64,000 nucleotides of DNA from Tateyamaria omphalii (GTDB taxonomy: Bacteria > Pseudomonadota > Alphaproteobacteria > Rhodobacterales > Rhodobacteraceae). The notes under the pieces are model-generated. The model was not told the DNA's origin, did no database searches, and was given only the letters and a program-made list of their open reading frames with translations. The position numbers and the translations under genes are program-made. The stretch is taken from assembly GCF_001969365.1 (NCBI RefSeq), contig NZ_CP019312.1:2666001-2730000 (forward strand), given 5' to 3'. This document shows positions 1 through 64,000 of this stretch, piece after piece (position 1 is the first letter of the stretch; each line of letters starts with the position of its first letter).

Positions 1-116
1 CGCACGGACGCACCGGTGCGTTTGGCGGTGTTGACGATTTCCTGCGTGGACGCGTCCAGCACACGATAGTCAAACGCCTTCAGCCGAATGCGGATGTTTT
101 GGCTTTGCATGGCCAT
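1..116 (-). CDS. rpsJ: 30S ribosomal protein S10, N-terminal part (cut by window edge)
   Basis: The reverse strand reads [20 protein letters not shown] and continues to the window edge, which is the conserved N-terminus of S10 in Rhodobacteraceae. S10 is a small-subunit head protein and also the NusE antitermination factor. About 38 codons are visible; the rest lies outside the window. The ATG at 116 is chosen over the one at 110 because relatives begin with MA and two residues before QSQNIRIR. It is the last visible gene of the rpsL-rpsG-fusA-tuf-rpsJ series, about 180 bp downstream of tuf. Confidence 0.9.
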
Positions 117-230
117 TGTCGTGTTCCCTTGACTTAGGGCTTCCAACGGAGAGGAGGAGCATCGACCACCGACACCCCTCGTCGCGTCTCGGGGGTGCCG
201 GGCAACGCCCGGTGCACCCAATGTGCGGCA

Positions 231-288
231 ATTGCTTTTGCTTGCAAAAGCAATGGGAGCAGCACCCGGGGACCATCCCGGGCGCTGC
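231..288 (-). terminator. Two hairpins between tuf copy 1 and rpsJ
   Basis: Directly after the tuf stop the minus strand can form a 12-bp stem (259-270 with 277-288, one G-U pair, 6-nt loop) and then a perfect inverted repeat (231-241 with 244-254). Neither is followed by a long U-run, so they may act as a partial terminator, a processing site or a 3' stabiliser rather than a full stop. A third smaller GC hairpin lies at about 193-219. Confidence 0.45.
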
Positions 289-299
289 TTGCCAATGAC

Positions 300-1475
<1,176 letters not shown>

Positions 1476-1502
1476 TGCAAAGCTCCTTCTTTGTCTCGTG
1501 TC

Positions 1503-1559
1503 GCGGTGGGCAGATTGCCCACCCTACGGGGGTGGTAGGGTGGGCAATCTGCCCACCGC
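1503..1559. repeat. Perfect 25-bp inverted repeat (REP-like pair) in the fusA-tuf gap
   Basis: Arms 1503-1527 and 1535-1559 are exact reverse complements around a 7-nt loop. Each arm contains the unit GTGGGCAATCTGCCCAC or its complement, itself a small palindrome. A single unit recurs at 40015-40037. The arrangement of two inverted palindromic units is that of a bacterial REP/BIME element. In the mRNA it would form a very stable stem between fusA and tuf and could set their relative expression. Confidence 0.85.
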
Positions 1560-1564
1560 TGGAA

Positions 1565-3682
1565 TTACGCGTATTTCGACTGGATCTCGTCGCTGATGTT
1601 CTGCGGGACGGGATCGTAGTGGTCGAACTGCATGGTGAACTGGGCACGGCCCGACGACATCGAACGCAGCGTGTTGATGTAGCCGAACATGTTGGCGAGC
1701 GGCACCATCGCGTCGATAGCGATGGCGTTGCCGCGGTTTTCCTGGCCCGACACCTGACCCCGACGCGATGTCAGGTCACCGATGATGCCACCGGTGTATT
1801 CCTCAGGCGTGATGACCTCGACCTTCATGATCGGTTCCAAGAGCTTCGCACCCGCCTTCTTCATGCCTTCGCGCATGCCCATGCGGGCGGCGATTTCAAA
1901 GGCCAGAACGCTGGAGTCAACGTCGTGGAATTTCCCGTCGATCAGGGCCACCTTGAAGTCGATCACAGGGAAGCCCGCGAGCGGACCGCTGTCCATGACC
2001 GAGTTGATGCCTTTTTCGACGCCCGGGATGTATTCCTTGGGCACGGCACCACCGACGATGCGGCTCTCGAACGAATAGCCTTCACCCGGCTCCGTCGGCG
2101 AGATGATCATCTTCACCTCGGCGAACTGACCCGACCCACCCGACTGCTTCTTGTGGGTATAGGTGTGCTCGACCTCGTGACCGATGGTCTCGCGGTAGGC
2201 CACCTGCGGGGCGCCGATGTTGGCTTCGACCTTGAACTCACGCTTGAGGCGATCCACCAGGATGTCGAGGTGCAATTCGCCCATGCCCTTCATGATGGTC
2301 TGACCGGATTCCATGTCCGTTTCCACGCGGAAGGACGGATCTTCGGCCGCCAGACGCGCCAGACCCTGGCTCATCTTCTCCTGGTCGCCCTTGGTTTTGG
2401 GCTCGACCGCGATCTCGATCACGGGATCGGGGAAGTTCATGGTTTCCAGAACCACCGGATCGTTCTTGTCGCAGAGCGTGTCACCCGTCGTGGTGTTCTT
2501 CAGACCACCCAGAGCGATGATGTCACCCGCATAGGCATCCGTGATCTCGTCCCGGTCGTTCGAGTGCATCATCATCATACGACCGACGCGCTCGTTGTTG
2601 CCCTTGGTCGAGTTCAGCATCGAGTCGCCCTTGTTCAGGGTGCCCGAATAGATGCGGACGAAGGTCAGCGAGCCCACGAAGGGGTCGTTCATGATTTTGA
2701 ACGCGAGGCCCGAGAACGCCATGTCGTCATCCGCACGGCGCGGAATGTTACGCTCTTCGTTTTCGTCGCCGGGTTTGAAGCCCATGTAATCAACAACGTC
2801 CAGCGGGCTGGGTAGATAGTCGATCACGGCGTTCAGCAACGGCTGCACGCCTTTGTTCTTGAAGGCCGAGCCGCCCAGAACCGGAACGAAGTCCAGCGCC
2901 AGCGTGCCCTTGCGCAGCAGTTTGCGCAGGGTGGGGACGTCGGGCTCGTTGCCCTCGAGATAGGCTTCCATGGCGTCGTCGTCTTGCTCGACCGCGGCCT
3001 CGATCATCTTCTCGCGCCATTCGTTGGCCATGTCGGACAGGCTGTCGCGCACAGGTGCCTTGATCCAGGATGCACCCAAATCTTCGCCCTGCCACAACCA
3101 CTCTTCCATGGTGACGAGGTCGATCAGACCTTCCAGCTCGGTTTCGGCACCGATCGGGATACCGACGGGCACGGCACGCGCGCCGGTGCGATCTTCGATC
3201 ATGCGCACGCAGTTGAAGAAGTCGGCGCCGATCTTGTCCATCTTGTTGACAAAAACCATGCGCGGCACCTTGTAACGGTCTGCCTGACGCCACACGGTTT
3301 CAGTCTGCGGCTCAACGCCCGCGTTGGCGTCCAGAACACAGACAGCACCGTCCAGAACCGCCAGCGAACGCTCGACTTCGATGGTGAAGTCCACGTGGCC
3401 GGGGGTGTCGATGATGTTCAGGCGGTGCTTGGGCGTATCAGCGGTCTGACCGTCCTCGGTGCGCTCCCAGAACGTGGTGGTCGCAGCCGATGTGATGGTG
3501 ATCCCGCGTTCCTGCTCCTGCTCCATCCAGTCCATGGTGGCTGCACCATCGTGCACCTCACCGATGTTGTGGGACTTGCCTGTATAGTACAGGATGCGTT
3601 CCGAACATGTGGTCTTGCCGGCATCAATGTGGGCCATGATGCCGAAGTTGCGGTAGCGGTCGAGCGGATATTCGCGTGCCAT
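1565..3682 (-). CDS. fusA: Elongation factor G
   Basis: 705 aa, the usual EF-G length. EF-G is the translational GTPase that moves tRNAs and mRNA after peptide transfer. Visible motifs are AHIDAGKTT near residue 17, the switch [17 protein letters not shown] near 91 and [10 protein letters not shown], followed by domains II-V up to the C-terminal EIQSKYA. The leader carries GAGGAAG before the ATG at 3682. It sits 26 bp after rpsG in the str operon. Confidence 0.98.
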
Positions 3683-3708
3683 GGGGCTGCTTCCTCAGAG
3701 TGTCTGGG

Positions 3709-4191
<483 letters not shown>

Positions 4192-4563
4192 TTATTTGGG
4201 ACGCTTGGCGCCGTATTTGGAACGACGTTGCTTACGGTCTTTGACGCCCTGGGTATCCAGAACACCGCGCAGGATGTGGTAGCGCACACCGGGAAGGTCT
4301 TTGACACGACCGCCGCGGATCAACACAACCGAGTGCTCTTGCAGGTTGTGGCTCTCGCCGGGGATGTAGCTGATGACCTCGAAGCCATTGGTCAGGCGCA
4401 CCTTGGCGACCTTCCGCATGGCCGAGTTCGGCTTCTTTGGTGTCGTTGTATATACGCGCGTGCACACGCCGCGCTTCTGAGGGTTGCCCTCAAGGTGAAG
4501 CGACTTCGAGCGTTTTACTTTGGGCTGCCGCGGCTTGCGGATCAGCTGTTGGATCGTTGGCAT
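4192..4563 (-). CDS. rpsL: 30S ribosomal protein S12
   Basis: 123 aa, the usual length, from [13 protein letters not shown] to [10 protein letters not shown]12 is a decoding-centre protein. The streptomycin-relevant segments read [10 protein letters not shown] and [11 protein letters not shown], so the lysines classically changed in resistant mutants are wild type. A longer frame runs up to 4623, but the family start is the ATG at 4563. It is the first gene of the str operon and follows a strong promoter at 4815-4843. Confidence 0.97.
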
Positions 4564-4814
4564 TGCAGGTTCTTTCCCAGTCTCTTCAACATATGTCGTG
4601 CAGGCCTGCACGCGTTCAGTCATGTGCGGGGCGCCCCCGCGGTTTCAATTCCATCGCTTGTTGTGCGTCCACAACAGCGCAAAAACCGCAATCGCTCCTG
4701 TTCACAGGGGCGACGCGGTGGGTTTCCAGAGGATCGGGCCAATGCGAGGGCCGGATCGTGTCCACTTAAGCTTTGATTTCGGTGCTGGGGCGACCCCTTA
4801 GCCGAGATAGCGGG

Positions 4815-4843
4815 CGTATAGGGGGAGTCGGGGGTACTGTCAA
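4815..4843 (-). promoter_or_regulatory. Sigma70-type promoter of the rpsL (str) operon
   Basis: On the minus strand a perfect -35 TTGACA (4838-4843) is followed by exactly 17 bp and a -10 TATACG (4815-4820). The implied start lies about 240 nt upstream of rpsL, giving a long leader in which I see no other gene. The rest of the 364-bp gap (4564-4927) shows nothing else I can support. Confidence 0.75.
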
Positions 4844-4927
4844 CAGCTACACCCGACTTGCGTGGGGTGCATTCCGTAGGGCACAGTCCACCGCAATACG
4901 AGCAGAAAAACAAGGGGCTTTGCCGCC

Positions 4928-5734
4928 ATGCAGATCATCGGGCTGTGCCGCTTTTCCTACCCTGCGATCGGGGGGTTTCAGGTTGATCACGAAACCATCG
5001 AAGAGCGCATGGACTACCTATGGTCTCATGACCGGCTCGAAGAGCGTTTTCGCCTCCTTGAAACCATGGCCCTGCCCTGCGTCCGCGCCCAGACAGACGA
5101 GGACTTCGACCTGCTCATGCTGATCGGCGACGCGTTCCCCAAGCAGCACGAGGACCGATTGCGCGACCTGACCGCCGACATGCCGCAAATTCAGATCATC
5201 AAGGAACCCCCGCAAAAGAGCCGTCCGGTCTGCCGCGACGTGCTGAACCGTGCCCGCAAGGACATCGACAAGCCCTGCATCCAGTTTCGCCACGACGATG
5301 ACGATGCCTGCGCTGTCGATTTCATCGAAAAGCTGCGCGGCGCGGCGCGGGATGCGAAGACCCTGTGCCGTCAGAACAAGACCGTGGCTTTTGACTGGAA
5401 CCAGGGCTACGTGGCCGAGGTCGGCGCGCATGGCATCGCCGCCACCGAGATTTACCGCCCATTCTATGTCTCGTCCCTTGGCATGCACATCGCGGGCGGT
5501 GTGACCACGTCGATCCACAACTTCATGCATGAACGCATTCCGCAGTTCATGCCCTGCGTGACATATTCCGACAAACACATGTTTGTTCGCACCCACAACG
5601 GCTACAACGACAGCCGCCAGAAAAAGGTCAAGCAGTGGCCCGTTGAACAACTGACACCGGCGCAAGAAAGCCTGTTCAAAAGCTGCTTCGCCGTGGACGT
5701 ACACCAGATCAGGTCAGTGTTCTCAGCCCCCTGA
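4928..5734 (+). CDS. Putative rhamnosyl transferase family protein
   Basis: 268 aa. The sequence fits the roseobacter family annotated as putative rhamnosyl transferase: a GT-A-like N-terminal part (FDLLMLIGDAFPKQHEDRL), then an acidic metal-site-like motif RHDDDDA near residue 119, and a conserved C-terminal segment with VTYSDKHMFVRTHNGYND. It would act in the cytoplasm on a cell-surface polysaccharide, but donor and acceptor cannot be read from sequence. It is monocistronic, divergent from the rpsL promoter, and its end overlaps the convergent EamA gene by 12 bp. Confidence 0.7.
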   Translation: MQIIGLCRFSYPAIGGFQVDHETIEERMDYLWSHDRLEERFRLLETMALPCVRAQTDEDFDLLMLIGDAFPKQHEDRLRDLTADMPQIQIIKEPPQKSRPVCRDVLNRARKDIDKPCIQFRHDDDDACAVDFIEKLRGAARDAKTLCRQNKTVAFDWNQGYVAEVGAHGIAATEIYRPFYVSSLGMHIAGGVTTSIHNFMHERIPQFMPCVTYSDKHMFVRTHNGYNDSRQKKVKQWPVEQLTPAQESLFKSCFAVDVHQIRSVFSAP

Positions 5735-6589
5735 AACACGCCGCTCCCGGTAAAGCGTGAAAAGCCCGGTTGCGACGACAATCGCAGCCCCAAGGAGCGT
5801 CAGCGACGAGGGCCAGTCGCCAAACACAATCCACCCCAGAACAAGCGCCCAGATCAGTCCGGTATAGCGGAATGGCGCGATAAAACTGATCTCGCCCACC
5901 CGCATCACCTGCACGGAAAAGAAATAGCCGCCGATGATAAAGACGGACGCGCCTCCGATCAGCAGGGCAAGGCGCCGATCAATGGGCACCCATTCGGTTG
6001 TTGTCGAACTGACCCCGGCAAAGGCCATCACCGTCACGGCTGCAACCAGCGTCACCGTCATCGACGGCACCCCTGCCGACAAACGGCGTGTGGCAAGGTC
6101 GCGCACGGTCACACAGGCCACCGCGATCAGCGCATAGAGCGACCAGATCGAAAACCCGTCGCCCCCCGGACGCACGATCAACAGCATTCCCATGAAGCCG
6201 ATCAAGATGGCCGACATTCGGCGCCAGCCCAGCGGCTCGCGGAAAAACAGCGCCGCCCCCACGGCCACCGTCAGCGGCAGCACCTGCAGGATGGCCGTCA
6301 CATTGGCCAGCGGCATGTTCAAAAGCGCAGTGATAAAGAAATAGGCCGCCCCCACCTCGGCCCCGGAGCGCACCGCGATCAGCCCCCAATCCCGCCGCGC
6401 GATCCGAAAGTGGATGCTGCCCAGCCATCGGGCCAGCACGACGATCAACACCGATGACACCACACCCCGCAGAACCAGCAATTGCATCAGCGGCACAGCC
6501 CCGCCCGTCAGCTTGATCAACGTATCGTTCAGCGTAAAGGACGCCATCGACGCCATCATCAGAAGCGCACCGACCGTGTTGGGAGACAT
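5723..6589 (-). CDS. EamA/DMT-family membrane transporter
   Basis: 289 aa from the ATG at 6589 (MSPNTVGALLMM); an upstream in-frame ATG at 6682 would add 31 residues of unlikely sequence. There are about ten hydrophobic helices arranged as two EamA repeats, with the usual polar first helix ASMASFTLNDTLIKLTGG and a proline-containing helix VLPLTVAVGAALFFREPLGW. Family members export small metabolites or drugs; the substrate is not predictable. It is convergent with the rhamnosyltransferase-like gene and divergent from the MFS gene. Confidence 0.85.
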   Translation of the reverse strand: MSPNTVGALLMMASMASFTLNDTLIKLTGGAVPLMQLLVLRGVVSSVLIVVLARWLGSIHFRIARRDWGLIAVRSGAEVGAAYFFITALLNMPLANVTAILQVLPLTVAVGAALFFREPLGWRRMSAILIGFMGMLLIVRPGGDGFSIWSLYALIAVACVTVRDLATRRLSAGVPSMTVTLVAAVTVMAFAGVSSTTTEWVPIDRRLALLIGGASVFIIGGYFFSVQVMRVGEISFIAPFRYTGLIWALVLGWIVFGDWPSSLTLLGAAIVVATGLFTLYRERRVSGG

Positions 6590-6730
6590 TGGGAAGAACC
6601 TATCCTGACCTTGCGCGCCGACGCTACCCGCGCGGCAATCGGGTGACCAGACACACAGTCCAGAGTTAATCCTTGACCTCAAGTGCGCTTGACCTCGTAG
6701 CCCTTGGAAAACTCTGGCACGAGCACTCCC

Positions 6731-7993
6731 ATGGCACAGCCCAACTTCCTTCCCCGTTTCATTGCCGCCAGTGGCATGACCAACCTCGCTGATGGCATCG
6801 CTGTGGTCGTTTGGGCGTGGATCGCCTCCCTGCTCAGCCGCGACCCGCTGCTGATCGCGCTGATGCCCATCGCCCTGCGCCTGCCCTGGTTCCTCTTTGC
6901 GTTGCCCGCAGGCGTGGTCACGGACCGCGTTGACCGGCGACTGCTGATCCTCGGCATGGACCTGTTGCGCGCGACCGCCTTTGCCGCCGCCGGGCTTTGC
7001 GTGTGGCTTTCCCTGCCGCTGGCGCCTGCGCCGGATAGCGGCACTGCGAACCCCATGCTCTTTTACGCGCTCTTGGGGTGCGCCCTGCTCGTCGGAACCG
7101 CAGAGGTCTTTCGCGACAATGCGGCCCAGACCATTCTACCCGCCCTTGTCCCCCATCACAGGCTCGAACAGGCCAATGGCCGGTTGTGGAGCGTCGAGCT
7201 GGTCGGCAACTCATTGCTTGGCCCCGCCCTGGGCGCGTTTCTGATCGCCGCTGTCCTCTGGACCCCCTTCGCGCTGAACGCCGCAATGTTCGCTATCGCC
7301 GCTCTACTTGTTCTGTCACTCTCCGGCCCATTCAAACCGACGCGCACCGCGCACGGATCGTGGCGCCGCGATTTGGCGGAGGGGTGGGCCTTCCTGCGTG
7401 CCTCGCCCTTCCTGATGGTGCTGGCGGTGATCACCGGGATATGGAACCTGCTGCACCAGATGGTGGTGATCGCGCTGATCCTGCATGTGCAGGAAAACCT
7501 CGGCATCGGGGCGCAAGGTTACGGCCTGATCCTGGCCGCAGGTGCGGTGGGCGGCATCGCGGGCGGGTTTGTGGCCGCACGCGTGGTCCGGGTGATGGGC
7601 CAGAACGCGGCGGCGCAGTGGATGACGCTTGCCTCTGCCGTGGCCTTTGCCATCATGCCCTTTGCCCCCAACGGCTATGTCCTGGCGCTGGTGCTTGCAA
7701 TGTTCGAATTTACGGGACTGATCTGGAACACGGTGTCGGTGTCCTACCGGCAGCGGTCCATCCCCGATGCGCTCTTGGGCCGGGTGAACAGCATCTACCG
7801 GCTGCTTGCGTGGGGCATGATGCCCGTCGGTCTGCTTTTATCCGGTCTGATCGTCCGCTGGTCCGAAGGCATGCTCGCGCGCGATCTCGCACTGGTCGCA
7901 CCATTTGTGGTTGCGGCGGCGGGTGCGGCGCTGCTTACGGTTTTGGCATGGCGCCCCCTGGCGCGTGGGTTCAAACCGATCCATCCAAAGTAA
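6731..7993 (+). CDS. MFS transporter (enterobactin/macrolide-exporter type)
   Basis: About 420 aa with twelve hydrophobic segments. The loop between helices 2 and 3 carries GVVTDRVDRRLL, the MFS signature. The overall look matches the MFS_3 group of drug or siderophore exporters, including SVSYRQRSIPDALLGRVNSIYR in the second half, a conserved stretch of that group. The ATG at 6731 is preferred; a TTG at 6704 in the same frame is an alternative, and neither has a good Shine-Dalgarno. The substrate is unknown. Confidence 0.85.
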   Translation: MAQPNFLPRFIAASGMTNLADGIAVVVWAWIASLLSRDPLLIALMPIALRLPWFLFALPAGVVTDRVDRRLLILGMDLLRATAFAAAGLCVWLSLPLAPAPDSGTANPMLFYALLGCALLVGTAEVFRDNAAQTILPALVPHHRLEQANGRLWSVELVGNSLLGPALGAFLIAAVLWTPFALNAAMFAIAALLVLSLSGPFKPTRTAHGSWRRDLAEGWAFLRASPFLMVLAVITGIWNLLHQMVVIALILHVQENLGIGAQGYGLILAAGAVGGIAGGFVAARVVRVMGQNAAAQWMTLASAVAFAIMPFAPNGYVLALVLAMFEFTGLIWNTVSVSYRQRSIPDALLGRVNSIYRLLAWGMMPVGLLLSGLIVRWSEGMLARDLALVAPFVVAAAGAALLTVLAWRPLARGFKPIHPK

Positions 7994-8002
7994 CAAGCAG
8001 CG

Positions 8003-9379
8003 TCAGGCCACGACCGTCAAAGGCAATTCAAGAACAATGCACGCGCCCCGATCACGCGCGGAAATCGTCAAACGCCCGCCATGGTTCTCCATCACGCGCG
8101 CGGCAATTGGCAGGCCAAGCCCAGTGCCGGGCCCCGCATTGGCCTGACTGAAGCGCCCGACGGCGAGGGTGCGATCCTCGGGCGCGATGCCGATCCCGTC
8201 ATCCGTGACCTGCAATCGAACCATGTTGTCATCCGCGCGCAGCGCCAGCCTGATCCGAGAGACATCCGGCCCCCCATGCACAACCGCGTTGGTCAGCAGG
8301 TTCAAGAGCGCCTCCTGCAACATCAGATCATCGCCCGCGACATAAAGCGGCGCAGGCGGCGCCTCCAACGTCACTGTGACATGATCGGTTGCCACAGATG
8401 ATCCGCCCTGAAAGCGCGCGATCACGCTCTCGCACAGCGCGGCCAAATCCAGCACCGCGTTGGCGTGCGCCGTATCGGACCCCTTGGCCCGCTCAAAGGA
8501 CAAGAGCTGGTTCGTCAGATGCGTGGCCTCCCGCGCGGCGGCGACCAACTCGGCACTGCGCGCCTTTGATGCCTCCGCGCTCGGTGCGCTTTCAACCGCC
8601 TCTGCCAGGGCCAGAACCCCAGCAATCGGGTTGCGCAACTGATGCGCGGCGTTCGAGATGAACTCGTCCTTGGAACTGATGCGCCGGGCGACGCGGTCGA
8701 GCAGCGCATTCAACGTGCCCACAATCCCCTGCGCTTCGGTCGGGACGGGACGCCGAATGGGCGTCAGATCACTGGGCGTGCGGCTGGCAATGGCGTCCTC
8801 CAACTCCAACAACGGCCGCAGCCCCAACCGCACGCCAAACCACACGACCAAGGCCACCGACGCGAGCAGCAGCGCCAGGACAGCAATCGTGCGCGACACC
8901 ACAGACGTGACAAAAGATGCGCGCACCGACATGTCCTGCCAGACGGAAATGGTGAACAGCCCCGTAAACCCATCCAGCGTCGCCGCATCCCGAAACCGCA
9001 GCACACGCACGTCGCGGCCCTGATAGATGGCATCGAAAAACAGCGGCTCGGCTTCGGCCAATAGCACATCCGACGGCGGACGCGGCGGCGTGGCGTAGCC
9101 TGTCACGAACACACCGTCCGGGGCATAGACGTGATAAAACAGCTCGCCCCCCGACGTGCCGCTGATCAAACGCCGCGTGGCAGGCGACAGCGCATCACCC
9201 CCCGACAGCGCCACATCCCGCGAGATGGCCAGGGCCGCCGACAACAGCCCCCGGTCGAAAATCTCGCCCGCGCGTTCGGTGGTGCCGCGAAACTCCATCA
9301 CGGCGGCCACCACCGCGATAAGCAGCAAAGGCGTCAGGATGATGATGATCAGGCGCGTGCGCAGGGACCCCATCTTCAT
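8003..9379 (-). CDS. tctE: TctE-like sensor histidine kinase
   Basis: 458 aa. After a short N-terminus and one membrane helix (LIIIILTPLLLIAVVAAV) comes a periplasmic 2CSK_N-type domain (FHYVYAP-like: ELFYHVYAPDGVFVTGY), a second helix near residue 170, then the kinase core: H-box SNAAHQLRNPIAGVLA, N-box LLNLLTNAVVHGG, G1 DDGIGIAPEDR and G2 GTGLGLPIA. This architecture is that of TctE, which senses tricarboxylates. Its ATG overlaps the stop of the response-regulator gene (ATGA), so the two are co-translated. The pair is divergent from the TTT transporter it probably controls. Confidence 0.88.
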   Translation of the reverse strand: MKMGSLRTRLIIIILTPLLLIAVVAAVMEFRGTTERAGEIFDRGLLSAALAISRDVALSGGDALSPATRRLISGTSGGELFYHVYAPDGVFVTGYATPPRPPSDVLLAEAEPLFFDAIYQGRDVRVLRFRDAATLDGFTGLFTISVWQDMSVRASFVTSVVSRTIAVLALLLASVALVVWFGVRLGLRPLLELEDAIASRTPSDLTPIRRPVPTEAQGIVGTLNALLDRVARRISSKDEFISNAAHQLRNPIAGVLALAEAVESAPSAEASKARSAELVAAAREATHLTNQLLSFERAKGSDTAHANAVLDLAALCESVIARFQGGSSVATDHVTVTLEAPPAPLYVAGDDLMLQEALLNLLTNAVVHGGPDVSRIRLALRADDNMVRLQVTDDGIGIAPEDRTLAVGRFSQANAGPGTGLGLPIAARVMENHGGRLTISARDRGACIVLELPLTVVA

Positions 9380-10050
9380 GCTCCGTCACTCACCCGCAGC
9401 TGATAGCCCAAACCGCGCTGCGCCTTGATGACGATGCCATGGGGCTTCAGCCGCGACCGGATGCGCGAGATATAGACCTCAATCACCTGCTCCTCGACAT
9501 CGGCACCCACGCCATAGGCGTAGTCCAGCAGGGCCGATTTGGTCACCAGCCGCTCACCCGCGGCCAGAAGGCATTCAAACACCGCCAACTCGCGGCGCGG
9601 CAACTCGACCGGCGTGTCCCCGTCAAAAAGCTGCCGCGCATCCGGATCAAAGGTCAGCGGGCCGACCTGCTGTACCCGACGCTGCGGCACGGAACGACGC
9701 CGGGCCAGCGCCCGCACGCGCGCCTCAAGCTCGGCCATCTCGAAAGGTTTGATCAGATAGTCATCGGCGCCTGCATCCAGGCCCAGCACACGGTCTTCGG
9801 TCTTGGCCCGCGCGGTCAGCAGAACCACGGGCCTCTGATCGCCGCGCTCGCGCAGCTCGGACAGGATCTGCAATCCATCCGTCCCCGGCAGGTTGATGTC
9901 CAGAATGATCATGTCAGACGCGTCCGTCTTCAGAAAATCCGCCGCCGCAGTCCCGTCATGCAGCACGTCCACGGCATGTCCCGCATCCTCAAGCCTGTAG
10001 GCGATGCCCTTGGCCAGCCCGACATTGTCCTCCACCAACGTGATCCGCAT
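9376..10050 (-). CDS. tctD: TctD-like response regulator (OmpR/PhoB family)
   Basis: 224 aa from MRITLVEDN (an ATG at 10068 would add six residues). The receiver domain has the acidic pocket EDN, the phosphorylation Asp51 in IILDINLPGTDG, and the conserved LTARAKTEDRVLGLDAGADD and KPF. The C-terminal winged helix (EQVIEVYISRIRSRLKPHG, RGLGYQLR) is of the OmpR type. It precedes and overlaps the TctE gene. Tandem 11-bp repeats just upstream of its start, facing tctC, are its likely DNA target. Confidence 0.9.
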   Translation of the reverse strand: MRITLVEDNVGLAKGIAYRLEDAGHAVDVLHDGTAAADFLKTDASDMIILDINLPGTDGLQILSELRERGDQRPVVLLTARAKTEDRVLGLDAGADDYLIKPFEMAELEARVRALARRRSVPQRRVQQVGPLTFDPDARQLFDGDTPVELPRRELAVFECLLAAGERLVTKSALLDYAYGVGADVEEQVIEVYISRIRSRLKPHGIVIKAQRGLGYQLRVSDGA

Positions 10051-10064
10051 GAATTTTCCGGTCT

Positions 10065-10086
10065 GCAAGTTTCGCGCAAGGTTCGC
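10065..10086. promoter_or_regulatory. Tandem 11-bp direct repeats, candidate TctD box
   Basis: GCAAGTTTCGC (10065-10075) is followed directly by GCAAGGTTCGC (10076-10086), identical but for one base. OmpR-family regulators bind head-to-tail half-sites spaced by 11 bp, exactly this geometry. The site lies 15 bp upstream of the tctD start and about 97 bp upstream of tctC, so it could control both directions. A TTGACG at 10095-10100 may be the -35 of tctC, but I see no convincing -10. Confidence 0.6.
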
Positions 10087-10182
10087 AGGTCAGTTTGACG
10101 ACATCAACCGGGCATGGACAGCCCGGTCACACTGGTTCGGTCGACCCGGGGAGGGGACGACCAACACATAAGGGAGGAATAT

Positions 10183-11295
10183 ATGTCCATCATCAAAACC
10201 ACACGTCGTGTGGCCTGCAGCCTCGTGGCCGCAGCCGCCGCCACATTCGCCGTTCAAGCCAACGCAGGCGGGCACGGCATTGATCTCGAAGGCAAGACCG
10301 TCGAATGGATCATCCCGTTCTCGGAAACGGGCGGCTCGGCCAAATGGGCCAACTTCTACGCGCCGTTGCTGAGTGAAGCACTGCCCGGCCAGCCCACCGT
10401 CGTCGTCAAGTTCATGCCCGGCGCAGGCTCGACCAAGGGCGCGAACTTCTTCCAGGAGCAGGACTATGCCGACAGCGAGGGCACGCTGATCTTCGGCTCA
10501 TCCGGATCGACTCAATTCCCGTTCCTGCTGGGCGATCCGCGGGTGAAGTACAACTACGCGGATTGGAACGTCGTCCTGGCGTCGGGCACGGGCGGTGTTG
10601 CCTATCTGCCGCCAGACATGGCGGCCAAGATGGACGGGCTCGATGCGTCGGGCCTGCAGGGAGAGGACTTCATCTATGGCTCGCAGGGCGCCACGCGTCT
10701 CGACCTCGTGCCGCTTCTGGCGTGGGAGATGCTGGGTCTGCAAGTCGAACCCGTCTTTGGCATCAAGGGACGCGGCGATGGTCGGCTGATGTTCGAACGG
10801 GGCGAAGCCAACATCGACTACCAGACCTCGTCGTCCTTCCTGTCGGGCGTGACCCCGCTGGTCGAAGCAGGCACCGCCGTGCCGATGATGAGCTGGGGTG
10901 CGCTGGACGCAGATGGCAACATCGTGCGCGATCCGACCTTCCCCGACATGCCGACGTTCAAGGAGGTGTGCGAGGCAACAGACGGCTGCGAAACCTCCGG
11001 CACGCAGTGGGACGCGTGGAAAGCCTTCTTCATCGCGGGTTTCCCGGCGCAGAAGATGGTATTTCTGCCCAACGGCGCATCGGCGGACGCGATTGCCACC
11101 TACACGCAGGCGTTCGAGGCGGTCAAAGCCCGCGCCGACTTTGGCGACATCTCGTCCAAGCGTCTGGGTAAATACCCGCAGATGACAGGCGCCGAAGCAC
11201 AAGGTGCGCTCGAAAGCGGCACCAACGTCCCGCAAGAGGCCAAGGACTTCGTCGTTGGCTGGCTCGAAGAACGCTACGGCGTGACGCTCAACTAA
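10183..11295 (+). CDS. tctC: TTT transporter substrate-binding protein (TctC-like)
   Basis: 370 aa from the ATG at 10183, preceded by a near-perfect Shine-Dalgarno (AAGGGAGGAAT). A cleavable signal peptide is clear: KTTRRVACSLVAAAAATFAV then QANAGG. The mature part has the TctC/Bug landmarks VEWIIPFSETGGSAKWANFY, FMPGAGSTKGANFF and the NGASADAIATY region. The protein captures carboxylates in the periplasm and delivers them to the TctAB permease encoded next. It is the first gene of a six-gene operon with catabolic enzymes downstream. Confidence 0.9.
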   Translation: MSIIKTTRRVACSLVAAAAATFAVQANAGGHGIDLEGKTVEWIIPFSETGGSAKWANFYAPLLSEALPGQPTVVVKFMPGAGSTKGANFFQEQDYADSEGTLIFGSSGSTQFPFLLGDPRVKYNYADWNVVLASGTGGVAYLPPDMAAKMDGLDASGLQGEDFIYGSQGATRLDLVPLLAWEMLGLQVEPVFGIKGRGDGRLMFERGEANIDYQTSSSFLSGVTPLVEAGTAVPMMSWGALDADGNIVRDPTFPDMPTFKEVCEATDGCETSGTQWDAWKAFFIAGFPAQKMVFLPNGASADAIATYTQAFEAVKARADFGDISSKRLGKYPQMTGAEAQGALESGTNVPQEAKDFVVGWLEERYGVTLN

Positions 11296-11311
11296 GTCTT
11301 TGCTTTCGGAG

Positions 11312-11337
11312 CGCGCTGTCCCCGCGGGGACAGCGCG
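11312..11337 (+). terminator. 12-bp GC stem between tctC and the permease gene
   Basis: CGCGCTGTCCCC (11312-11323) pairs perfectly with 11326-11337, followed by only three T. In binding-protein operons such a stem often leaves more binding-protein mRNA than permease mRNA by partial termination or by blocking 3' decay; that role is inferred here. Confidence 0.55.
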
Positions 11338-11365
11338 TTTCATCAAGCAAAGCAAGGGGCATTTC

Positions 11366-13393
11366 ATGGACATTCTGGCAACGGCACTCCCCGCGCTCAG
11401 TGATGCGTGGGCCCTGATCCTGCAACCCATCGTGCTGGGCTATCTGGTGCTGGGCGTCGTTATGGGCCTGTGTATCGGGGTGTTTCCGGGCCTGGGCGGC
11501 ATTGCCGGGCTGTCGCTGCTTTTGCCCTTCATGTTCGGCATGGACCCGATCCTGGGCCTTGCGCTGATGGTCGGCATGGTGGCCATCGTGCCCACCTCGG
11601 ACACGTTCGCCTCCGTCCTCATGGGCATCCCCGGCTCCTCCGCGTCGCAAGCGACGGTGCTCGACGGCTTCCCAATGGCCAAGCGCGGCCAGGCGGCGCG
11701 CGCCCTGTCAGCCGCATTCGCCTCATCGCTCTTCGGCGGCCTCGTGGGCGCCAGCTTTCTCACCATCTTCATCCTGATCGCCCGCCCCATCGTGCTGGAA
11801 TTCCGCACGCCGGAACTCCTGATGATCACTATCTTCGGCCTCTCCATGGTCGGTATCCTCGCGGGCCGCGTCGCCATCAAAGGACTGGTGGCTGCGGGCC
11901 TCGGCATGCTGATCGGCACAATTGGAGAGGGCGCATCTTCGGGCGACTTGCGCATGTCGTCCTACGATTACCCCTACCTCACCGACGGGCTGAAACTGGT
12001 GATCGTGGGCCTTGGCATCTTCGCCATCCCCGAGATCATATCGCTGCTGCGCCAGGACCGCGCCATCGCCAAGGAACAGTCGCTGGGCGGCGGCTGGCTT
12101 GAAGGCGTGCGCGACTGGTTTGCGAACATCTGGTTGTCTGTCCGCTGCTCGATCATCGGCGTGGTGGTCGGCGTGATCCCCGGCCTTGGCGGATCGGTCG
12201 TCGACTGGATCGCCTACGGCCACGCCGTCCAATCGACCAAGGACAAGGCCAATTTTGGCAAGGGCGAAGTGCGCGGGGTGATCGGACCCGAAAGCTCCAA
12301 CAATGCCAAAGAGGGCGGCGGGCTCGTCCCCACCCTCCTCTTCGGCATTCCCGGCTCCGGCTCCATGGCCATCTTCATCGGTGCCATCGCCTTGCTGGGC
12401 TCTGGCCAGATCGAGGTCGGCCCGGCCATGCTGAAAAACAACCTCGACATTACCTATTCCATCGTCTGGCTCCTGGCACTTGCCAACGTCGTGGGCACGG
12501 TGATCTGCATCGCAGCCTCCGGCGGGATCGCCAAGCTCACAACGATCCGCTTCGCGCTCCTGGCGCCGTTCCTCTTCATGATCATCAGCTTCGCCGCTTT
12601 CCAGTCGGGCCAGAACCTGATGGACCTCGTGGCGCTTTTCGCCATCGGCTTCCTGGGCATCCTGATGCGCCGCTTCGACTGGTCGCGGCCTGCCTTTCTG
12701 ATCGGCTTCGTGCTGTCGAACCCAGCCGAAACCTACGCAAACCAGGCCCTGCAAATCGCCCAATCCCGTTTCCGCCGCGGTTTCGACGAAGGGCTCGACT
12801 ACATCTTTTCCCCTATCGTGATCGTCCTGATCATCATCACCGTCCTGTCGGTGGTCGTCGGCCTGCGCCAATCCAAGAACATCATGGCCGAGGGCGACGT
12901 CCAGTCCGGCTCGAAACGTGCACCCTTCCTGTTCCTGATCGCGGTCACCGCCTACATCGCCTACGCCTTCTACGACGCCGCCTCGATCCCCAGCTTCAGC
13001 CGCGACCGCACCTTCCCCATGTTCGTGGCGGGCGTCTGCCTCGTGGGTTGCGTGATCCTGGTGATCCGCATGATGCTGAAACCCGAAACAGACACGATCT
13101 TTGCCGACCGCGAGCGTGAAGGGGACGACGCCGACGCCACATACGGCCTTTGGCCGACACTCGCGTGGTTCGCGGTCCTCCTGATCCTGACATCCCTCCT
13201 TGGCTTCATCCTCGCCCTCGCCCTATTCCTGTTCGCCTTTCTTAAAATCCGCGCCGGGCTCAGCACAGCCATGGCTACGGCCTACACAGCCGCAGGCATC
13301 GCCTTCATGTGCACGATGGCGGGCCTGCTGAACCGCGACTTCCCACCCGGTCTTTTGCAAGAATATGTCGACCTGCCCTGGCCCCTGACATGA
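11366..13393 (+). CDS. TTT transporter permease, TctA fused to TctB
   Basis: 675 aa from the ATG at 11366. Residues 1 to about 510 are the large TctA permease with its repeated signatures LCIGVFPGLGGIAGLSLLLP and GVIPGLGGSVVDWIAYGHAV, each followed by the serine/proline-rich loops typical of the family (GIPGSSASQATVLDG and GIPGSGSMAIFIGAI). From about 515 a four-helix segment beginning SKRAPFLFLIAVTAYIAY is the small TctB subunit, normally a separate gene placed before tctA. Order and fusion are therefore unusual. Its stop overlaps the next start (ATGA). Confidence 0.88.
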   Translation: MDILATALPALSDAWALILQPIVLGYLVLGVVMGLCIGVFPGLGGIAGLSLLLPFMFGMDPILGLALMVGMVAIVPTSDTFASVLMGIPGSSASQATVLDGFPMAKRGQAARALSAAFASSLFGGLVGASFLTIFILIARPIVLEFRTPELLMITIFGLSMVGILAGRVAIKGLVAAGLGMLIGTIGEGASSGDLRMSSYDYPYLTDGLKLVIVGLGIFAIPEIISLLRQDRAIAKEQSLGGGWLEGVRDWFANIWLSVRCSIIGVVVGVIPGLGGSVVDWIAYGHAVQSTKDKANFGKGEVRGVIGPESSNNAKEGGGLVPTLLFGIPGSGSMAIFIGAIALLGSGQIEVGPAMLKNNLDITYSIVWLLALANVVGTVICIAASGGIAKLTTIRFALLAPFLFMIISFAAFQSGQNLMDLVALFAIGFLGILMRRFDWSRPAFLIGFVLSNPAETYANQALQIAQSRFRRGFDEGLDYIFSPIVIVLIIITVLSVVVGLRQSKNIMAEGDVQSGSKRAPFLFLIAVTAYIAYAFYDAASIPSFSRDRTFPMFVAGVCLVGCVILVIRMMLKPETDTIFADREREGDDADATYGLWPTLAWFAVLLILTSLLGFILALALFLFAFLKIRAGLSTAMATAYTAAGIAFMCTMAGLLNRDFPPGLLQEYVDLPWPLT

Positions 13394-14475
13394 CACAGAC
13401 AGCCATCCCATACCTCTTCATGCGCGGTGGCACCTCGCGCGGGCCGTACCTGAACCGCGCCGACCTGCCTGACGATCTGGACATGCTGGCCGACGTCCTG
13501 ATCGCCATGCTCGGCTCCGGCCACCCACTCAATATCGACGGCATCGGCGGCGGCGCTGCGGTGGCAACCAAGGTCGCCATGCTGTCACGGTCAGCGGATG
13601 ATTGGGCCGACATCGACTACTTCTTCGCCCAGGTCAGCGTCGAAGACCGTCTGGTCGATTTCAAACCCACCTGCGGCAACATCCTGTCCGGCGTCGGCCC
13701 CGCCGCGATCGAGATGGGGCTGGTGGGCGCCCGTGGCGGCGAAACCCAGGTCAACATCCGCGCCGTCAACACCGGCGCGCGGGTCAGCGCAACGGTGCAA
13801 ACACCTGACGGCCAAGTCACCTATGATGGCCCCACTCAGATCGACGGCGTGCCCGGTACGGCAGCACCCGTCGCACTCCAGTTCATGGACACGGTCGGCG
13901 GAGCAACGGGGTCGTTCCTGCCCACCGGCAACCTGATCGACACCATCGACGGCATCCCGGTCACCTGCATGGACGTCGCCATGCCCATGGTGATCGCGCG
14001 CGCCGCGGATTTCGGCCTCAGCGGCTATGAAAGCGCCACCGAACTGGACGAGAACACCGACTTCTTCGCCCATATGGAAGCCATCAGGCTGCAGGCCGGA
14101 GCGCTCATGGGCATGGGCGATGTCTCAAAATCCGTCACACCCAAGTTCGGCCTCGTCGCCCCTGCCCGCACCGGCGGGACAATCGCCACACGTTACTTCA
14201 TGCCATGGAAAACCCACCCGACCATGGCGGTCACAGGCGCGCAATGCCTCGCCTGCTGCGTGCTGACGCCCGGCACGGTCGCAGATGCGCCGATCCCGAA
14301 CGCAGGCCCGGCGCCCATCACCCTCGAACACGCATCGGGTCAAATCGACGTGCTGGTGGATTACGACCTGACGGATACCGGCATCGCGATCAACTCCGCC
14401 GGACTGGTCCGTACAGCGCGCAAACTGGCCGCCGGGCACGTCTATATCCCGGCCTCAGTCTGGGGAGGGAATTGA
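13390..14475 (+). CDS. PrpF/GalD-family isomerase (4-oxalomesaconate tautomerase or aconitate isomerase type)
   Basis: 361 aa. The N-terminal IPYLFMRGGTSRGPYLN and the motif KPTCGNILSGVGPAAIEMG are hallmarks of the PrpF family, diaminopimelate-epimerase-fold enzymes that shift double bonds in tricarboxylates. Known members are GalD (4-oxalomesaconate tautomerase) and PrpF (aconitate isomerase); sequence alone does not choose. Being in one operon with a tricarboxylate transporter and a TcuA-like dehydrogenase, an aconitate-type substrate is the more economical inference. It is translationally coupled to the permease. Confidence 0.82.
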   Translation: MTQTAIPYLFMRGGTSRGPYLNRADLPDDLDMLADVLIAMLGSGHPLNIDGIGGGAAVATKVAMLSRSADDWADIDYFFAQVSVEDRLVDFKPTCGNILSGVGPAAIEMGLVGARGGETQVNIRAVNTGARVSATVQTPDGQVTYDGPTQIDGVPGTAAPVALQFMDTVGGATGSFLPTGNLIDTIDGIPVTCMDVAMPMVIARAADFGLSGYESATELDENTDFFAHMEAIRLQAGALMGMGDVSKSVTPKFGLVAPARTGGTIATRYFMPWKTHPTMAVTGAQCLACCVLTPGTVADAPIPNAGPAPITLEHASGQIDVLVDYDLTDTGIAINSAGLVRTARKLAAGHVYIPASVWGGN

Positions 14476-14488
14476 CGCGCGCTCAAAA

Positions 14489-14498
14489 TTGTATACAA
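14489..14498. promoter_or_regulatory. TTGTATACAA palindrome upstream of the 79-aa gene
   Basis: A perfect 10-bp palindrome in the 47-bp gap after the isomerase gene, with a second half-like GGATACAA at 14500-14507. Such sequences are seen as operators of GntR-type regulators. No GntR gene is in the window, so the assignment is only suggestive. Confidence 0.3.
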
Positions 14499-14522
14499 GC
14501 GGATACAAAATGGAGGTGCAAG

Positions 14523-14762
14523 ATGCTCGATACGTTCGAAGACTGCGTTCTCGCCGCCCGCGCGGAACTGGCCATGGCCCGACAACTGCTGCAGGACGAG
14601 ATTTCCAACTACCCCGGCCCCATCGCGGGCTGTGACGCCCAATTCAACCACCTGCTGGCCGAACGACAAAAGGTGCTGACCGCGATCCAGTCTCTGGACG
14701 AATGCGTCTTTGTCCCAACCCCACGCTCCCCCTCACCGCAGGACGGTGTCGAGAGCCGATGA
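14523..14762 (+). CDS. Small 79-aa protein of unknown function in the TTT catabolic operon
   Basis: 79 aa, MLDTFEDCVLAARAEL onward, preceded by a good ribosome site (GGAGGT) 5 nt upstream of the ATG. I recognise no family. The first 60 residues look helical (LAARAELAMARQLLQDE, FNHLLAERQKVLTAIQSLDE), with two cysteines, and the tail is proline/serine-rich. No signal peptide or membrane helix is seen. Its stop overlaps the start of the dehydrogenase gene (ATGA), so it is translated with it and may be an accessory subunit. That role is inference only. Confidence 0.65.
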   Translation: MLDTFEDCVLAARAELAMARQLLQDEISNYPGPIAGCDAQFNHLLAERQKVLTAIQSLDECVFVPTPRSPSPQDGVESR

Positions 14763-15733
14763 AGGTTCACATCCTCGACGACTGGTTCGACACGCTGCGC
14801 TCCCTGCCGTGCTTCGGCAAGCTGGCAGCACACGACGTCACCGTATGGACCGACCACGCCCCCGACCCGGCCACCCTTGCCCAGCGCGTGGCAGAGGCGG
14901 AGGTGCTCGTGCTCTTCCGCGAACGCACAAAGATCACCGCCGATCTGCTCGACCGCCTGCCGCAGCTCAAACTCATCTCGCAGCGCAGCGTCTATCCGCA
15001 TATCGACGTGCCAGCCTGCACACGCAACGGTGTGCTCCTGTGTTCCAACATGCACTCCGACACGCCCTCCTATGCCGCCGCCGAACACACGCTGGCGCTG
15101 ATGCTGGCCAGCTATCGGCAGATCCCCGAACAGGTCGCCGCCATCCGCGCAGGCCAGTGGCAGGCGGGCGTCGGGCGCACACTGCGGGGCCGCACTCTCG
15201 GGCTCTACGGCTACGGGCGGATCGCACAAGCCGTTGCGACATACGCCCAGGCCATCGGGATGCATGTGCAATGGTGGGCGTCCGACGAAGGGCGCGCGCG
15301 GGCCAAGGCGGCGGGCGAAACCGTCGCCCCCTCGCGTGCGGACTTTTTCGCCACATCGGACATTTTCAGCATCCATGTGCGCCTCAAGCCCGCCACAAGG
15401 GGGATTATCACAAGCGAAGACCTTGCCGCCATGGCACCCCGTAGCCTGTTCGTGAACACGTCGCGCGCGGGCCTCGTGGCCCCCGGCGCGCTCGAAACCG
15501 AAATCGCCCGCAACCGCATCTTTGCCGCCATTGACGTCTTCGACACCGAACCGCTCACAGATACCGCTCACCCGCTGCTCACCGCACCCAACGTCCTGCC
15601 GACCCCCCATATCGGCTACGTGACCGAGGACGAGTTCGACCTGCAATTCGCCGACATATTCGACCAGATCAACGCCTTCGCAGACGGCAGCCCCATCCAC
15701 ATGATCAACCCCGAAATCTGGACCACCCTATGA
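14759..15733 (+). CDS. D-2-hydroxyacid dehydrogenase family protein
   Basis: 324 aa from the ATG at 14759. It has the two-domain layout of NAD-dependent 2-hydroxyacid dehydrogenases: the flanking domain (LKLISQRSVYPHIDVPACT), the nucleotide-binding motif LGLYGYGRIAQAVATYAQAIG near residue 145, the substrate Arg in VNTSRAG, the Glu in DVFDTEP, and the catalytic His in PTPHIGYVT. It resembles phosphoglycerate/lactate-type enzymes; the true substrate is probably a hydroxy-acid intermediate of this operon. It overlaps its neighbours on both sides by 4 bp. Confidence 0.85.
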   Translation: MKVHILDDWFDTLRSLPCFGKLAAHDVTVWTDHAPDPATLAQRVAEAEVLVLFRERTKITADLLDRLPQLKLISQRSVYPHIDVPACTRNGVLLCSNMHSDTPSYAAAEHTLALMLASYRQIPEQVAAIRAGQWQAGVGRTLRGRTLGLYGYGRIAQAVATYAQAIGMHVQWWASDEGRARAKAAGETVAPSRADFFATSDIFSIHVRLKPATRGIITSEDLAAMAPRSLFVNTSRAGLVAPGALETEIARNRIFAAIDVFDTEPLTDTAHPLLTAPNVLPTPHIGYVTEDEFDLQFADIFDQINAFADGSPIHMINPEIWTTL

Positions 15734-17202
15734 CGCACATCATCATCGCCGGATCCGGCAACGCCGCCCTCTGCGCAGGCATTGCAGCCCTCGAAAAAGG
15801 GGCGAGCGTCCTGATGCTGGAAAAGGCGGACGAGGCACTCGCCGGTGGCAACACGAAGTATACCGCAGGCGCGATGCGCTTTGCATATGAGGATGGCGCC
15901 GACCTGATCCCGCTTTTGCGCGACCCCGACGATCCCCGCCTGCCGCGGACGGATTTCGGCAGCTACACAGCAGATAAATTCGGCGCCGACCTGCTGGGCT
16001 TCAACGACGGCCGCCCGCTCAGCCCGGAACAGCAAACGCTGATCTCGGAAAGCTACGACACACTGAAATGGCTGGGCAGCCATGACGTGAAATTCGAACC
16101 GATCTATGCGCGTCAAAGTTTTGAAAAGGACGGGCGCCACGTGTTCTGGGGCGGTCTGACCCTTGCCGCCGAAAACGAGGGAGTGGGCCTGTTCGATCAA
16201 GAGCTTGCCGCCTTCACGCGGCTCGGCGGTGAGATCCGCTATGAAACCGCCGTCACGGATCTGATCCACGACGAGGGCCACGTCACCGGCGTCATGACCG
16301 ACACGGGCGACCGCCTGATGGCAGACGCCGTTATCCTGGCCTGCGGCGGGTTCGAGGCAAACGCCGATCTGCGCCAGCAACATATCGGCGCCGATTGGGA
16401 CAAGGCCAAGGTGCGCGGGACACCGCACAACACCGGCGACGGGCTGGTCATGGCCGCCAGGCTGGGCGCGCAGGAATATGGCTTCTTCGGCGGCTGTCAC
16501 GCCACACCCATGGACCTGCACATGGCCGATTACGGCAACCTCGACCTGCCCCCGGGCGAGCGCAAGAACTACCGCAAGATCTGTTACTTCCTCGGCGTGA
16601 TGCTCAACGCAAACGGCCACCGCTTTGTCGATGAGGGGATCAATTTCCGCAACTACACCTACGCCCAATTCGGCGCCGCCATTATGGAACAACCCGGCCA
16701 CTTCGCCTGGCAGATCTTCGATGCCAAGGTTTTGGACCTGCTCTATGGCGAATACCACTTCCACGATGCGCACTATGTCGAAGCCGATACGCTCGCCGCG
16801 CTGATCCCGATGCTGGACGGCGTGGATCAGGCGCAGGCGGCGCAGACGCTGGCCGACTACAACGCCGCGGTGGACGACGCAGTGCCCTTTGACCCCACGA
16901 TCCTTGATGGCAAGGGCACGCAGGGGCTGCCGCTGGCCAAGTCCAACTGGGCGCAAAAATTGGATCAAGGCCCTTTCCGCGCCTACCCGGTCACCGGAGG
17001 GATCACGTTCACCTATGGCGGGCTGAAAGTGGGCGCGACAGGCGCGGTCTTGAACACCGAAGACAATGCGATCCCCGGTCTCTATGCCTGCGGCGAACTG
17101 GTGGGCGGCGTGTTCTGGGGCGGCTATCCGGGCGGATCCGGGCTGACTTCGGGTGCCGTGTTCGGGCGACGCGCGGGTTACGGGGCGGCCGCGCGCGGTT
17201 AG
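15730..17202 (+). CDS. TcuA-like FAD-dependent tricarballylate dehydrogenase
   Basis: 490 aa. The N-terminus HIIIAGSGNAALCAGIAALEKGA is the FAD-binding Rossmann motif, followed by LMLEKADEALAGGNTKYTAGAMRF, which is characteristic of the TcuA branch of the fumarate-reductase/succinate-dehydrogenase flavoprotein family. The C-terminal FAD segment YACGELVGGVFWGGYPGGSG is also present. TcuA oxidises tricarballylate to cis-aconitate; its partner TcuB, which re-oxidises the flavin, is not in this window. The gene is last in the TTT operon and its stop overlaps the convergent lacI-type gene by 3 bp. Confidence 0.8.
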   Translation: MTHIIIAGSGNAALCAGIAALEKGASVLMLEKADEALAGGNTKYTAGAMRFAYEDGADLIPLLRDPDDPRLPRTDFGSYTADKFGADLLGFNDGRPLSPEQQTLISESYDTLKWLGSHDVKFEPIYARQSFEKDGRHVFWGGLTLAAENEGVGLFDQELAAFTRLGGEIRYETAVTDLIHDEGHVTGVMTDTGDRLMADAVILACGGFEANADLRQQHIGADWDKAKVRGTPHNTGDGLVMAARLGAQEYGFFGGCHATPMDLHMADYGNLDLPPGERKNYRKICYFLGVMLNANGHRFVDEGINFRNYTYAQFGAAIMEQPGHFAWQIFDAKVLDLLYGEYHFHDAHYVEADTLAALIPMLDGVDQAQAAQTLADYNAAVDDAVPFDPTILDGKGTQGLPLAKSNWAQKLDQGPFRAYPVTGGITFTYGGLKVGATGAVLNTEDNAIPGLYACGELVGGVFWGGYPGGSGLTSGAVFGRRAGYGAAARG

Positions 17203-18200
17203 CGAAGATCGGCGACAGACGCCCGCTCGATGATCCGCGCGGGCAACTCCTCACTCCGCAGGTCCACGCCATCCTCCAGATACGCCACGATCCGCTCTGC
17301 CACCATGTCCCCCATGCCGGTGGCAGGCAGGTCGATTGTTGTCAGCGGCGGCTCAATGTCGCGCGACCAGTCCAGGTTGTCAAAGCCCATAACCGACACA
17401 TCCAGCGGAATGCGCTTGCCCGCCTGGGCACAGGCAAAATAGGCACCCAGCGCCAGCACGTCAGTGGAACAGAGGTAAGCGGTAAATTCACGTGGATCAT
17501 CAAGGGCCGCGCGCACGCAGGCCTTTCCCCCGGCCACATCCAAAGGCGCCTCGAAGAACGCCAGGTGTTCGAACCGATCGCCCACCGACATCGCACCGGC
17601 GCGGCGGGCACGGGTCCGGTCGCTCTCGGCCAGCGGCCCATGCACCACGGCCACCCTTCGGTGCCCGCGCTCTGCCAAGTGCGCCAGCGCCCGCTCCGCC
17701 AGCAACGCATTGTCGTATCCAATGGTCGGTCGCGCACTGCGCGCGTCCCAGGCCGAAGTGAACACATAAGGCACCGCCCGCCGCTCCAGCATGTCAAGCA
17801 GCAGGTCGCTGTGATCGAGGCCGCTCAGGATCAGCGCATCGGCCCCCATACCGAGCAGCTTGCGGGCGGCGGCCAACTCTTCGACCTCATCGGCGTTGGA
17901 AATGGCCATGATCAGTGAATACCCACGTGCGCCCAGCGTCCGTTCGATGGCTGCGATGAACTTGGCAAAGACCGAATGCTCGATGGTCGGGATGATGGCC
18001 GCCACCGCCTTCGACCGCCGCGTCGACAAGGCGCGCGCCGCCGGGTTGGGCAGGTAATCCAGCCGCGCACAGGCTTCCAGTACGGTCTGCCGCGTCTTCT
18101 CGCTGACCTTGCTGCCACCATTCACCACGCGCGAGATTGTCGCCGTGGACAAGCCCGTTTCGCGGGCAACATCGCGGATACTGACACCAATCCTGTTCAC
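17199..18200 (-). CDS. LacI-family transcriptional regulator
   Basis: 333 aa. The N-terminal helix-turn-helix VSIRDVARETGLSTATISRVVNGG with the hinge helix NPAARALSTRRS is diagnostic for LacI/GalR. The periplasmic-binding-like core follows (AAIIPTIEHSVFAKFI, VSVMGFDNLDWSRDIEPPLTTI). It reads away from the DUF1989-GcvT operon and a perfect 14-bp LacI-type palindrome lies in the shared gap, so it most likely controls that operon. The effector is unknown; a sugar is not obvious from the target genes. Confidence 0.92.
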   Translation of the reverse strand: MNRIGVSIRDVARETGLSTATISRVVNGGSKVSEKTRQTVLEACARLDYLPNPAARALSTRRSKAVAAIIPTIEHSVFAKFIAAIERTLGARGYSLIMAISNADEVEELAAARKLLGMGADALILSGLDHSDLLLDMLERRAVPYVFTSAWDARSARPTIGYDNALLAERALAHLAERGHRRVAVVHGPLAESDRTRARRAGAMSVGDRFEHLAFFEAPLDVAGGKACVRAALDDPREFTAYLCSTDVLALGAYFACAQAGKRIPLDVSVMGFDNLDWSRDIEPPLTTIDLPATGMGDMVAERIVAYLEDGVDLRSEELPARIIERASVADLR

Positions 18201-18256
18201 AAACCGCCCCCCTCCTGCCCCACGCTCTTGACCGAAGCGATTCGCAAGTGTTCAAA

Positions 18257-18270
18257 TGTAACCGGTTACA
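18257..18270. promoter_or_regulatory. LacI-type operator TGTAACCGGTTACA
   Basis: A perfect 14-bp palindrome with the central CG typical of LacI-family operators. It lies 57 bp upstream of the lacI-type start and 47 bp upstream of the DUF1989-GcvT start, which fits a repressor shared by both genes. Confidence 0.75.
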
Positions 18271-18316
18271 CCGTGCGCTCGTCAAATGATGCGGCAACCA
18301 AACAGGGAAATAGCTC

Positions 18317-20641
18317 GTGTTACAACGTAGCGATAGCTTGGCACCACAACGCGTGCGGTATCAGGGTTTGAAAGACGCATCGACCCTGCGCCGCGATGTA
18401 CGATATGGCCAAATGGACCACGTGCATGTGCGGGCAGGCTCCGTCATCTCCGTCACGACAGTCGATGGCGGATGCGACGTCTGGCTGACCTCACGGCCCC
18501 GTGACGCACGCGACTTTGGCGTAACCGCCTTCGACGGGCCCATCGGCACAGGTGATGCGCTGCCCGCTACAGGGTTCGACACACGGGCGCTTCGAGCCAT
18601 GGCGCAAAGCCGCGACACCACGCTGGACCAGGCCCGAGGCCTGCGCATCTTTGGTCCCGACGCCCCCGCAGGCGAAACCCATATCGGCAAGATCACGCAA
18701 GACGCCGACCTGATCTGCATCCTGCCCGCGCAGGGCGGGTTCATCGAAACAGGCGCTGGCGGGCGCGTGGTGCTCACAATCCAACCGCCCGCGGGCAACG
18801 GCCATGATCTCACCCTGCCCGACCCTCTGGGCCACGTGGTGGACGAATGGCGGGTCAGCCGCGGCACGGCCCGGGCCTACACCCTGAAAAAGGGACAATT
18901 CGTGCAGATCATCGACGTCGAAGGGCAGCAATGCTCGGACTTCATGGCGATGCGCGCCGACGCGCTGGACCAAGGGGTCGAACGCTATATCGACAGCACC
19001 GTTTCCCGCACCATGGCGCGCGGCGCCTACCCAACCCCCGGCCTGCACGACAAATTCTTTGACCAGGACATGGTGCCGCTTTTGGCCCTGCGCCAGGACA
19101 CCGTGGGGCGGCACGACACCTTTGCCCTTGCCTGCACCGCGCGCGGATACGAAGAACGCGGCTTTCCCGGCCACATCAACTGCTCCGACAACATCTCGGG
19201 CGCCTTCGCGCCCTACGGCATCGGCACCCGCCGCGCCTGGCCCGCCATCAACTTCTTCTTCAACTCGTGGATCGACTGGCAGAACCACCACATCGCCGCG
19301 GATGAGGCATGGTCCCGCCCCGGTGATCACGTGACCATGCAGGCGCTGACTGACCTCGTCTGCGTCTCGACCGCCTGCCCCGACGACGTGGACCCGATCA
19401 ATGGATGGAACCCGACGGATGTCCATGTGCGCATCTATGACGAAACCAGCCGGATACAGCACGCCGTGGCCTGGCGCGCCAACCCCGAGGACGCCGCGCA
19501 AATGACCGCCCGCTCCGCCTTCCATCCGCGCATTTCCAAGCTGACCAGCAGCTTCCAGGTCGCGCGGCAGCTCTGGATGCCCACGCAATACGACGCCACG
19601 GGGGCCATCGCCGAATACTGGGCCTGCAAGACCGCCGCCACGCTCCAGGACATGTCCGGCCTGCGCAAATTCGACATCATCGGCCCGGATGCCGAGGAAC
19701 TCCTGCAAATCTGCCTGACCCGCAACGCAGCCAAACTGTCCCAACATCGCGGCTTCTACGCCCTTATTTGCGACGCGCGCGGCTCGGTGCTGGACGACGG
19801 CACGCTCTTCCGGCTCGAAGACACGGCCTTCCGCTGGTGCTGCGGGTCGGACAACTCGGGCCTGCACCTGCGCGAACAGGCGGCCGCCCACGGGCTGAAC
19901 GTGCGGGTGCTCAGCTACGGCGACAAGATCCAGAACCTTGCACTCCAAGGGCCCAAATCACGCGATATCCTGCGCAAGATCGTCTTCACCCAACCCTCGC
20001 GCCCGGCGCTCGACAACCTCAAATGGTTCGGCTTCACCATCGCCCGCCTGCACGACCGCGACGGGCCGATGTTCATGCTCTGCCGCACGGGCTTCACCGG
20101 CGAACTGGGCTATGAAATCTTCTGCGACAGCGCCGATGCGGTCACCATCTGGGACGCGCTGATGGAAGCAGGCGCTCCCGACGGGCTGGTGCCGATGGGC
20201 AGCCACGCGCTTGAAATGTTGCGGATCGAGGCGGGGCTGATGATCTCGGGCGCCGAATTCGGGCCCGAGGCTGACGCTTTTGAGTCGGGCCTCGGTTTCG
20301 CCGTCGATCTGAAAAAACCGCACTTCATCGGGCGCACCGCGCTCGAACGCAACACCACGGCCCCCCGGCGCACGCTCGTGGGCCTCCACATGGTCGGCAA
20401 CGAGGTGCCCGTCCATGGCGACGGCATCTTTGTCGGGCGCGAGCAGGTGGGCACGGTCACAAGCGCCTGCCACTCTCCTGCACTTGGTCATGCGATCTGC
20501 ATGGCGCGCGTTGCCGTTGAGAACGCCGCAACTGGCACGAACCTGGAAGTGGGCAAACTGGACGGACATATGAAGCGCCTGGGCGCCACGCTTGTCGATC
20601 TGCCCTTCCTCGACCCCAAAAGAGAAAAGGCACGCGCGTGA
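18317..20641 (+). CDS. DUF1989-GcvT fusion protein (aminomethyltransferase-like)
   Basis: 774 aa from a GTG at 18317 (AGGG upstream; no ATG before codon 33). Residues about 1-165 are an N-terminal extension, about 170-370 a DUF1989 domain with the signature LVCVSTACPDDVDPINGWNP, and about 390-774 a GcvT-like folate-binding aminomethyltransferase (MSGLRKFDIIGPDAEELLQ, CRTGFTGELGYEIFCD, LRIEAGLMISGAEF, plus the C-terminal barrel). GcvT-fold enzymes take methyl or methylene groups to tetrahydrofolate. Followed directly by a betaine-type ABC transporter, the likely substrate is an imported N- or S-methylated compound; which one is unknown. Its stop overlaps the next GTG. Confidence 0.82.
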   Translation: MLQRSDSLAPQRVRYQGLKDASTLRRDVRYGQMDHVHVRAGSVISVTTVDGGCDVWLTSRPRDARDFGVTAFDGPIGTGDALPATGFDTRALRAMAQSRDTTLDQARGLRIFGPDAPAGETHIGKITQDADLICILPAQGGFIETGAGGRVVLTIQPPAGNGHDLTLPDPLGHVVDEWRVSRGTARAYTLKKGQFVQIIDVEGQQCSDFMAMRADALDQGVERYIDSTVSRTMARGAYPTPGLHDKFFDQDMVPLLALRQDTVGRHDTFALACTARGYEERGFPGHINCSDNISGAFAPYGIGTRRAWPAINFFFNSWIDWQNHHIAADEAWSRPGDHVTMQALTDLVCVSTACPDDVDPINGWNPTDVHVRIYDETSRIQHAVAWRANPEDAAQMTARSAFHPRISKLTSSFQVARQLWMPTQYDATGAIAEYWACKTAATLQDMSGLRKFDIIGPDAEELLQICLTRNAAKLSQHRGFYALICDARGSVLDDGTLFRLEDTAFRWCCGSDNSGLHLREQAAAHGLNVRVLSYGDKIQNLALQGPKSRDILRKIVFTQPSRPALDNLKWFGFTIARLHDRDGPMFMLCRTGFTGELGYEIFCDSADAVTIWDALMEAGAPDGLVPMGSHALEMLRIEAGLMISGAEFGPEADAFESGLGFAVDLKKPHFIGRTALERNTTAPRRTLVGLHMVGNEVPVHGDGIFVGREQVGTVTSACHSPALGHAICMARVAVENAATGTNLEVGKLDGHMKRLGATLVDLPFLDPKREKARA

Positions 20642-21696
20642 CAGAACACAGCGAAGACGGGGTGGTCGTCACCCGCAACGTATGGAAAATCTTTGGCAGC
20701 CGCGCGGATGAGGCGATGGCAGCCGTCCGACGAGACAACCTGTCCAAGGCCGAAGTGCTGGAAGAGTTCGGCGCCGTGGTCGGGGTCAAGGATGTCTCGA
20801 TCTCCGTCGGCGAGGGCGAGATTTTCTGCATCATGGGCCTCTCCGGCTCCGGCAAATCCACCCTTGTGCGGCACATCAACCGCCTGATCGAACCCACGGG
20901 CGGTGATATCCTGATCAACGGCGCCAATGTCGGCCAACTCAATGCCGAGGAATTGCGCGCCATGCGCGCCGACAAGATCGGCATGGTGTTCCAGAACATG
21001 GCCCTCCTGCCCCACCGCACGGTGCGCGACAACGTCGCCCTGTCGCTGGAATTGCGCAATGTCGACGCATACACACGGGCGCAAGTGGCTGACCGCGTGA
21101 TCGAACTGGTCAGCCTGCAGGGCTACGGCGACCGCCTGCCCTCGGAGCTTTCCGGCGGGATGCAGCAACGCGTGGGCCTGGCCCGTGCCATGGCCGCCGA
21201 TCCAGATATTCTGTTGATGGACGAACCCTTTTCGGCCCTCGACCCGCTGATCCGCCGCGTGCTTCAGGACGAATTCCTCGAATTGTCGAAGTCCATGAAC
21301 AAGACCACGCTCTTCATCACCCACGACCTTGATGAAGCGATCCGCATGGGCAGCCGCATCGCCATCATGAAGGATGGCGAGATCGTCCAAGTCGGCACAC
21401 CCGAAGACATCGTGACCCAGCCCGCCGACGATTACGTCGCGGACTTCGTGGCGGGCATCTCCAAGCTGAAACTGCTCTATGCCCACACGGTCATGGAACC
21501 GCTCGAAGCCTACGAACAACGCAAAGGGCCAGTGGCGCAGGCCGAGGCACCCGTGGCCGACCCGGATGACGACCTCGACAAGCTGATCGCGCTCAGCGTC
21601 AACCAGGACCACCCGGTCCTGATCAAGTCGGACGGCAATGTCGTGGGTGTGGTGTCCAAAGATGCAATCCTGCACGGCGTCCAGGGGGAGGCGTAA
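20638..21696 (+). CDS. ABC transporter ATP-binding protein, glycine betaine/proline type (ProV-like)
   Basis: 352 aa starting at a GTG that overlaps the preceding stop (GTGA). Walker A GLSGSGKST near residue 65, signature ELSGGMQQRVGLARA, Walker B ILLMDEPFSALDPL and the switch THDLDEA are intact. The N-terminal NVWKIFGSRADEAM and the C-terminal tail (about 80 residues, one CBS-like segment PVLIKSDGNVVGVVSKDAIL) are ProV features. It powers import by the permease and binding protein encoded next. Confidence 0.93.
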   Translation: MTEHSEDGVVVTRNVWKIFGSRADEAMAAVRRDNLSKAEVLEEFGAVVGVKDVSISVGEGEIFCIMGLSGSGKSTLVRHINRLIEPTGGDILINGANVGQLNAEELRAMRADKIGMVFQNMALLPHRTVRDNVALSLELRNVDAYTRAQVADRVIELVSLQGYGDRLPSELSGGMQQRVGLARAMAADPDILLMDEPFSALDPLIRRVLQDEFLELSKSMNKTTLFITHDLDEAIRMGSRIAIMKDGEIVQVGTPEDIVTQPADDYVADFVAGISKLKLLYAHTVMEPLEAYEQRKGPVAQAEAPVADPDDDLDKLIALSVNQDHPVLIKSDGNVVGVVSKDAILHGVQGEA

Positions 21697-21698
21697 AC

Positions 21699-23285
21699 AT
21701 GACCGACACAACACCCGATCACATGGGCGGCGCGACAGCCGCGACCACGGACGAAACCAAACCCTTCGCCGATTTCGCCGACAAATCCGGCGGCTATTTC
21801 GCACAGACCTTTCTGTCGATCCAGAAGGCGCAACTGCCTGCGACCCACGTGAACTGGATCGCCGCCATCGCGGGCTTTCCCTGGGCCGCGATCCGCGCCA
21901 ACAAAATGCTGTTCTGGGTCGGCTTCCTGATCGACCTCGTGGCCGCCGTCTACCTGATGCAGGTCTGGAAATTCTCGCGCGCCGCCGAACAGGCGGTCAT
22001 CGACAACAAGGACTTCCTCGTCGAACGCTACGAAAACTGGACCTCCTCCAGCCTCTGGGCCGCCGTCATCATCTTCGTGCTGGGCCGCCTGCTCTATGGC
22101 TGGCTCGCCGACCGCCTCTATTTCAAGCAATACAACACCTGGCGCGTAGACCACTCCAAGCCTTCGGGTTGGGACACCAAACGCCTCGTCTGGGCCGCCG
22201 TCATCGTCGCGATGATCGCGCCGCTGATGCTCTACCGCGCCTCGCAATTCCCGCCAGAGGAACGGACCTGCATCAAACAGGCCCGCGCCATCGCCGACGG
22301 CGAAGAGGTCGGGTTCAAGGACCGGTTCGACTGTCTCATCATCGGCGAATTCCCCACAATCGTCTGGCTCGACCGGCGCGACATCGTCACATACCCCCGC
22401 GACGACAACGGCGACCGCTTCGTGCGCCGCGAAGCGCCCCGCGAAGGCCTGCCCCCCGTCAACCTCAACAGCTACACCGCACAACTGATCGACGACGGCA
22501 TCGGCTACCTCACCGCCTTCTACGGCTTCTTCTTCGACGGGATCACGGCGGGTCTGCGGTCGATGCTGTCCGCCATCACAGCCGTCTTCGTGGGCACGCC
22601 ATGGATCATCGCCATGGGGGCGATCATGGCGATCAGCTATACGATGGCAGGCACCCGAATAACCATATTTGTCGCCGCCTCCCTTTGTTACCTCGCCCTC
22701 TTCGGCTTCTGGCAAACGGCCATGGACACCATGAGCCTCGTGGTCGCCGCCTCAATCATATGCATCGTCTTCGGCCTACCCTTAGGCATCTGGGTCGGCA
22801 AATCGAAACGAGGGCAGGCGATCATCACGCCCATCCTCGACATCATGCAGACGATCCCGTCCTTCGTGTACCTGCTGCCTGCGGTCGCCTTCTTCTCGAT
22901 CGGCAAACCGCCGGGCATCCTGGCCACGGTCATCTTCGCCATGCCGCCCATGGTGCGCCTCACCGCCCTCGGCATCCGCCACGTCCCCGAAAACACCAAG
23001 GAAGCGGCCCTCGCCTTCGGCGCCAACCCCCGTCAACTGCTGACCAAGGTCGAACTGCCCCAGGCGCTGCCGTCCATCATGGCAGGCGTCAACCAGGTGG
23101 TGATGATGGCGTTGTCGATGGTCGTGGTCGCGGCCCTGATCGGCGCGGGCGGCATGGGCTTCATCGTCACCGAAGCACTGGCAAACACCCGCACGGGCGC
23201 GGGCATCCTGGCCGGGATCGGCATCGCGCTTCTGGCGATGATGATCGACCGGGTCGTGCAAAAGGCCAACACCGTCAAACACTAA
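21699..23285 (+). CDS. ABC transporter permease, ProW-like, with long N-terminal extension
   Basis: 528 aa, longer than typical ProW (about 350). Residues 1 to about 235 hold an extension with three hydrophobic helices and a polar domain, then the ProW core follows from about 250. The core carries the EAA-loop motif KEAALAFGANPRQLLTKVELPQALPSIMAG and the usual PTIPSFVYLLP-like segment (MQTIPSFVYLLPAVAFFSIG). It forms the membrane channel for the binding protein downstream. The start is 2 bp after the ATPase stop. Confidence 0.9.
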   Translation: MTDTTPDHMGGATAATTDETKPFADFADKSGGYFAQTFLSIQKAQLPATHVNWIAAIAGFPWAAIRANKMLFWVGFLIDLVAAVYLMQVWKFSRAAEQAVIDNKDFLVERYENWTSSSLWAAVIIFVLGRLLYGWLADRLYFKQYNTWRVDHSKPSGWDTKRLVWAAVIVAMIAPLMLYRASQFPPEERTCIKQARAIADGEEVGFKDRFDCLIIGEFPTIVWLDRRDIVTYPRDDNGDRFVRREAPREGLPPVNLNSYTAQLIDDGIGYLTAFYGFFFDGITAGLRSMLSAITAVFVGTPWIIAMGAIMAISYTMAGTRITIFVAASLCYLALFGFWQTAMDTMSLVVAASIICIVFGLPLGIWVGKSKRGQAIITPILDIMQTIPSFVYLLPAVAFFSIGKPPGILATVIFAMPPMVRLTALGIRHVPENTKEAALAFGANPRQLLTKVELPQALPSIMAGVNQVVMMALSMVVVAALIGAGGMGFIVTEALANTRTGAGILAGIGIALLAMMIDRVVQKANTVKH

Positions 23286-23315
23286 CCAAGAATGAGTTCA
23301 ATAAGGGAGACACAT

Positions 23316-24266
23316 ATGAAACTCATGACAACCCTCACCGCTGCAGGGGCCCTGTCGGTCGCTGCCGTGGGCGCGCAGGCACAGGAAAAGGTCGCCATCT
23401 CCGACCTCAACTGGACCGGCGCCAAGGCCATCGCATACGTCATCAAGACCGTGATCGAAGGGCCGCTGAACTCCGAAGCCGAGATCGTCGAAGGGCTCTC
23501 CGACCAGGCCATCATCGGCGCAGGCATGGACAAGGGCGACGGCTCGGCCGACGTCTGGACCGACATGTGGATGCCGAACCAGCAAGCGCCCTGGGACAAG
23601 TATATCGAGGACGCAGGCACCGTCGCCCACAACCAGCCCTACGCGGGCACCCAGCAGATGTACGTGCCCAGCTACATGTCCGACCAGATCAGCTCGTTCG
23701 AGGATCTGAAGGACCCGGCCGTGGCTGCCATGTTCGACAAGGACGGCAACGGCAAGGGCGAATACTGGGCCGGTGACGCCTCTTGGAAATCCACGAAAAT
23801 CTGGCAGGTCAAGATGAAGTCCTATGGCCTCTCCGAACTGTGGGAGCCCGAGATTATCTCGGACGCGACGTTCAAGGCGCAGCTGAAATCGTCCTACGGC
23901 AACCAGAAACCGATCCTGTTCTACTACTGGACGCCCGAATGGATCCACGCCGCCTATGACATCACGCCGCTGGACGAGCCTGAGCACACCGAAGGCTGCA
24001 TGAACCTGCAGCTGGATGGCGAGGACTGGCTGGAAGTGTCCGAAGCAGGCTGCAAAACGCCGGACGCCCAGATCTTTGTCAGCTACTCCAAGTCGCTGGA
24101 AGAACGGAACCCGCCCGCGGCCAAATTCCTGAGCCAGATCCAACTGGACCCCGCGGTCGTGAACAGCTGGATCCTTGCCATCGGCCGGGATGAGATGGAC
24201 CCGCAAGACGTCGCCGAAGAATGGGTGGCCGAGAACATGGACATCGTGCAAACCTGGATCAACTAA
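23316..24266 (+). CDS. ABC transporter substrate-binding protein, glycine betaine/choline type (ProX/OpuAC-like)
   Basis: 316 aa from the ATG at 23316 with AAGGGAG upstream. A Sec signal peptide is evident (KLMTTLTAAGALSVAAVGAQAQ). The mature part contains the OpuAC landmarks ISDLNWTGAKAIAYVIKTVIE, ADVWTDMWMPNQQAPWDKY and ILFYYWTPEWIHAAYD; the many Trp/Tyr residues are suited to caging a quaternary ammonium or sulfonium group. It closes the operon and is followed by a strong terminator. Confidence 0.9.
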   Translation: MKLMTTLTAAGALSVAAVGAQAQEKVAISDLNWTGAKAIAYVIKTVIEGPLNSEAEIVEGLSDQAIIGAGMDKGDGSADVWTDMWMPNQQAPWDKYIEDAGTVAHNQPYAGTQQMYVPSYMSDQISSFEDLKDPAVAAMFDKDGNGKGEYWAGDASWKSTKIWQVKMKSYGLSELWEPEIISDATFKAQLKSSYGNQKPILFYYWTPEWIHAAYDITPLDEPEHTEGCMNLQLDGEDWLEVSEAGCKTPDAQIFVSYSKSLEERNPPAAKFLSQIQLDPAVVNSWILAIGRDEMDPQDVAEEWVAENMDIVQTWIN

Positions 24267-24283
24267 GCCCGTTGATGTTCAGG

Positions 24284-24320
24284 AACCCGGCGAGAGCGAT
24301 GGCTCGCGCCGGGTTTTTTT
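24284..24320 (+). terminator. Rho-independent terminator after the betaine-type ABC operon
   Basis: AACCCGGCGAGAGC pairs with GCTCGCGCCGGGTT (one mismatch) around a 4-nt loop and ends in a run of seven T. Confidence 0.9.
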
Positions 24321-24347
24321 GTTGGGGTGATTTGCTTGGGTGGTGCT

Positions 24348-24587
24348 TTAGGCGGAAGCCGTGAAGTCCATCTGGAGTTCAATCGTGAAGACGGAGCGAT
24401 GCAGGTCCCAGCCCTGCATGTCAAAGGCCAGCCCGTAATTGGTGATGACCTGGCGGATCTCTTCGCGGTCCAGAAGGATTTGCAGCTTGGTTTCCATGCT
24501 GCTGGCGGGATCGACGGGCGGGGCCTGCTGTGCGGCGACTAGGGTTGGCAGAAGGGCTGCGGCGGCAAGCGTTGCGATGCGGTTCAT
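24348..24587 (-). pseudogene. Truncated SnoaL-like exported protein
   Basis: 79 codons from the ATG at 24587, with a good ribosome site (CAGGAGA). A signal peptide (NRIATLAAAALLPTLVAAQ) is followed by LLDREEIRQVITNYGLAFD, the opening helix pair of SnoaL/NTF2-like domains. Such domains need about 130 residues, but the frame stops after only about 50 mature residues (TASA), close to the terminator of the neighbouring operon. It is probably a remnant, although a short expressed product cannot be excluded. Confidence 0.55.
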
Positions 24588-24668
24588 TAGCTTTCTCCTG
24601 TGGATCGGCGCGATCGGGAACGGCGCGGCAATTTGATGGACCGCGCCGATCCGTCCCAATGCGGCGCA

Positions 24669-25454
24669 TCAGCGGGCCAGAAAGCCCCCATTGATGAACA
24701 AGGTCTGGGCGGTCACCCACTGGCTGCTGTCCGAGGCCAGGAAGTCGATCAACGGCACGATGTCGGTGATCTCACCCAGCCGTCCGGCGACGCTCATATT
24801 GCTGAGGTACGCGGTGGACTGTTCGTTTTCTTCGCCATGGAAGAAGGCGGTGTTGATCGGTCCGGGGGCCACGACGTTCACGGTCACGCCTCGGCTGCCG
24901 ATCTCCTTGGCAAGCGCCCTGGTAAAGTCCTCCAGCGGGGCCTTGGACCCGGCATAGAGGCCATACATGCCCGTTGTCGCGCCAAGCAGGGTTGTACCCA
25001 TGTTGATGATCCGGCCGCCATCTTCGATGTATTTGGCCGCTTGCTGCATGGCAAAGAACGCCGCCTTGGTGTTGATGCCGAAGGCACGGTCAAAGTCGGC
25101 TTCGGTGATCTCGGCAAAGGGCTTCTTGATGACGACGCCCGCGTTGTTGATCACGATGTCGATCCGGTTGAAAGCATCCTTGGCACTGGCAAAGACTGCT
25201 TCGACTTCGGATGGGTTGGAAAGATCACCGCTGGTGATCAGGGCGCGCACGCCGTTTTCCTGCACCAGGCGGGCCGTTTCTTCCGCGTCCGCTGCTGAAC
25301 TGTCCGAGTGGTGATGTACCACGATGTCGGCGCCACGGGCGGCAAGGCTGAGCGCAAAGGCGCGGCCCATGTTGCGGGCCGAGCCGGTGATCAGAGCCAC
25401 CTTGCCTGTCAGGTCACGTCCGTAACTGGCGGGTGTGTTTGTTTCGGTTGTCAT
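24669..25454 (-). CDS. Short-chain dehydrogenase/reductase
   Basis: 261 aa from the ATG at 25454 (GGAGAAAG upstream; a longer frame to 25529 is unlikely). Classical SDR motifs: VALITGSARNMGRAFAL for the cofactor, DIVINNAGV, the catalytic Tyr/Lys in YGLYAGSKAPLEDF, and PGPINT. The expected catalytic Ser seems to be in the MGTTLLG segment, which has Thr in its place. The acidic-free stretch after the first strand hints at NADP use. It is divergent from a LysR regulator that probably controls it; substrate unknown. Confidence 0.9.
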   Translation of the reverse strand: MTTETNTPASYGRDLTGKVALITGSARNMGRAFALSLAARGADIVVHHHSDSSAADAEETARLVQENGVRALITSGDLSNPSEVEAVFASAKDAFNRIDIVINNAGVVIKKPFAEITEADFDRAFGINTKAAFFAMQQAAKYIEDGGRIINMGTTLLGATTGMYGLYAGSKAPLEDFTRALAKEIGSRGVTVNVVAPGPINTAFFHGEENEQSTAYLSNMSVAGRLGEITDIVPLIDFLASDSSQWVTAQTLFINGGFLAR

Positions 25455-25555
25455 GTTCTTTCTCCATCTGGTTGGAAGCAGGATCATCCCTGCCTTGATG
25501 AAGAAGATGGCGTACTGGTCTAAACTCATGTAGAGAGAGAAAACTCATTCACTAC

Positions 25556-26473
25556 ATGCAAAAACCGCACTTAATGATCGAGACAAACGAACAGCTTTTC
25601 CTGCGGGTGGTTGAGGCTGGCAGCCTCAAGGCCGCCGCGGAACAGGTGCACGCAGATCCCTCTGCCGTGAGCCGCAAGATTGCCGCACTCGAAGACCGGC
25701 TAGGCGTCAAACTACTGCAACGATCCACCAAACGTTCGACCCCGACAGAGGCTGGAACACAGTACTACGAAGGGATGCGCGCGCTGATCGAACAGCAATC
25801 CGCGTTGGAAGCGCGTGTTGCGGGCTTGGTCGACACGCCCACCGGCAAGCTGCGCGTGACCGCACCGGTGGATTTCGGGTCCGAATTCGTGGCCCCCGTT
25901 CTCAGCGAGCTGCAAGAGCAGGCCCCCGACCTGAAGGTTGAACTGCTGCTCGGGAGCACATTTTCGGACCTCGTGGAACAAGGCATTGACGTGGCGATCC
26001 GCATCGGGCGGCTGCCGGATTCCAGCCTGATCGCCCGGCGGCTTGGTGCGGTGCCCCGGGTCATCGTGGCATCAAGATCGTATGTGGAAAAACATGGCAC
26101 GCCCAACACACCTGGCGACGCCGAAGCACACCCCTTCATCATCTACCGGCCCGAACAGAACAACACCTCCATCAAGATGCGTCGGGGCGGAAAACACGTT
26201 TCGATGCAGATGTCAGGCAACCTAACCGTCAACAGCGTGTCTGCCATCAAACGGCTCGTCTGGGCGGGCAAGGGCCTACACTTGGGACCAACCTGGGTGT
26301 TCAAAGATGGCCTTGCCGACGGATCGCTCGTGCAAGTGCTGCCGGACTATGAGTTGGAGGCTTTTCCGCTGCACGCCGTCTATGTTGCCACCAGTTATGT
26401 TCCAGCGAAAGTCCAGGCATTCATTGATCTCATGAGGAGATCGGTTCGTTCCAACACGGCAATAAGTGAGTGA
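25556..26473 (+). CDS. LysR-family transcriptional regulator
   Basis: 305 aa. N-terminal winged helix with NEQLFLRVVEAGSLKAAAEQVHADPSAVSRKIAALEDRLG, then a LysR substrate-binding domain (GKLRVTAPVDFGSEFVAPVLSELQ). An ATG at 25574 is an alternative start with an equally weak ribosome site. It is divergent from the SDR gene; AAACTCAT occurs twice in the gap (25522-25529 and 25541-25548), a possible operator. The pair is a common regulator/target layout. Confidence 0.92.
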   Translation: MQKPHLMIETNEQLFLRVVEAGSLKAAAEQVHADPSAVSRKIAALEDRLGVKLLQRSTKRSTPTEAGTQYYEGMRALIEQQSALEARVAGLVDTPTGKLRVTAPVDFGSEFVAPVLSELQEQAPDLKVELLLGSTFSDLVEQGIDVAIRIGRLPDSSLIARRLGAVPRVIVASRSYVEKHGTPNTPGDAEAHPFIIYRPEQNNTSIKMRRGGKHVSMQMSGNLTVNSVSAIKRLVWAGKGLHLGPTWVFKDGLADGSLVQVLPDYELEAFPLHAVYVATSYVPAKVQAFIDLMRRSVRSNTAISE

Positions 26474-26840
26474 CCGCGGGTCTCTATGACCCACTCAGAT
26501 CGAAAGCTGACGTTTATTCACCTAGCTGAACGGCCAGTTTGTCCCGCACACCACCAGTTCGACGGCGGCATGGTTTTGCGCTCGCGGCGAATGTCTCCTT
26601 TGACGGGCTGCGTTGCAGCGACCGACGATCCAAGCGGATGCGGCTTTGGGCCGTCGTTGCGGGATGTAACTATGCCAAGGGCTGAGATGCTGCGTCAGGC
26701 CTAGCGGCGGCGAAGAGCCCAAAGTGACCGATGATGCATTTGGGATGACCAACCGCGGTAAAACGGAAGCGCATGAATCGGGTCGCCCGGACCAATAAAG
26801 ATCCATAAATTGTTCGACCAGGAATGAAGGAGGAATTGTT
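26474..26840. other. Gap without a convincing gene; possible decayed dispersed element
   Basis: I see no supported gene in these 367 bp. The stretch from about 26520 contains GAACGGCCAGTTTGTCCCGC, which resembles GAACGGCCGCTCCGTCCCGC at about 27349. Two such related copies either side of the DUF1203 gene suggest remnants of a repeated intergenic element. Confidence 0.4.
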
Positions 26841-27311
26841 GTGAACTTCCAAATCAAACCATTGCAAAGATCAGACTTCGCGCACCTTTTCGAGTTGACG
26901 GACGCCGAACTTGCCGCGCAACACGCCTGCCGACAGATCGTTTCATCGAAGCCGGGAACCCCTTGTCGGGTTAGCATGCAAGACGCTGAAGTCGGTGAGA
27001 CCGTTATACTTTTCAACTATGAGCATCAGCCCGAAGACAGCCCCTACAAGGCCAGCCACGCTGTCTTCATCAGGGAACGTGCCGAGCAAGCCAATCTTGC
27101 CATCAACGAGGTTCCGGATGTCATTCGCTCGCGGCTCATGTCCATGCGATACTTCGACAAAAGTCACATGATGATAGATGCGGACGTTGTGTCGGGCGAT
27201 CGGGTTGCAGAGGAACTCTCGAAGGCTCTCGAAAATGATGAAATCGCATATGTTCATCTGCATAACGCAAAGCCCGGCTGCTTCGCCGCGTCCGTATATA
27301 GGGCCTGTTGA
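26841..27311 (+). CDS. DUF1203 family protein
   Basis: 156 aa from a GTG at 26841 behind a strong AAGGAGG. The sequence fits DUF1203: FQIKPLQRSDFAHLFELTDAEL, then CRVSMQDAEVGETVILFNYEHQ and SPYKASHAVFIRE. The family is cytoplasmic and of unknown function. The gene stands alone between two non-coding gaps, convergent with rpoC, and codon use looks less GC-extreme than its neighbours. Confidence 0.85.
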   Translation: MNFQIKPLQRSDFAHLFELTDAELAAQHACRQIVSSKPGTPCRVSMQDAEVGETVILFNYEHQPEDSPYKASHAVFIRERAEQANLAINEVPDVIRSRLMSMRYFDKSHMMIDADVVSGDRVAEELSKALENDEIAYVHLHNAKPGCFAASVYRAC

Positions 27312-27619
27312 GTGTCAATCCTGGAAGCGGACCTTGGGTAACTGTCGCGAACGGCCGCTCCGTCCCGCACCGACGACATCGGACAAGCAGCGACGGACGT
27401 CCGTTCCAAGCCGCAAGCAAACCTTACCCAAAAGTTCCCCTCCCCAAACGCGTCCACGCGAGCCAACGGTAAACGCCGTCTAAACTCCGCCTCCCTCTTC
27501 AAAACACGCAGTATTGGCAGGAAAATGTGCACCTTAGCCGAAAGCCAAGCGCCAGTTCACCCCAAATGCACCCAACCTGAACCACCGCGCGCCCCGCTAA
27601 ACTACAACCTGACAAACGC
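27312..27619. other. Gap between DUF1203 gene and rpoC terminator, no gene seen
   Basis: No frame here is convincing. It carries the second related copy of the sequence noted at about 26525 and otherwise shows no hairpin, tRNA or promoter I would defend. Confidence 0.4.
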
Positions 27620-27649
27620 AAAAACCCCCACCCTTTCGGGCGGGGGTTT
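27620..27649 (-). terminator. Rho-independent terminator of rpoC
   Basis: On the minus strand AAACCCCCGCCC pairs with GGGTGGGGGTTT (one G-U) around a short GAAA-type loop and ends in five T, 25 bp after the rpoC stop. Confidence 0.88.
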
Positions 27650-27673
27650 CAATGTCAAAATCGAAGGACGGGA

Positions 27674-30600
27674 TCAGTCGCGGCTGTCTTCCGAATGGTC
27701 GATGACCGTGTCGAACACATCGCCACCCACCACGTCGTCGGCGCTCGGCGCGGCCAAGGCAGCGGCCGCTTCGGCCTCTTCCCGGCGGGCTTCGATGACC
27801 ACGTTGTCGCGATCCGATGCGATCTTGCGCACGGCCTGGGTTGCCCCGCCGGTCCCTGCCGGGATCAGACGGCCCACGATCACGTTCTCTTTCAGACCCA
27901 CCAGCTTGTCCTTCTTGCCCTGCACCGACGCCTCGGTCAGAACACGCGTCGTTTCCTGGAACGACGCGGCAGAGATAAAGGACCGCGTTTGCAGCGACGC
28001 CTTTGTAATCCCCAGCAGGATTGGACCACCCTGTGCCGGACGACCACCTTTCGACAGCGCTTTGTCGTTGGCCGCGTCGAACTCCTGCTTGTCCACGTGC
28101 TCGCCTTTCAGCAGCGTGGTGTCGCCCGAGTCCTCGATCTCCCATTTCTGGAGCATCTGACGCACGATGACCTCGATGTGCTTGTCGTTGATCTTCACGC
28201 CCTGCAGTCGGTAAACCTCCTGCACCTCGTTGATCATGTAGTCGGCCAAGGCCTCCACACCCATGATGGCAAGGATGTCATGGGGGGCAGGGTTGCCGTC
28301 CATGATGTAGTCACCCTTCTGGATGAAGTCGCCCTCGGCCACCGGGATGTGCTTGCCCTTGGGCACCATGTACTCGACCTTCTCCATGGTCTCGTCGCTG
28401 GGCTCAATCGCAATGCGGCGCTTGTTCTTGTAGTCCTTGCCAAAGCGCACGTAGCCATCAATCTCGGCGATGATCGCGTGGTCCTTGGGACGACGGGCCT
28501 CGAACAACTCGGCCACACGGGGCAGACCACCGGTGATGTCCTTGGTCTTGGCACCTTCGCGCGGGATCCGGGCGACAACGTCACCGGCTTCCACGGTCTG
28601 GCCATCCTCGACCGACAGAACGGCATCCACGGACATCGGATAGGTCACCGGGTTGCCCGCATCATTGCGGACCGGCTCGCCATCTTCGCCCACCAGAATG
28701 ATCTCCGGCTTCAGCTCGTTGCCCTTGGGCGCTGTCCGCCAGTCGATCACGATCTTCTGGGTCATACCGGTGGCATCGTCCGTCTCGTCGCGCACGGCCA
28801 GACCGCTCACGAGGTCCACGTATTTCGCCGTACCGGCCTTCTCCGCGATGATCGGCAACGTGTAGGGGTCCCACTCAAACAGCTTGTCGCCGCGCTTCAC
28901 ATCCTGACCATCGGTCACGAACAATGCCGTCCCGTAACCCAGTTTGTGGTTCGCGCGCTCGTCGCCGTTCTCGTCCATGATCGACATCTTCATGTTCCGG
29001 CCCATGACCAGAACCTGCCCTGCCGCGTTGGTCAGCGTCTGGGCGTTCTCAAAGACGATCTTGCCCTCCTGGCTCGCTTCCAGGAACGACTGCTGACCAC
29101 CTTGCGCAACACCGCCGATGTGGAAGGTCCGCATCGTCAGCTGCGTGCCGGGCTCACCGATGGACTGGGCGGCGATGATGCCGACAGCCTCGCCGGTGTT
29201 GACCATGGTGCCGCGGGCCAGATCGCGCCCGTAACACATGGTGCACACACCCTCTTCGCTTTCGCAGGTCAGGGGCGAGCGGATGCGCATCGACTGCACA
29301 CCCATCTCTTCGATCATGTCGGACATGCGCTCGTCGATCAGCGTGCCAGCGGCCAGGATCACCTCATCGGTGCCGGGCTTCAGCACGTCGTCGGCGGCCA
29401 CACGGCCCAGCACACGCTCGGCCAGCGACGACACCACTTCGCCATCGTTCACAGCCGCTTCGGCGGTGATGGCCTTGTCCGTGCCGCAGTCCAGATCGCG
29501 CACGATACAGTCCTGGGCCACGTCCACCAGACGGCGGGTCAGATAGCCCGAGTTCGCCGTCTTCAAGGCGGTGTCAGACAGACCTTTCCGGGCACCGTGG
29601 GTCGAGTTGAAGTATTCAAGAACGGTCAGACCTTCCTTGAAGTTCGAGATGATCGGCGTCTCGATGATGTCGCCGTTCGGCTTCGCCATAAGGCCGCGCA
29701 TCCCGCCCAGCTGCTTCATCTGCGTGACGGAACCACGGGCACCCGAGTGGGCCATCATGTAGACCGAGTTCGGCTCCATCTCGGACCCGTCCTCGTCCCG
29801 ACGATCGGCCGAGATCGAACCCATCATGGCGTCGGTGACCTTGTCGTTACACTTCGACCAGGCATCGACCACCTTGTTGTACTTCTCGCCCTGGGTGATC
29901 AGGCCGTCCATGTACTGCTGTTCGAAATCCTTCACCTGCTCGCGGGTATCGTCAACGATGGTCCACTTGGTGTCGGGGATCAGCATGTCGTCCTTGCCGA
30001 ACGAAATGCCCGCCTTGAACGCTTCCTTGAAGCCCATGGACATGATCTGGTCACAGAAGATAACCGACTCTTTCTGACCGCAATAACGGTAGACGGTGTC
30101 GATGACCTGCTGCACTTCCTTCTTCCGCAGAAGACGGTTGACCAGTTCGAACGGCGCCTTGTTGTTCAGGGGCAAAAGTGCGCCCAGACGGACACGGCCC
30201 GGCGTGGTTTCAAAACGCTGCATGACCTCCTGGCCGGTCGCGTCAATCTGCGGCACCCGTGCCGTGATCTTGGCGTGCAGATGCACTTCGCCCGCGTCGA
30301 GAGCATGTTGCACTTCCTCGATCGAGCCAAAGACCATGCCCTCGCCCTTCATGCCCGCGCGTTCCAGCGTGACATAGTAAAGGCCCAGGATCATGTCCTG
30401 CGACGGCACGATGATCGGTGCGCCGTTGGCAGGCGACAGCACGTTGTTCGTCGACATCATCAGAACACGCGCTTCCAGCTGTGCTTCCAGCGACAGCGGG
30501 ACGTGCACAGCCATCTGGTCACCGTCAAAGTCGGCGTTGAAGGCCGAACAGACCAGCGGGTGCAGCTGGATCGCCTTACCTTCGATCAGAACGGGTTCGA

Positions 30601-31918
30601 ACGCCTGAATGCCCAAACGGTGCAGTGTCGGCGCACGGTTCAGCATGACGGGGTGTTCGCGGATAACCTCATCCAGAATATCCCAAACCTCGGGACGTTC
30701 CTTTTCCACCAGCTTCTTGGCTTGCTTGACGGTGGATGACAGACCTTTGGCTTCAAGCCGCGAGTAGATGAACGGCTTGAACAGCTCCAACGCCATCTTC
30801 TTGGGCAGACCACATTGGTGCAGCTTCAGTTCCGGCCCGGTCACAATGACCGAACGACCCGAGAAGTCGACGCGTTTGCCCAAAAGGTTCTGACGGAAGC
30901 GACCTTGCTTGCCTTTCAGCATGTCCGACAGCGATTTCAGCGGGCGCTTGTTGGCACCGGTGATCACGCGGCCACGACGGCCGTTGTCGAACAATGCGTC
31001 GACAGATTCCTGCAACATCCGCTTTTCGTTGCGCACGATGATGTCGGGCGCGCGCAACTCGATCAGGCGCTTCAGACGGTTGTTCCGGTTGATAACGCGG
31101 CGGTACAGGTCGTTCAGATCGGAGGTTGCGAAACGGCCCCCATCCAGCGGCACCAGCGGGCGCAGTTCTGGCGGGATCACGGGGATCACGGTCAGAACCA
31201 TCCACTCCGGGCGGTTGCCGGATTCAAGGAAGGACTCAACCACCTTGAGACGCTTGATGATCTTCTTGGGCTTCAGCTCTCCCGTTGCCTCTTTCAGATC
31301 GGCGCGCAGGTTCTCGGCTTCGGCTTCCAGATCAATCTGGCTCAGCATCTCGCGGATGGCTTCGGCACCGATATTGGCGGTGAAAGCGTCCATACCAAAC
31401 GCGTCCTGCGCGTCCATGAACTCTTCTTCCGACAGCATCTGGCCATAGGACAGGTCCGTTAGACCCGGCTCCGTTACCACATAGTTCTCGAAATACAGAA
31501 CCCGCTCCAGATCACGCAGCGTCATGTCCAGCATCAGACCGATGCGGGACGGCAGCGATTTCAGGAACCAGATGTGCGCGACGGGTGCGGCCAGTTCGAT
31601 GTGGCCCATCCGCTCGCGGCGCACCTTTTGCAGCGTGACTTCCACACCGCATTTCTCGCAGACAACGCCGCGATACTTCATGCGCTTGTATTTGCCGCAC
31701 AGGCATTCGTAATCCTTGATCGGGCCAAAGATACGGGCACAGAACAGGCCATCACGCTCGGGCTTGAACGTCCGGTAGTTGATGGTCTCGGGCTTCTTGA
31801 TCTCGCCAAACGACCACGAGAGGATGCGTTCGGGCGAGGCCAGCGACACCTTGATCTCGTCAAAGACCTTCGGCGGCGTCAGCGGGTTGAACGGGTTGTT
31901 TGTCAGTTCCTGGTTCAT
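27674..31918 (-). CDS. rpoC: RNA polymerase subunit beta-prime
   Basis: 1414 aa from the ATG at 31918 ([18 protein letters not shown] upstream; a longer frame to 31978 is not conserved). Zinc-site cysteines are present near residue 70 ([20 protein letters not shown]), the catalytic [12 protein letters not shown] near 460, the bridge/trigger helices ([19 protein letters not shown]), and the second zinc cluster [13 protein letters not shown]. It is the catalytic half of RNA polymerase. Its start overlaps the stop of a small lipoprotein gene instead of following rpoB directly. Confidence 0.98.
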
Positions 31919-32223
31919 TGGGCGTCCTTTCCAGGCTCTTTGCATTCGTAGAAGGTGGCACGGCGATAAGAGCGCCACCTCATGGGAATTTCTTGTGTGC
32001 CGCGCGATCCCCAGACTTGTCTGGTGTTGCGCCGTTGCGGTGCTGTGGCTGCCTCGGGGCTAAGCTCAAAGCTTGATGGACAAATCGCTGCGTTCACATT
32101 CGCCGATACATCTTCTTCGTATCCAAAGAAGCGTTGGCTCTGTTGATCGTACACGGTTCCTCCAGCGATCTTGTAGCATCCGGTGAGGGTGGCTGTGGCG
32201 ACAAGCGCCACAGCTAATCTCAC
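31915..32223 (-). CDS. Small lipoprotein-like protein encoded between rpoB and rpoC
   Basis: 102 aa from a GTG at 32223. The start overlaps the rpoB stop (GTGA) and the stop overlaps the rpoC start (ATGA), so it fills the intergenic space with translational coupling on both sides. The N-terminus [15 protein letters not shown] is a lipoprotein signal with the lipobox LTGC at residues 13-16. The mature part has one more cysteine pair (ICPSS, YECKE) and no family I recognise. The middle (residues 60-90) is Arg-rich. The overlaps and lipobox support a real gene; codon use is less biased than rpoB/rpoC. Confidence 0.6.
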
Positions 32224-35200
32224 TCGTCTTCCTCGGCGTCGAGCAACTCCATATTGAGGCCCAGACCGCGGACCTCCTTGACCAGAACGTTGAACGATTC
32301 CGGCACGCCGGCTTCGAAGTTGTCCTCGCCCTTGACGATGCTCTCATAGACCTTGGTCCGGCCCGCCACGTCGTCCGACTTCACCGTCAGCATCTCCTGC
32401 AGGGTGTAGGCGGCGCCATAAGCTTCCAGGGCCCAGACCTCCATCTCACCAAAGCGCTGACCACCGAACTGCGCCTTACCACCCAGCGGCTGCTGGGTCA
32501 CAAGCGAGTACGGACCGGTCGACCGGGCGTGGATCTTGTCGTCCACAAGGTGGTGCAGCTTCAGCAGGTACTTGATGCCCACGGTCACGGGGCGGCTGAA
32601 CTGCTCACCCGTACGACCATCGAACAGCACCGACTGACCCGAGGTCGAGAACCCGGCACGCTCAAGCGCATCGTTCACATCGGCCTCTTTCGCACCGTCA
32701 AAGACGGGCGTGGCGATCGGAACACCGCGTGTCACGTTGCCCGCGGCCTCGACCAGATGATCCTCGTCCATGACGGTGATGCCCTCGTTATAGACATCCT
32801 CGCCATAGGCCAGTTGCATCGCCTCACGCACCGGCGTCAGGTCACCCGAGCGACGATACTCTTGCAGCGCCTCATCGACATTCACGCCCAGACCGCGCGC
32901 GGCCCAGCCCATGTGCGTCTCAAGGATCTGACCGACGTTCATCCGCGATGGCACGCCCAGCGGGTTCAGACAGAAATCGACCGGGGTGCCATCGGCGAGG
33001 AACGGCATGTCCTCCATCGGCACCACTTTCGAAATCACACCCTTGTTGCCGTGACGGCCAGCCATCTTGTCGCCCGGTTGCAGCTTGCGCTTCACCGCCA
33101 CGAACACCTTGACCATCTTCATCACGCCCGGGGGCAGATCGTCACCACGGCGGACCTTCTCGACCTTGTCCTCGAAACGGGCATCCAGGGCACGCTTCTG
33201 CGCCTCATACTGCTCGTTCAGGGCCTCGACCACCTGTGCCGATTGCTCGTCTTTCAGCGCAATCTGCCACCAGGCCGACCGTGGGAAGGCCTCAAGCAGA
33301 TCCGCATCGACGTTCGAGCCTGCCTTGACGCCTTTCGGCCCCTTGGCGATCTCTTTGCCCAGCAGCATGTCGCCCAGACGGGCATAGATGTTGCGGTCCA
33401 GAATGGTCAGCTCGTCGTCCCGGTCACGGGCCAGACGTTCGACTTCCTCACGCTCGATCTGCAGGGCACGTTCGTCTTTCTCCACACCGTGGCGGTTGAA
33501 CACACGCACTTCCACAACCGTGCCAAAGTCACCCGGCTTCACCCGCAGCGATGTATCGCGCACGTCGCTGGCCTTCTCACCAAAGATGGCGCGCAGCAGC
33601 TTTTCTTCCGGCGTCATCGGGCTTTCGCCCTTGGGGGTGATCTTGCCCACCAGGATATCGCCCGGCTCAACATCCGCACCGATATACACGATGCCCGCCT
33701 CGTCGAGGTTGCGCAGGGCTTCCTCACCGACGTTCGGGATATCGCGGGTGATCTCTTCCGGCCCCAGCTTGGTGTCACGGGCGGCGACTTCAAACTCCTC
33801 GATATGGATCGAGGTAAAGACGTCATCGCGCGACACGCGCTCGGAAATCAGGATCGAGTCCTCGTAGTTGTAGCCGTTCCACGGCATGAACGCGACGACC
33901 ACGTTCTTGCCCAGCGCCAGTTCCCCCATATCGGTGGACGGCCCATCGGCAATCACTTCGCCCTTGGTCACCAGATCGCCCACCTTCACCAGCGGACGCT
34001 GGTTGATGCAGGTGTTCTGGTTCGACCGCTGGAATTTCCGCATGCGGTAGATGTCCACACCCGCGTCGCCCAGCTCAAGGTCCTCGGTCGCCCGGATCAC
34101 GATCCGGGTGGCGTCCACCTGGTCGATGATACCGGCGCGTTTCGCCATGATGGCCGCCCCGGAATCGCGCGCCACAACCTCTTCGATGCCGGTGCCGACC
34201 AGCGGCGCCTCGGCTTGCAGAAGCGGAACCGCCTGACGTTGCATGTTCGACCCCATCAGGGCGCGGTTCGCGTCGTCATTTTCAAGGAACGGGATCAGCG
34301 ATGCCGCAACCGACACCAACTGCTTGGGCGACACGTCGATCAGGTCCACCTGATCCACGGGCGACAAGGTGTAATCCCCGGATTTCCGGGTGTTCACCAT
34401 CTCGTTGCGGAACTTGCCGTCATCATCCAGCATCGCGTTGGCCTGCGCCACGGTGTGACGCATTTCCTCGGTCGCGGACATGTAGTGGACTTCGTCCGTC
34501 ACCTGACCTTCGTTCACCACACGGTACGGCGTTTCGATAAAGCCGTACTTGTTCACACGGGCAAAGGTCGCGAGGCTGTTGATCAGACCAATGTTCGGCC
34601 CTTCCGGTGTCTCGATCGGGCACATCCGACCATAGTGTGTCGGGTGCACGTCGCGCACCTCAAAGCCCGCGCGCTCACGGGTCAGACCGCCCGGCCCAAG
34701 CGCCGAGAGACGGCGTTTGTGCGTCACTTCGGACAGTGGGTTGGTTTGGTCCATGAACTGCGACAACTGGGACGAGCCAAAGAACTCGCGCACGGCAGCA
34801 GCAGCAGGCTTCGCGTTGATCAGATCCTGCGGCATGACCGTGTCGATCTCGACCGAAGACATACGCTCCTTGATCGCACGCTCCATACGCAAGAGGCCCA
34901 CGCGGTACTGGTTCTCCATCAGCTCGCCAACGGACCGGACACGACGGTTCCCAAGGTGGTCAATATCGTCGATATCGCCCTTGCCATCGCGCAGTTCCAC
35001 CAGCGCCTTGATGCAGGCCACGATGTCTTCGCGGCGCAGGGTGCGCTGGGTGTCTTCGGCATCCAGGGCCAGACGCATGTTCATCTTCACGCGACCAACG
35101 GCCGACAGGTCATAGCGCTCAGAGTCAAAGAACAACGTGTCGAACAGCGCGCTTGCCGCATCAACGGTGGGCGGCTCACCCGGACGCATGACGCGGTAGA

Positions 35201-36356
35201 TATCCATGAGCGCGGTCTCGCGGTTCATGTTCTTGTCTTGCGCCAGCGTGTTGCGGATGTACGGACCGACATTGACGTTGTCGATGTCCAGCACCGGAAT
35301 GTCGGTGATGCCTGCGTCGATCAACTCCTTCACGGTGCCGCCGATCAGATCGCCGTCCTTGTCATATTCCAGGGTCAGCTCATCACCGGCCTCGACATAG
35401 ATCGCGCCGTTTTCTTCGTTGATGATGTCCTTCGCGACAAACTTGCCCACGATGTTCTCGTAAGGGACCAGCAGGTCGGTGACAGCACCTTCGTCGATCA
35501 GCTTCTTGACGGCGCGGGGCGTGACCTTCTTGCCAGCTTCCGCGATGACTTCACCGGTCTTCGCATCCACGAGGTCATAGGTCGGGCGGGTGCCGCGCAC
35601 GCGGTTGGGGAAGAACGGGGTAACCCAGCCCTTGTTCTTCTCCAGCTTGTACTGAACCGTATCGTAATACGCGTCCATGATGTCTTCCTGGTCGAGACCA
35701 AGGGAGTACAACAGCGTGGTGACGGGCAACTTGCGGCGACGGTCGATGCGGCAGAACACGATGTCCTTGGCGTCAAACTCAAAGTCCAGCCACGAGCCGC
35801 GGTACGGAATGATGCGGCAGGCAAAGAGCAGCTTGCCGGACGAGTGGGTCTTGCCCTTGTCGTGGTCAAAGAACACGCCGGGCGAGCGGTGCATTTGCGA
35901 CACGATCACACGCTCGGTGCCGTTCACGATGAACGTCCCGTTCGGCGTCATCAGGGGCATGTCGCCCATGAACACGTCCTGTTCCTTGATGTCCTTGACG
36001 GACTTCGCGCCGGTGTCTTCATCGACATCAAACACGATCAGGCGCAGGGTGACCTTCAGCGGCGCGCTGTAGGTCATGTCGCGCTGCTGGCACTCCTCCA
36101 CGTCGTATTTGGGCTTTTCCAGCTCGTACTTGACGTATTCCAGCACGGACGTCTCGTTGAAGTCCTTGATGGGAAAGACCGACTGAAACACACCCATGAT
36201 GCCTTCGCCATCCATGGGGGTCGGCTCATCACCAGAGTTCAGGAACAGGTCGTAGGATGATTTCTGCACCTCGATGAGGTTCGGCATGTCCAGCACTTCG
36301 CGGATCTTACCGTAATATTTCCGAAGACGTTTTTGGCCAAGGAACGTATTTGCCAT
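32220..36356 (-). CDS. rpoB: RNA polymerase subunit beta
   Basis: 1378 aa from [18 protein letters not shown] (ATG at 36356; an ATG at 36374 would add six residues). The rifampicin-binding region reads [18 protein letters not shown] and [14 protein letters not shown], i.e. the key Asp, His and Ser are wild type. Conserved C-terminal blocks include [13 protein letters not shown] and [20 protein letters not shown]. It pairs with beta-prime to form the catalytic core. A strong hairpin terminator/attenuator lies upstream in the rplL-rpoB gap. Confidence 0.98.
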
Positions 36357-36486
36357 GCGGTTCTCGCACTCCATCTTTGTTCTGATCGCGCAGCGGGAGG
36401 GCGGTCCGGCGCGATCCTCAAAGATCGAAAAGGTGATCTATCCCTGCGCACCCGCCCAAGATGCGCGCCCGATCACAATCTTTCCT

Positions 36487-36523
36487 AAAAAGCCGCCGCG
36501 GCGGTTCGGTCCAGCGGCTTTTT
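36487..36523 (-). terminator. Attenuator-type terminator in the rplL-rpoB gap
   Basis: AAAAAGCCGC (36514-36523 on the complement) pairs perfectly with GCGGCTTTTT around a 17-nt GC-rich loop and ends in T5 on the minus strand; it is symmetric enough to work in both directions. Its place between rplL and rpoB matches the partial terminator known from E. coli, which makes L7/L12 more abundant than polymerase. The remaining 36357-36752 gap shows a weaker GC hairpin at 36705-36730 and no gene. Confidence 0.8.
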
Positions 36524-36752
36524 GCGAAAGATCGGAACACTGATTGCTGTTTCTGGATACCCCCATCGACACAAGACGCAAAAAGCCGGGCGCGAATCAT
36601 CGCTCCCAGCGGAGACGTTCATTTAGGATGACAGAGGGGAAAGCACAAGGCGCACACTGTAACAAACGCCCGCTTTTGTCAAATCCCGCCACCCTGACGA
36701 AAATGGGGCGCCCCGTCGCCGGAACGCCCCCCGTCTCGCGATGTCGCGTGGC

Positions 36753-37130
36753 TTAGGCCAGTTCGACCTCGGCGCCCGCTGCTTCCAGCTTGCCCTTGAT
36801 CTCTTCGGCTTCGTCCTTGCCGCAACCTTCCTTGATCTTGCCACCGGCTTCGACCAGGTCCTTGGCTTCTTTCAGGCCCAGACCGGTGATGCCGCGGACT
36901 TCCTTGATCACGTTGATCTTGGAGGCGCCGGCGTTCTTCAGAACAACGTCGAATTCGGTCTTCTCTTCCTCGGCCGCGGCGCCAGCGCCGTCAGCAGGGC
37001 CCGCCATCATCACAGCGCCGCCAGCGGCGGGCTCGATGCCGTACTCGTCCTTGAGGATGGTTTTCAGTTCTTGTGCTTCCAGCAGGGTCAGACCCACGAT
37101 GCTTTCGGCGAGTGCTTTCAGATCAGCCAT
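36753..37130 (-). CDS. rplL: 50S ribosomal protein L7/L12
   Basis: 125 aa, usual length. N-terminal dimerisation helices ([19 protein letters not shown]), an Ala/Gly-rich hinge (near residues 38-55) and the C-terminal factor-binding domain ([34 protein letters not shown]). L7/L12 forms the stalk that recruits translation GTPases. It follows rplJ by 69 bp. Confidence 0.97.
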
Positions 37131-37199
37131 TGTATCAGCTCTTTCCGTTTATGAGTGTGTTCCAACGCGCGGGGTGTCCCACGCCGTTCAGACAATGCC

Positions 37200-37712
37200 T
37201 CAGGCCGCCTTTTCCTCGATGGTCGAGAGGATGGAGGCGATGTTGCTTGCAGGTGCGCCAATGGCCCCGGCGATGTTGCTGGCGGGTGCGCCGATCATGC
37301 CTGCGATGGTAGCGATAAGCTCCTCGCGCGATGGCATCTTCGACACAGCCGTCACACCGGCCCGGTCCAACGCGTTCTCACCCATTGCGCCGCCCAGGAT
37401 CACGAACTTGTCGTTACCCTTGGCAAAGTCCTCGGACACCTTGGCGGCTGCCACGGGGTCTTCGGAATAGGTCAGAACGGTCATGCCCGTCAGGTACGCA
37501 CCGATGCTTGCGCAGGGTTTGTCCTCAAGGGCGATCTTGGCGAGCCTGTTTTTGGCAACACGAACCGCAGCATCCGCATCCCGCGCCTTGGCGCGCAGAT
37601 CCTGCATTTCGGCAACTGTCAGACCGGCGTAGTGGGCAACCACAACGACGCCAGAGCTTTCAAAGATCTGGCCGAGTTCCTCGACCACTTTCTCTTTCTG
37701 GGCTCTATCCAC
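37200..37712 (-). CDS. rplJ: 50S ribosomal protein L10
   Basis: 170 aa from a GTG at 37712 ([17 protein letters not shown]), with GGAG upstream. The body has the L10 fold ([31 protein letters not shown]) and the C-terminal helix with repeated APASNIA segments that docks L7/L12 dimers. L10 anchors the stalk and, with L12, represses its own translation in E. coli. Its leader can form a matching long stem (37771-37809). Confidence 0.96.
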
Positions 37713-37770
37713 AGTTTTCTCCAGTTTCTGAGGGGCGAACCCCCCGGCTCAGTTTGCACCGGATCACTCC

Positions 37771-37809
37771 GGCGGTTTGGTCCTCGAAATACACGGGTCC
37801 AAGACCGCC
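37771..37809 (-). promoter_or_regulatory. Stem-loop in the rplJ leader, candidate L10 autoregulatory site
   Basis: About 60 nt upstream of the rplJ GTG, GGCGGTCTTGG pairs with CCAAACCGCC with one bulged base around an 18-nt loop. L10(L12) complexes bind a leader element in many bacteria, so this is the natural candidate. The rest of the 37713-38359 gap shows no gene and no promoter that I would defend; from about 38040 it becomes AT-rich. Confidence 0.45.
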
Positions 37810-38359
37810 AGAGGCTCGACGGAGCATCTGGAGAAGAAGGTCTGTTCCCGCCTCGGGCAGGATTTATGAGCACTGGCTCACCCACCGTCTCGGACGAAAG
37901 CGAGGGCGTTCGAATCAATCGGACACCCTCGGAGGAGGGGGTTAGAGGGTTTGGGGGGCGTTGTGAAGGGCTCGGTCAGCTCAAGTTGACGTTAACTCCA
38001 GCACACTTGCGACACCGCCACAGAAGCAGATGAAGGAAAACGACTGTTTCGATAGCGTGATCCAAAGTGCGTTCAGATAACTTTGTACAAGGTGCTTTTA
38101 CCACCCCCGCCACGAAATCGTAAGCATATTTCTTTTAAAATCAATCAGCTACTCGCTATTTACTCTATCGCTTCTAGCTGACAGCGGGCAAGTCTCTGAC
38201 ACCGAAAGTTGGACCTAGCCGGGCGCTATATCAAACTGCACAACAAATGTTGCACGTAAGCCCTATCGAATGCATAATCATGTGGCTCGGCTCGTTAAGT
38301 TAGTCTCAGCTTTCTTAAGCAATTTATCAGAACGTCTCTTTTTTGCTTGGCGATTAAAC

Positions 38360-39160
38360 ATGTCATCAGAAGACCAAGATATCACAAATACAAACGCTGT
38401 CGCCGAAGAGACTGCAACGGGCGTCCCTACAACGGCAAGTGTCCCCGACAACCGAGAAGGCTCTACGGGCTTGCGCGATCGGTTCTTCAAGGTGATCACG
38501 AAGCCTTGGAGTATGGCAGTTGGGGTCATATTTAGTGGGTTTCTAATAGCAGCAGGTTTCACAGAAGACGCGGTGTCGGTTTATTTGAAAAACTGGTATT
38601 TTTCAGCGCGCCAGCAATTGGTCCTGCCGGTAGTGGAAAAATACGTAAAAACACAAATAAGTGATGCTGATAGTGAATTGTCGAAAGCCATCGTGTCGAC
38701 CCTAGAACGTAGGCTATCACAAAACATAGGCGCAGTCGTGGCAGGGTCAACAATTCTGTCAAATGACGCAAGTAGGCATACAATACCACTGTATCTTAGA
38801 CCCGGGCATGCCGTTGACTTGGCGTTGGATGTAAAAGGCCTAGAGGCGGAACAAGAAATTCAAATTATCTACAAGCATCCTCACTGCGTATTGAATTCAA
38901 TCAGCAGGTTACGAGAAGACGATGACTACCATGTGCAGATCGACTTATCAAACAATTGTGTACATCAAAAGGATGGTATTGTTCGAAGGCTCGGGACTGA
39001 AGTAGACAACTATTTTCCTGTCCAGGTGATACTCACGATTTCTGAAGAAGCTGCAAAGAAGCGCGAGCTTGACACTTTGTCAGATGCGGATGTTTACATA
39101 GAGTATTTGGCATTTGTGTCTCCTCCATTTCGAAACGTGCTGCGGGAAGTAAGGCAATGA
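38360..39160 (+). CDS. Membrane-anchored protein of unknown function
   Basis: 266 aa from the ATG at 38360 (MSSEDQDITNTNA); the frame opens at 38270, but that extension looks less natural. A Ser/Thr/Glu-rich N-terminus of about 45 residues is followed by one hydrophobic helix (SMAVGVIFSGFLIAAGF) and a 190-residue, probably periplasmic domain with two cysteines (HPHCVLNSI, NNCVHQKDG). No family is recognised. GC content is clearly lower than the flanking ribosomal genes, with many AT-rich codons. Its stop overlaps the next start (ATGA). Confidence 0.7.
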   Translation: MSSEDQDITNTNAVAEETATGVPTTASVPDNREGSTGLRDRFFKVITKPWSMAVGVIFSGFLIAAGFTEDAVSVYLKNWYFSARQQLVLPVVEKYVKTQISDADSELSKAIVSTLERRLSQNIGAVVAGSTILSNDASRHTIPLYLRPGHAVDLALDVKGLEAEQEIQIIYKHPHCVLNSISRLREDDDYHVQIDLSNNCVHQKDGIVRRLGTEVDNYFPVQVILTISEEAAKKRELDTLSDADVYIEYLAFVSPPFRNVLREVRQ

Positions 39161-39891
39161 TATATTTCTTTGGTCTTTTGGTTATTCTTCTTACAGCTTC
39201 TTCACCAGCCTATGCCGCCGCAGATGTTAAAAAATTTGAGTGGGAAACCGGCGAAGTTCAGATGAGCCAGTTTGCCCCCGGCACAGCCTCTATCGAAATA
39301 TTGGTTGCCGAGACTCTTGGGGTTGGAAGAAGAGAAGGATTGCTTCTTCTTGAATTTGTACAGCGCACAGATTACGATTATTTCTTGTCTGGTGGATACT
39401 TGTCGGAATTCGTTCCGGTGATCCCTTTGGGCTTAGTACGATCCAAAGATCGCGATTATAGCAAAGCACACAATACATGGCTCACTACTGGTATATTTTG
39501 TGCGTCGGGCAGCGATTGGGTTATTCTCAAGCACCCATCAAATTTGGCATTCAACTACCCGGATTGCATCCAAGCAGGGCCGCTTATGATCGCCAACAGC
39601 AAGTCCAATTTTGACAACAGACAGCTCTCGTTTGGCGAAAATAGGTTAGTGTCAGATGCCCAAAATATTCCCTTTGTGTGCATTTCTAATACCGGCACTC
39701 TGTATTTTGGCTTTTCAACTGGCATCAGCACTTTGTCTCTAACAAAGTTCCTTCTGATAGAGACGTTTTGCGATTCGGCTATGAGATTTAGTGGCAGTAT
39801 AAGTGGCGGCATGTGGACCGCAAACACTGGCTTGCTAGGAAACAATGAGGTTCTATTGCATAATGCAATTGCGGTAAAGTTGATCGACTGA
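39157..39891 (+). CDS. Exported protein, possibly divergent phosphodiester-glycosidase (NAGPA/DUF2233) fold
   Basis: 244 aa. Signal peptide YFFGLLVILLTASSPAYAAA. The C-terminal half looks like the NAGPA/DUF2233 pattern: GPLMIANSKSNFDNRQLSF, then FVCISNTGTLYFGFSTGIS, a helix LSLTKFLLIETFCDSAMRF and SGSISGGMW. In active family members the last part is the catalytic LDGGGSS; here it is degenerate (FSGSISGG), so activity is doubtful. The match is from memory of the family pattern and is tentative. It is translationally coupled to the membrane protein before it, and both are AT-richer than their surroundings. Confidence 0.55.
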   Translation: MIYFFGLLVILLTASSPAYAAADVKKFEWETGEVQMSQFAPGTASIEILVAETLGVGRREGLLLLEFVQRTDYDYFLSGGYLSEFVPVIPLGLVRSKDRDYSKAHNTWLTTGIFCASGSDWVILKHPSNLAFNYPDCIQAGPLMIANSKSNFDNRQLSFGENRLVSDAQNIPFVCISNTGTLYFGFSTGISTLSLTKFLLIETFCDSAMRFSGSISGGMWTANTGLLGNNEVLLHNAIAVKLID

Positions 39892-39938
39892 CTACTAGAG
39901 TCGCCGATAGATCAGATTGTTGGATCATTCAAAGTCAA

Positions 39939-40268
39939 TCAGTTGCCCCGCACAACCCCAAGATCGCCATCCCCCGGTCCGGCGATGTCCGTCTCACCGC
40001 GCAGCCAATGCACCGTAGGGTGGGCAATCTGCCCACCATCCGACGACCAGGCACAGACCACACCGGCGTCATTCGCTCCCAGCCGCCCAATCCACGAACT
40101 CTTCAAAAATCCGCCGAACGCCCTTCCCCGGCAGCCCCACTCCGCCTCGGATGTCCGAAACCAGAGCGCACCCAGCACATGATCCGGCGCCGCCAACATC
40201 CGGGTAAAGTAGGCCGCCAGGTCCCGCACCGCCGCGTCGCCGTATCTCTGCCGAACATCCGCATACAT
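39939..40268 (-). CDS. Small hypothetical protein containing an in-frame REP-like unit
   Basis: 109 aa from the ATG at 40268; the frame is open for about 36 further codons upstream (IFGFFEGVSPRPRPC...) but without an ATG, so the true start may be missing or the gene degraded. The protein reads YADVRQRYGDAAVRDLAAYF and GALWFRTSEAEWGCRGRAF, which looks like real protein, but I know no family. Residues GGQIAHPT are encoded by the repeat unit at 40015-40037, suggesting the unit inserted into the gene without breaking the frame. It could equally be a decaying pseudogene. Confidence 0.4.
   Translation of the reverse strand: MYADVRQRYGDAAVRDLAAYFTRMLAAPDHVLGALWFRTSEAEWGCRGRAFGGFLKSSWIGRLGANDAGVVCAWSSDGGQIAHPTVHWLRGETDIAGPGDGDLGVVRGN
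40015..40037. repeat. Single REP-like unit, same as arms at 1503-1559
   Basis: The 23 bases match the right arm of the fusA-tuf inverted repeat over their whole length and contain the small palindrome TGGGCAATCTGCCCA. Here the unit is alone, not paired. Confidence 0.8.
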
Positions 40269-40586
40269 CTCGTACCGAACCTGCGGCGGCCCCTCCGCCC
40301 CCCCGGATGCACAAGGCCGAGGTCTTGGTGAAACTCCCTCGAAAAATCCAAAAATGACCGCGGCGGCTTCACGAATGCCTCACTTTCAAAATGAACAATC
40401 GGGGCGTCTCGTCAAAAACCGCCCGCCTTAGGGCGTCATGCGGCGGCACCCCGTGAAAATCCCCATGCCCCACCGGGCAAAGGCCCACCCTGACCCACCC
40501 ACGCGCCGCATAAACCCTACCAAACGGTTAATCCGCCCCTGCAACCCCTTGTTTTTGCTGCCCCTGCCCTCTGTCCCATCACGGGA

Positions 40587-40618
40587 CAAAAAAAACGCGG
40601 ACCCGTCCGGGCCCGCGT
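40587..40618 (-). terminator. Rho-independent terminator of rplA
   Basis: ACGCGGGCCC pairs with GGGTCCGCGT (one G-U) around a GGAC loop and is followed by eight T on the minus strand, 26 bp after the rplA stop. The 40269-40586 stretch beyond it shows no supported gene. Confidence 0.92.
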
Positions 40619-40643
40619 CCATTTTTTCAAATCCCATCTCCGA

Positions 40644-41342
40644 TCACTCGGTGACGGCATTCTCCACGTCCACGCTCACGCCCGGACCCATGGTCGAGCT
40701 GAGCGAGACTTTCATCATATACGTGCCCTTCGCGCCCGACGGCTTGGCCTTGGCCACGGCCCCCACGAAGGCGCGGATATTTTCCACCAGCTTGGCCTCG
40801 TCGAACGATGCCTTGCCCACGCCCGCGTGGACCACACCGGCCTTCTCCGCCTTGAACTGAACCTCGCCACCCTTGGCCGCCTTCACGGCGTCCGCGACGT
40901 CCATGGTCACGGTGCCGACCTTGGGGTTCGGCATCAGGTTGCGGGGGCCCAGCACCTTACCCAGACGGCCCACGATGGGCATCATGTCGGGCGTGGCGAT
41001 GCAGCGGTCGAACTCGATCGTGCCACCCTGGACGGTTTCCATCAGGTCCTCGGCGCCCACGATGTCGGCCCCTGCCGCCTGCGCTTCCTCGGCCTTGGGA
41101 CCGCGGGCAAACACGGCGACACGGACGTCCTTGCCGGTGCCGTTGGGCAAGCCCACCACGCCGCGCACCATCTGGTCCGCGTGACGGGGGTCGACGCCCA
41201 GGTTCAGGGAAATCTCAACCGTCTCGTCGAACTTGGCCGAGGCATTGCCTTTGACCAGCGCCACGGCTTCTTCAACGGTCAGGTTCTCTTTGCCGGCGAA
41301 GGCTTCGCGGGCTGCTTTTGTGCGTTTTCCAAGCTTTGCCAT
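40644..41342 (-). CDS. rplA: 50S ribosomal protein L1
   Basis: 232 aa, full length, from [15 protein letters not shown] to the C-terminal VENAVTE. The typical L1 segments are present ([59 protein letters not shown]). L1 forms the E-site stalk of the ribosome. It starts 1 bp after the rplK stop and here ends in a terminator, being separated from rplJL by the AT-rich insertion. Confidence 0.97.
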
Positions 41343-41343
41343 C

Positions 41344-41769
41344 TTACTTCACCTCGATGCCCATGGACGTCGCGGAACCGACGATGATTTTCATCGCGCC
41401 CTCGATGTCGTTTGCGTTGAGGTCCTTCATCTTGGCCTCTGCGATTTCGCGGACCTGCGCAACGGTCACGCTGCCCACGGTTTCGCGGCTTGGGTTGTTG
41501 GCGCCGGATTTCACCTTGGCCGCCTTCTTCAGATAGTAGGACGCGGGGGGCGTCTTGATATCCATGGCGAAGGATTTGTCCTGGTAGTACGTGATCACGG
41601 TCGGGCACGGCGCACCGGGCTCCATGTCTGCTGTCTTGGCGTTGAACGCCTTGCAGAATTCCATGATGTTGATGCCGCGCTGACCCAGCGCCGGACCAAC
41701 CGGCGGGGAAGGGTTTGCTTGACCGGCGGGCACCTGCAATTTCATGGTGCCTGCGAGTTTCTTGGCCAT
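41344..41769 (-). CDS. rplK: 50S ribosomal protein L11
   Basis: 141 aa, usual length. N-terminal proline-rich part [23 protein letters not shown] and C-terminal rRNA-binding part ending [13 protein letters not shown]11 belongs to the GTPase-associated centre and is needed for RelA activation. AAGGAG precedes the ATG. In most relatives secE-nusG would lie directly upstream; here an OmpA-like gene and an ABC operon intervene. Confidence 0.97.
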
Positions 41770-41882
41770 GTGCCAATCTCCTTTTCAAACAGCTTCGAAA
41801 CGCGTTTCAAAACCTATGTTGACGTGGTCTTGGTCCGAGCATCGCGATGCCCTCGCCTCCCACGGGGAATGTTGCAAAGCAA

Positions 41883-41908
41883 CAGGAGCGCCGGTTACAG
41901 CGCTCCTG
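41883..41908 (-). terminator. Hairpin downstream of the OmpA-like gene
   Basis: CAGGAGCGC pairs perfectly with GCGCTCCTG around an 8-nt loop in the 179-bp gap before rplK; a second palindrome GTCCCCGCGGGGAC sits at 41929-41942 close to the stop. The downstream T-content is only moderate (TTGCTTTG), so termination may be partial. Confidence 0.5.
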
Positions 41909-41948
41909 CCAGAAAGACAAGGGGGAATGTCCCCGCGGGGACGGGACG

Positions 41949-43118
41949 TCAGCCCTCTTCGAGGATCACGTCAAAGCGGACGCGGCTGCCGGGCAGGCCT
42001 GCATCGTTCAGGGGGCGAGAGGGCGCTGCGATAATGATTTCTTCGGCATTTACTCCACGGCCGACGAGCATCGCCATGAGCGCCTTGGCGCGCAGGAGAC
42101 CGGTCGAGACGCCCTCGCCCGCCTGCACATCGCCCGCGTGATGGCCGATGACGCGCAGCCGCGCGTGGGGGCATTCCATGGCCATCGTGGCAAGGGTCAT
42201 CGCCGTATCAACGTCGCTGGAACCCAAGGACACGGAGCGCGGTGCGTAGAACAACATCGTGCTGTCCACGGCGCGTTGCAGAGCGGTCACGCAGGTTGCG
42301 TTGGCCCAGGGCTTGGGGACCACGGCGGGTGCGCGGACAGCGACGTGCGTGACGTCGTCGACAATCGAAAACTCGACGCGGCGGTCGTAATATGATGCAG
42401 GTTCCGGCCCTACGATGCCGGAGGGTTGGCGATCACCCAGACCTTCGGCAAAGAACATGGCGGTGTCGATGCCAGAGGCACCGATGCGATTGATCACTGC
42501 CTCGGCGCGGGCCTGGCTGAGGCGGAGGTTGGCGGCCGGATCACCGGACGGATCCGAGTGCCCTTCGACCCGGATCTGCACACCGGTGCAGTTCTGCGCG
42601 ATCAAACCCAGAAGGCGGCCCTGCTCAATCCCACCCTGGTCAGCCGTCAGACCGCCACTGGGAAAATAGACACGCGCCTGCGCGGCCATGTTGCGCAGGT
42701 CATCGACGCATTGCTGCCGGGCGCCTGCAGCAAACGTGTTCGTATCAAACAAAGGTGCGGCGGGCGTTGTTGCAAGCGATGCAGTGCGCTGCGGCGCGGC
42801 ACTGGCTGGCTGCGTGGGCGTGGGCACTGCGGCGGCGAGCGGCTGAGGGTGCACCGCGACAGGCGCGATGCCGGTCAGGGATGTCTCGGGCGTGACCTGA
42901 CGGGCCACGATCTCTTGATCGGCAGGCACTGCGGTCAGTGCTGGAGCGGGGGCCTGGATGGGTGCAGCTTGTGGTGCGACCGGTGTGACGGCTGCAATGG
43001 ATTGTGCCGGTCCGGCCTCGTCCTTGCCCCCCAATTCAAGAAAACCGGATGCTGCAAACACAATTGCAGCGGACGGAACCAGCCACGGGAGGCTGTCCCT
43101 TAAATATTTCAATGCCAT
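41949..43118 (-). CDS. OmpA-family protein with two OmpA-like domains
   Basis: 389 aa from the ATG at 43118 (GGGGGATA upstream). A hydrophobic N-terminal segment (SLPWLVPSAAIVFAASGF) is followed by a 100-residue Pro/Ala/Thr-rich linker, then a first OmpA-like domain (QIRVEGHSDPSGDPAANLRLSQARAEAV) and a second, more divergent one (RLRVIGHHAGDVQAGEGVSTGLLRAKALM). OmpA-like domains bind peptidoglycan, so the protein probably links membrane and wall. Arrangement in tandem is less common. Its job is otherwise unknown. Confidence 0.85.
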   Translation of the reverse strand: MALKYLRDSLPWLVPSAAIVFAASGFLELGGKDEAGPAQSIAAVTPVAPQAAPIQAPAPALTAVPADQEIVARQVTPETSLTGIAPVAVHPQPLAAAVPTPTQPASAAPQRTASLATTPAAPLFDTNTFAAGARQQCVDDLRNMAAQARVYFPSGGLTADQGGIEQGRLLGLIAQNCTGVQIRVEGHSDPSGDPAANLRLSQARAEAVINRIGASGIDTAMFFAEGLGDRQPSGIVGPEPASYYDRRVEFSIVDDVTHVAVRAPAVVPKPWANATCVTALQRAVDSTMLFYAPRSVSLGSSDVDTAMTLATMAMECPHARLRVIGHHAGDVQAGEGVSTGLLRAKALMAMLVGRGVNAEEIIIAAPSRPLNDAGLPGSRVRFDVILEEG

Positions 43119-43457
43119 AGAATATCCCCCAGATACGCTGCTCGGCTTGCGTTGGCACATCTACATCGTGTGCCTATATCAACCAGTAGGCGGTAATCCG
43201 CCGGGTTCGTCAACAGGTCTTGTGGACGTTTTTGTGGATAAGTCTGGGATAGAACGGTTTTGCAACAGCCACCTTTGGCCGTGGTTCCGCAGAGCGCTGT
43301 GTTACCGGCCCAAACCATCTTAGCTCCGGCAACGCAGCCAAGGGCCGTTGGCAAAATTGGTCTTGAGGCGCGCGAATTTCGAGGGCCGATGCGTGCTCCG
43401 TTTTCGGGAAGCGCCCGCGTACTCGCCATCGCATTGCTTGTTGGATTTGCGAACCGC
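43119..43457. other. Gap with one perfect DnaA-box sequence, no gene seen
   Basis: TGTGGATAA at 43233-43241 is an exact DnaA box (TTATCCACA on the other strand), with the related TGTGGACGT 12 bp before it (43221-43229). Two boxes alone do not make an origin, and no AT-rich unwinding region or dnaA gene is near. I see no gene here. Confidence 0.35.
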
Positions 43458-44573
43458 TCAGGCGGGTTTCGCCAAGATGCGTCTGCGAAACACCTGGATC
43501 GCCGCGCCAAGCAAGGCGGGGTCGCCCTTGACGAGGCTGGGCACCAGCAGCGGCGCGGGTGCGGTGCGTCCGAACCTGTCAGGGCGACGGGGCGCGCAAC
43601 GTTCCAGCAGCTTTTTTTGCAGGACGCGCGGCGCCTCGCCCCCGAACACGATCTTTTCGGGATCCAATATCGCGGTCAGGCCGCGCACGATGAGATCGAG
43701 CTGGGGCATGACGTCTTTGAGCCAGTCCTGCAGGCCGGGCAGGTCGCGGCGCACGGCGTCGTCAAGTTGCGAGATATCCTGAATGTCAGCGCCATGCGTC
43801 TGAAGCGCCTGGATGAGACCAGCGAGGCGCGGACGCCGCTCGACCACGTCTTGCGAGTAGATCGTGCTGATCTCGCCCGCGTTGCCGTTGGCGCCGAAGA
43901 TCGGATTGCCGTTGTGGATGATGCCGCCGCCGAAGCCATGGTTGAACGATAGGTAGCCGAAGGTTGGTGTCGTCACCCCGTGCCCGACCCAGGATTCCGC
44001 GATGGCGCCCAGCGTCGCGTTGTTCTCTGCAAAGACGTGGGGGCCGAACACCGGTTTGAACATCGGGCTGACCGGCAGGTCGACCCATTGCGACAGCGGT
44101 GGCGGGGTCATGAAGGCGCCATCCCTGCTGAGCCGGAACCCGTGCATCGACACCCCGACCCCGGCAAAGCGATCATCATCAAGGTCATGTGCCGCGCGCT
44201 GCCTGGCAGCCGCGGCGTGGCTCTCTTCGAGCACGGCGGCGGGATCATTCGGATCGACGTCCAGCCGTGTGGTCACCAGGTTGGCACCGCAGAAGTCGAC
44301 GGTTGCAACAATCACGTTTCCGGTATTGATCGAGATTGCGGTCGCGTGAGCCCCTGCCCCATTCAGTGACACGCCGGGGCTTGGTTTGCCGCGCCCCTCG
44401 GCCACCGGCGCGTGGGCGGCGAGCAGATTGCGCGCCACAAGGTCCGCCGTGATGCGGTGAATGCTTTGTTGTGACAGCACCGTGTGCCGCGCGAAATCGG
44501 CGCGCGGCAGCTGCGGATACCGGCGCGCGATTTCAACGATTTCAGCCGCGCTGCGCGACAATGGAAAGGACAT
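43458..44573 (-). CDS. ROK-family transcriptional regulator
   Basis: 371 aa. An N-terminal winged helix (RADFARHTVLSQQSIHRITADLVARNLL) precedes a ROK sugar-kinase-like domain (AISINTGNVIVATVDFCG, GYLSFNHGFGGGIIHNG, FGANGNAGEIS). The cysteine-rich zinc motif of NagC/Mlc-type members is not visible. It reads away from the PotABCD-like transporter operon, and a perfect 11-3-11 palindrome lies between them, so it probably represses that operon in response to a sugar or sugar-phosphate-like ligand. Confidence 0.87.
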   Translation of the reverse strand: MSFPLSRSAAEIVEIARRYPQLPRADFARHTVLSQQSIHRITADLVARNLLAAHAPVAEGRGKPSPGVSLNGAGAHATAISINTGNVIVATVDFCGANLVTTRLDVDPNDPAAVLEESHAAAARQRAAHDLDDDRFAGVGVSMHGFRLSRDGAFMTPPPLSQWVDLPVSPMFKPVFGPHVFAENNATLGAIAESWVGHGVTTPTFGYLSFNHGFGGGIIHNGNPIFGANGNAGEISTIYSQDVVERRPRLAGLIQALQTHGADIQDISQLDDAVRRDLPGLQDWLKDVMPQLDLIVRGLTAILDPEKIVFGGEAPRVLQKKLLERCAPRRPDRFGRTAPAPLLVPSLVKGDPALLGAAIQVFRRRILAKPA

Positions 44574-44673
44574 GTGTCCGCACCTCGGGATTGGCCTTGC
44601 CGATTATGCCAGAGATACCAATGATTTGAAGCCCATGTCGGGTGTCATCTGGAAAAAGATGGCCTGTCACAAA

Positions 44674-44698
44674 TTTATTACTCACATTGAGTAATAAA
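44674..44698. promoter_or_regulatory. 11-3-11 palindrome, candidate ROK operator
   Basis: TTTATTACTCA (44674-44684), spacer CAT, then TGAGTAATAAA (44688-44698): perfect dyad symmetry in the 151-bp gap between the divergent regulator and transporter genes. It ends 26 bp before the transporter ATG, a place where bound repressor would block initiation. Confidence 0.75.
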
Positions 44699-44724
44699 GG
44701 CACGCGCCACGAGGGACACTCTGC

Positions 44725-45771
44725 ATGTCTGATATTCTTGCACACAACCTGACCATGCAGTTTGACCAGTTCACGGCGGTCGGAGACGTGTCGTTCACCG
44801 TGGCGCAAGGCGAGTTCGTGACCCTTCTAGGCCCGTCAGGTTGCGGGAAGACGACACTGTTGAAAATGATCTCGGGTTTTTTGCACCCGACGGCGGGCCG
44901 CATTCACATTGGCGGCGTTGATGTCACCCGCACCCCGCCGGAGCACCGCGATACCGCGCTGTGCTTTCAGTCCTATGCCCTGTTTCCACATATGACCGTG
45001 CGCGGCAATCTGGAGTTCGGCTTGCGCCAGAAGCGCGTTGCGGGCCGGGACCGCGTCGCCCGTGTGGCGCAGATTGCGCAGCAGCTGTCGCTGGAGCCAC
45101 AGCTCGACAAGTTGCCAAATGCCTTGTCGGGAGGCCAGCAGCAGCGGGTTGCCCTGGGCCGCGCGTTGTCCATGCAGCCGAGCGTCATCCTGTTCGATGA
45201 GCCCCTGTCGAACCTGGATGCCAAGCTGCGCGACCAGGTCCGGCTTGAGATCAAGCGCATACAGCAGGACAACGACCTGACCGCCGTCTATGTGACCCAT
45301 GATCAGTCCGAGGCGCTGGCGTTGTCCGACCGGGTCATCGTGATGCGTGATGGCAGGATCGAGCAGATCGCGACTCCCGAAAACCTGTATCACGCGCCCG
45401 CGACGAGCTTTGTCGCCGATTTCATCGGCAACGCCAACGTGATGCCTGCAGAGGTGATTGGTGAGGCTGATGGCGGCGGCTGGCTGCTTGACAGTCGCAT
45501 GGGTCGCCTTGTCAGCCGGGATGTCAACGACCCGCAAGCCAAGCATATCAACATCGCCTGGCGCCCCGAACGCGCGCACGTATCGCCGGAGGGGTCGCTG
45601 ACGGGCACCGTCGTGTCCCGCGCCTTTCAGGGGCATTTCACGGATCTGCATGTTGCGACGGGCGGTCAGACTTACCGGCTACAGGTTGCGGCGAGCGACG
45701 CCATTGTCGGAGGCGACATCACCTTTGCGCTGGATCCCGGTGACGTGCTGATGCTGGAGCCGCTCAGATGA
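44725..45771 (+). CDS. ABC transporter ATP-binding protein (PotA-like)
   Basis: 348 aa. Walker A GPSGCGKTTLLKMISGF near residue 35, signature ALSGGQQQRVALGRALS, Walker B VILFDEPLSNLDAKL, switch YVTHDQSEALAL, and a C-terminal TOBE domain (IGNANVMPAEVIGEADGGG). This is the PotA/UgpC/FbpC layout. First gene of a five-gene operon; its stop overlaps the next ATG (ATGA). Confidence 0.92.
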   Translation: MSDILAHNLTMQFDQFTAVGDVSFTVAQGEFVTLLGPSGCGKTTLLKMISGFLHPTAGRIHIGGVDVTRTPPEHRDTALCFQSYALFPHMTVRGNLEFGLRQKRVAGRDRVARVAQIAQQLSLEPQLDKLPNALSGGQQQRVALGRALSMQPSVILFDEPLSNLDAKLRDQVRLEIKRIQQDNDLTAVYVTHDQSEALALSDRVIVMRDGRIEQIATPENLYHAPATSFVADFIGNANVMPAEVIGEADGGGWLLDSRMGRLVSRDVNDPQAKHINIAWRPERAHVSPEGSLTGTVVSRAFQGHFTDLHVATGGQTYRLQVAASDAIVGGDITFALDPGDVLMLEPLR

Positions 45772-46622
45772 CGGCGCGGCGCTGGATCACTGTCCTTTTG
45801 TTGCTGGCGCCGGGCCTTGGCCTGATTGTGGGCATGATCGGGATGGTGGTCTATATCGCGGTGGCGCAGTCCTTTGGGCTTTACAACCTGAACGGCGAGA
45901 GTGTGCTGACAGTGGCGCATTGGGCCGAGATGCTGGACCGCAAGCTGTACACGCGTGCAGTGCGCTACTCCATCTACATTGGCGTTTGGTCGGCGGTTCT
46001 GTCGGTGGCGCTGGCCTATCCGCTGGCGATCTGGCTGCGCAAACCGTTTCGCGGGTCGATCACCGTCGGTGCGATCCTCAAGGCGCCCTTGCTGGTCCAG
46101 GGGCTGGTTGCCGCATTTCTGTTCATCAACGTGATTTCGTTTCACGGCATCCTGAACCAGTTCATGCAGGGCATCGGGCTGTGGGACGCGCCGCGCCGCT
46201 TGCAGAATGATCGCGGGGCCTTTGGCGTTCTGTTCCTGCAAACTTGGAAAAACATGCCCTTTGCCCTCCTGCTGCTGACAGGGGCGGTGCAGGCCATTCC
46301 CGATGACGTGCTGGATGCCGCCCGCGACATGGGTGCGGGCACCTTTGCGCGGTTTCGCAAGATCATCGCGCCGCTCAGCCTGTCGGCGATGCAGGCAGCG
46401 CTGGTTATCATCTTTATCGGGGCGGTTGCGGATTTCAGCTTTCAGGTCATCGCGGGGCCGACGAACCGGCAGTCTCTGGCGCAGTTGATGGTCTTTGTCC
46501 GGCAGACGAGCTGGCACGAGGCGGCGGTGGTCGGGGTCACCTTGATGGTCATCGCGCTGGTGGGTTCGCTTCTGTTGGCCGTGATCGCGCGCCTGTTGTT
46601 GCGGGGGCCCGCAAGCCGATGA
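45768..46622 (+). CDS. ABC transporter permease (PotB-like)
   Basis: 284 aa with six hydrophobic helices. The EAA loop reads DVLDAARDMGAGTFARFRKIIAPLSLSAM, and the N-terminal helix LLLAPGLGLIVGMIGMVVY is typical of PotB. It pairs with the permease encoded next; the stop overlaps that start by 4 bp. Confidence 0.9.
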   Translation: MTARRWITVLLLLAPGLGLIVGMIGMVVYIAVAQSFGLYNLNGESVLTVAHWAEMLDRKLYTRAVRYSIYIGVWSAVLSVALAYPLAIWLRKPFRGSITVGAILKAPLLVQGLVAAFLFINVISFHGILNQFMQGIGLWDAPRRLQNDRGAFGVLFLQTWKNMPFALLLLTGAVQAIPDDVLDAARDMGAGTFARFRKIIAPLSLSAMQAALVIIFIGAVADFSFQVIAGPTNRQSLAQLMVFVRQTSWHEAAVVGVTLMVIALVGSLLLAVIARLLLRGPASR

Positions 46623-47446
46623 CGCAAGCGCGGATCAACTCTGTTCTCATGGGGGCGCTGCTGATCATCTGCGCCGTCTGGCTGATCATCCCGTTCACGA
46701 TGGCGATCCTGTGGTCGCTCGTCGATCCGGCGCAACCCTGGACGCCCGACAACCTGCTTCCACCGGAGATGTCGACCTTTCGCTGGACCAACATGTGGGA
46801 AAACTCGGCGCTGAAGCCTGCGCTCCTGAATTCCTATACGCTGGCGCCAACAACGGCGATTGTGACGCTGCTGCTGGCGATGCCCACGGCCTATTGCCTG
46901 GCGCGCGTGCCGTTTCCAGGCCGGGAGGCCGCCAAGCTGCTTGTTTTGCTGCCCCTTGTGGTTCCGGGGTTTGTCACCGCGATCTTTTTCACGGCAATCC
47001 TGTTCCAGCTGGGCCTGACGCAGTCGCGGTTCCTCGCGATCCTGTTTGCCCATTGCATCCTGTTCCTGCCCTTTGCCATCCGCATCCTGACCGTCAGCTT
47101 TGAACAAGTGCGGCAGGATCACATCGACGCCGCGCGTGATCTGGGCGCGTCGCCCGTCGCGCGGTTCCGTGCGGCCTATCTGCCCGCCCTGCGTCCGGGG
47201 ATCTTTGCCAGCCTGCTGATCGTCTTCATCCAGTCGATCGAGGAATTTGCGATCGCATTCGTCGTCGGATCGCCCGATTTCACCACCGTCCCCACGCTGC
47301 TGTTTTCGCGGCTGGGCCAGGATTTCATCCGTCCTGATGCAGCGGTGCTGTCCCTTATTCTGGTCGTCCCAAACATCATCCTGATGCTGTTTCTCGAGGC
47401 GTTCCTGAAATCCGCGAACCCGTCCCTGTCCTCAGGCAAGGCCTGA
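46619..47446 (+). CDS. ABC transporter permease (PotC-like)
   Basis: 275 aa with six helices and the EAA loop DHIDAARDLGASPVARFRAAYLPALRPG. PotC-type features include LVLLPLVVPGFVTAIFFTAI. It completes the membrane channel with the PotB-like protein. Confidence 0.9.
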   Translation: MTQARINSVLMGALLIICAVWLIIPFTMAILWSLVDPAQPWTPDNLLPPEMSTFRWTNMWENSALKPALLNSYTLAPTTAIVTLLLAMPTAYCLARVPFPGREAAKLLVLLPLVVPGFVTAIFFTAILFQLGLTQSRFLAILFAHCILFLPFAIRILTVSFEQVRQDHIDAARDLGASPVARFRAAYLPALRPGIFASLLIVFIQSIEEFAIAFVVGSPDFTTVPTLLFSRLGQDFIRPDAAVLSLILVVPNIILMLFLEAFLKSANPSLSSGKA

Positions 47447-47489
47447 TCAGGGCGCCCGTTTTCTGCAACCCCAACAAAGGATCCTACCC

Positions 47490-48602
47490 ATGAAAATGCT
47501 GCTAACCTCGATCACGGCCCTCACAATAGGGGCAGGCGCTGCGCTTGCCGAAAGTCCGGCAACCGATCTGTCCAAGATGAGCTGGGATGACATTGTTGCC
47601 CAAGCGCAGGAAGAGGGCGAAGTGAGCTGGTATGTCTGGTACTTCCAGGATCGGTTCCGCCCCGTCGTCGAAGCCTTTGAGGCGGAATACGGGATCGAGG
47701 TCACGATTCCCGAAGGCACCGGGCAAGGCAACGCCGACAAGATGCTGGCCGAACGTGGTCGCGATGTTGGCGACATCGACGTCTTTGCCTGGGGCTTTAA
47801 TGACTTTGACACAGTCGATGTGACCGAGCTGTTCCTGCCGCTGGATATGCTGCCCGAGGATGAGGGCCGTGTGGGCGAATTGCTGGGTGTGGACGGCAAG
47901 GGCCATGTCGTCGCCTATTGGGGCAATCAGACCGGCATCGCCTATGATCCCGCCCATGTGGACGAGGCCGACCTGCCCCAGACCGCCGACGAGATTGCTG
48001 CATTCTGGGCCGAGAACCCCGGCAAGTTCGGCTTCAATTATGAAAAGGGCGGCTCCGGCCCGTCGTTCTTTCAGAACATGATCCGCGTGACCGCCGACCT
48101 GGACATGGCGGACGGAGAGGTCAGTGACGCACGGCTGACGGCCGCGGAAAAGGGCTTTGCCCTGTTCCAGGAGCAGGCGGACGACTTTGTCGTCACCGCG
48201 TCCAATGTCGACAGCATCACGCGCCTGTCGGATGGTGAGTTGTGGATGGTGCCCGCCTGGGAAGATCACCTTGCCGGGTTGCAGAACAACGGCGAAGTGC
48301 GGGGCGACATCAAGTTCTATATCCCCGAGTTCGGCATGAACGGCGGTGGAAACGGTGTTGCGATCCCTGTGAATGCACCTAACCCCGCCGCTGCCGCGGT
48401 GTTGATCCACTGGCTCACCTCTGCTGATGTGCAGACGATGTTCAACCAGACCTTTGGCACCGCGCCGATGCACGCCGAAGCCGATGACAGCGCCGCACTG
48501 GTCCCCAATGCGCAGCGGGCGAACCAGACCGCATGGGGCGCGCAACCCTTCCGCGGCGAGCTGGAGAAGGCGTTTATCGAGCAGGTCATCCTGGAACGCT
48601 GA
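47490..48602 (+). CDS. ABC transporter substrate-binding protein (PotD/iron-type family)
   Basis: 370 aa; AAAGGAT precedes the ATG. Signal peptide KMLLTSITALTIGAGAALA. The mature protein has the type-II binding-protein pattern (EGEVSWYVWYFQDRFRPVVEAFEAEYGIEV, AYWGNQTGIAYDPAHV, ELWMVPAWEDHLAGLQ). Substrate cannot be read; the glycerophosphodiesterase encoded next points to a phosphodiester such as a glycerophospho-headgroup compound. Confidence 0.87.
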   Translation: MKMLLTSITALTIGAGAALAESPATDLSKMSWDDIVAQAQEEGEVSWYVWYFQDRFRPVVEAFEAEYGIEVTIPEGTGQGNADKMLAERGRDVGDIDVFAWGFNDFDTVDVTELFLPLDMLPEDEGRVGELLGVDGKGHVVAYWGNQTGIAYDPAHVDEADLPQTADEIAAFWAENPGKFGFNYEKGGSGPSFFQNMIRVTADLDMADGEVSDARLTAAEKGFALFQEQADDFVVTASNVDSITRLSDGELWMVPAWEDHLAGLQNNGEVRGDIKFYIPEFGMNGGGNGVAIPVNAPNPAAAAVLIHWLTSADVQTMFNQTFGTAPMHAEADDSAALVPNAQRANQTAWGAQPFRGELEKAFIEQVILER

Positions 48603-48670
48603 CCGCCGCAAATATCTGCGGGCCGGTGTTTTTCATGCTGGCCCGCACCCCCCTTGAAAGAAAGATCGCA

Positions 48671-49501
48671 ATGCGCCCCCCACTTCGCACGTTTCTGAAT
48701 GACACCAGCTGGACAGGCGCCATCGTGGCGCATCGCGGCGCCTGGCATCATGCGCCGGAGAATTCCGCGCTGGCAATCAAGGAAGCCGCAGATCGCGGTT
48801 ACGATTTTGTCGAACTCGATGTCCAGCAAAGCTGGGACGGTACATTGTTTTGCCTGCACGACCGCACGCTGGACCGGACGACCGACACCATTGGGGCCGC
48901 TGCCCCGCGTCTGTGGCGCGACCTGCGGCATGTGAGGCTGCGCGAGGGCATGGGTGGCGACGCCCCCCTGACGGGCGAACATATCGCCAGCCTGTCAGAC
49001 GCTTTGGCCGTTGCAAAGGACCGGACTTACCTCGACATCGACACCAAGTTCCCGGATCAAATCACAGCGGTTGCGACCGCCGTGAAGGCCGCCGGTATGG
49101 AGGATCAGGTGAATTTGAAGCGCGAGGTCAACTGCCGCGCCGATTACGAGGCCCTGCGCGCGATGGAAGACGCAACTGGGATCATCGTGAAGCCGATCCT
49201 TTTTGCTGATCCGGGCACCGTTGCCCAGATCCGCGACCTGATTGTCGAAGCGCGCTTTCCCCTCGTTGAGGTGCTGTGTCGCGATATGGAGATCGTTCTG
49301 CACGTGGCCGAGGTTTGCAGTTCCGTCCAAACCGAGGTTTTTGTGAATACGCTTGATGCAATGCCGTCCTGTCCCAAAACCGACAGCCAGGCGTTGGTGG
49401 ATCCGGATGCGGTTTGGGGCGCGTTGGCCCGCGCGCAGATCCGTTTGATCCAGACTGATGAACCGGCTGCCCTGTCCGCCTTTTTGAAGGCTGCTGCGTA
49501 A
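48671..49501 (+). CDS. Glycerophosphodiester phosphodiesterase family protein
   Basis: 276 aa from the ATG at 48671 (GAAAGA upstream); the frame opens earlier but without family conservation. Catalytic residues of the GDPD TIM barrel are visible: HRGAWHHAPENS, then FVELDVQQSWDGTLFCLHD and the conserved THR-like DIDTKFP segment. It hydrolyses glycerophosphodiesters to glycerol-3-phosphate and an alcohol; no signal peptide, so cytoplasmic. It is the last gene of the ROK-controlled ABC operon and suggests what that transporter imports. Confidence 0.87.
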   Translation: MRPPLRTFLNDTSWTGAIVAHRGAWHHAPENSALAIKEAADRGYDFVELDVQQSWDGTLFCLHDRTLDRTTDTIGAAAPRLWRDLRHVRLREGMGGDAPLTGEHIASLSDALAVAKDRTYLDIDTKFPDQITAVATAVKAAGMEDQVNLKREVNCRADYEALRAMEDATGIIVKPILFADPGTVAQIRDLIVEARFPLVEVLCRDMEIVLHVAEVCSSVQTEVFVNTLDAMPSCPKTDSQALVDPDAVWGALARAQIRLIQTDEPAALSAFLKAAA

Positions 49502-49599
49502 CGAGGGGCCTCGATGCGAAGCATCACAATCAGTGCGGGTGGATGCCCGGGCGGCGGGTGTCAGTTATGTTTCCGTTCGGTCCCCGAGGTCTTGAACGG

Positions 49600-49624
49600 A
49601 AAAAAGGCGCATCGAGGTGCGCCC
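49600..49624 (-). terminator. Rho-independent terminator of nusG
   Basis: GGCGCA pairs with TGCGCC around a 6-nt loop (49606-49623) and is followed by six T on the minus strand, 26 bp after the nusG stop. The stem also faces the end of the convergent GDPD operon. Confidence 0.85.
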
Positions 49625-49649
49625 TTTCCGTTTCACAAAGCCTGCGAGA

Positions 49650-50183
49650 TCAGATCTGTTTGGTGACCTGGGTATATTCCAGTTCGACCGGGGTTTCGCG
49701 GCCAAAGATGGACACCGTCACCTTGAGGCGCTGGTTGTCCTCGTCCACTTCCTCGACCATGCCGTCGAAATCCTCGAACGGGCCGTCGTTGACCTTGACC
49801 TTTTCGCCGATCTCGAAGCTGATCATCAGCTTGGGCGCGTCTTCGCCTTCCTGAACGCGGTTCAGGATCTGGTTCACCTCGGCGTCGCGCATGGGCATCG
49901 GGCGGCCCTGCGGACCAAGAAAGCCGGTGACGCGATTTATCGAGTTGATTAGGTGGTAGCCCTGGTCGGACATTTCCATATGCACCAGCACGTAGCCAGG
50001 CATAAAGCGGCGCTCGGTCGTGACCTTCTTGCCACGACGCACTTCGATCACTTCTTCGGTCGGGACCAGCACTTCGTCGATCTGATCCTCAAGCCCGTTT
50101 TCTTCGACCGAGGTTCGGATCTGCTCGGCGATTTTCTTTTCGAAGTTCGAAAGAACGCTGACCGAATACCACCGTTTTGCCAT
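49650..50183 (-). CDS. nusG: Transcription termination/antitermination factor NusG
   Basis: 177 aa, normal for NusG. N-terminal NGN domain (KRWYSVSVLSNFEKKIAEQIR, MPGYVLVHMEMSDQGYHLI) and C-terminal KOW domain (FEIGEKVKVNDGPFEDFDGMV). NusG binds RNA polymerase and couples it to Rho or the ribosome. It lies 170 bp after secE, but rplK, its usual next gene, is 8 kb away. Confidence 0.97.
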   Translation of the reverse strand: MAKRWYSVSVLSNFEKKIAEQIRTSVEENGLEDQIDEVLVPTEEVIEVRRGKKVTTERRFMPGYVLVHMEMSDQGYHLINSINRVTGFLGPQGRPMPMRDAEVNQILNRVQEGEDAPKLMISFEIGEKVKVNDGPFEDFDGMVEEVDEDNQRLKVTVSIFGRETPVELEYTQVTKQI

Positions 50184-50353
50184 GTCTTGTTTGGCCCCTC
50201 GCCCGTTTGCTTTGCCGGGTGTGCGGCGTTCGTGAACCGCTGCCCGGAATAAAAAGTGGCGCGGGGCTCGAATCGCCGCGCGCCTGTGTCAGATCAGGTG
50301 TGGGAAATACTCTGCGCCATTTCAAAGTGCAAGAGGTGCGCCCCGGTCCGGTC

Positions 50354-50551
50354 CTAGCCGAAGGTCGTGAGGACCGTTTCCAGGCCCCAGCGGATGATGA
50401 TGTCGACCAGTGCAAAGAACACGGCGGTCAGCGCGGACAGGATGAACACCATGACAGTCGTCAGGAACACCTCGCGCCGGGTCGGCCACACCACTTTCGA
50501 CACTTCCGAGCGGACCTGCTGGATGAACTGAAGTGGATTGGTGGTGGCCAT
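50354..50551 (-). CDS. secE: Preprotein translocase subunit SecE
   Basis: 65 aa, the short one-helix form usual outside enterics: amphipathic helix (NPLQFIQQVRSEVSKVVWPTRREV) with the conserved VxWPTRxE motif, then one membrane helix (TTVMVFILSALTAVFFALVD). SecE clamps SecY in the translocon. AAAGGA precedes the ATG. Together with nusG it marks the start of the usual secE-nusG-rplKA series. Confidence 0.96.
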   Translation of the reverse strand: MATTNPLQFIQQVRSEVSKVVWPTRREVFLTTVMVFILSALTAVFFALVDIIIRWGLETVLTTFG

Positions 50552-50649
50552 GGATCATGTCCTTTGCTGCGGATGGACCGCATGTAACGGCAGGACGAAA
50601 TGAATTCAAGGCGGGATTGCTCCCGCCCTGGTCACTTGTGAGAGATGGC

Positions 50650-51330
50650 TCAGCCCTCGTGCGCCATACGGCTCAGCCGGTCGCTGACCACTTGCTGGTG
50701 GTCGATGTCGGCCCGCTGCATCGCCTGGAAGTCTGGCATGTAGAGACTGTCGACCATCCCGTCGGGAAAGATGTCGAGCACGGCGTCCCAGCGGTAGGCG
50801 AAGGTGTCGAGTTTGACGCGCAGGTCGGTGGCGCGGGCGGGGTCGCGCGCTTCGACCCGGTCGAGCCAGGCGAGCACGCCGCGCCAGATGCGGTCGGCGC
50901 CCAGCAAGAGGAACGTGCCGGCCGACAGCATCACGGCCAGCACCGCGCCGATCACGAACCAATGCGGGCGCAGGACAAACAGGAGGGCCGACAGCGCAAG
51001 GGCGATGTGGCGGGTCGTGGGTTGGAAAGTGCGGATGCGAGCGGCAAGCCCCGACACCGGGCGCAGGAGGGCCTTTGCGATCCGAGACGTCAGTCGCGGG
51101 CGGGGAACGGACGCGTCCTCCGCCTCGGCGAGGTCTGGCAGGTCTTCCGCCCGGCGGCGGGGTATGGGTGCGGTCGTTTTTTCGACAAAGGCGCGGCGGA
51201 CCACCGCGGGCGTCGGGTCGGCTTGCGCGGGAACCGTGTCGGTGTCGTCGGTCAGGACCGAGCGGATCATCGACATCGTCTCTTCCTCGCTTGCGGTGTG
51301 AGATTGACCGGGGATCAATGTGTACTTCAT
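50650..51330 (-). CDS. Hypothetical membrane protein upstream of secE
   Basis: 226 aa from the ATG at 51330 (AAGGAAG upstream). A charged, Pro/Ala-rich N-terminal half (about 95 residues) precedes two close hydrophobic helices (HIALALSALLFVLRPHWFVIGAVLAVMLSAGTFLLL), then a conserved-looking cytoplasmic tail (RDPARATDLRVKLDTFAYRWDAVLDIFPDGMVDSLYMPDF). I recognise no named family, although similar proteins seem common in Rhodobacteraceae. It is co-directional with secE and may share its transcript. Confidence 0.75.
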   Translation of the reverse strand: MKYTLIPGQSHTASEEETMSMIRSVLTDDTDTVPAQADPTPAVVRRAFVEKTTAPIPRRRAEDLPDLAEAEDASVPRPRLTSRIAKALLRPVSGLAARIRTFQPTTRHIALALSALLFVLRPHWFVIGAVLAVMLSAGTFLLLGADRIWRGVLAWLDRVEARDPARATDLRVKLDTFAYRWDAVLDIFPDGMVDSLYMPDFQAMQRADIDHQQVVSDRLSRMAHEG

Positions 51331-51729
51331 CTGGCAGCTTCCTTGCCCCGTTACCAATCGGGGCTCTCTTTACCGGCCCGGGCAGATCGGGCGTGTGATA
51401 GGGGCCGCGTCACGCGGTTGAGGCGAAGCTAGGGCCGGAATAAGGGCGGTCGGTGTCAGGGATGTGGCGAGAATGTGGCACTGTGGACCGGGGCGAGACA
51501 GTCCTTGGCGGCCTCGCCGGACTGTTTCGACCTTGCGCGGATTGTGTCGCAAGTGTGCAGCGCCCGTTCACAGTTTCGGCGCATTCGGCGACTCAGAGTC
51601 TGTGATATTTAGGCAGGCCGCACGCACGTTTGCGCACGGTCTGCCTAGGTTGGGTTGGTCACGTCACTCAATGTCGTATCGTGCAGCTATAGTGCTACCC
51701 GCCCGGAACATCGCGACGCCGTCTGGGTC
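51331..51729. other. Gap with a stem-loop, no gene seen
   Basis: The only structure I find is TAGGCAG (51610-51616) pairing with CTGCCTA (51641-51647), extended by partly matching GC pairs inside; it lies 80 bp after the PfpI-family stop and could terminate that transcript. No tRNA or coding frame is supported. Confidence 0.4.
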
Positions 51730-52434
51730 TCAGGCCGCCTTGCGGATGTCGGCCAACGCTTCGAACACGAGGTCGGCCGTTTTCTGAGCGGAGGCCGGGT
51801 TTTGACCGGTCACGAGATTGCCGTCGCGCAGGGCGAAGGGTTCGAAATCCGGTGCCGCCTCGTGCTTGGCGCCAAGTTCTTTCAGCCGGGATTCCAGCAA
51901 GAACGGCACGGCGTCTTGCAAGCCGACGGCGTGTTCCTCGCTGTCGGTGAAGGCAGCGATGCGGCGCCCTTGAACCAGCGGCGTGCCGTCCTCGGCCTTG
52001 GGGCCGACCAGTGCTGCGGGTCCATGGCAGACGGCAGCGACGACTTTGCCCGCGCGGTCAAACGCCTCGATCAGCGCGTGCAGGTCCGCATCATTCGGGT
52101 AATCGAACATCGTGCCGTGACCGCCCGGCAGGAACAACGCGTCGAACCCGGCGGGGTCGATATCGGTAAAGCGGGGCGTGGCGCCGACCTCGTCCTGCAC
52201 CTCCTTGTCCTTGAGGTAGCGTTCGACCGAGGCGTCATTCTCGCCCTCTGGCGCGATGCTGCGCAGGTCGACGGGGATCGCACCGCCCCGGATCGAGGCC
52301 AGCGTCACCTGTGCGCCCGCGTCGGTGAAGGCGTAGAATGGCGTTGTCAGCTCTTCGAGCCAGAGGCCGGTCGCTTCGCCATTGTCCATCTGCGCGGCGG
52401 ACGTGGCGATCATCAGGATGTTTGCATTGGTCAT
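51730..52434 (-). CDS. Type 1 glutamine amidotransferase-like protein (DJ-1/PfpI, HchA-like)
   Basis: 234 aa from the ATG at 52434 with AAGGAGA upstream; the longer frame to 52740 covers the divergent regulator and is rejected. The nucleophile elbow AAVCHGPAAL with its Cys, the acidic partner in FLPGGHGTMFDYPN and the N-terminal ANILMIATSAAQMDNGEATGLW fit the DJ-1/PfpI class of the HchA-like branch, implicated in glyoxal detoxification or stress. Divergent from a LysR regulator with a palindromic site between. Confidence 0.88.
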   Translation of the reverse strand: MTNANILMIATSAAQMDNGEATGLWLEELTTPFYAFTDAGAQVTLASIRGGAIPVDLRSIAPEGENDASVERYLKDKEVQDEVGATPRFTDIDPAGFDALFLPGGHGTMFDYPNDADLHALIEAFDRAGKVVAAVCHGPAALVGPKAEDGTPLVQGRRIAAFTDSEEHAVGLQDAVPFLLESRLKELGAKHEAAPDFEPFALRDGNLVTGQNPASAQKTADLVFEALADIRKAA

Positions 52435-52478
52435 ACGAGTGTCTCCTTGTGCTGTGGGGTTGACGCAAGAGGTAGACA

Positions 52479-52496
52479 TTTCGTTCCATAATGAAA
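52479..52496. promoter_or_regulatory. Palindrome in the PfpI-LysR gap, candidate LysR box
   Basis: TTTCGTT-CCAT-AATGAAA is a dyad with one mismatch and contains the T-N11-A pattern used by LysR regulators. It lies between the two divergent starts (52434 and 52543). Confidence 0.5.
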
Positions 52497-52542
52497 CCAA
52501 AGCTGATTTACCCACATCTATAAATTTCCTTATGTCTATCCC

Positions 52543-53430
52543 ATGAACCTGCAGACCCTCAGATCCTTTGTGGAAGTACACCGCCGTGGTTCCATCAGCG
52601 ACGCGGCGCGGGGCCTTGGACTGACCCAACCAGCGGTGTCCCAACATGTCGCTGCGCTTGAGGCCCAGCTTGGGCGCCCCCTGTTCGTGCGGCGCGCGCG
52701 GGGCATGGCGCCGACGCCGCTGGCGGACGACCTGGCCCAACAGATCGGCGACGGCCTAGACCGGGCCGAGGCGGCGCTTGCCACGCTCAAGGCGCGCTCC
52801 ACAAGTCTGACAGGAACGGTGCATATCGCGGGACCTGCGGAATTGATGGCCGAGTGGATGGCGCAGCCCCTGTCGGCCCTGTGGCAGGCCGGGTTGCAGA
52901 TCAGGCTGCAATTCGGTGGGCGTGACGCGCTTTATGATATGCTGCGTGGGGGTCGGGTCGATCTGGCCTGTACTGCGTCCAAGCCTGCCGATCCCCAACT
53001 GGATGCGGCGCGGATCGGGTCCGAGCGTTTGTTGCTGGTGGCCGCCCCGGCGCTTGCCGCGCGACTGAACGATGCGGCAGATCTACAGACCGCGCTGCGG
53101 CAGGAGGGGTATGTGAGTTATGACAGCAACCTGCCCCTGATCCGAACGTGGTGTGCGGCCAATGGGATCGACCTGGGCCCCGTCATGCCTGTCGTGACCG
53201 CACCAGACATTCGCGCGTTGCGCGCCTATGCCGAGGCGGGCGCCGGTTGGTCCGTTATCCCGGACTATCTGTGCGTGCGCGCGCTGGACGAAAGGACGCT
53301 GGTTGAAGTTGCGGCTCCCGCGGAGACACCGGAGGCGTCGTTTTATCTGGTGTGGAACAAAAGCGCGCTCAGACACCCGCGTGTGGCGTTTGCACGGCAA
53401 ACTCTTCTGGACGCTATGCAGGAGGGGTAG
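52543..53430 (+). CDS. LysR-family transcriptional regulator
   Basis: 295 aa. LysR helix-turn-helix (LRSFVEVHRRGSISDAARGLGLTQPAVSQHVAALEAQLG) and a LysR effector domain (LTGTVHIAGPAELMAEWM, LVEVAAPAETPEASFYLVW). It is divergent from the DJ-1/PfpI gene, which it most likely controls in response to electrophile or oxidative stress; that link is inference from layout. Confidence 0.92.
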   Translation: MNLQTLRSFVEVHRRGSISDAARGLGLTQPAVSQHVAALEAQLGRPLFVRRARGMAPTPLADDLAQQIGDGLDRAEAALATLKARSTSLTGTVHIAGPAELMAEWMAQPLSALWQAGLQIRLQFGGRDALYDMLRGGRVDLACTASKPADPQLDAARIGSERLLLVAAPALAARLNDAADLQTALRQEGYVSYDSNLPLIRTWCAANGIDLGPVMPVVTAPDIRALRAYAEAGAGWSVIPDYLCVRALDERTLVEVAAPAETPEASFYLVWNKSALRHPRVAFARQTLLDAMQEG

Positions 53431-53439
53431 ATCGAAGCG

Positions 53440-53515
53440 TGGCAGGGGCAGCAGGGTTCGAACCCGCGACCTACGGTTTTGGAGACCGTCGCTCTACCAG
53501 CTGAGCTATACCCCT
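53440..53515 (-). tRNA. tRNA-Trp (anticodon CCA)
   Basis: The minus strand folds as a complete cloverleaf: acceptor AGGGGTA with TGCCCCT, D-arm AGCTCAGCTGGTAGAGC, anticodon stem ACGGT/ACCGT with loop CTCCAAA giving CCA, TPsiC GGTTCGAACCC. The CCA end is encoded. tRNA-Trp next to secE-nusG is the classical arrangement; here two genes have slipped in between. Confidence 0.95.
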
Positions 53516-53527
53516 TCACGCTGGACT

Positions 53528-53556
53528 GGATTACGCGCCAGTCCGGCGCTTTGCAA
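53528..53556 (-). promoter_or_regulatory. Possible promoter of tRNA-Trp
   Basis: TTGCAA (53551-53556) and TAATCC (53528-53533) on the minus strand are 17 bp apart, with the -10 ending 12 bp before the tRNA. The -10 matches poorly. A GGACTGG/CCAGTCC inverted repeat overlaps it. Confidence 0.35.
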
Positions 53557-53564
53557 GGGCGAAA

Positions 53565-54803
53565 TCAGGCGGCCGTGCGTGTCGCGCTGTAGCTTTCCGA
53601 TTGCACGATGCCAGCATCGAACAGGTGCGCGATTTCGGTGTCTGTCAGTCGGGCGATGTCACCCAGCACTTCCTCGGTATGCGCGCCGAGAGACGGGGCC
53701 GCCTGTGCAGGCGACCGGTCTGCCGCGCCGAAGGTGGCCGGGTGGCGCGGCACCGGGTAGGTGCCCAAGCCCGGTTGGTGCAGGATGTCGAACATCGGGT
53801 TGTCCGAGCTGAGATCAGCATCGTCCGCCAACGCTTCGCGCACTGTGCGGAACTCGGACCATGTAAGGCCTGCCGCATCGAATTCGGTGCGGAATTCGCG
53901 CACGCGGCGTGCCGCGAACCATGGGCGCAGGATATCGGTGATCTCGGCCCGGCGGCGCCAGCGCTCGCCCTCGTCCGCGAGAGAAATTCCATAGCGCCGT
54001 TCCATCGCCTGCATGGCATTTTCGGTGCCGGTGGCCTTCACCAGCCCGCGCCATTGTCGGCCCGTCAATCCGATGACCATGATGCGGCGGCCGTCGGCGC
54101 AGACGAAATCCTGTCCGTAAGCGCCGTAAAGCGCATTGCCCGCCTTGGTCCGATCCGTCGGGTTCAGCGTGGCATCGCCCAGCATCCCGAGGTGCCCCAT
54201 GGTGGCGGCGGCGACGTCCTTGAGCGCCAGTTCCACCTTTTGCCCTTCGCCCGTGCGCAGGCGGTGCCGCTCTGCCGTCAGCAGGGCGGACACACACATG
54301 TTGCCCGCGATCAGGTCCCATGCGGGCAAGGCGTGCGCCACCGGGTCACGCGACCCTTCGGGCCCTGTCATGTGCGGAATGCCAAGCGCCGGGTTGACCG
54401 TGTAGTCCACTTGCGGGCGGCCATGGCGGTCGCCCTTGAGCGTGACACTGACGATGTCGTCGCGCAGCGTGCAAAGTGTTTCATGGTCAAGCCAGCCCCG
54501 TGCCGGCAGGTTTGTCAGGAAGAGGCCCGCGTCGTCGCCGGGTGCAGCCACCAGTTGCTGCACAAGGGCCTGCCCCTCCGGATGGCGTGTATCGACAGCT
54601 ACGGATTTCTTGCCCTTGTTCATACCGGCCCAGAACAGGCTTTGTCCCGAGGGTGCGAGCGGCCAGCGCCCGGCATCAAGCCCACCGCCAAGGCGGTCGA
54701 TACGGATCACGTCAGCACCCATCTGGGCGAGGGTCATGCCAGCGAGCGGCACGGCGACAAAGGCGGCGTGTTCGACGACACGCATTCCGGTCAAAAGGGT
54801 CAT
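53565..54803 (-). CDS. CaiB/BaiF CoA-transferase, possibly mesaconyl-CoA C1-C4 transferase
   Basis: 412 aa, normal for class III CoA-transferases. N-terminal GMRVVEHAAFVAVPLAGMTLAQMGADVIRID is the family opening; a conserved middle reads ALPAWDLIAGNMCVSALLTAERHR, and the C-terminal half has FGAADRSPAQAAPSLGAHTEEVL. These enzymes move CoA between carboxylic acids. The neighbouring MaoC-type hydratase resembles mesaconyl-C4-CoA hydratase, so an intramolecular mesaconyl-CoA transferase is plausible, as in the 3-hydroxypropionate bicycle. The ATG overlaps the hydratase stop. Confidence 0.82.
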   Translation of the reverse strand: MTLLTGMRVVEHAAFVAVPLAGMTLAQMGADVIRIDRLGGGLDAGRWPLAPSGQSLFWAGMNKGKKSVAVDTRHPEGQALVQQLVAAPGDDAGLFLTNLPARGWLDHETLCTLRDDIVSVTLKGDRHGRPQVDYTVNPALGIPHMTGPEGSRDPVAHALPAWDLIAGNMCVSALLTAERHRLRTGEGQKVELALKDVAAATMGHLGMLGDATLNPTDRTKAGNALYGAYGQDFVCADGRRIMVIGLTGRQWRGLVKATGTENAMQAMERRYGISLADEGERWRRRAEITDILRPWFAARRVREFRTEFDAAGLTWSEFRTVREALADDADLSSDNPMFDILHQPGLGTYPVPRHPATFGAADRSPAQAAPSLGAHTEEVLGDIARLTDTEIAHLFDAGIVQSESYSATRTAA

Positions 54804-55639
54804 TGAGTGCCTCCAAACATGGCTGTGGCTTGCATACCTTGGTGGCCATTTTGGCCGGTGAAGAGCGACAGGATGCCATCATCATCGGTGCTGCAGATTT
54901 CGACGGGCGTTCCAGCAAAGAGCGGATGCACCGCGCGGAAGTCGAAGAACAGGGGCGGCTGACCTGCCTTTTCGGTGGCGTGGCGCATCAGAAGGGCCGC
55001 TTGCAACGGGCCGTGCACGACGAGGCCGGGATATTTTTCGACCCGTTGTGCGTAGTCCAGATCGTAGTGGATTCGATGCGCATTGAACGTCACGGCTGAG
55101 TAGCGAAACAACAATGCCGGTGATGCGTCGAGCCGTTCGCTAACGTCCGATGGCATGGGACGTTTCTTGGGAGGTGTGAAGTGTTCGGGCATCGGGAGGT
55201 AGACGATGTCCTGACGTTCTTCGATGGCAAGGCCCTGCGGGCCGGTGATTGTGTGATCGAGCGTAACAAACGCCATGGGCCCGGTGTCGGTCGTCTTGGT
55301 ATCGACGGACCGGACTGCGGTATGGCGTTGCAGCGTGTCGCCCACTTTGATCGGTGCGTGAAAGCTGAGCGCGCCACCTGCCCACATACGCCGCGGCAGA
55401 CCAAGTGGGGGCAGCAGCGCGCCGGGAGCAGGATGTCCATCGGTGCCAAGATGTTCAACATGGCTCATGGGTGGAAAGGCGGCCCAGTGCCAAAGCGGCG
55501 GCAGGAGTGCGCCAGCATGAGGTGCCGCCTCGTTCGACCGTCCGATGGTGGCATGCAGCTTGGTAGCCATCGCGTCGTCGATACACCCCATGTCGGATGC
55601 GCATTTTCCGACCCACGCCGCTGTGTTGATCTGATCCAT
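54800..55639 (-). CDS. MaoC-like hydratase, possibly mesaconyl-C4-CoA hydratase
   Basis: 279 aa from the ATG at 55639 with GGAGG upstream. Two hot-dog domains: an N-terminal FAS1-like part (GALLPPLWHWAAFPPMSHVEHLGTDGHPAP) and a C-terminal part with the hydratase motif AVTFNAHRIHYDLDYAQRVEKYPGLVVHGPL. This domain set is that of mesaconyl-C4-CoA / itaconyl-CoA hydratases, which give citramalyl-CoA. Four-bp overlap with the CoA-transferase gene shows a coupled pair. No citramalyl-CoA lyase is in the window. Confidence 0.8.
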   Translation of the reverse strand: MDQINTAAWVGKCASDMGCIDDAMATKLHATIGRSNEAAPHAGALLPPLWHWAAFPPMSHVEHLGTDGHPAPGALLPPLGLPRRMWAGGALSFHAPIKVGDTLQRHTAVRSVDTKTTDTGPMAFVTLDHTITGPQGLAIEERQDIVYLPMPEHFTPPKKRPMPSDVSERLDASPALLFRYSAVTFNAHRIHYDLDYAQRVEKYPGLVVHGPLQAALLMRHATEKAGQPPLFFDFRAVHPLFAGTPVEICSTDDDGILSLFTGQNGHQGMQATAMFGGTQ

Positions 55640-55853
55640 CAAATGTCCTCCCGTGCCAAGCAAATTGCGCGCCGAAAAGGAAAAAATCAATATATTTTAA
55701 TGGCTTAGCGGGATACCATCGTATACCGTCCGGCTGACTTTGCAGGTGCAGCACGAAGAGAAGTCTTGGATTTCAGCCACTTTGGTCGCGCTTTCGCAGA
55801 TGCAGAATGCACAGCAGATCGTGCCAAAAAGTTCGTCTTATGCGGGTTGATCG

Positions 55854-56661
55854 TCAGCTTTGCGGCACATGAGACCCGCCGGAACAGAGCAATCCGGCGC
55901 AGAATGATTCCGCGATCTTCCTCGTCGCTTGCGGAAACCAGGTTCGGCGCACTGCGTCGAGCAACACAGCTTCGACATCTTTGTATCGCCCTTCGGCCGC
56001 GTCGATGAACGCCACGTCATACAACGGACAACGCGCGTCCGGATCGAGGGCACGGGCCTTCCGCGCAGGCCCGCCGGATACATCGGCCTGATGCTGCGCA
56101 ACATAGTTTGCGACGACCATGGCCCGGCGGTCGTTTTCCAGATCAAGGTTCGCCCTCGCCCGCCAGAGATGCGCATGTGCGGGTACTTGGCCCGTGTCGA
56201 TCACCCTGTTCAGGCGCGCCAGCGCAGCACCGGTCGCCCCTTGATGGTACGGGGCAACGCCACCCGCATGGAGGGTCGAGGGATCCTCGTCGTCATATCG
56301 CAACGCCGGTTCAGGGAGTTTCCCGCCTTCTTTCGGGCGACCAGAGTCAGTAACGAACCAGGCTTTTTCACGACGGGCCCCCCTGGTGTTCGCGGGACAT
56401 CGCGAGAGCAATGTCAATCAGCGTCAGGGGGCGGCCAGATGACGCGAGACCGGCAAAGGACCGGGCCACTGCACCTGTGTCGCGTGTATCGGCATTGGGC
56501 GCAGACGCACGCGCCAGTGCAGTTTCGCAGATTGCAATCAACTTGTCCGGCGGTTCGCTTTCCTCAAGACATGCAGGAGCCTCACCTTTCTGGCTGGCGG
56601 AGAGGATCGGAAAAAAGAGCCAATTGGCATAACGACATTCCGGCTGGCAGGGTGCCGACAA
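55854..56661 (-). pseudogene. Frameshifted TPR-repeat gene remnant
   Basis: Two minus-strand frames overlap at 56368-56417. The upstream one (from 56661) reads CLEESEPPDKLIAICETALA and stops after IALAMSREHQGGPS; the downstream one continues as helical repeats (GATGAALARLNRVIDTG, ALDPDARCPLYDVAFIDAAEGRYKDVEAVLLDAV). Together they look like one TPR-type protein split by a frameshift. No ribosome site is convincing for either. The 55640-55853 stretch before it holds no gene I can support. Confidence 0.4.
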
Positions 56662-56717
56662 AAGGAGATTTCAAATATTCGCCCAGGTTTGACGCACCCT
56701 GGCAAGGATCTTCTGAC

Positions 56718-56749
56718 AAAAAATGAAAAGGCCGCGCATTTGCGCGGCC
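56718..56749 (-). terminator. Rho-independent terminator of tuf copy 2
   Basis: GGCCGCGC pairs perfectly with GCGCGGCC around a 4-nt loop (56730-56749), followed by TTTTCATTTTTT on the minus strand. A smaller CCTTTG/CAAAGG hairpin lies nearer the tuf stop at about 56839-56855. Confidence 0.88.
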
Positions 56750-56899
56750 CCTTACGTGTTTTGTCCGGGGCGGATCGGGATCCGCCTTGCGATTGGTACT
56801 CAGCTTGCCACCGTGGTGCTGCGGCTCTGCTCCCGTGACCTTTGCTGTGCAAAGGCACCGTCGCAGGGGCCGCCCACGGGTCGCGGCAAGCGCGACCGA

Positions 56900-58075
<1,176 letters not shown>

Positions 58076-58230
58076 CTTGTCAGACGCCCTTTGTTGATCT
58101 GGGGACCGCGCCCCTTGCTTCACTTCGCGCGGCATGTATTGCGATTGAAAGGGAAAATCAAGCGCGGTTGGGCACAGTCCAAGGCGCAACTGACAGCAGC
58201 CTGAGAAGCCGAAGCACTGGTGCGATTGAC

Positions 58231-58839
58231 CTACAGTGCGGCAGGCACTTCGGGGTTGGCATCAGCATCAATATCGGTGGGCGTGGCAACGGCTGTCGGG
58301 TCGGGTGTGAACCAGCCCTCTTCCCTGCTTTGGCGCACAAGGAAGCGTTCAACCGCCTTGGCGGCGTTCTGACTGAGTTCCTTGAGCTGTTCCTCTGCCG
58401 TCATGGTGTAGCCGGTGCCGATGATAGGCGCGGTGCCAAAGGTTTCGAGCACGGTGACCTGTTCGGGTTCGTCGTTCAGCTTGCCGCCCGCGGCGTCGTC
58501 CCAGACCGTGACGTTGAGGATCAGCGCCGATTTGGGCGCCAGCACGAGCGGGATGCCCGGTTGCGCCAGCACGTACCCTTCAACCGAGATGCCGAAATGG
58601 TAGCGGCTGGCCCCGTCATAGCGCCCGAACCGTTCGGCCATGGCCGACTTGACGGCGTCGGTCAGTTCCGCCTCGGTCGCCGGGCGGCTGAGCGGGCCGC
58701 GCTGCGCGTTTTCGGCCACGACGATATTGTGCACAAGCCGGAAATCACCCAGCGGCACGGGGGCCTCATCCAAATCGCGATTGCTGGCGCATGCCGACAG
58801 CGCGGCCATCATCACAAGGCCCAAGACCCAACGCATCAT
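58231..58839 (-). CDS. Predicted outer-membrane or periplasmic lipoprotein
   Basis: 202 aa. The N-terminus [19 protein letters not shown] is a clear lipoprotein signal with lipobox LSAC. The body has mixed alpha/beta character ([70 protein letters not shown]). It is a family seen in Rhodobacteraceae without assigned function, to my knowledge. The C-terminal 25 residues are low-complexity. It is monocistronic and co-directional with tuf. Confidence 0.75.
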
Positions 58840-58946
58840 TCCTGCACTCTCCCCGTTCTTGTTGCCCCCCGATAGCGCAGGTGCGGCGTTGGCGCAATTG
58901 TCCGGTGCGGACGCGTCCCTATATGACGTAAGGAACGGAGGGAGAC

Positions 58947-60311
58947 ATGCCCGATACCGCCCTGCCCCGCCCGCTGCCCGTGCGCGTTCCGCTGGTCAAC
59001 GAGGAATGGGGGATCTGGAAAAGCCTGCAAATGGCGCGCAGCAACGTGCTGCGCATCATTCCAGAGCTGTCGACGCGCCTGCCGATCGTGTCGGGCAAGA
59101 CCGGCAAGCGGTGGCACATGGTCACCGATCCTGCGGGCATCAAGCGGATGGTGCTGGACAATCTGGACATCTATCCGAAATCCGTTGTGACCAAGAACCT
59201 GCTGAAGCCTGCCATTGGCGAGTCGATCTTTATCGCCGAGGGCGCCGATTGGCGCTGGCAGCGGCGCACGGCGGCCCCGGTGTTCACCCATCGCAACATG
59301 ATGAACCTGGCGCCCATCATGACAGGTGCCGCTGAACGCTGTGCCGATCGGATCGCCGCCGCAGGACCGCGTGCCGTGAACCTGCTGGACGAGATGGTGA
59401 ACACGACCTTTGACGTCATTGCCGACGTCACCTTTTCCGGTGGAGAGGCGTTCGACCGGTCTGGCGTGCACCGCGCCATCGAGGATTACATCTCTGAGGC
59501 GGGCAAGATTTCCCTCTTTGATATTCTGGGCGCGCCGGATTGGGTGCCGCGCCCGGGCCGGGTCGTGTCCGGTCAGGCGATGCGAGAAACAAAGGCCGTG
59601 GCCGACCGCGCCATCGAGGAGCGCGCGGCGCGGGGCCACGACGGCGTGCCTGATCTGCTGGACCTGCTGCTGGCGGGCGAAGATCCGAAATCCGGGCGCA
59701 AGATGACCACGGCCGAGCTGCGCGACAATCTGTTGACCTTTATCGTGGCGGGGCATGAGACGACCGCCCTGACGCTGGCCTGGTCGATGTATTTGCTGGC
59801 CTTTGATCCCGCCATCCAGGATCGGGCGCGGGCCGAGGCGCAGGCCGTTTTGCAGGGCCGTGCGGCGACCGGCGAGGATGTGGAACATCTGCCCTTTATC
59901 CGCTGCATCATTGACGAGGCGCTGCGCCTCTATCCACCTGCGGGGATGGTGTCGCGCACGGCGATGGAAGACGATGTGCTGTGCGGGCGTGAGATCCGAA
60001 AGGGCGACACGTGTATCATCCCGATCTATGCGCTGCACCGGTCTAAACTGCTGTGGGACGATCCGGATACCTTTGATCCCGACCGCTTTGCCGACCGAAA
60101 GTCGGTGGACCGATATGCCTATATGCCCTTCGGGGATGGCCCACGCATCTGCATCGGCGCGTCCTTTGCCCTGCAGGAGGCGGTCATCATCCTGGCCACG
60201 GTGATCAGCCGTTTCCGGTTCACACCCGTGCCCGGAAAGGAGCCAGAGCCGGTGATGATCCTGACCCTGCGCCCCGAGGGGGGCGTTTGGCTAACGGCAG
60301 AACCGGCCTAG
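58947..60311 (+). CDS. Cytochrome P450
   Basis: 454 aa, typical for a soluble bacterial P450. The I-helix motif TFIVAGHETTALTLAW, the K-helix ExxR in DEALRLYPPAG, and the heme loop FGDGPRICIGASFA with its cysteine are all intact. GGAG precedes the ATG. It would oxidise a hydrophobic substrate in the cytoplasm using a separate ferredoxin system, none of which is encoded here. Its stop overlaps the convergent protease gene by 4 bp. Nearest class by eye is the CYP102/CYP4-like fold group; the substrate is unknown. Confidence 0.93.
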   Translation: MPDTALPRPLPVRVPLVNEEWGIWKSLQMARSNVLRIIPELSTRLPIVSGKTGKRWHMVTDPAGIKRMVLDNLDIYPKSVVTKNLLKPAIGESIFIAEGADWRWQRRTAAPVFTHRNMMNLAPIMTGAAERCADRIAAAGPRAVNLLDEMVNTTFDVIADVTFSGGEAFDRSGVHRAIEDYISEAGKISLFDILGAPDWVPRPGRVVSGQAMRETKAVADRAIEERAARGHDGVPDLLDLLLAGEDPKSGRKMTTAELRDNLLTFIVAGHETTALTLAWSMYLLAFDPAIQDRARAEAQAVLQGRAATGEDVEHLPFIRCIIDEALRLYPPAGMVSRTAMEDDVLCGREIRKGDTCIIPIYALHRSKLLWDDPDTFDPDRFADRKSVDRYAYMPFGDGPRICIGASFALQEAVIILATVISRFRFTPVPGKEPEPVMILTLRPEGGVWLTAEPA

Positions 60312-61393
60312 TCCTCGCAGATTGCTTGCAGGGCGGCCCATTGGTCTTCTGTCAGGACCGGGGTCCATGTTTGCCCGTCTGGCACGGCGGCTTCCGCGCG
60401 GTCGATCCGGTCGGAGAGCGACGGGTGCGACAGGAAATGCGCGACGATCCCGTCTGATTCGCCGTGCTCATCCTTGAGCCGCTGGAACATATCGCCAAGG
60501 GCGGCGGGCGATATGCCGGCCTGTTCGAGGGCGGCGTGGGCAAAGGTATCCGCCGCCTCTTCGGCCCCTTGGGTGTAATTCGCGTCAATCAACCGTTCGG
60601 CGAGGAACAGGACCACAGCGCCACCCGCGAAGTCGCCGAAGAGGAGGCCCAGCACCCCGATGCTGCCTGCCGACCGCAGGGCGTGGCGGGTGGGGTCGCG
60701 GCTGACCACGTGGCCCAATTCGTGGGCAAAGACAGCGGCCACCTCCTCGGGCGTTTCGGCCGCGTCGATCAGGCCGCGGAAGAAGACGACATAGCCGCCG
60801 GGCAATGCGAAGGCGTTGATCATGCGGTGGTTGAGGACAAAGACCGAGATTTCGGTCCCTTCGGGCATGGCGGGAGCGAAAATGGCCGCCATGTCGTCCA
60901 GTGCGGCACGCCCTTCGTGCGCTTCGCAGATACGCAGGGGGCCGAGCGCGTCGTTGCCGAGTGCATCGCGGATCTGGTTGAACGTCGCCTCGCCCAATGC
61001 CCGTTCGGCGCGGGGCGGGATGAAGTTGGCCAGTTGATCGGCCATCAGCGGGATCAGCACGCCGATTTGCAGGGCAACGGCAGCGACAGCGCCCGTTGCC
61101 CACAGCGCCAATCGCCCGCGCCCTTCGGGCGGCGCTGCACGATGCAGGTTGGGCAGGGGTGGCAACGTGCCTGCATTGGGCACATAGAGCCGCGCAACCG
61201 GATCAGTGGTGAGCCGCAGGACGGTGTCGATCCCGGCGGGATGGTCCTCGACCGCGCGCACATCTGCGACGGGCCAATTGATGTCGGCGGCGTCCTCACG
61301 CGCAAGCACCAGATGGGCCCGATCAGAAGACGGCATCACGTAGACCGGCACCGGCGTCGGCGTGTCACCGTCGAAATAGGTTGCCTTGGTCAT
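60308..61393 (-). CDS. M48-family metallopeptidase
   Basis: 361 aa. An N-terminal cytoplasmic part of about 95 residues is followed by a hydrophobic helix (LALWATGAVAAVALQIGVLIPLM), then an M48 catalytic domain: zinc motif VAAVFAHELGHVVSRDP and the third ligand region NYTQGAEEAADTFAHAAL. A short Gly/Ala-rich hydrophobic stretch lies between them. M48 enzymes degrade damaged membrane or envelope proteins. It overlaps the DUF898 gene by 4 bp and is probably co-transcribed with it. Confidence 0.9.
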   Translation of the reverse strand: MTKATYFDGDTPTPVPVYVMPSSDRAHLVLAREDAADINWPVADVRAVEDHPAGIDTVLRLTTDPVARLYVPNAGTLPPLPNLHRAAPPEGRGRLALWATGAVAAVALQIGVLIPLMADQLANFIPPRAERALGEATFNQIRDALGNDALGPLRICEAHEGRAALDDMAAIFAPAMPEGTEISVFVLNHRMINAFALPGGYVVFFRGLIDAAETPEEVAAVFAHELGHVVSRDPTRHALRSAGSIGVLGLLFGDFAGGAVVLFLAERLIDANYTQGAEEAADTFAHAALEQAGISPAALGDMFQRLKDEHGESDGIVAHFLSHPSLSDRIDRAEAAVPDGQTWTPVLTEDQWAALQAICED

Positions 61394-62850
61394 ATCGCGG
61401 CCCCCAGATCAAGCGCTTCGGCAAAGCCTTCAGCCTCGGCAAACTCATCGCGGGCGACCTGGCTGATGTCGGTCAGCCCGTCATTTTCCGGCAGCGACAG
61501 GGTCGATGCCATATGGCGCATGAGCGGGAAGGTAACAAAGGTATTGTAGACCACCGACCACAGCAGAAACACGGCAAAATAGAGGATAACAGAGGCGGTG
61601 ATGGACACCCATCTGGGGATGCCCGCAATCGCATCCGCGTCAATGCCACCGATCTGGTTCAAGATGTTGAAGCCCACGACCGGGATCATCAACAGCAGGA
61701 TCAGCAGAATGCCGAAGACAAGGACCAGATAGGCGAGCGTTGTCCCGCCCGCATAAATGCCCGCAACGCGGGTGGTGCGCAGGTTCGAAGTGAAGGTGAT
61801 GCCCGGGGAAGACTTGTGATTGGCCATCACCCGCCGCGCGCCAAAGATGTAGTGCACCACACCGAAATAGACCGCCCCGAAGAGCGGGATCAAAAGCCAC
61901 ATGCGCCAGACCGCCTGTGGCGGGGTCAAGCTCAGATTGCCATTTGACGGATCCCGGCTCTGATCACCGGTTTCGATTTCCATCCCGAATGCACCCTCCA
62001 GAAACCCGCGCACGAATAGATCAAGCACCGGGCCGACGGGCTGAAGCACCATGACCCACAGCGTCCAGAGGCCGCAGGCGACCAGCGCCGCAATCAAGGG
62101 CACGGCAGGGCGGTAGAGCATCGTCCAGCGCCCGCCCTGGGTCAGCTTGGCCGAGCCGAAAAAGGTCCGATCCGTCCGGTACTTTTCAAGATAGAATGTC
62201 ATGCGCGGCCAGAGCAGCCCCAGCGTGCAGATCGTGATCAGCCAATGCACGCAGGCCCGCCAGGCATAGCCCCATGCCCCGGGCTCAAGGCCAAAGCGCA
62301 CACCGCGCCAACGGGTGCGTCCCAGCACATAGCGCCGCGCACGGTAGCGGGCGTAGAACCACAGCGGGATCACACCGAGGAAGCTGAGGAAGTAGCCCGC
62401 GACGTTGCCGTCAAACAGCGAGAAACTGACGAACATCAGGATCAGGTTCACGACCCCGATGTAAAAGGTAAGGATCACCACAGCGATGAAAAACCCAAGC
62501 AGCTTCTCCCACGGGTCGCCCACATATTCCATCGGGTGCCCACCGGGGCGGATGGATGACCAGAAATAGCGGCGCAGGCGCGTCTTCATCCAGAAGCGGT
62601 AAAAGCCCAGCGTGAGGATCGACCAGAAGCCGGTTTTCAGGGCCAGCCAGAACACGGCGCCCCGGCGACCGACAAAACCAACCGGCAAAGCACCGTCAGG
62701 TGAATTTATTGTCCCTTGGGAAGCCGCGGGGGGCCATCCGCCCGGTGCCTGCGCGCCGTCCGCGCCACTCGGCAAGGTCGGTTTCGGTTCTTGTTCGTCC
62801 TGCGGGGTCGAGCCAGCTGAGCCCGTCTGCCAGGGTGAAGGTGGTTGCAT
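61390..62850 (-). CDS. DUF898 (YjgN-like) membrane protein
   Basis: 486 aa if started at the ATG at 62850. The DUF898 signature is clear: FVGRRGAVFWLALKTGFWSILTLGFYRFWMKTRLRRYFWSS, then many membrane helices with the repeated RARRY..RTRWRGVRF motif. Function unknown. The first 52 codons overlap the 3' end of parC in another frame (155 bp); the part before GFVGRRG is Pro/Gly-rich and not conserved in the family. A TTG at 62688 is an alternative start inside or at the end of that overlap. It precedes the M48 gene with a 4-bp overlap. Confidence 0.85.
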   Translation of the reverse strand: MQPPSPWQTGSAGSTPQDEQEPKPTLPSGADGAQAPGGWPPAASQGTINSPDGALPVGFVGRRGAVFWLALKTGFWSILTLGFYRFWMKTRLRRYFWSSIRPGGHPMEYVGDPWEKLLGFFIAVVILTFYIGVVNLILMFVSFSLFDGNVAGYFLSFLGVIPLWFYARYRARRYVLGRTRWRGVRFGLEPGAWGYAWRACVHWLITICTLGLLWPRMTFYLEKYRTDRTFFGSAKLTQGGRWTMLYRPAVPLIAALVACGLWTLWVMVLQPVGPVLDLFVRGFLEGAFGMEIETGDQSRDPSNGNLSLTPPQAVWRMWLLIPLFGAVYFGVVHYIFGARRVMANHKSSPGITFTSNLRTTRVAGIYAGGTTLAYLVLVFGILLILLLMIPVVGFNILNQIGGIDADAIAGIPRWVSITASVILYFAVFLLWSVVYNTFVTFPLMRHMASTLSLPENDGLTDISQVARDEFAEAEGFAEALDLGAAI

Positions 62851-64000
62851 CGCTCAGCCCCCCGTCCTTGTACTTTTGCAGACGCACACCTTTGCCCCGC
62901 GCCATTTCGGGCAATTCTTCCAGTCCAAAGACCAACACTTTGCGGTTTTCACCCACTACGGCGATACAGTCGCCGCCAGCAGGTTTGCACACCGCCATCT
63001 TCACATCGCCGCGCACGTTCAGCACCTGTTTGCCGGTGCGCGTCTGAGCGATCACCTCGTCCTCGGGTACGATAAAGCCGTCCCCCGCCGTCGATGCCAC
63101 CAAAAGCTTACGACCCGGTTTATGGGTCAAAAGCGAATGGATCTGCACCTCGTTCGGCAAGTCTACCATCAGGCGCAGCGGTTCGCCCATACCGCGCCCG
63201 CCCGGCAGGTTCGATGCGGACAGCGTGTAAAACCGCCCGTTCGAGCCGACGACGATCAGCCGGTCGGTTGTTTCGGCGTGGAATATAAACCGGGGGCCGT
63301 CGCCGTCCTTGAACTTCAACTCACGGGTCAGGTCTATATGCCCCGTCATCGCGCGGATCCAACCCATCTGGCTGCACACCACCGTGATGGGCTCGCGGTC
63401 GATCATCGCCTCAAGCGGGACATCTTCGACCTCGCCCGCTTCGGCAAATGTCGTGCGACGCGCGCCGCCTTCGTAGTCCTTGCCAAACTTCTTTTTCGTC
63501 TCGCGCAACTGGTCCGCGATGGCCTCCCATTGCAGGTCTTCGCTGTCGAGTAGGTCTTCGAGCCCAGCGCGTTCTTCCATCAACTCGGATTGCTCGCGCA
63601 GCAGCTCCATCTCTTCCAAGCGGCGCAGGCTGCGCAGGCGCATGTTCAGGATCGCCTCGACCTGCACCTCAGACAGTTCCCCATCACCCGGACCGGGTGG
63701 TATGTAGTCCGCCTCGGTCATGGCGCGGGCGTGGTCCTTACCCCAATCCTCGCGCATCAGCGCGGCCTTGGGGTCGTCATCGTAGCGGATGATGTCGATC
63801 ACGCGGTCGAGGTTGAGGAAGGCGACGATCAGCCCCTCAAGCACCTCCAACCTGTGGTCGATCTTTTCCATCCGGTGCTGGCTGCGCCGGATCAGCACCT
63901 CCCGGCGGAAATCAAGGAAGGCACGCAGCACTTCCTTCATCGAACAGACCTTGGGCGTGACGCCGTCGATCAGGACGTTCATGTTGAGGCTGAACCGCAC
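62696..64000 (-). CDS. parC: DNA topoisomerase IV subunit A, C-terminal part (cut by window edge)
   Basis: 434 codons visible, running off the right edge; the N-terminal catalytic Tyr region is outside. Visible are the coiled-coil region (LRRLEEMELLREQSELMEERAGLEDLL) and the beta-pinwheel-like C-terminal part (MGWIRAMTGHIDLTRELKFKDGDG, FYTLSASNLPGGRGMGEPLRLMVDLP). The GyrA box is absent, as expected for ParC. It decatenates daughter chromosomes. Its last 155 bp are shared with the upstream end of the DUF898 frame. Confidence 0.93.
   Translation of the reverse strand: MRFSLNMNVLIDGVTPKVCSMKEVLRAFLDFRREVLIRRSQHRMEKIDHRLEVLEGLIVAFLNLDRVIDIIRYDDDPKAALMREDWGKDHARAMTEADYIPPGPGDGELSEVQVEAILNMRLRSLRRLEEMELLREQSELMEERAGLEDLLDSEDLQWEAIADQLRETKKKFGKDYEGGARRTTFAEAGEVEDVPLEAMIDREPITVVCSQMGWIRAMTGHIDLTRELKFKDGDGPRFIFHAETTDRLIVVGSNGRFYTLSASNLPGGRGMGEPLRLMVDLPNEVQIHSLLTHKPGRKLLVASTAGDGFIVPEDEVIAQTRTGKQVLNVRGDVKMAVCKPAGGDCIAVVGENRKVLVFGLEELPEMARGKGVRLQKYKDGGLSDATTFTLADGLSWLDPAGRTRTETDLAEWRGRRAGTGRMAPRGFPRDNKFT

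Follow-up and report, generated by a model that had tools for sequence, protein, structure and literature searches.

The closest described system to the locus presented here is the trimethylamine N-oxide (TMAO) demethylase Tdm of Methylocella silvestris (family model NF053776; PDB codes 9q59 and 9q5a), orthologs of which are found beside the transporter genes TmoXVW. Tdm converts TMAO to dimethylamine and formaldehyde, and the formaldehyde is reported to appear in the absence of tetrahydrofolate. Its Zn-site residues are described as Cys263, Cys279, Cys343, His276 and Asp198 in M. silvestris numbering (PMC12560246). The pocket of the substrate-binding protein TmoX is formed by Trp55, Trp102, Phe106, Glu131, Trp177, Phe220 and Trp222; Glu131 bonds the oxygen of TMAO, and in the SAR11 protein binding was lost when this residue was changed to Ala (PMC8918994). 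The pocket of DmpX, a binder of DMSP, includes Tyr200 and Glu113 (PMC10030565). The TMA genes of R. pomeroyi are described as controlled by TmaR together with the GntR-type TmoR (PMC13390433).

The window, the whole stretch of 64,000 nucleotides of Tateyamaria omphalii DNA that was analysed, contains an operon under a divergent regulator gene. The regulator (17199..18200, minus strand, 333 aa) belongs to the LacI family, with the Pfam domains LacI (residues 7-52) and Peripla_BP_3/1 (Peripla_BP_3 at residues 173-329), LacI and Peripla_BP_3 both above gathering scores. On the plus strand, the enzyme gene (18317..20641, GTG start as listed, 774 aa) encodes a DUF1989 domain (residues 180-348, 18854..19360, E 4.3e-40) followed by GCV_T (residues 403-662, E 8.8e-56) and GCV_T_C (residues 685-766, E 5.3e-18) at 19523..20614. 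Its end shares 4 bases with the start of the gene of a ProV-like ABC ATPase (20638..21696, plus strand, 352 aa, ABC_tran), which scores 350.3 bits on the proV subfamily model TIGR01186, above the cut-off of 326.6. After a gap of 2 bases there follows a ProW-like permease of 528 residues with a long N-terminal extension (21699..23285, plus strand, BPD_transp_1 at residues 359-516; 270.6 bits on the ChoW model, under the cut-off of 363). The ProX/OpuAC-type substrate-binding protein (SBP) begins 30 bases further on (23316..24266, plus strand, 316 aa, OpuAC E 3.6e-42), although the longest version of this frame given by the ORF tool begins at 23292. A hairpin and T run at 24286..24321 (plus strand), read from the sequence, may be a terminator; the terminator scan placed a hairpin at 24301-24315, and its count of 6 hairpins against a shuffle mean of 5.0 is near chance. 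No promoter was found in the promoter scan. All parts of the operon named by the initial annotation, from the LacI regulator and perfect operator to the DUF1989-GcvT enzyme and the ProV, ProW and ProX-like genes, are thus present.

Upstream of the operon, at 8003-17202, are genes for a two-component pair, TctC/TctA-like and PrpF-like proteins (the TctC, TctA and PrpF names assigned by reading the sequence), a 2-hydroxyacid dehydrogenase and TcuA (NF006130 535.7 bits, cut-off 369). The same set, minus TcuA, adjoins the enzyme gene of another locus, L045, at only 59% identity. These accessory genes sit between rpsL (4192-4623, minus strand) and an rpoC-like gene (27674-31978, minus strand), as both were named by reading, and it looks as if a stretch of more than 20 kb had been inserted into a core operon region at 4192-31978.

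The enzyme and Tdm align over their full length (NF053776; PDB 9q59) and have identical domain order, with the Zn-site cysteines, His and Asp all present. The fusion is therefore no orphan, and the idea of an orphan DUF1989-GcvT protein was rejected. The initial annotation was correct about the fusion itself but missed this characterised relative. The window enzyme scores 1060.5 bits on NF053776, under the curated cut-off of 1100. This cut-off separates the two groups described below imperfectly: six further proteins of the window type score 1046-1132, so that one of the seven tested (L078, 1132) exceeds it, and four Tdm proteins from the window's family score 1114-1204. Among the best 80 of 571 relatives, those with names that lie nearest to the window enzyme come from Tateyamaria (92%). 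The predicted model has a mean pLDDT of 81.9, and 9q59 was not among the matches listed for it by Foldseek or VIA-align.

Other families are much more distant. The DMSP demethylase DmdA had been offered as a precedent, but the enzyme reaches just 141 bits on NF009133 against a cut-off of 410, and Tdm is far closer. DmdA is not known to have a DUF1989 part. Scores on the glycine cleavage T-protein models are also under their cut-offs (TIGR00528 172.3, cut-off 235.85; NF001567 223.2, cut-off 300), and membership of either family was rejected. Stand-alone DUF1989 proteins (3oru, 3siy, 3di4) differ from the window enzyme in being 230-273 residues long and in having no GcvT part. The models of UAAP2 and UAAP1, two proteins associated with urea amidolyase, give weak matches (82.2 and 51.9 bits, respectively), which could be read as signs of a DUF1989 hydrolase or deiminase whose substrate is a methylated urea or guanidine. 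However, these scores fall far below the cut-offs of 284.7 and 205.95, and the end-to-end relation is with Tdm, which makes this explanation very improbable indeed.

The relation to Tdm was examined by phylogeny. Of 198 genomes from the window's family, 51 have matches with E values of 1e-100 or lower. These matches form two groups by their identity to the window protein: one at 56-100%, present in 10 genomes, and one at 44-48%, present in 46, with five genomes holding both. The 25 proteins extracted from the second group have 42.7-47.9% identity to the window protein (BLASTP). In one genome holding both groups, the second-group gene adjoins TmoX (637 bits to 4xz6); this neighbour, and the four members scoring 1114-1204, identify the second group as Tdm. 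In a midpoint-rooted full-length tree, all 87 proteins of the window type group together (0.91), as do 26 Tdm proteins including that of M. silvestris (1.0). A tree of the GcvT domain, built from 44 of the 87, the 26 Tdm and nine outgroup rows from the window's own genome (one a duplicate), gave supports of 0.89 and 0.98 for the two groups and 0.997 for both jointly. Across the phylum, 27 of 398 genomes match, and the addition of 26 new ones brought one more protein of the window type (88 in total, support 0.90). In these sampled trees, from which SAR11 Tdm is absent by name, the window protein lies outside the clade of M. silvestris and family Tdm. Tight clustering of the GcvT domain inside a characterised family, which the initial annotation had named as evidence against its proposal, was not seen; in these trees the protein lies in a sister clade of Tdm. 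Judged by sequence, the window enzyme is a paralog of Tdm in a separate clade, at about 42-48% identity to family Tdm, and is named TdmL here. A search of open-licence papers by title and abstract opening found none treating such a paralog. Four loci (L152, L160, L161 and L170) carry signatures mixed between TdmL and Tdm, possibly extra subfamilies; the enzyme family therefore has more than two branches.

The Zn-site residues of TdmL are Cys273, Cys289 and Cys354 with His286 and Asp208. These five and Asp356 are conserved in 88 of 88 TdmL, and Asp357 in 87 (one Glu). The same residues are conserved in 25 family Tdm except at the Asp356 position, which is Asp in 15, Cys in 9 and Ser in 1. Two aspartates are altered in 9q5a, and this is one of them; its replacement in 10 of the 25 is hard to reconcile with the residue being strictly essential there. 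The retention of the Tdm Zn site bears on a further alternative, in which TdmL would perform folate-dependent methyl transfer on a betaine or sulfonium compound, as DmdA does on its own substrate, with DUF1989 merely binding or positioning the substrate. This appears improbable, since the sequence relation to DmdA is weak and the invariant residues fit an active DUF1989 site.

Near-fixed differences from Tdm occur in or near DUF1989 and include (TdmL/Tdm) Phe247/Tyr, Gly277/Tyr, Phe283/Tyr, Ser294/Asn, Ala307/Gly and Ile361/Ala. Gly277, located between two Zn cysteines in the sequence, is present in 88 of 88 TdmL, while Tyr is found in 25 of 25 family Tdm; among 50 non-TdmL sequences the position is Tyr in 48, Thr in 1 and Phe in 1. 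The loss of a bulky side chain here fits a larger substrate, if the residue does line the pocket.

The neighbourhood was compared in 86 loci, namely the window, the best 80 of 571 relatives and five others. At least two ABC genes are present in 57 loci and a divergent LacI gene in 53; 45 loci, the window included, have both and 21 neither. Gene calling relied on a simple script, and a number of contigs stop near the enzyme, so some neighbours will have been missed. The linkage of DUF1989-GcvT to the transporter, anticipated by the initial annotation, is thus seen across genomes, with the order enzyme-X-V-W in 30 loci and enzyme-V-W-X in 19. The record titles include Tateyamaria, Roseovarius, Ruegeria, Shinella, Roseibium, Marinomonas, Ideonella and Granulosicoccus, and the LacI/TdmL/ABC module is widespread. 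Other neighbours, counted over the stretches retrieved for the 86 loci, include TRAP DctM-like (14 loci), FAD-GcvT, DMGO-like (9), PurU-like (3) and MTTB-like (3) genes, named by reading or by the Pfam match of one or two cluster members (30 neighbours were run through Pfam); these counts are weak, and no conclusion is built on them. At one locus, L044, an MTTB-family methyltransferase gene (6326-7882, 713 bits) follows TdmL-X-V-W on the same strand, a hint at quaternary amines for that locus.

The putative LacI operator, which had been proposed to lie between the regulator and the enzyme, is the perfect 14-bp palindrome TGTAACCGGTTACA at 18257..18270 (no strand assigned). It is the sole match in the window at up to two mismatches, where shuffles expect 0.05, and the sole site with zero or one mismatch in its own genome, where a reversed control pattern gives 2 per strand. 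Of the 53 loci where a LacI gene is divergent, 25 have the palindrome exactly and 46 have it with at most two mismatches; some loci carry CTAG in place of the central CCGG. A match at up to two mismatches is reached in 4 of 33 loci without a divergent LacI and in 1 of 1060 letter-shuffled regions. A chance occurrence was rejected on the shuffle expectation and on this recurrence. Regulation thus differs too, with LacI here as against TmaR/TmoR for the R. pomeroyi TMA genes.

The leading alternative is that TdmL also demethylates TMAO, as a second enzyme served by a dedicated TMAO transporter and regulator; it would then catalyse the same reaction as Tdm but differ in control or affinity, the dimethylamine being excreted or otherwise used. 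Tdm is after all the nearest characterised enzyme, every Zn-site residue is kept, one TdmL exceeds the Tdm cut-off, and Foldseek ranked TmoX first for the SBP model (mean pLDDT 90.8). The fold itself, on this predicted model, does not decide among OpuA (26.6), ProX (26.2), TmoX (26.0) and DmpX (25.5), which are tied. By sequence, the window SBP is far from both TmoX (39.8 bits) and E. coli ProX (46.4 bits), and a profile of 22 linked SBPs gave OpuAC 68.8, DmpX 68.0, ProX 65.6, TmoX 56.0 and ChoX 41.4.

The pocket of the linked SBPs (52, one per locus) resembles that of TmoX only in part. The cage residues Trp55, Trp102 and Trp177 are conserved in all 52, and the OpuAC-type fold is shared as well. 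In contrast, Phe220 is replaced by Tyr in all 52, Trp222 is Tyr in 31 and Trp in 21, and Phe106 is Gln in 38, Arg in 12, His in 1 and Trp in 1. Glu131, the holder of the TMAO oxygen, is kept in none of them (Gln 19, Ala 13, Thr 10, Ser 10); this column lies in a gapped region, where phmmer and MAFFT both place Gln in the window SBP. The linked SBPs have the Tyr reported for DmpX but are without its Glu. Neither known pocket therefore fits.

The loss of Glu131 argues against a second TMAO demethylase, and so does gene content. Co-occurrence was assessed in 50 genomes, hand-picked as better assemblies from those of the 80 named loci, which represent the best 80 among 571 relatives. Matches to a Tdm query are bimodal there, at 892 bits or more and 690 or less. 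A true Tdm is retained alongside TdmL in 19 of the 50, leaving 31 with TdmL only; in the L062 genome it reads with one internal stop. DmmA-type PF11927 matches (at least 218 bits, the remainder at 189 or less) occur in 13 of the 50, and Tmm matches with E values of at most 1e-40 in 15, all within the 19 Tdm holders and none in the 31 TdmL-only genomes. Fisher values for TdmL-only genomes against Tdm holders are 7.6e-8 for DmmA-type genes and 1.7e-9 for Tmm, and are rough because the genomes are related. In the family scan, DmmA-type matches (at least 215 bits, next value 199) were found in 25 of 46 Tdm genomes, in none of five TdmL-only genomes and in 2 genomes with neither enzyme. In the genome of the window no Tmm match exceeds 29.6 bits, and PF11927 reaches 165.6 bits, which is not DmmA-type. 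Without a Tdm beside it, TdmL does not co-occur with Tmm and DmmA-type genes of the TMA pathway in the genomes searched, which indicates that it is not a regular member of the TMA-TMAO-dimethylamine route. Two TdmL-type matches each were observed in the L069 (Ruegeria sp. 2205SS24-7) and L070 (Roseovarius albus) genomes, the latter with two Tdm-type matches as well. A second TMAO demethylase is in our judgement the less likely explanation. A plain Tdm with TmoXVW was rejected: the SBP is distant from TmoX and lacks Glu131, true Tdm occurs separately, and Tmm and DmmA-type genes are absent from the 31 TdmL-only genomes.

The reading that we prefer, with moderate confidence, is that the operon is substrate-specific and serves to import and demethylate some onium compound that is not TMAO, with the carbon possibly passed to folate. 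This reading is favoured by the full-length relation to Tdm in a separate clade, the invariant Zn-site residues, the co-presence of Tdm, the absence of Tmm and DmmA-type genes, the near-fixed changes near the Zn site, the SBP pocket, and the linkage of LacI, operator and operon. The chemistry proposed is by analogy with Tdm. LacI may repress this single operon through its lone palindrome and be released by the substrate or a product, and ProX/W/V may import a small methylated onium compound held, as the residues suggest, in an aromatic cage. TdmL would then take off a methyl group as formaldehyde at the Zn-centred DUF1989 site, and its GcvT domain, as in Tdm, could pass the carbon to tetrahydrofolate. 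TMAO is the less likely substrate; more probable is an N-methyl, N-oxide or sulfonium/sulfoxonium compound that is bigger or has another shape. The initial annotation is partly supported overall: its idea of uptake and demethylation of an unusual onium compound gains support, as do the transporter linkage and the LacI operator, but it missed the relation to Tdm.

A more specific proposal is that some marine zwitterion carrying an oxygen finds its missing demethylase in TdmL, for example a betaine-type N-oxide or dimethylsulfoxonium propionate (DMSOP). The substrate's own oxygen would be used, as with Tdm and TMAO, and formaldehyde released without O2 or flavin. For DMSOP, cleavage enzymes have been described, and its demethylation by DmdA is posed as an unsettled question (PMC10686828). 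We regard this proposal as a long shot; if true, it would mean a new route of onium degradation in several alpha- and gammaproteobacterial groups, with a LacI regulator sensing a non-sugar.

The compact operon, an SBP of soluble kind and the existing formaldehyde assay for Tdm make the substrate question directly testable. TdmL genes are easily mistaken for Tdm, the window protein being barely under the family cut-off and one of seven TdmL above it. If the substrate of TdmL is a different one, part of the TMAO turnover deduced from tdm-like genes would be misassigned, and the module would represent a widespread route for the uptake and demethylation of an unrecognised onium compound.
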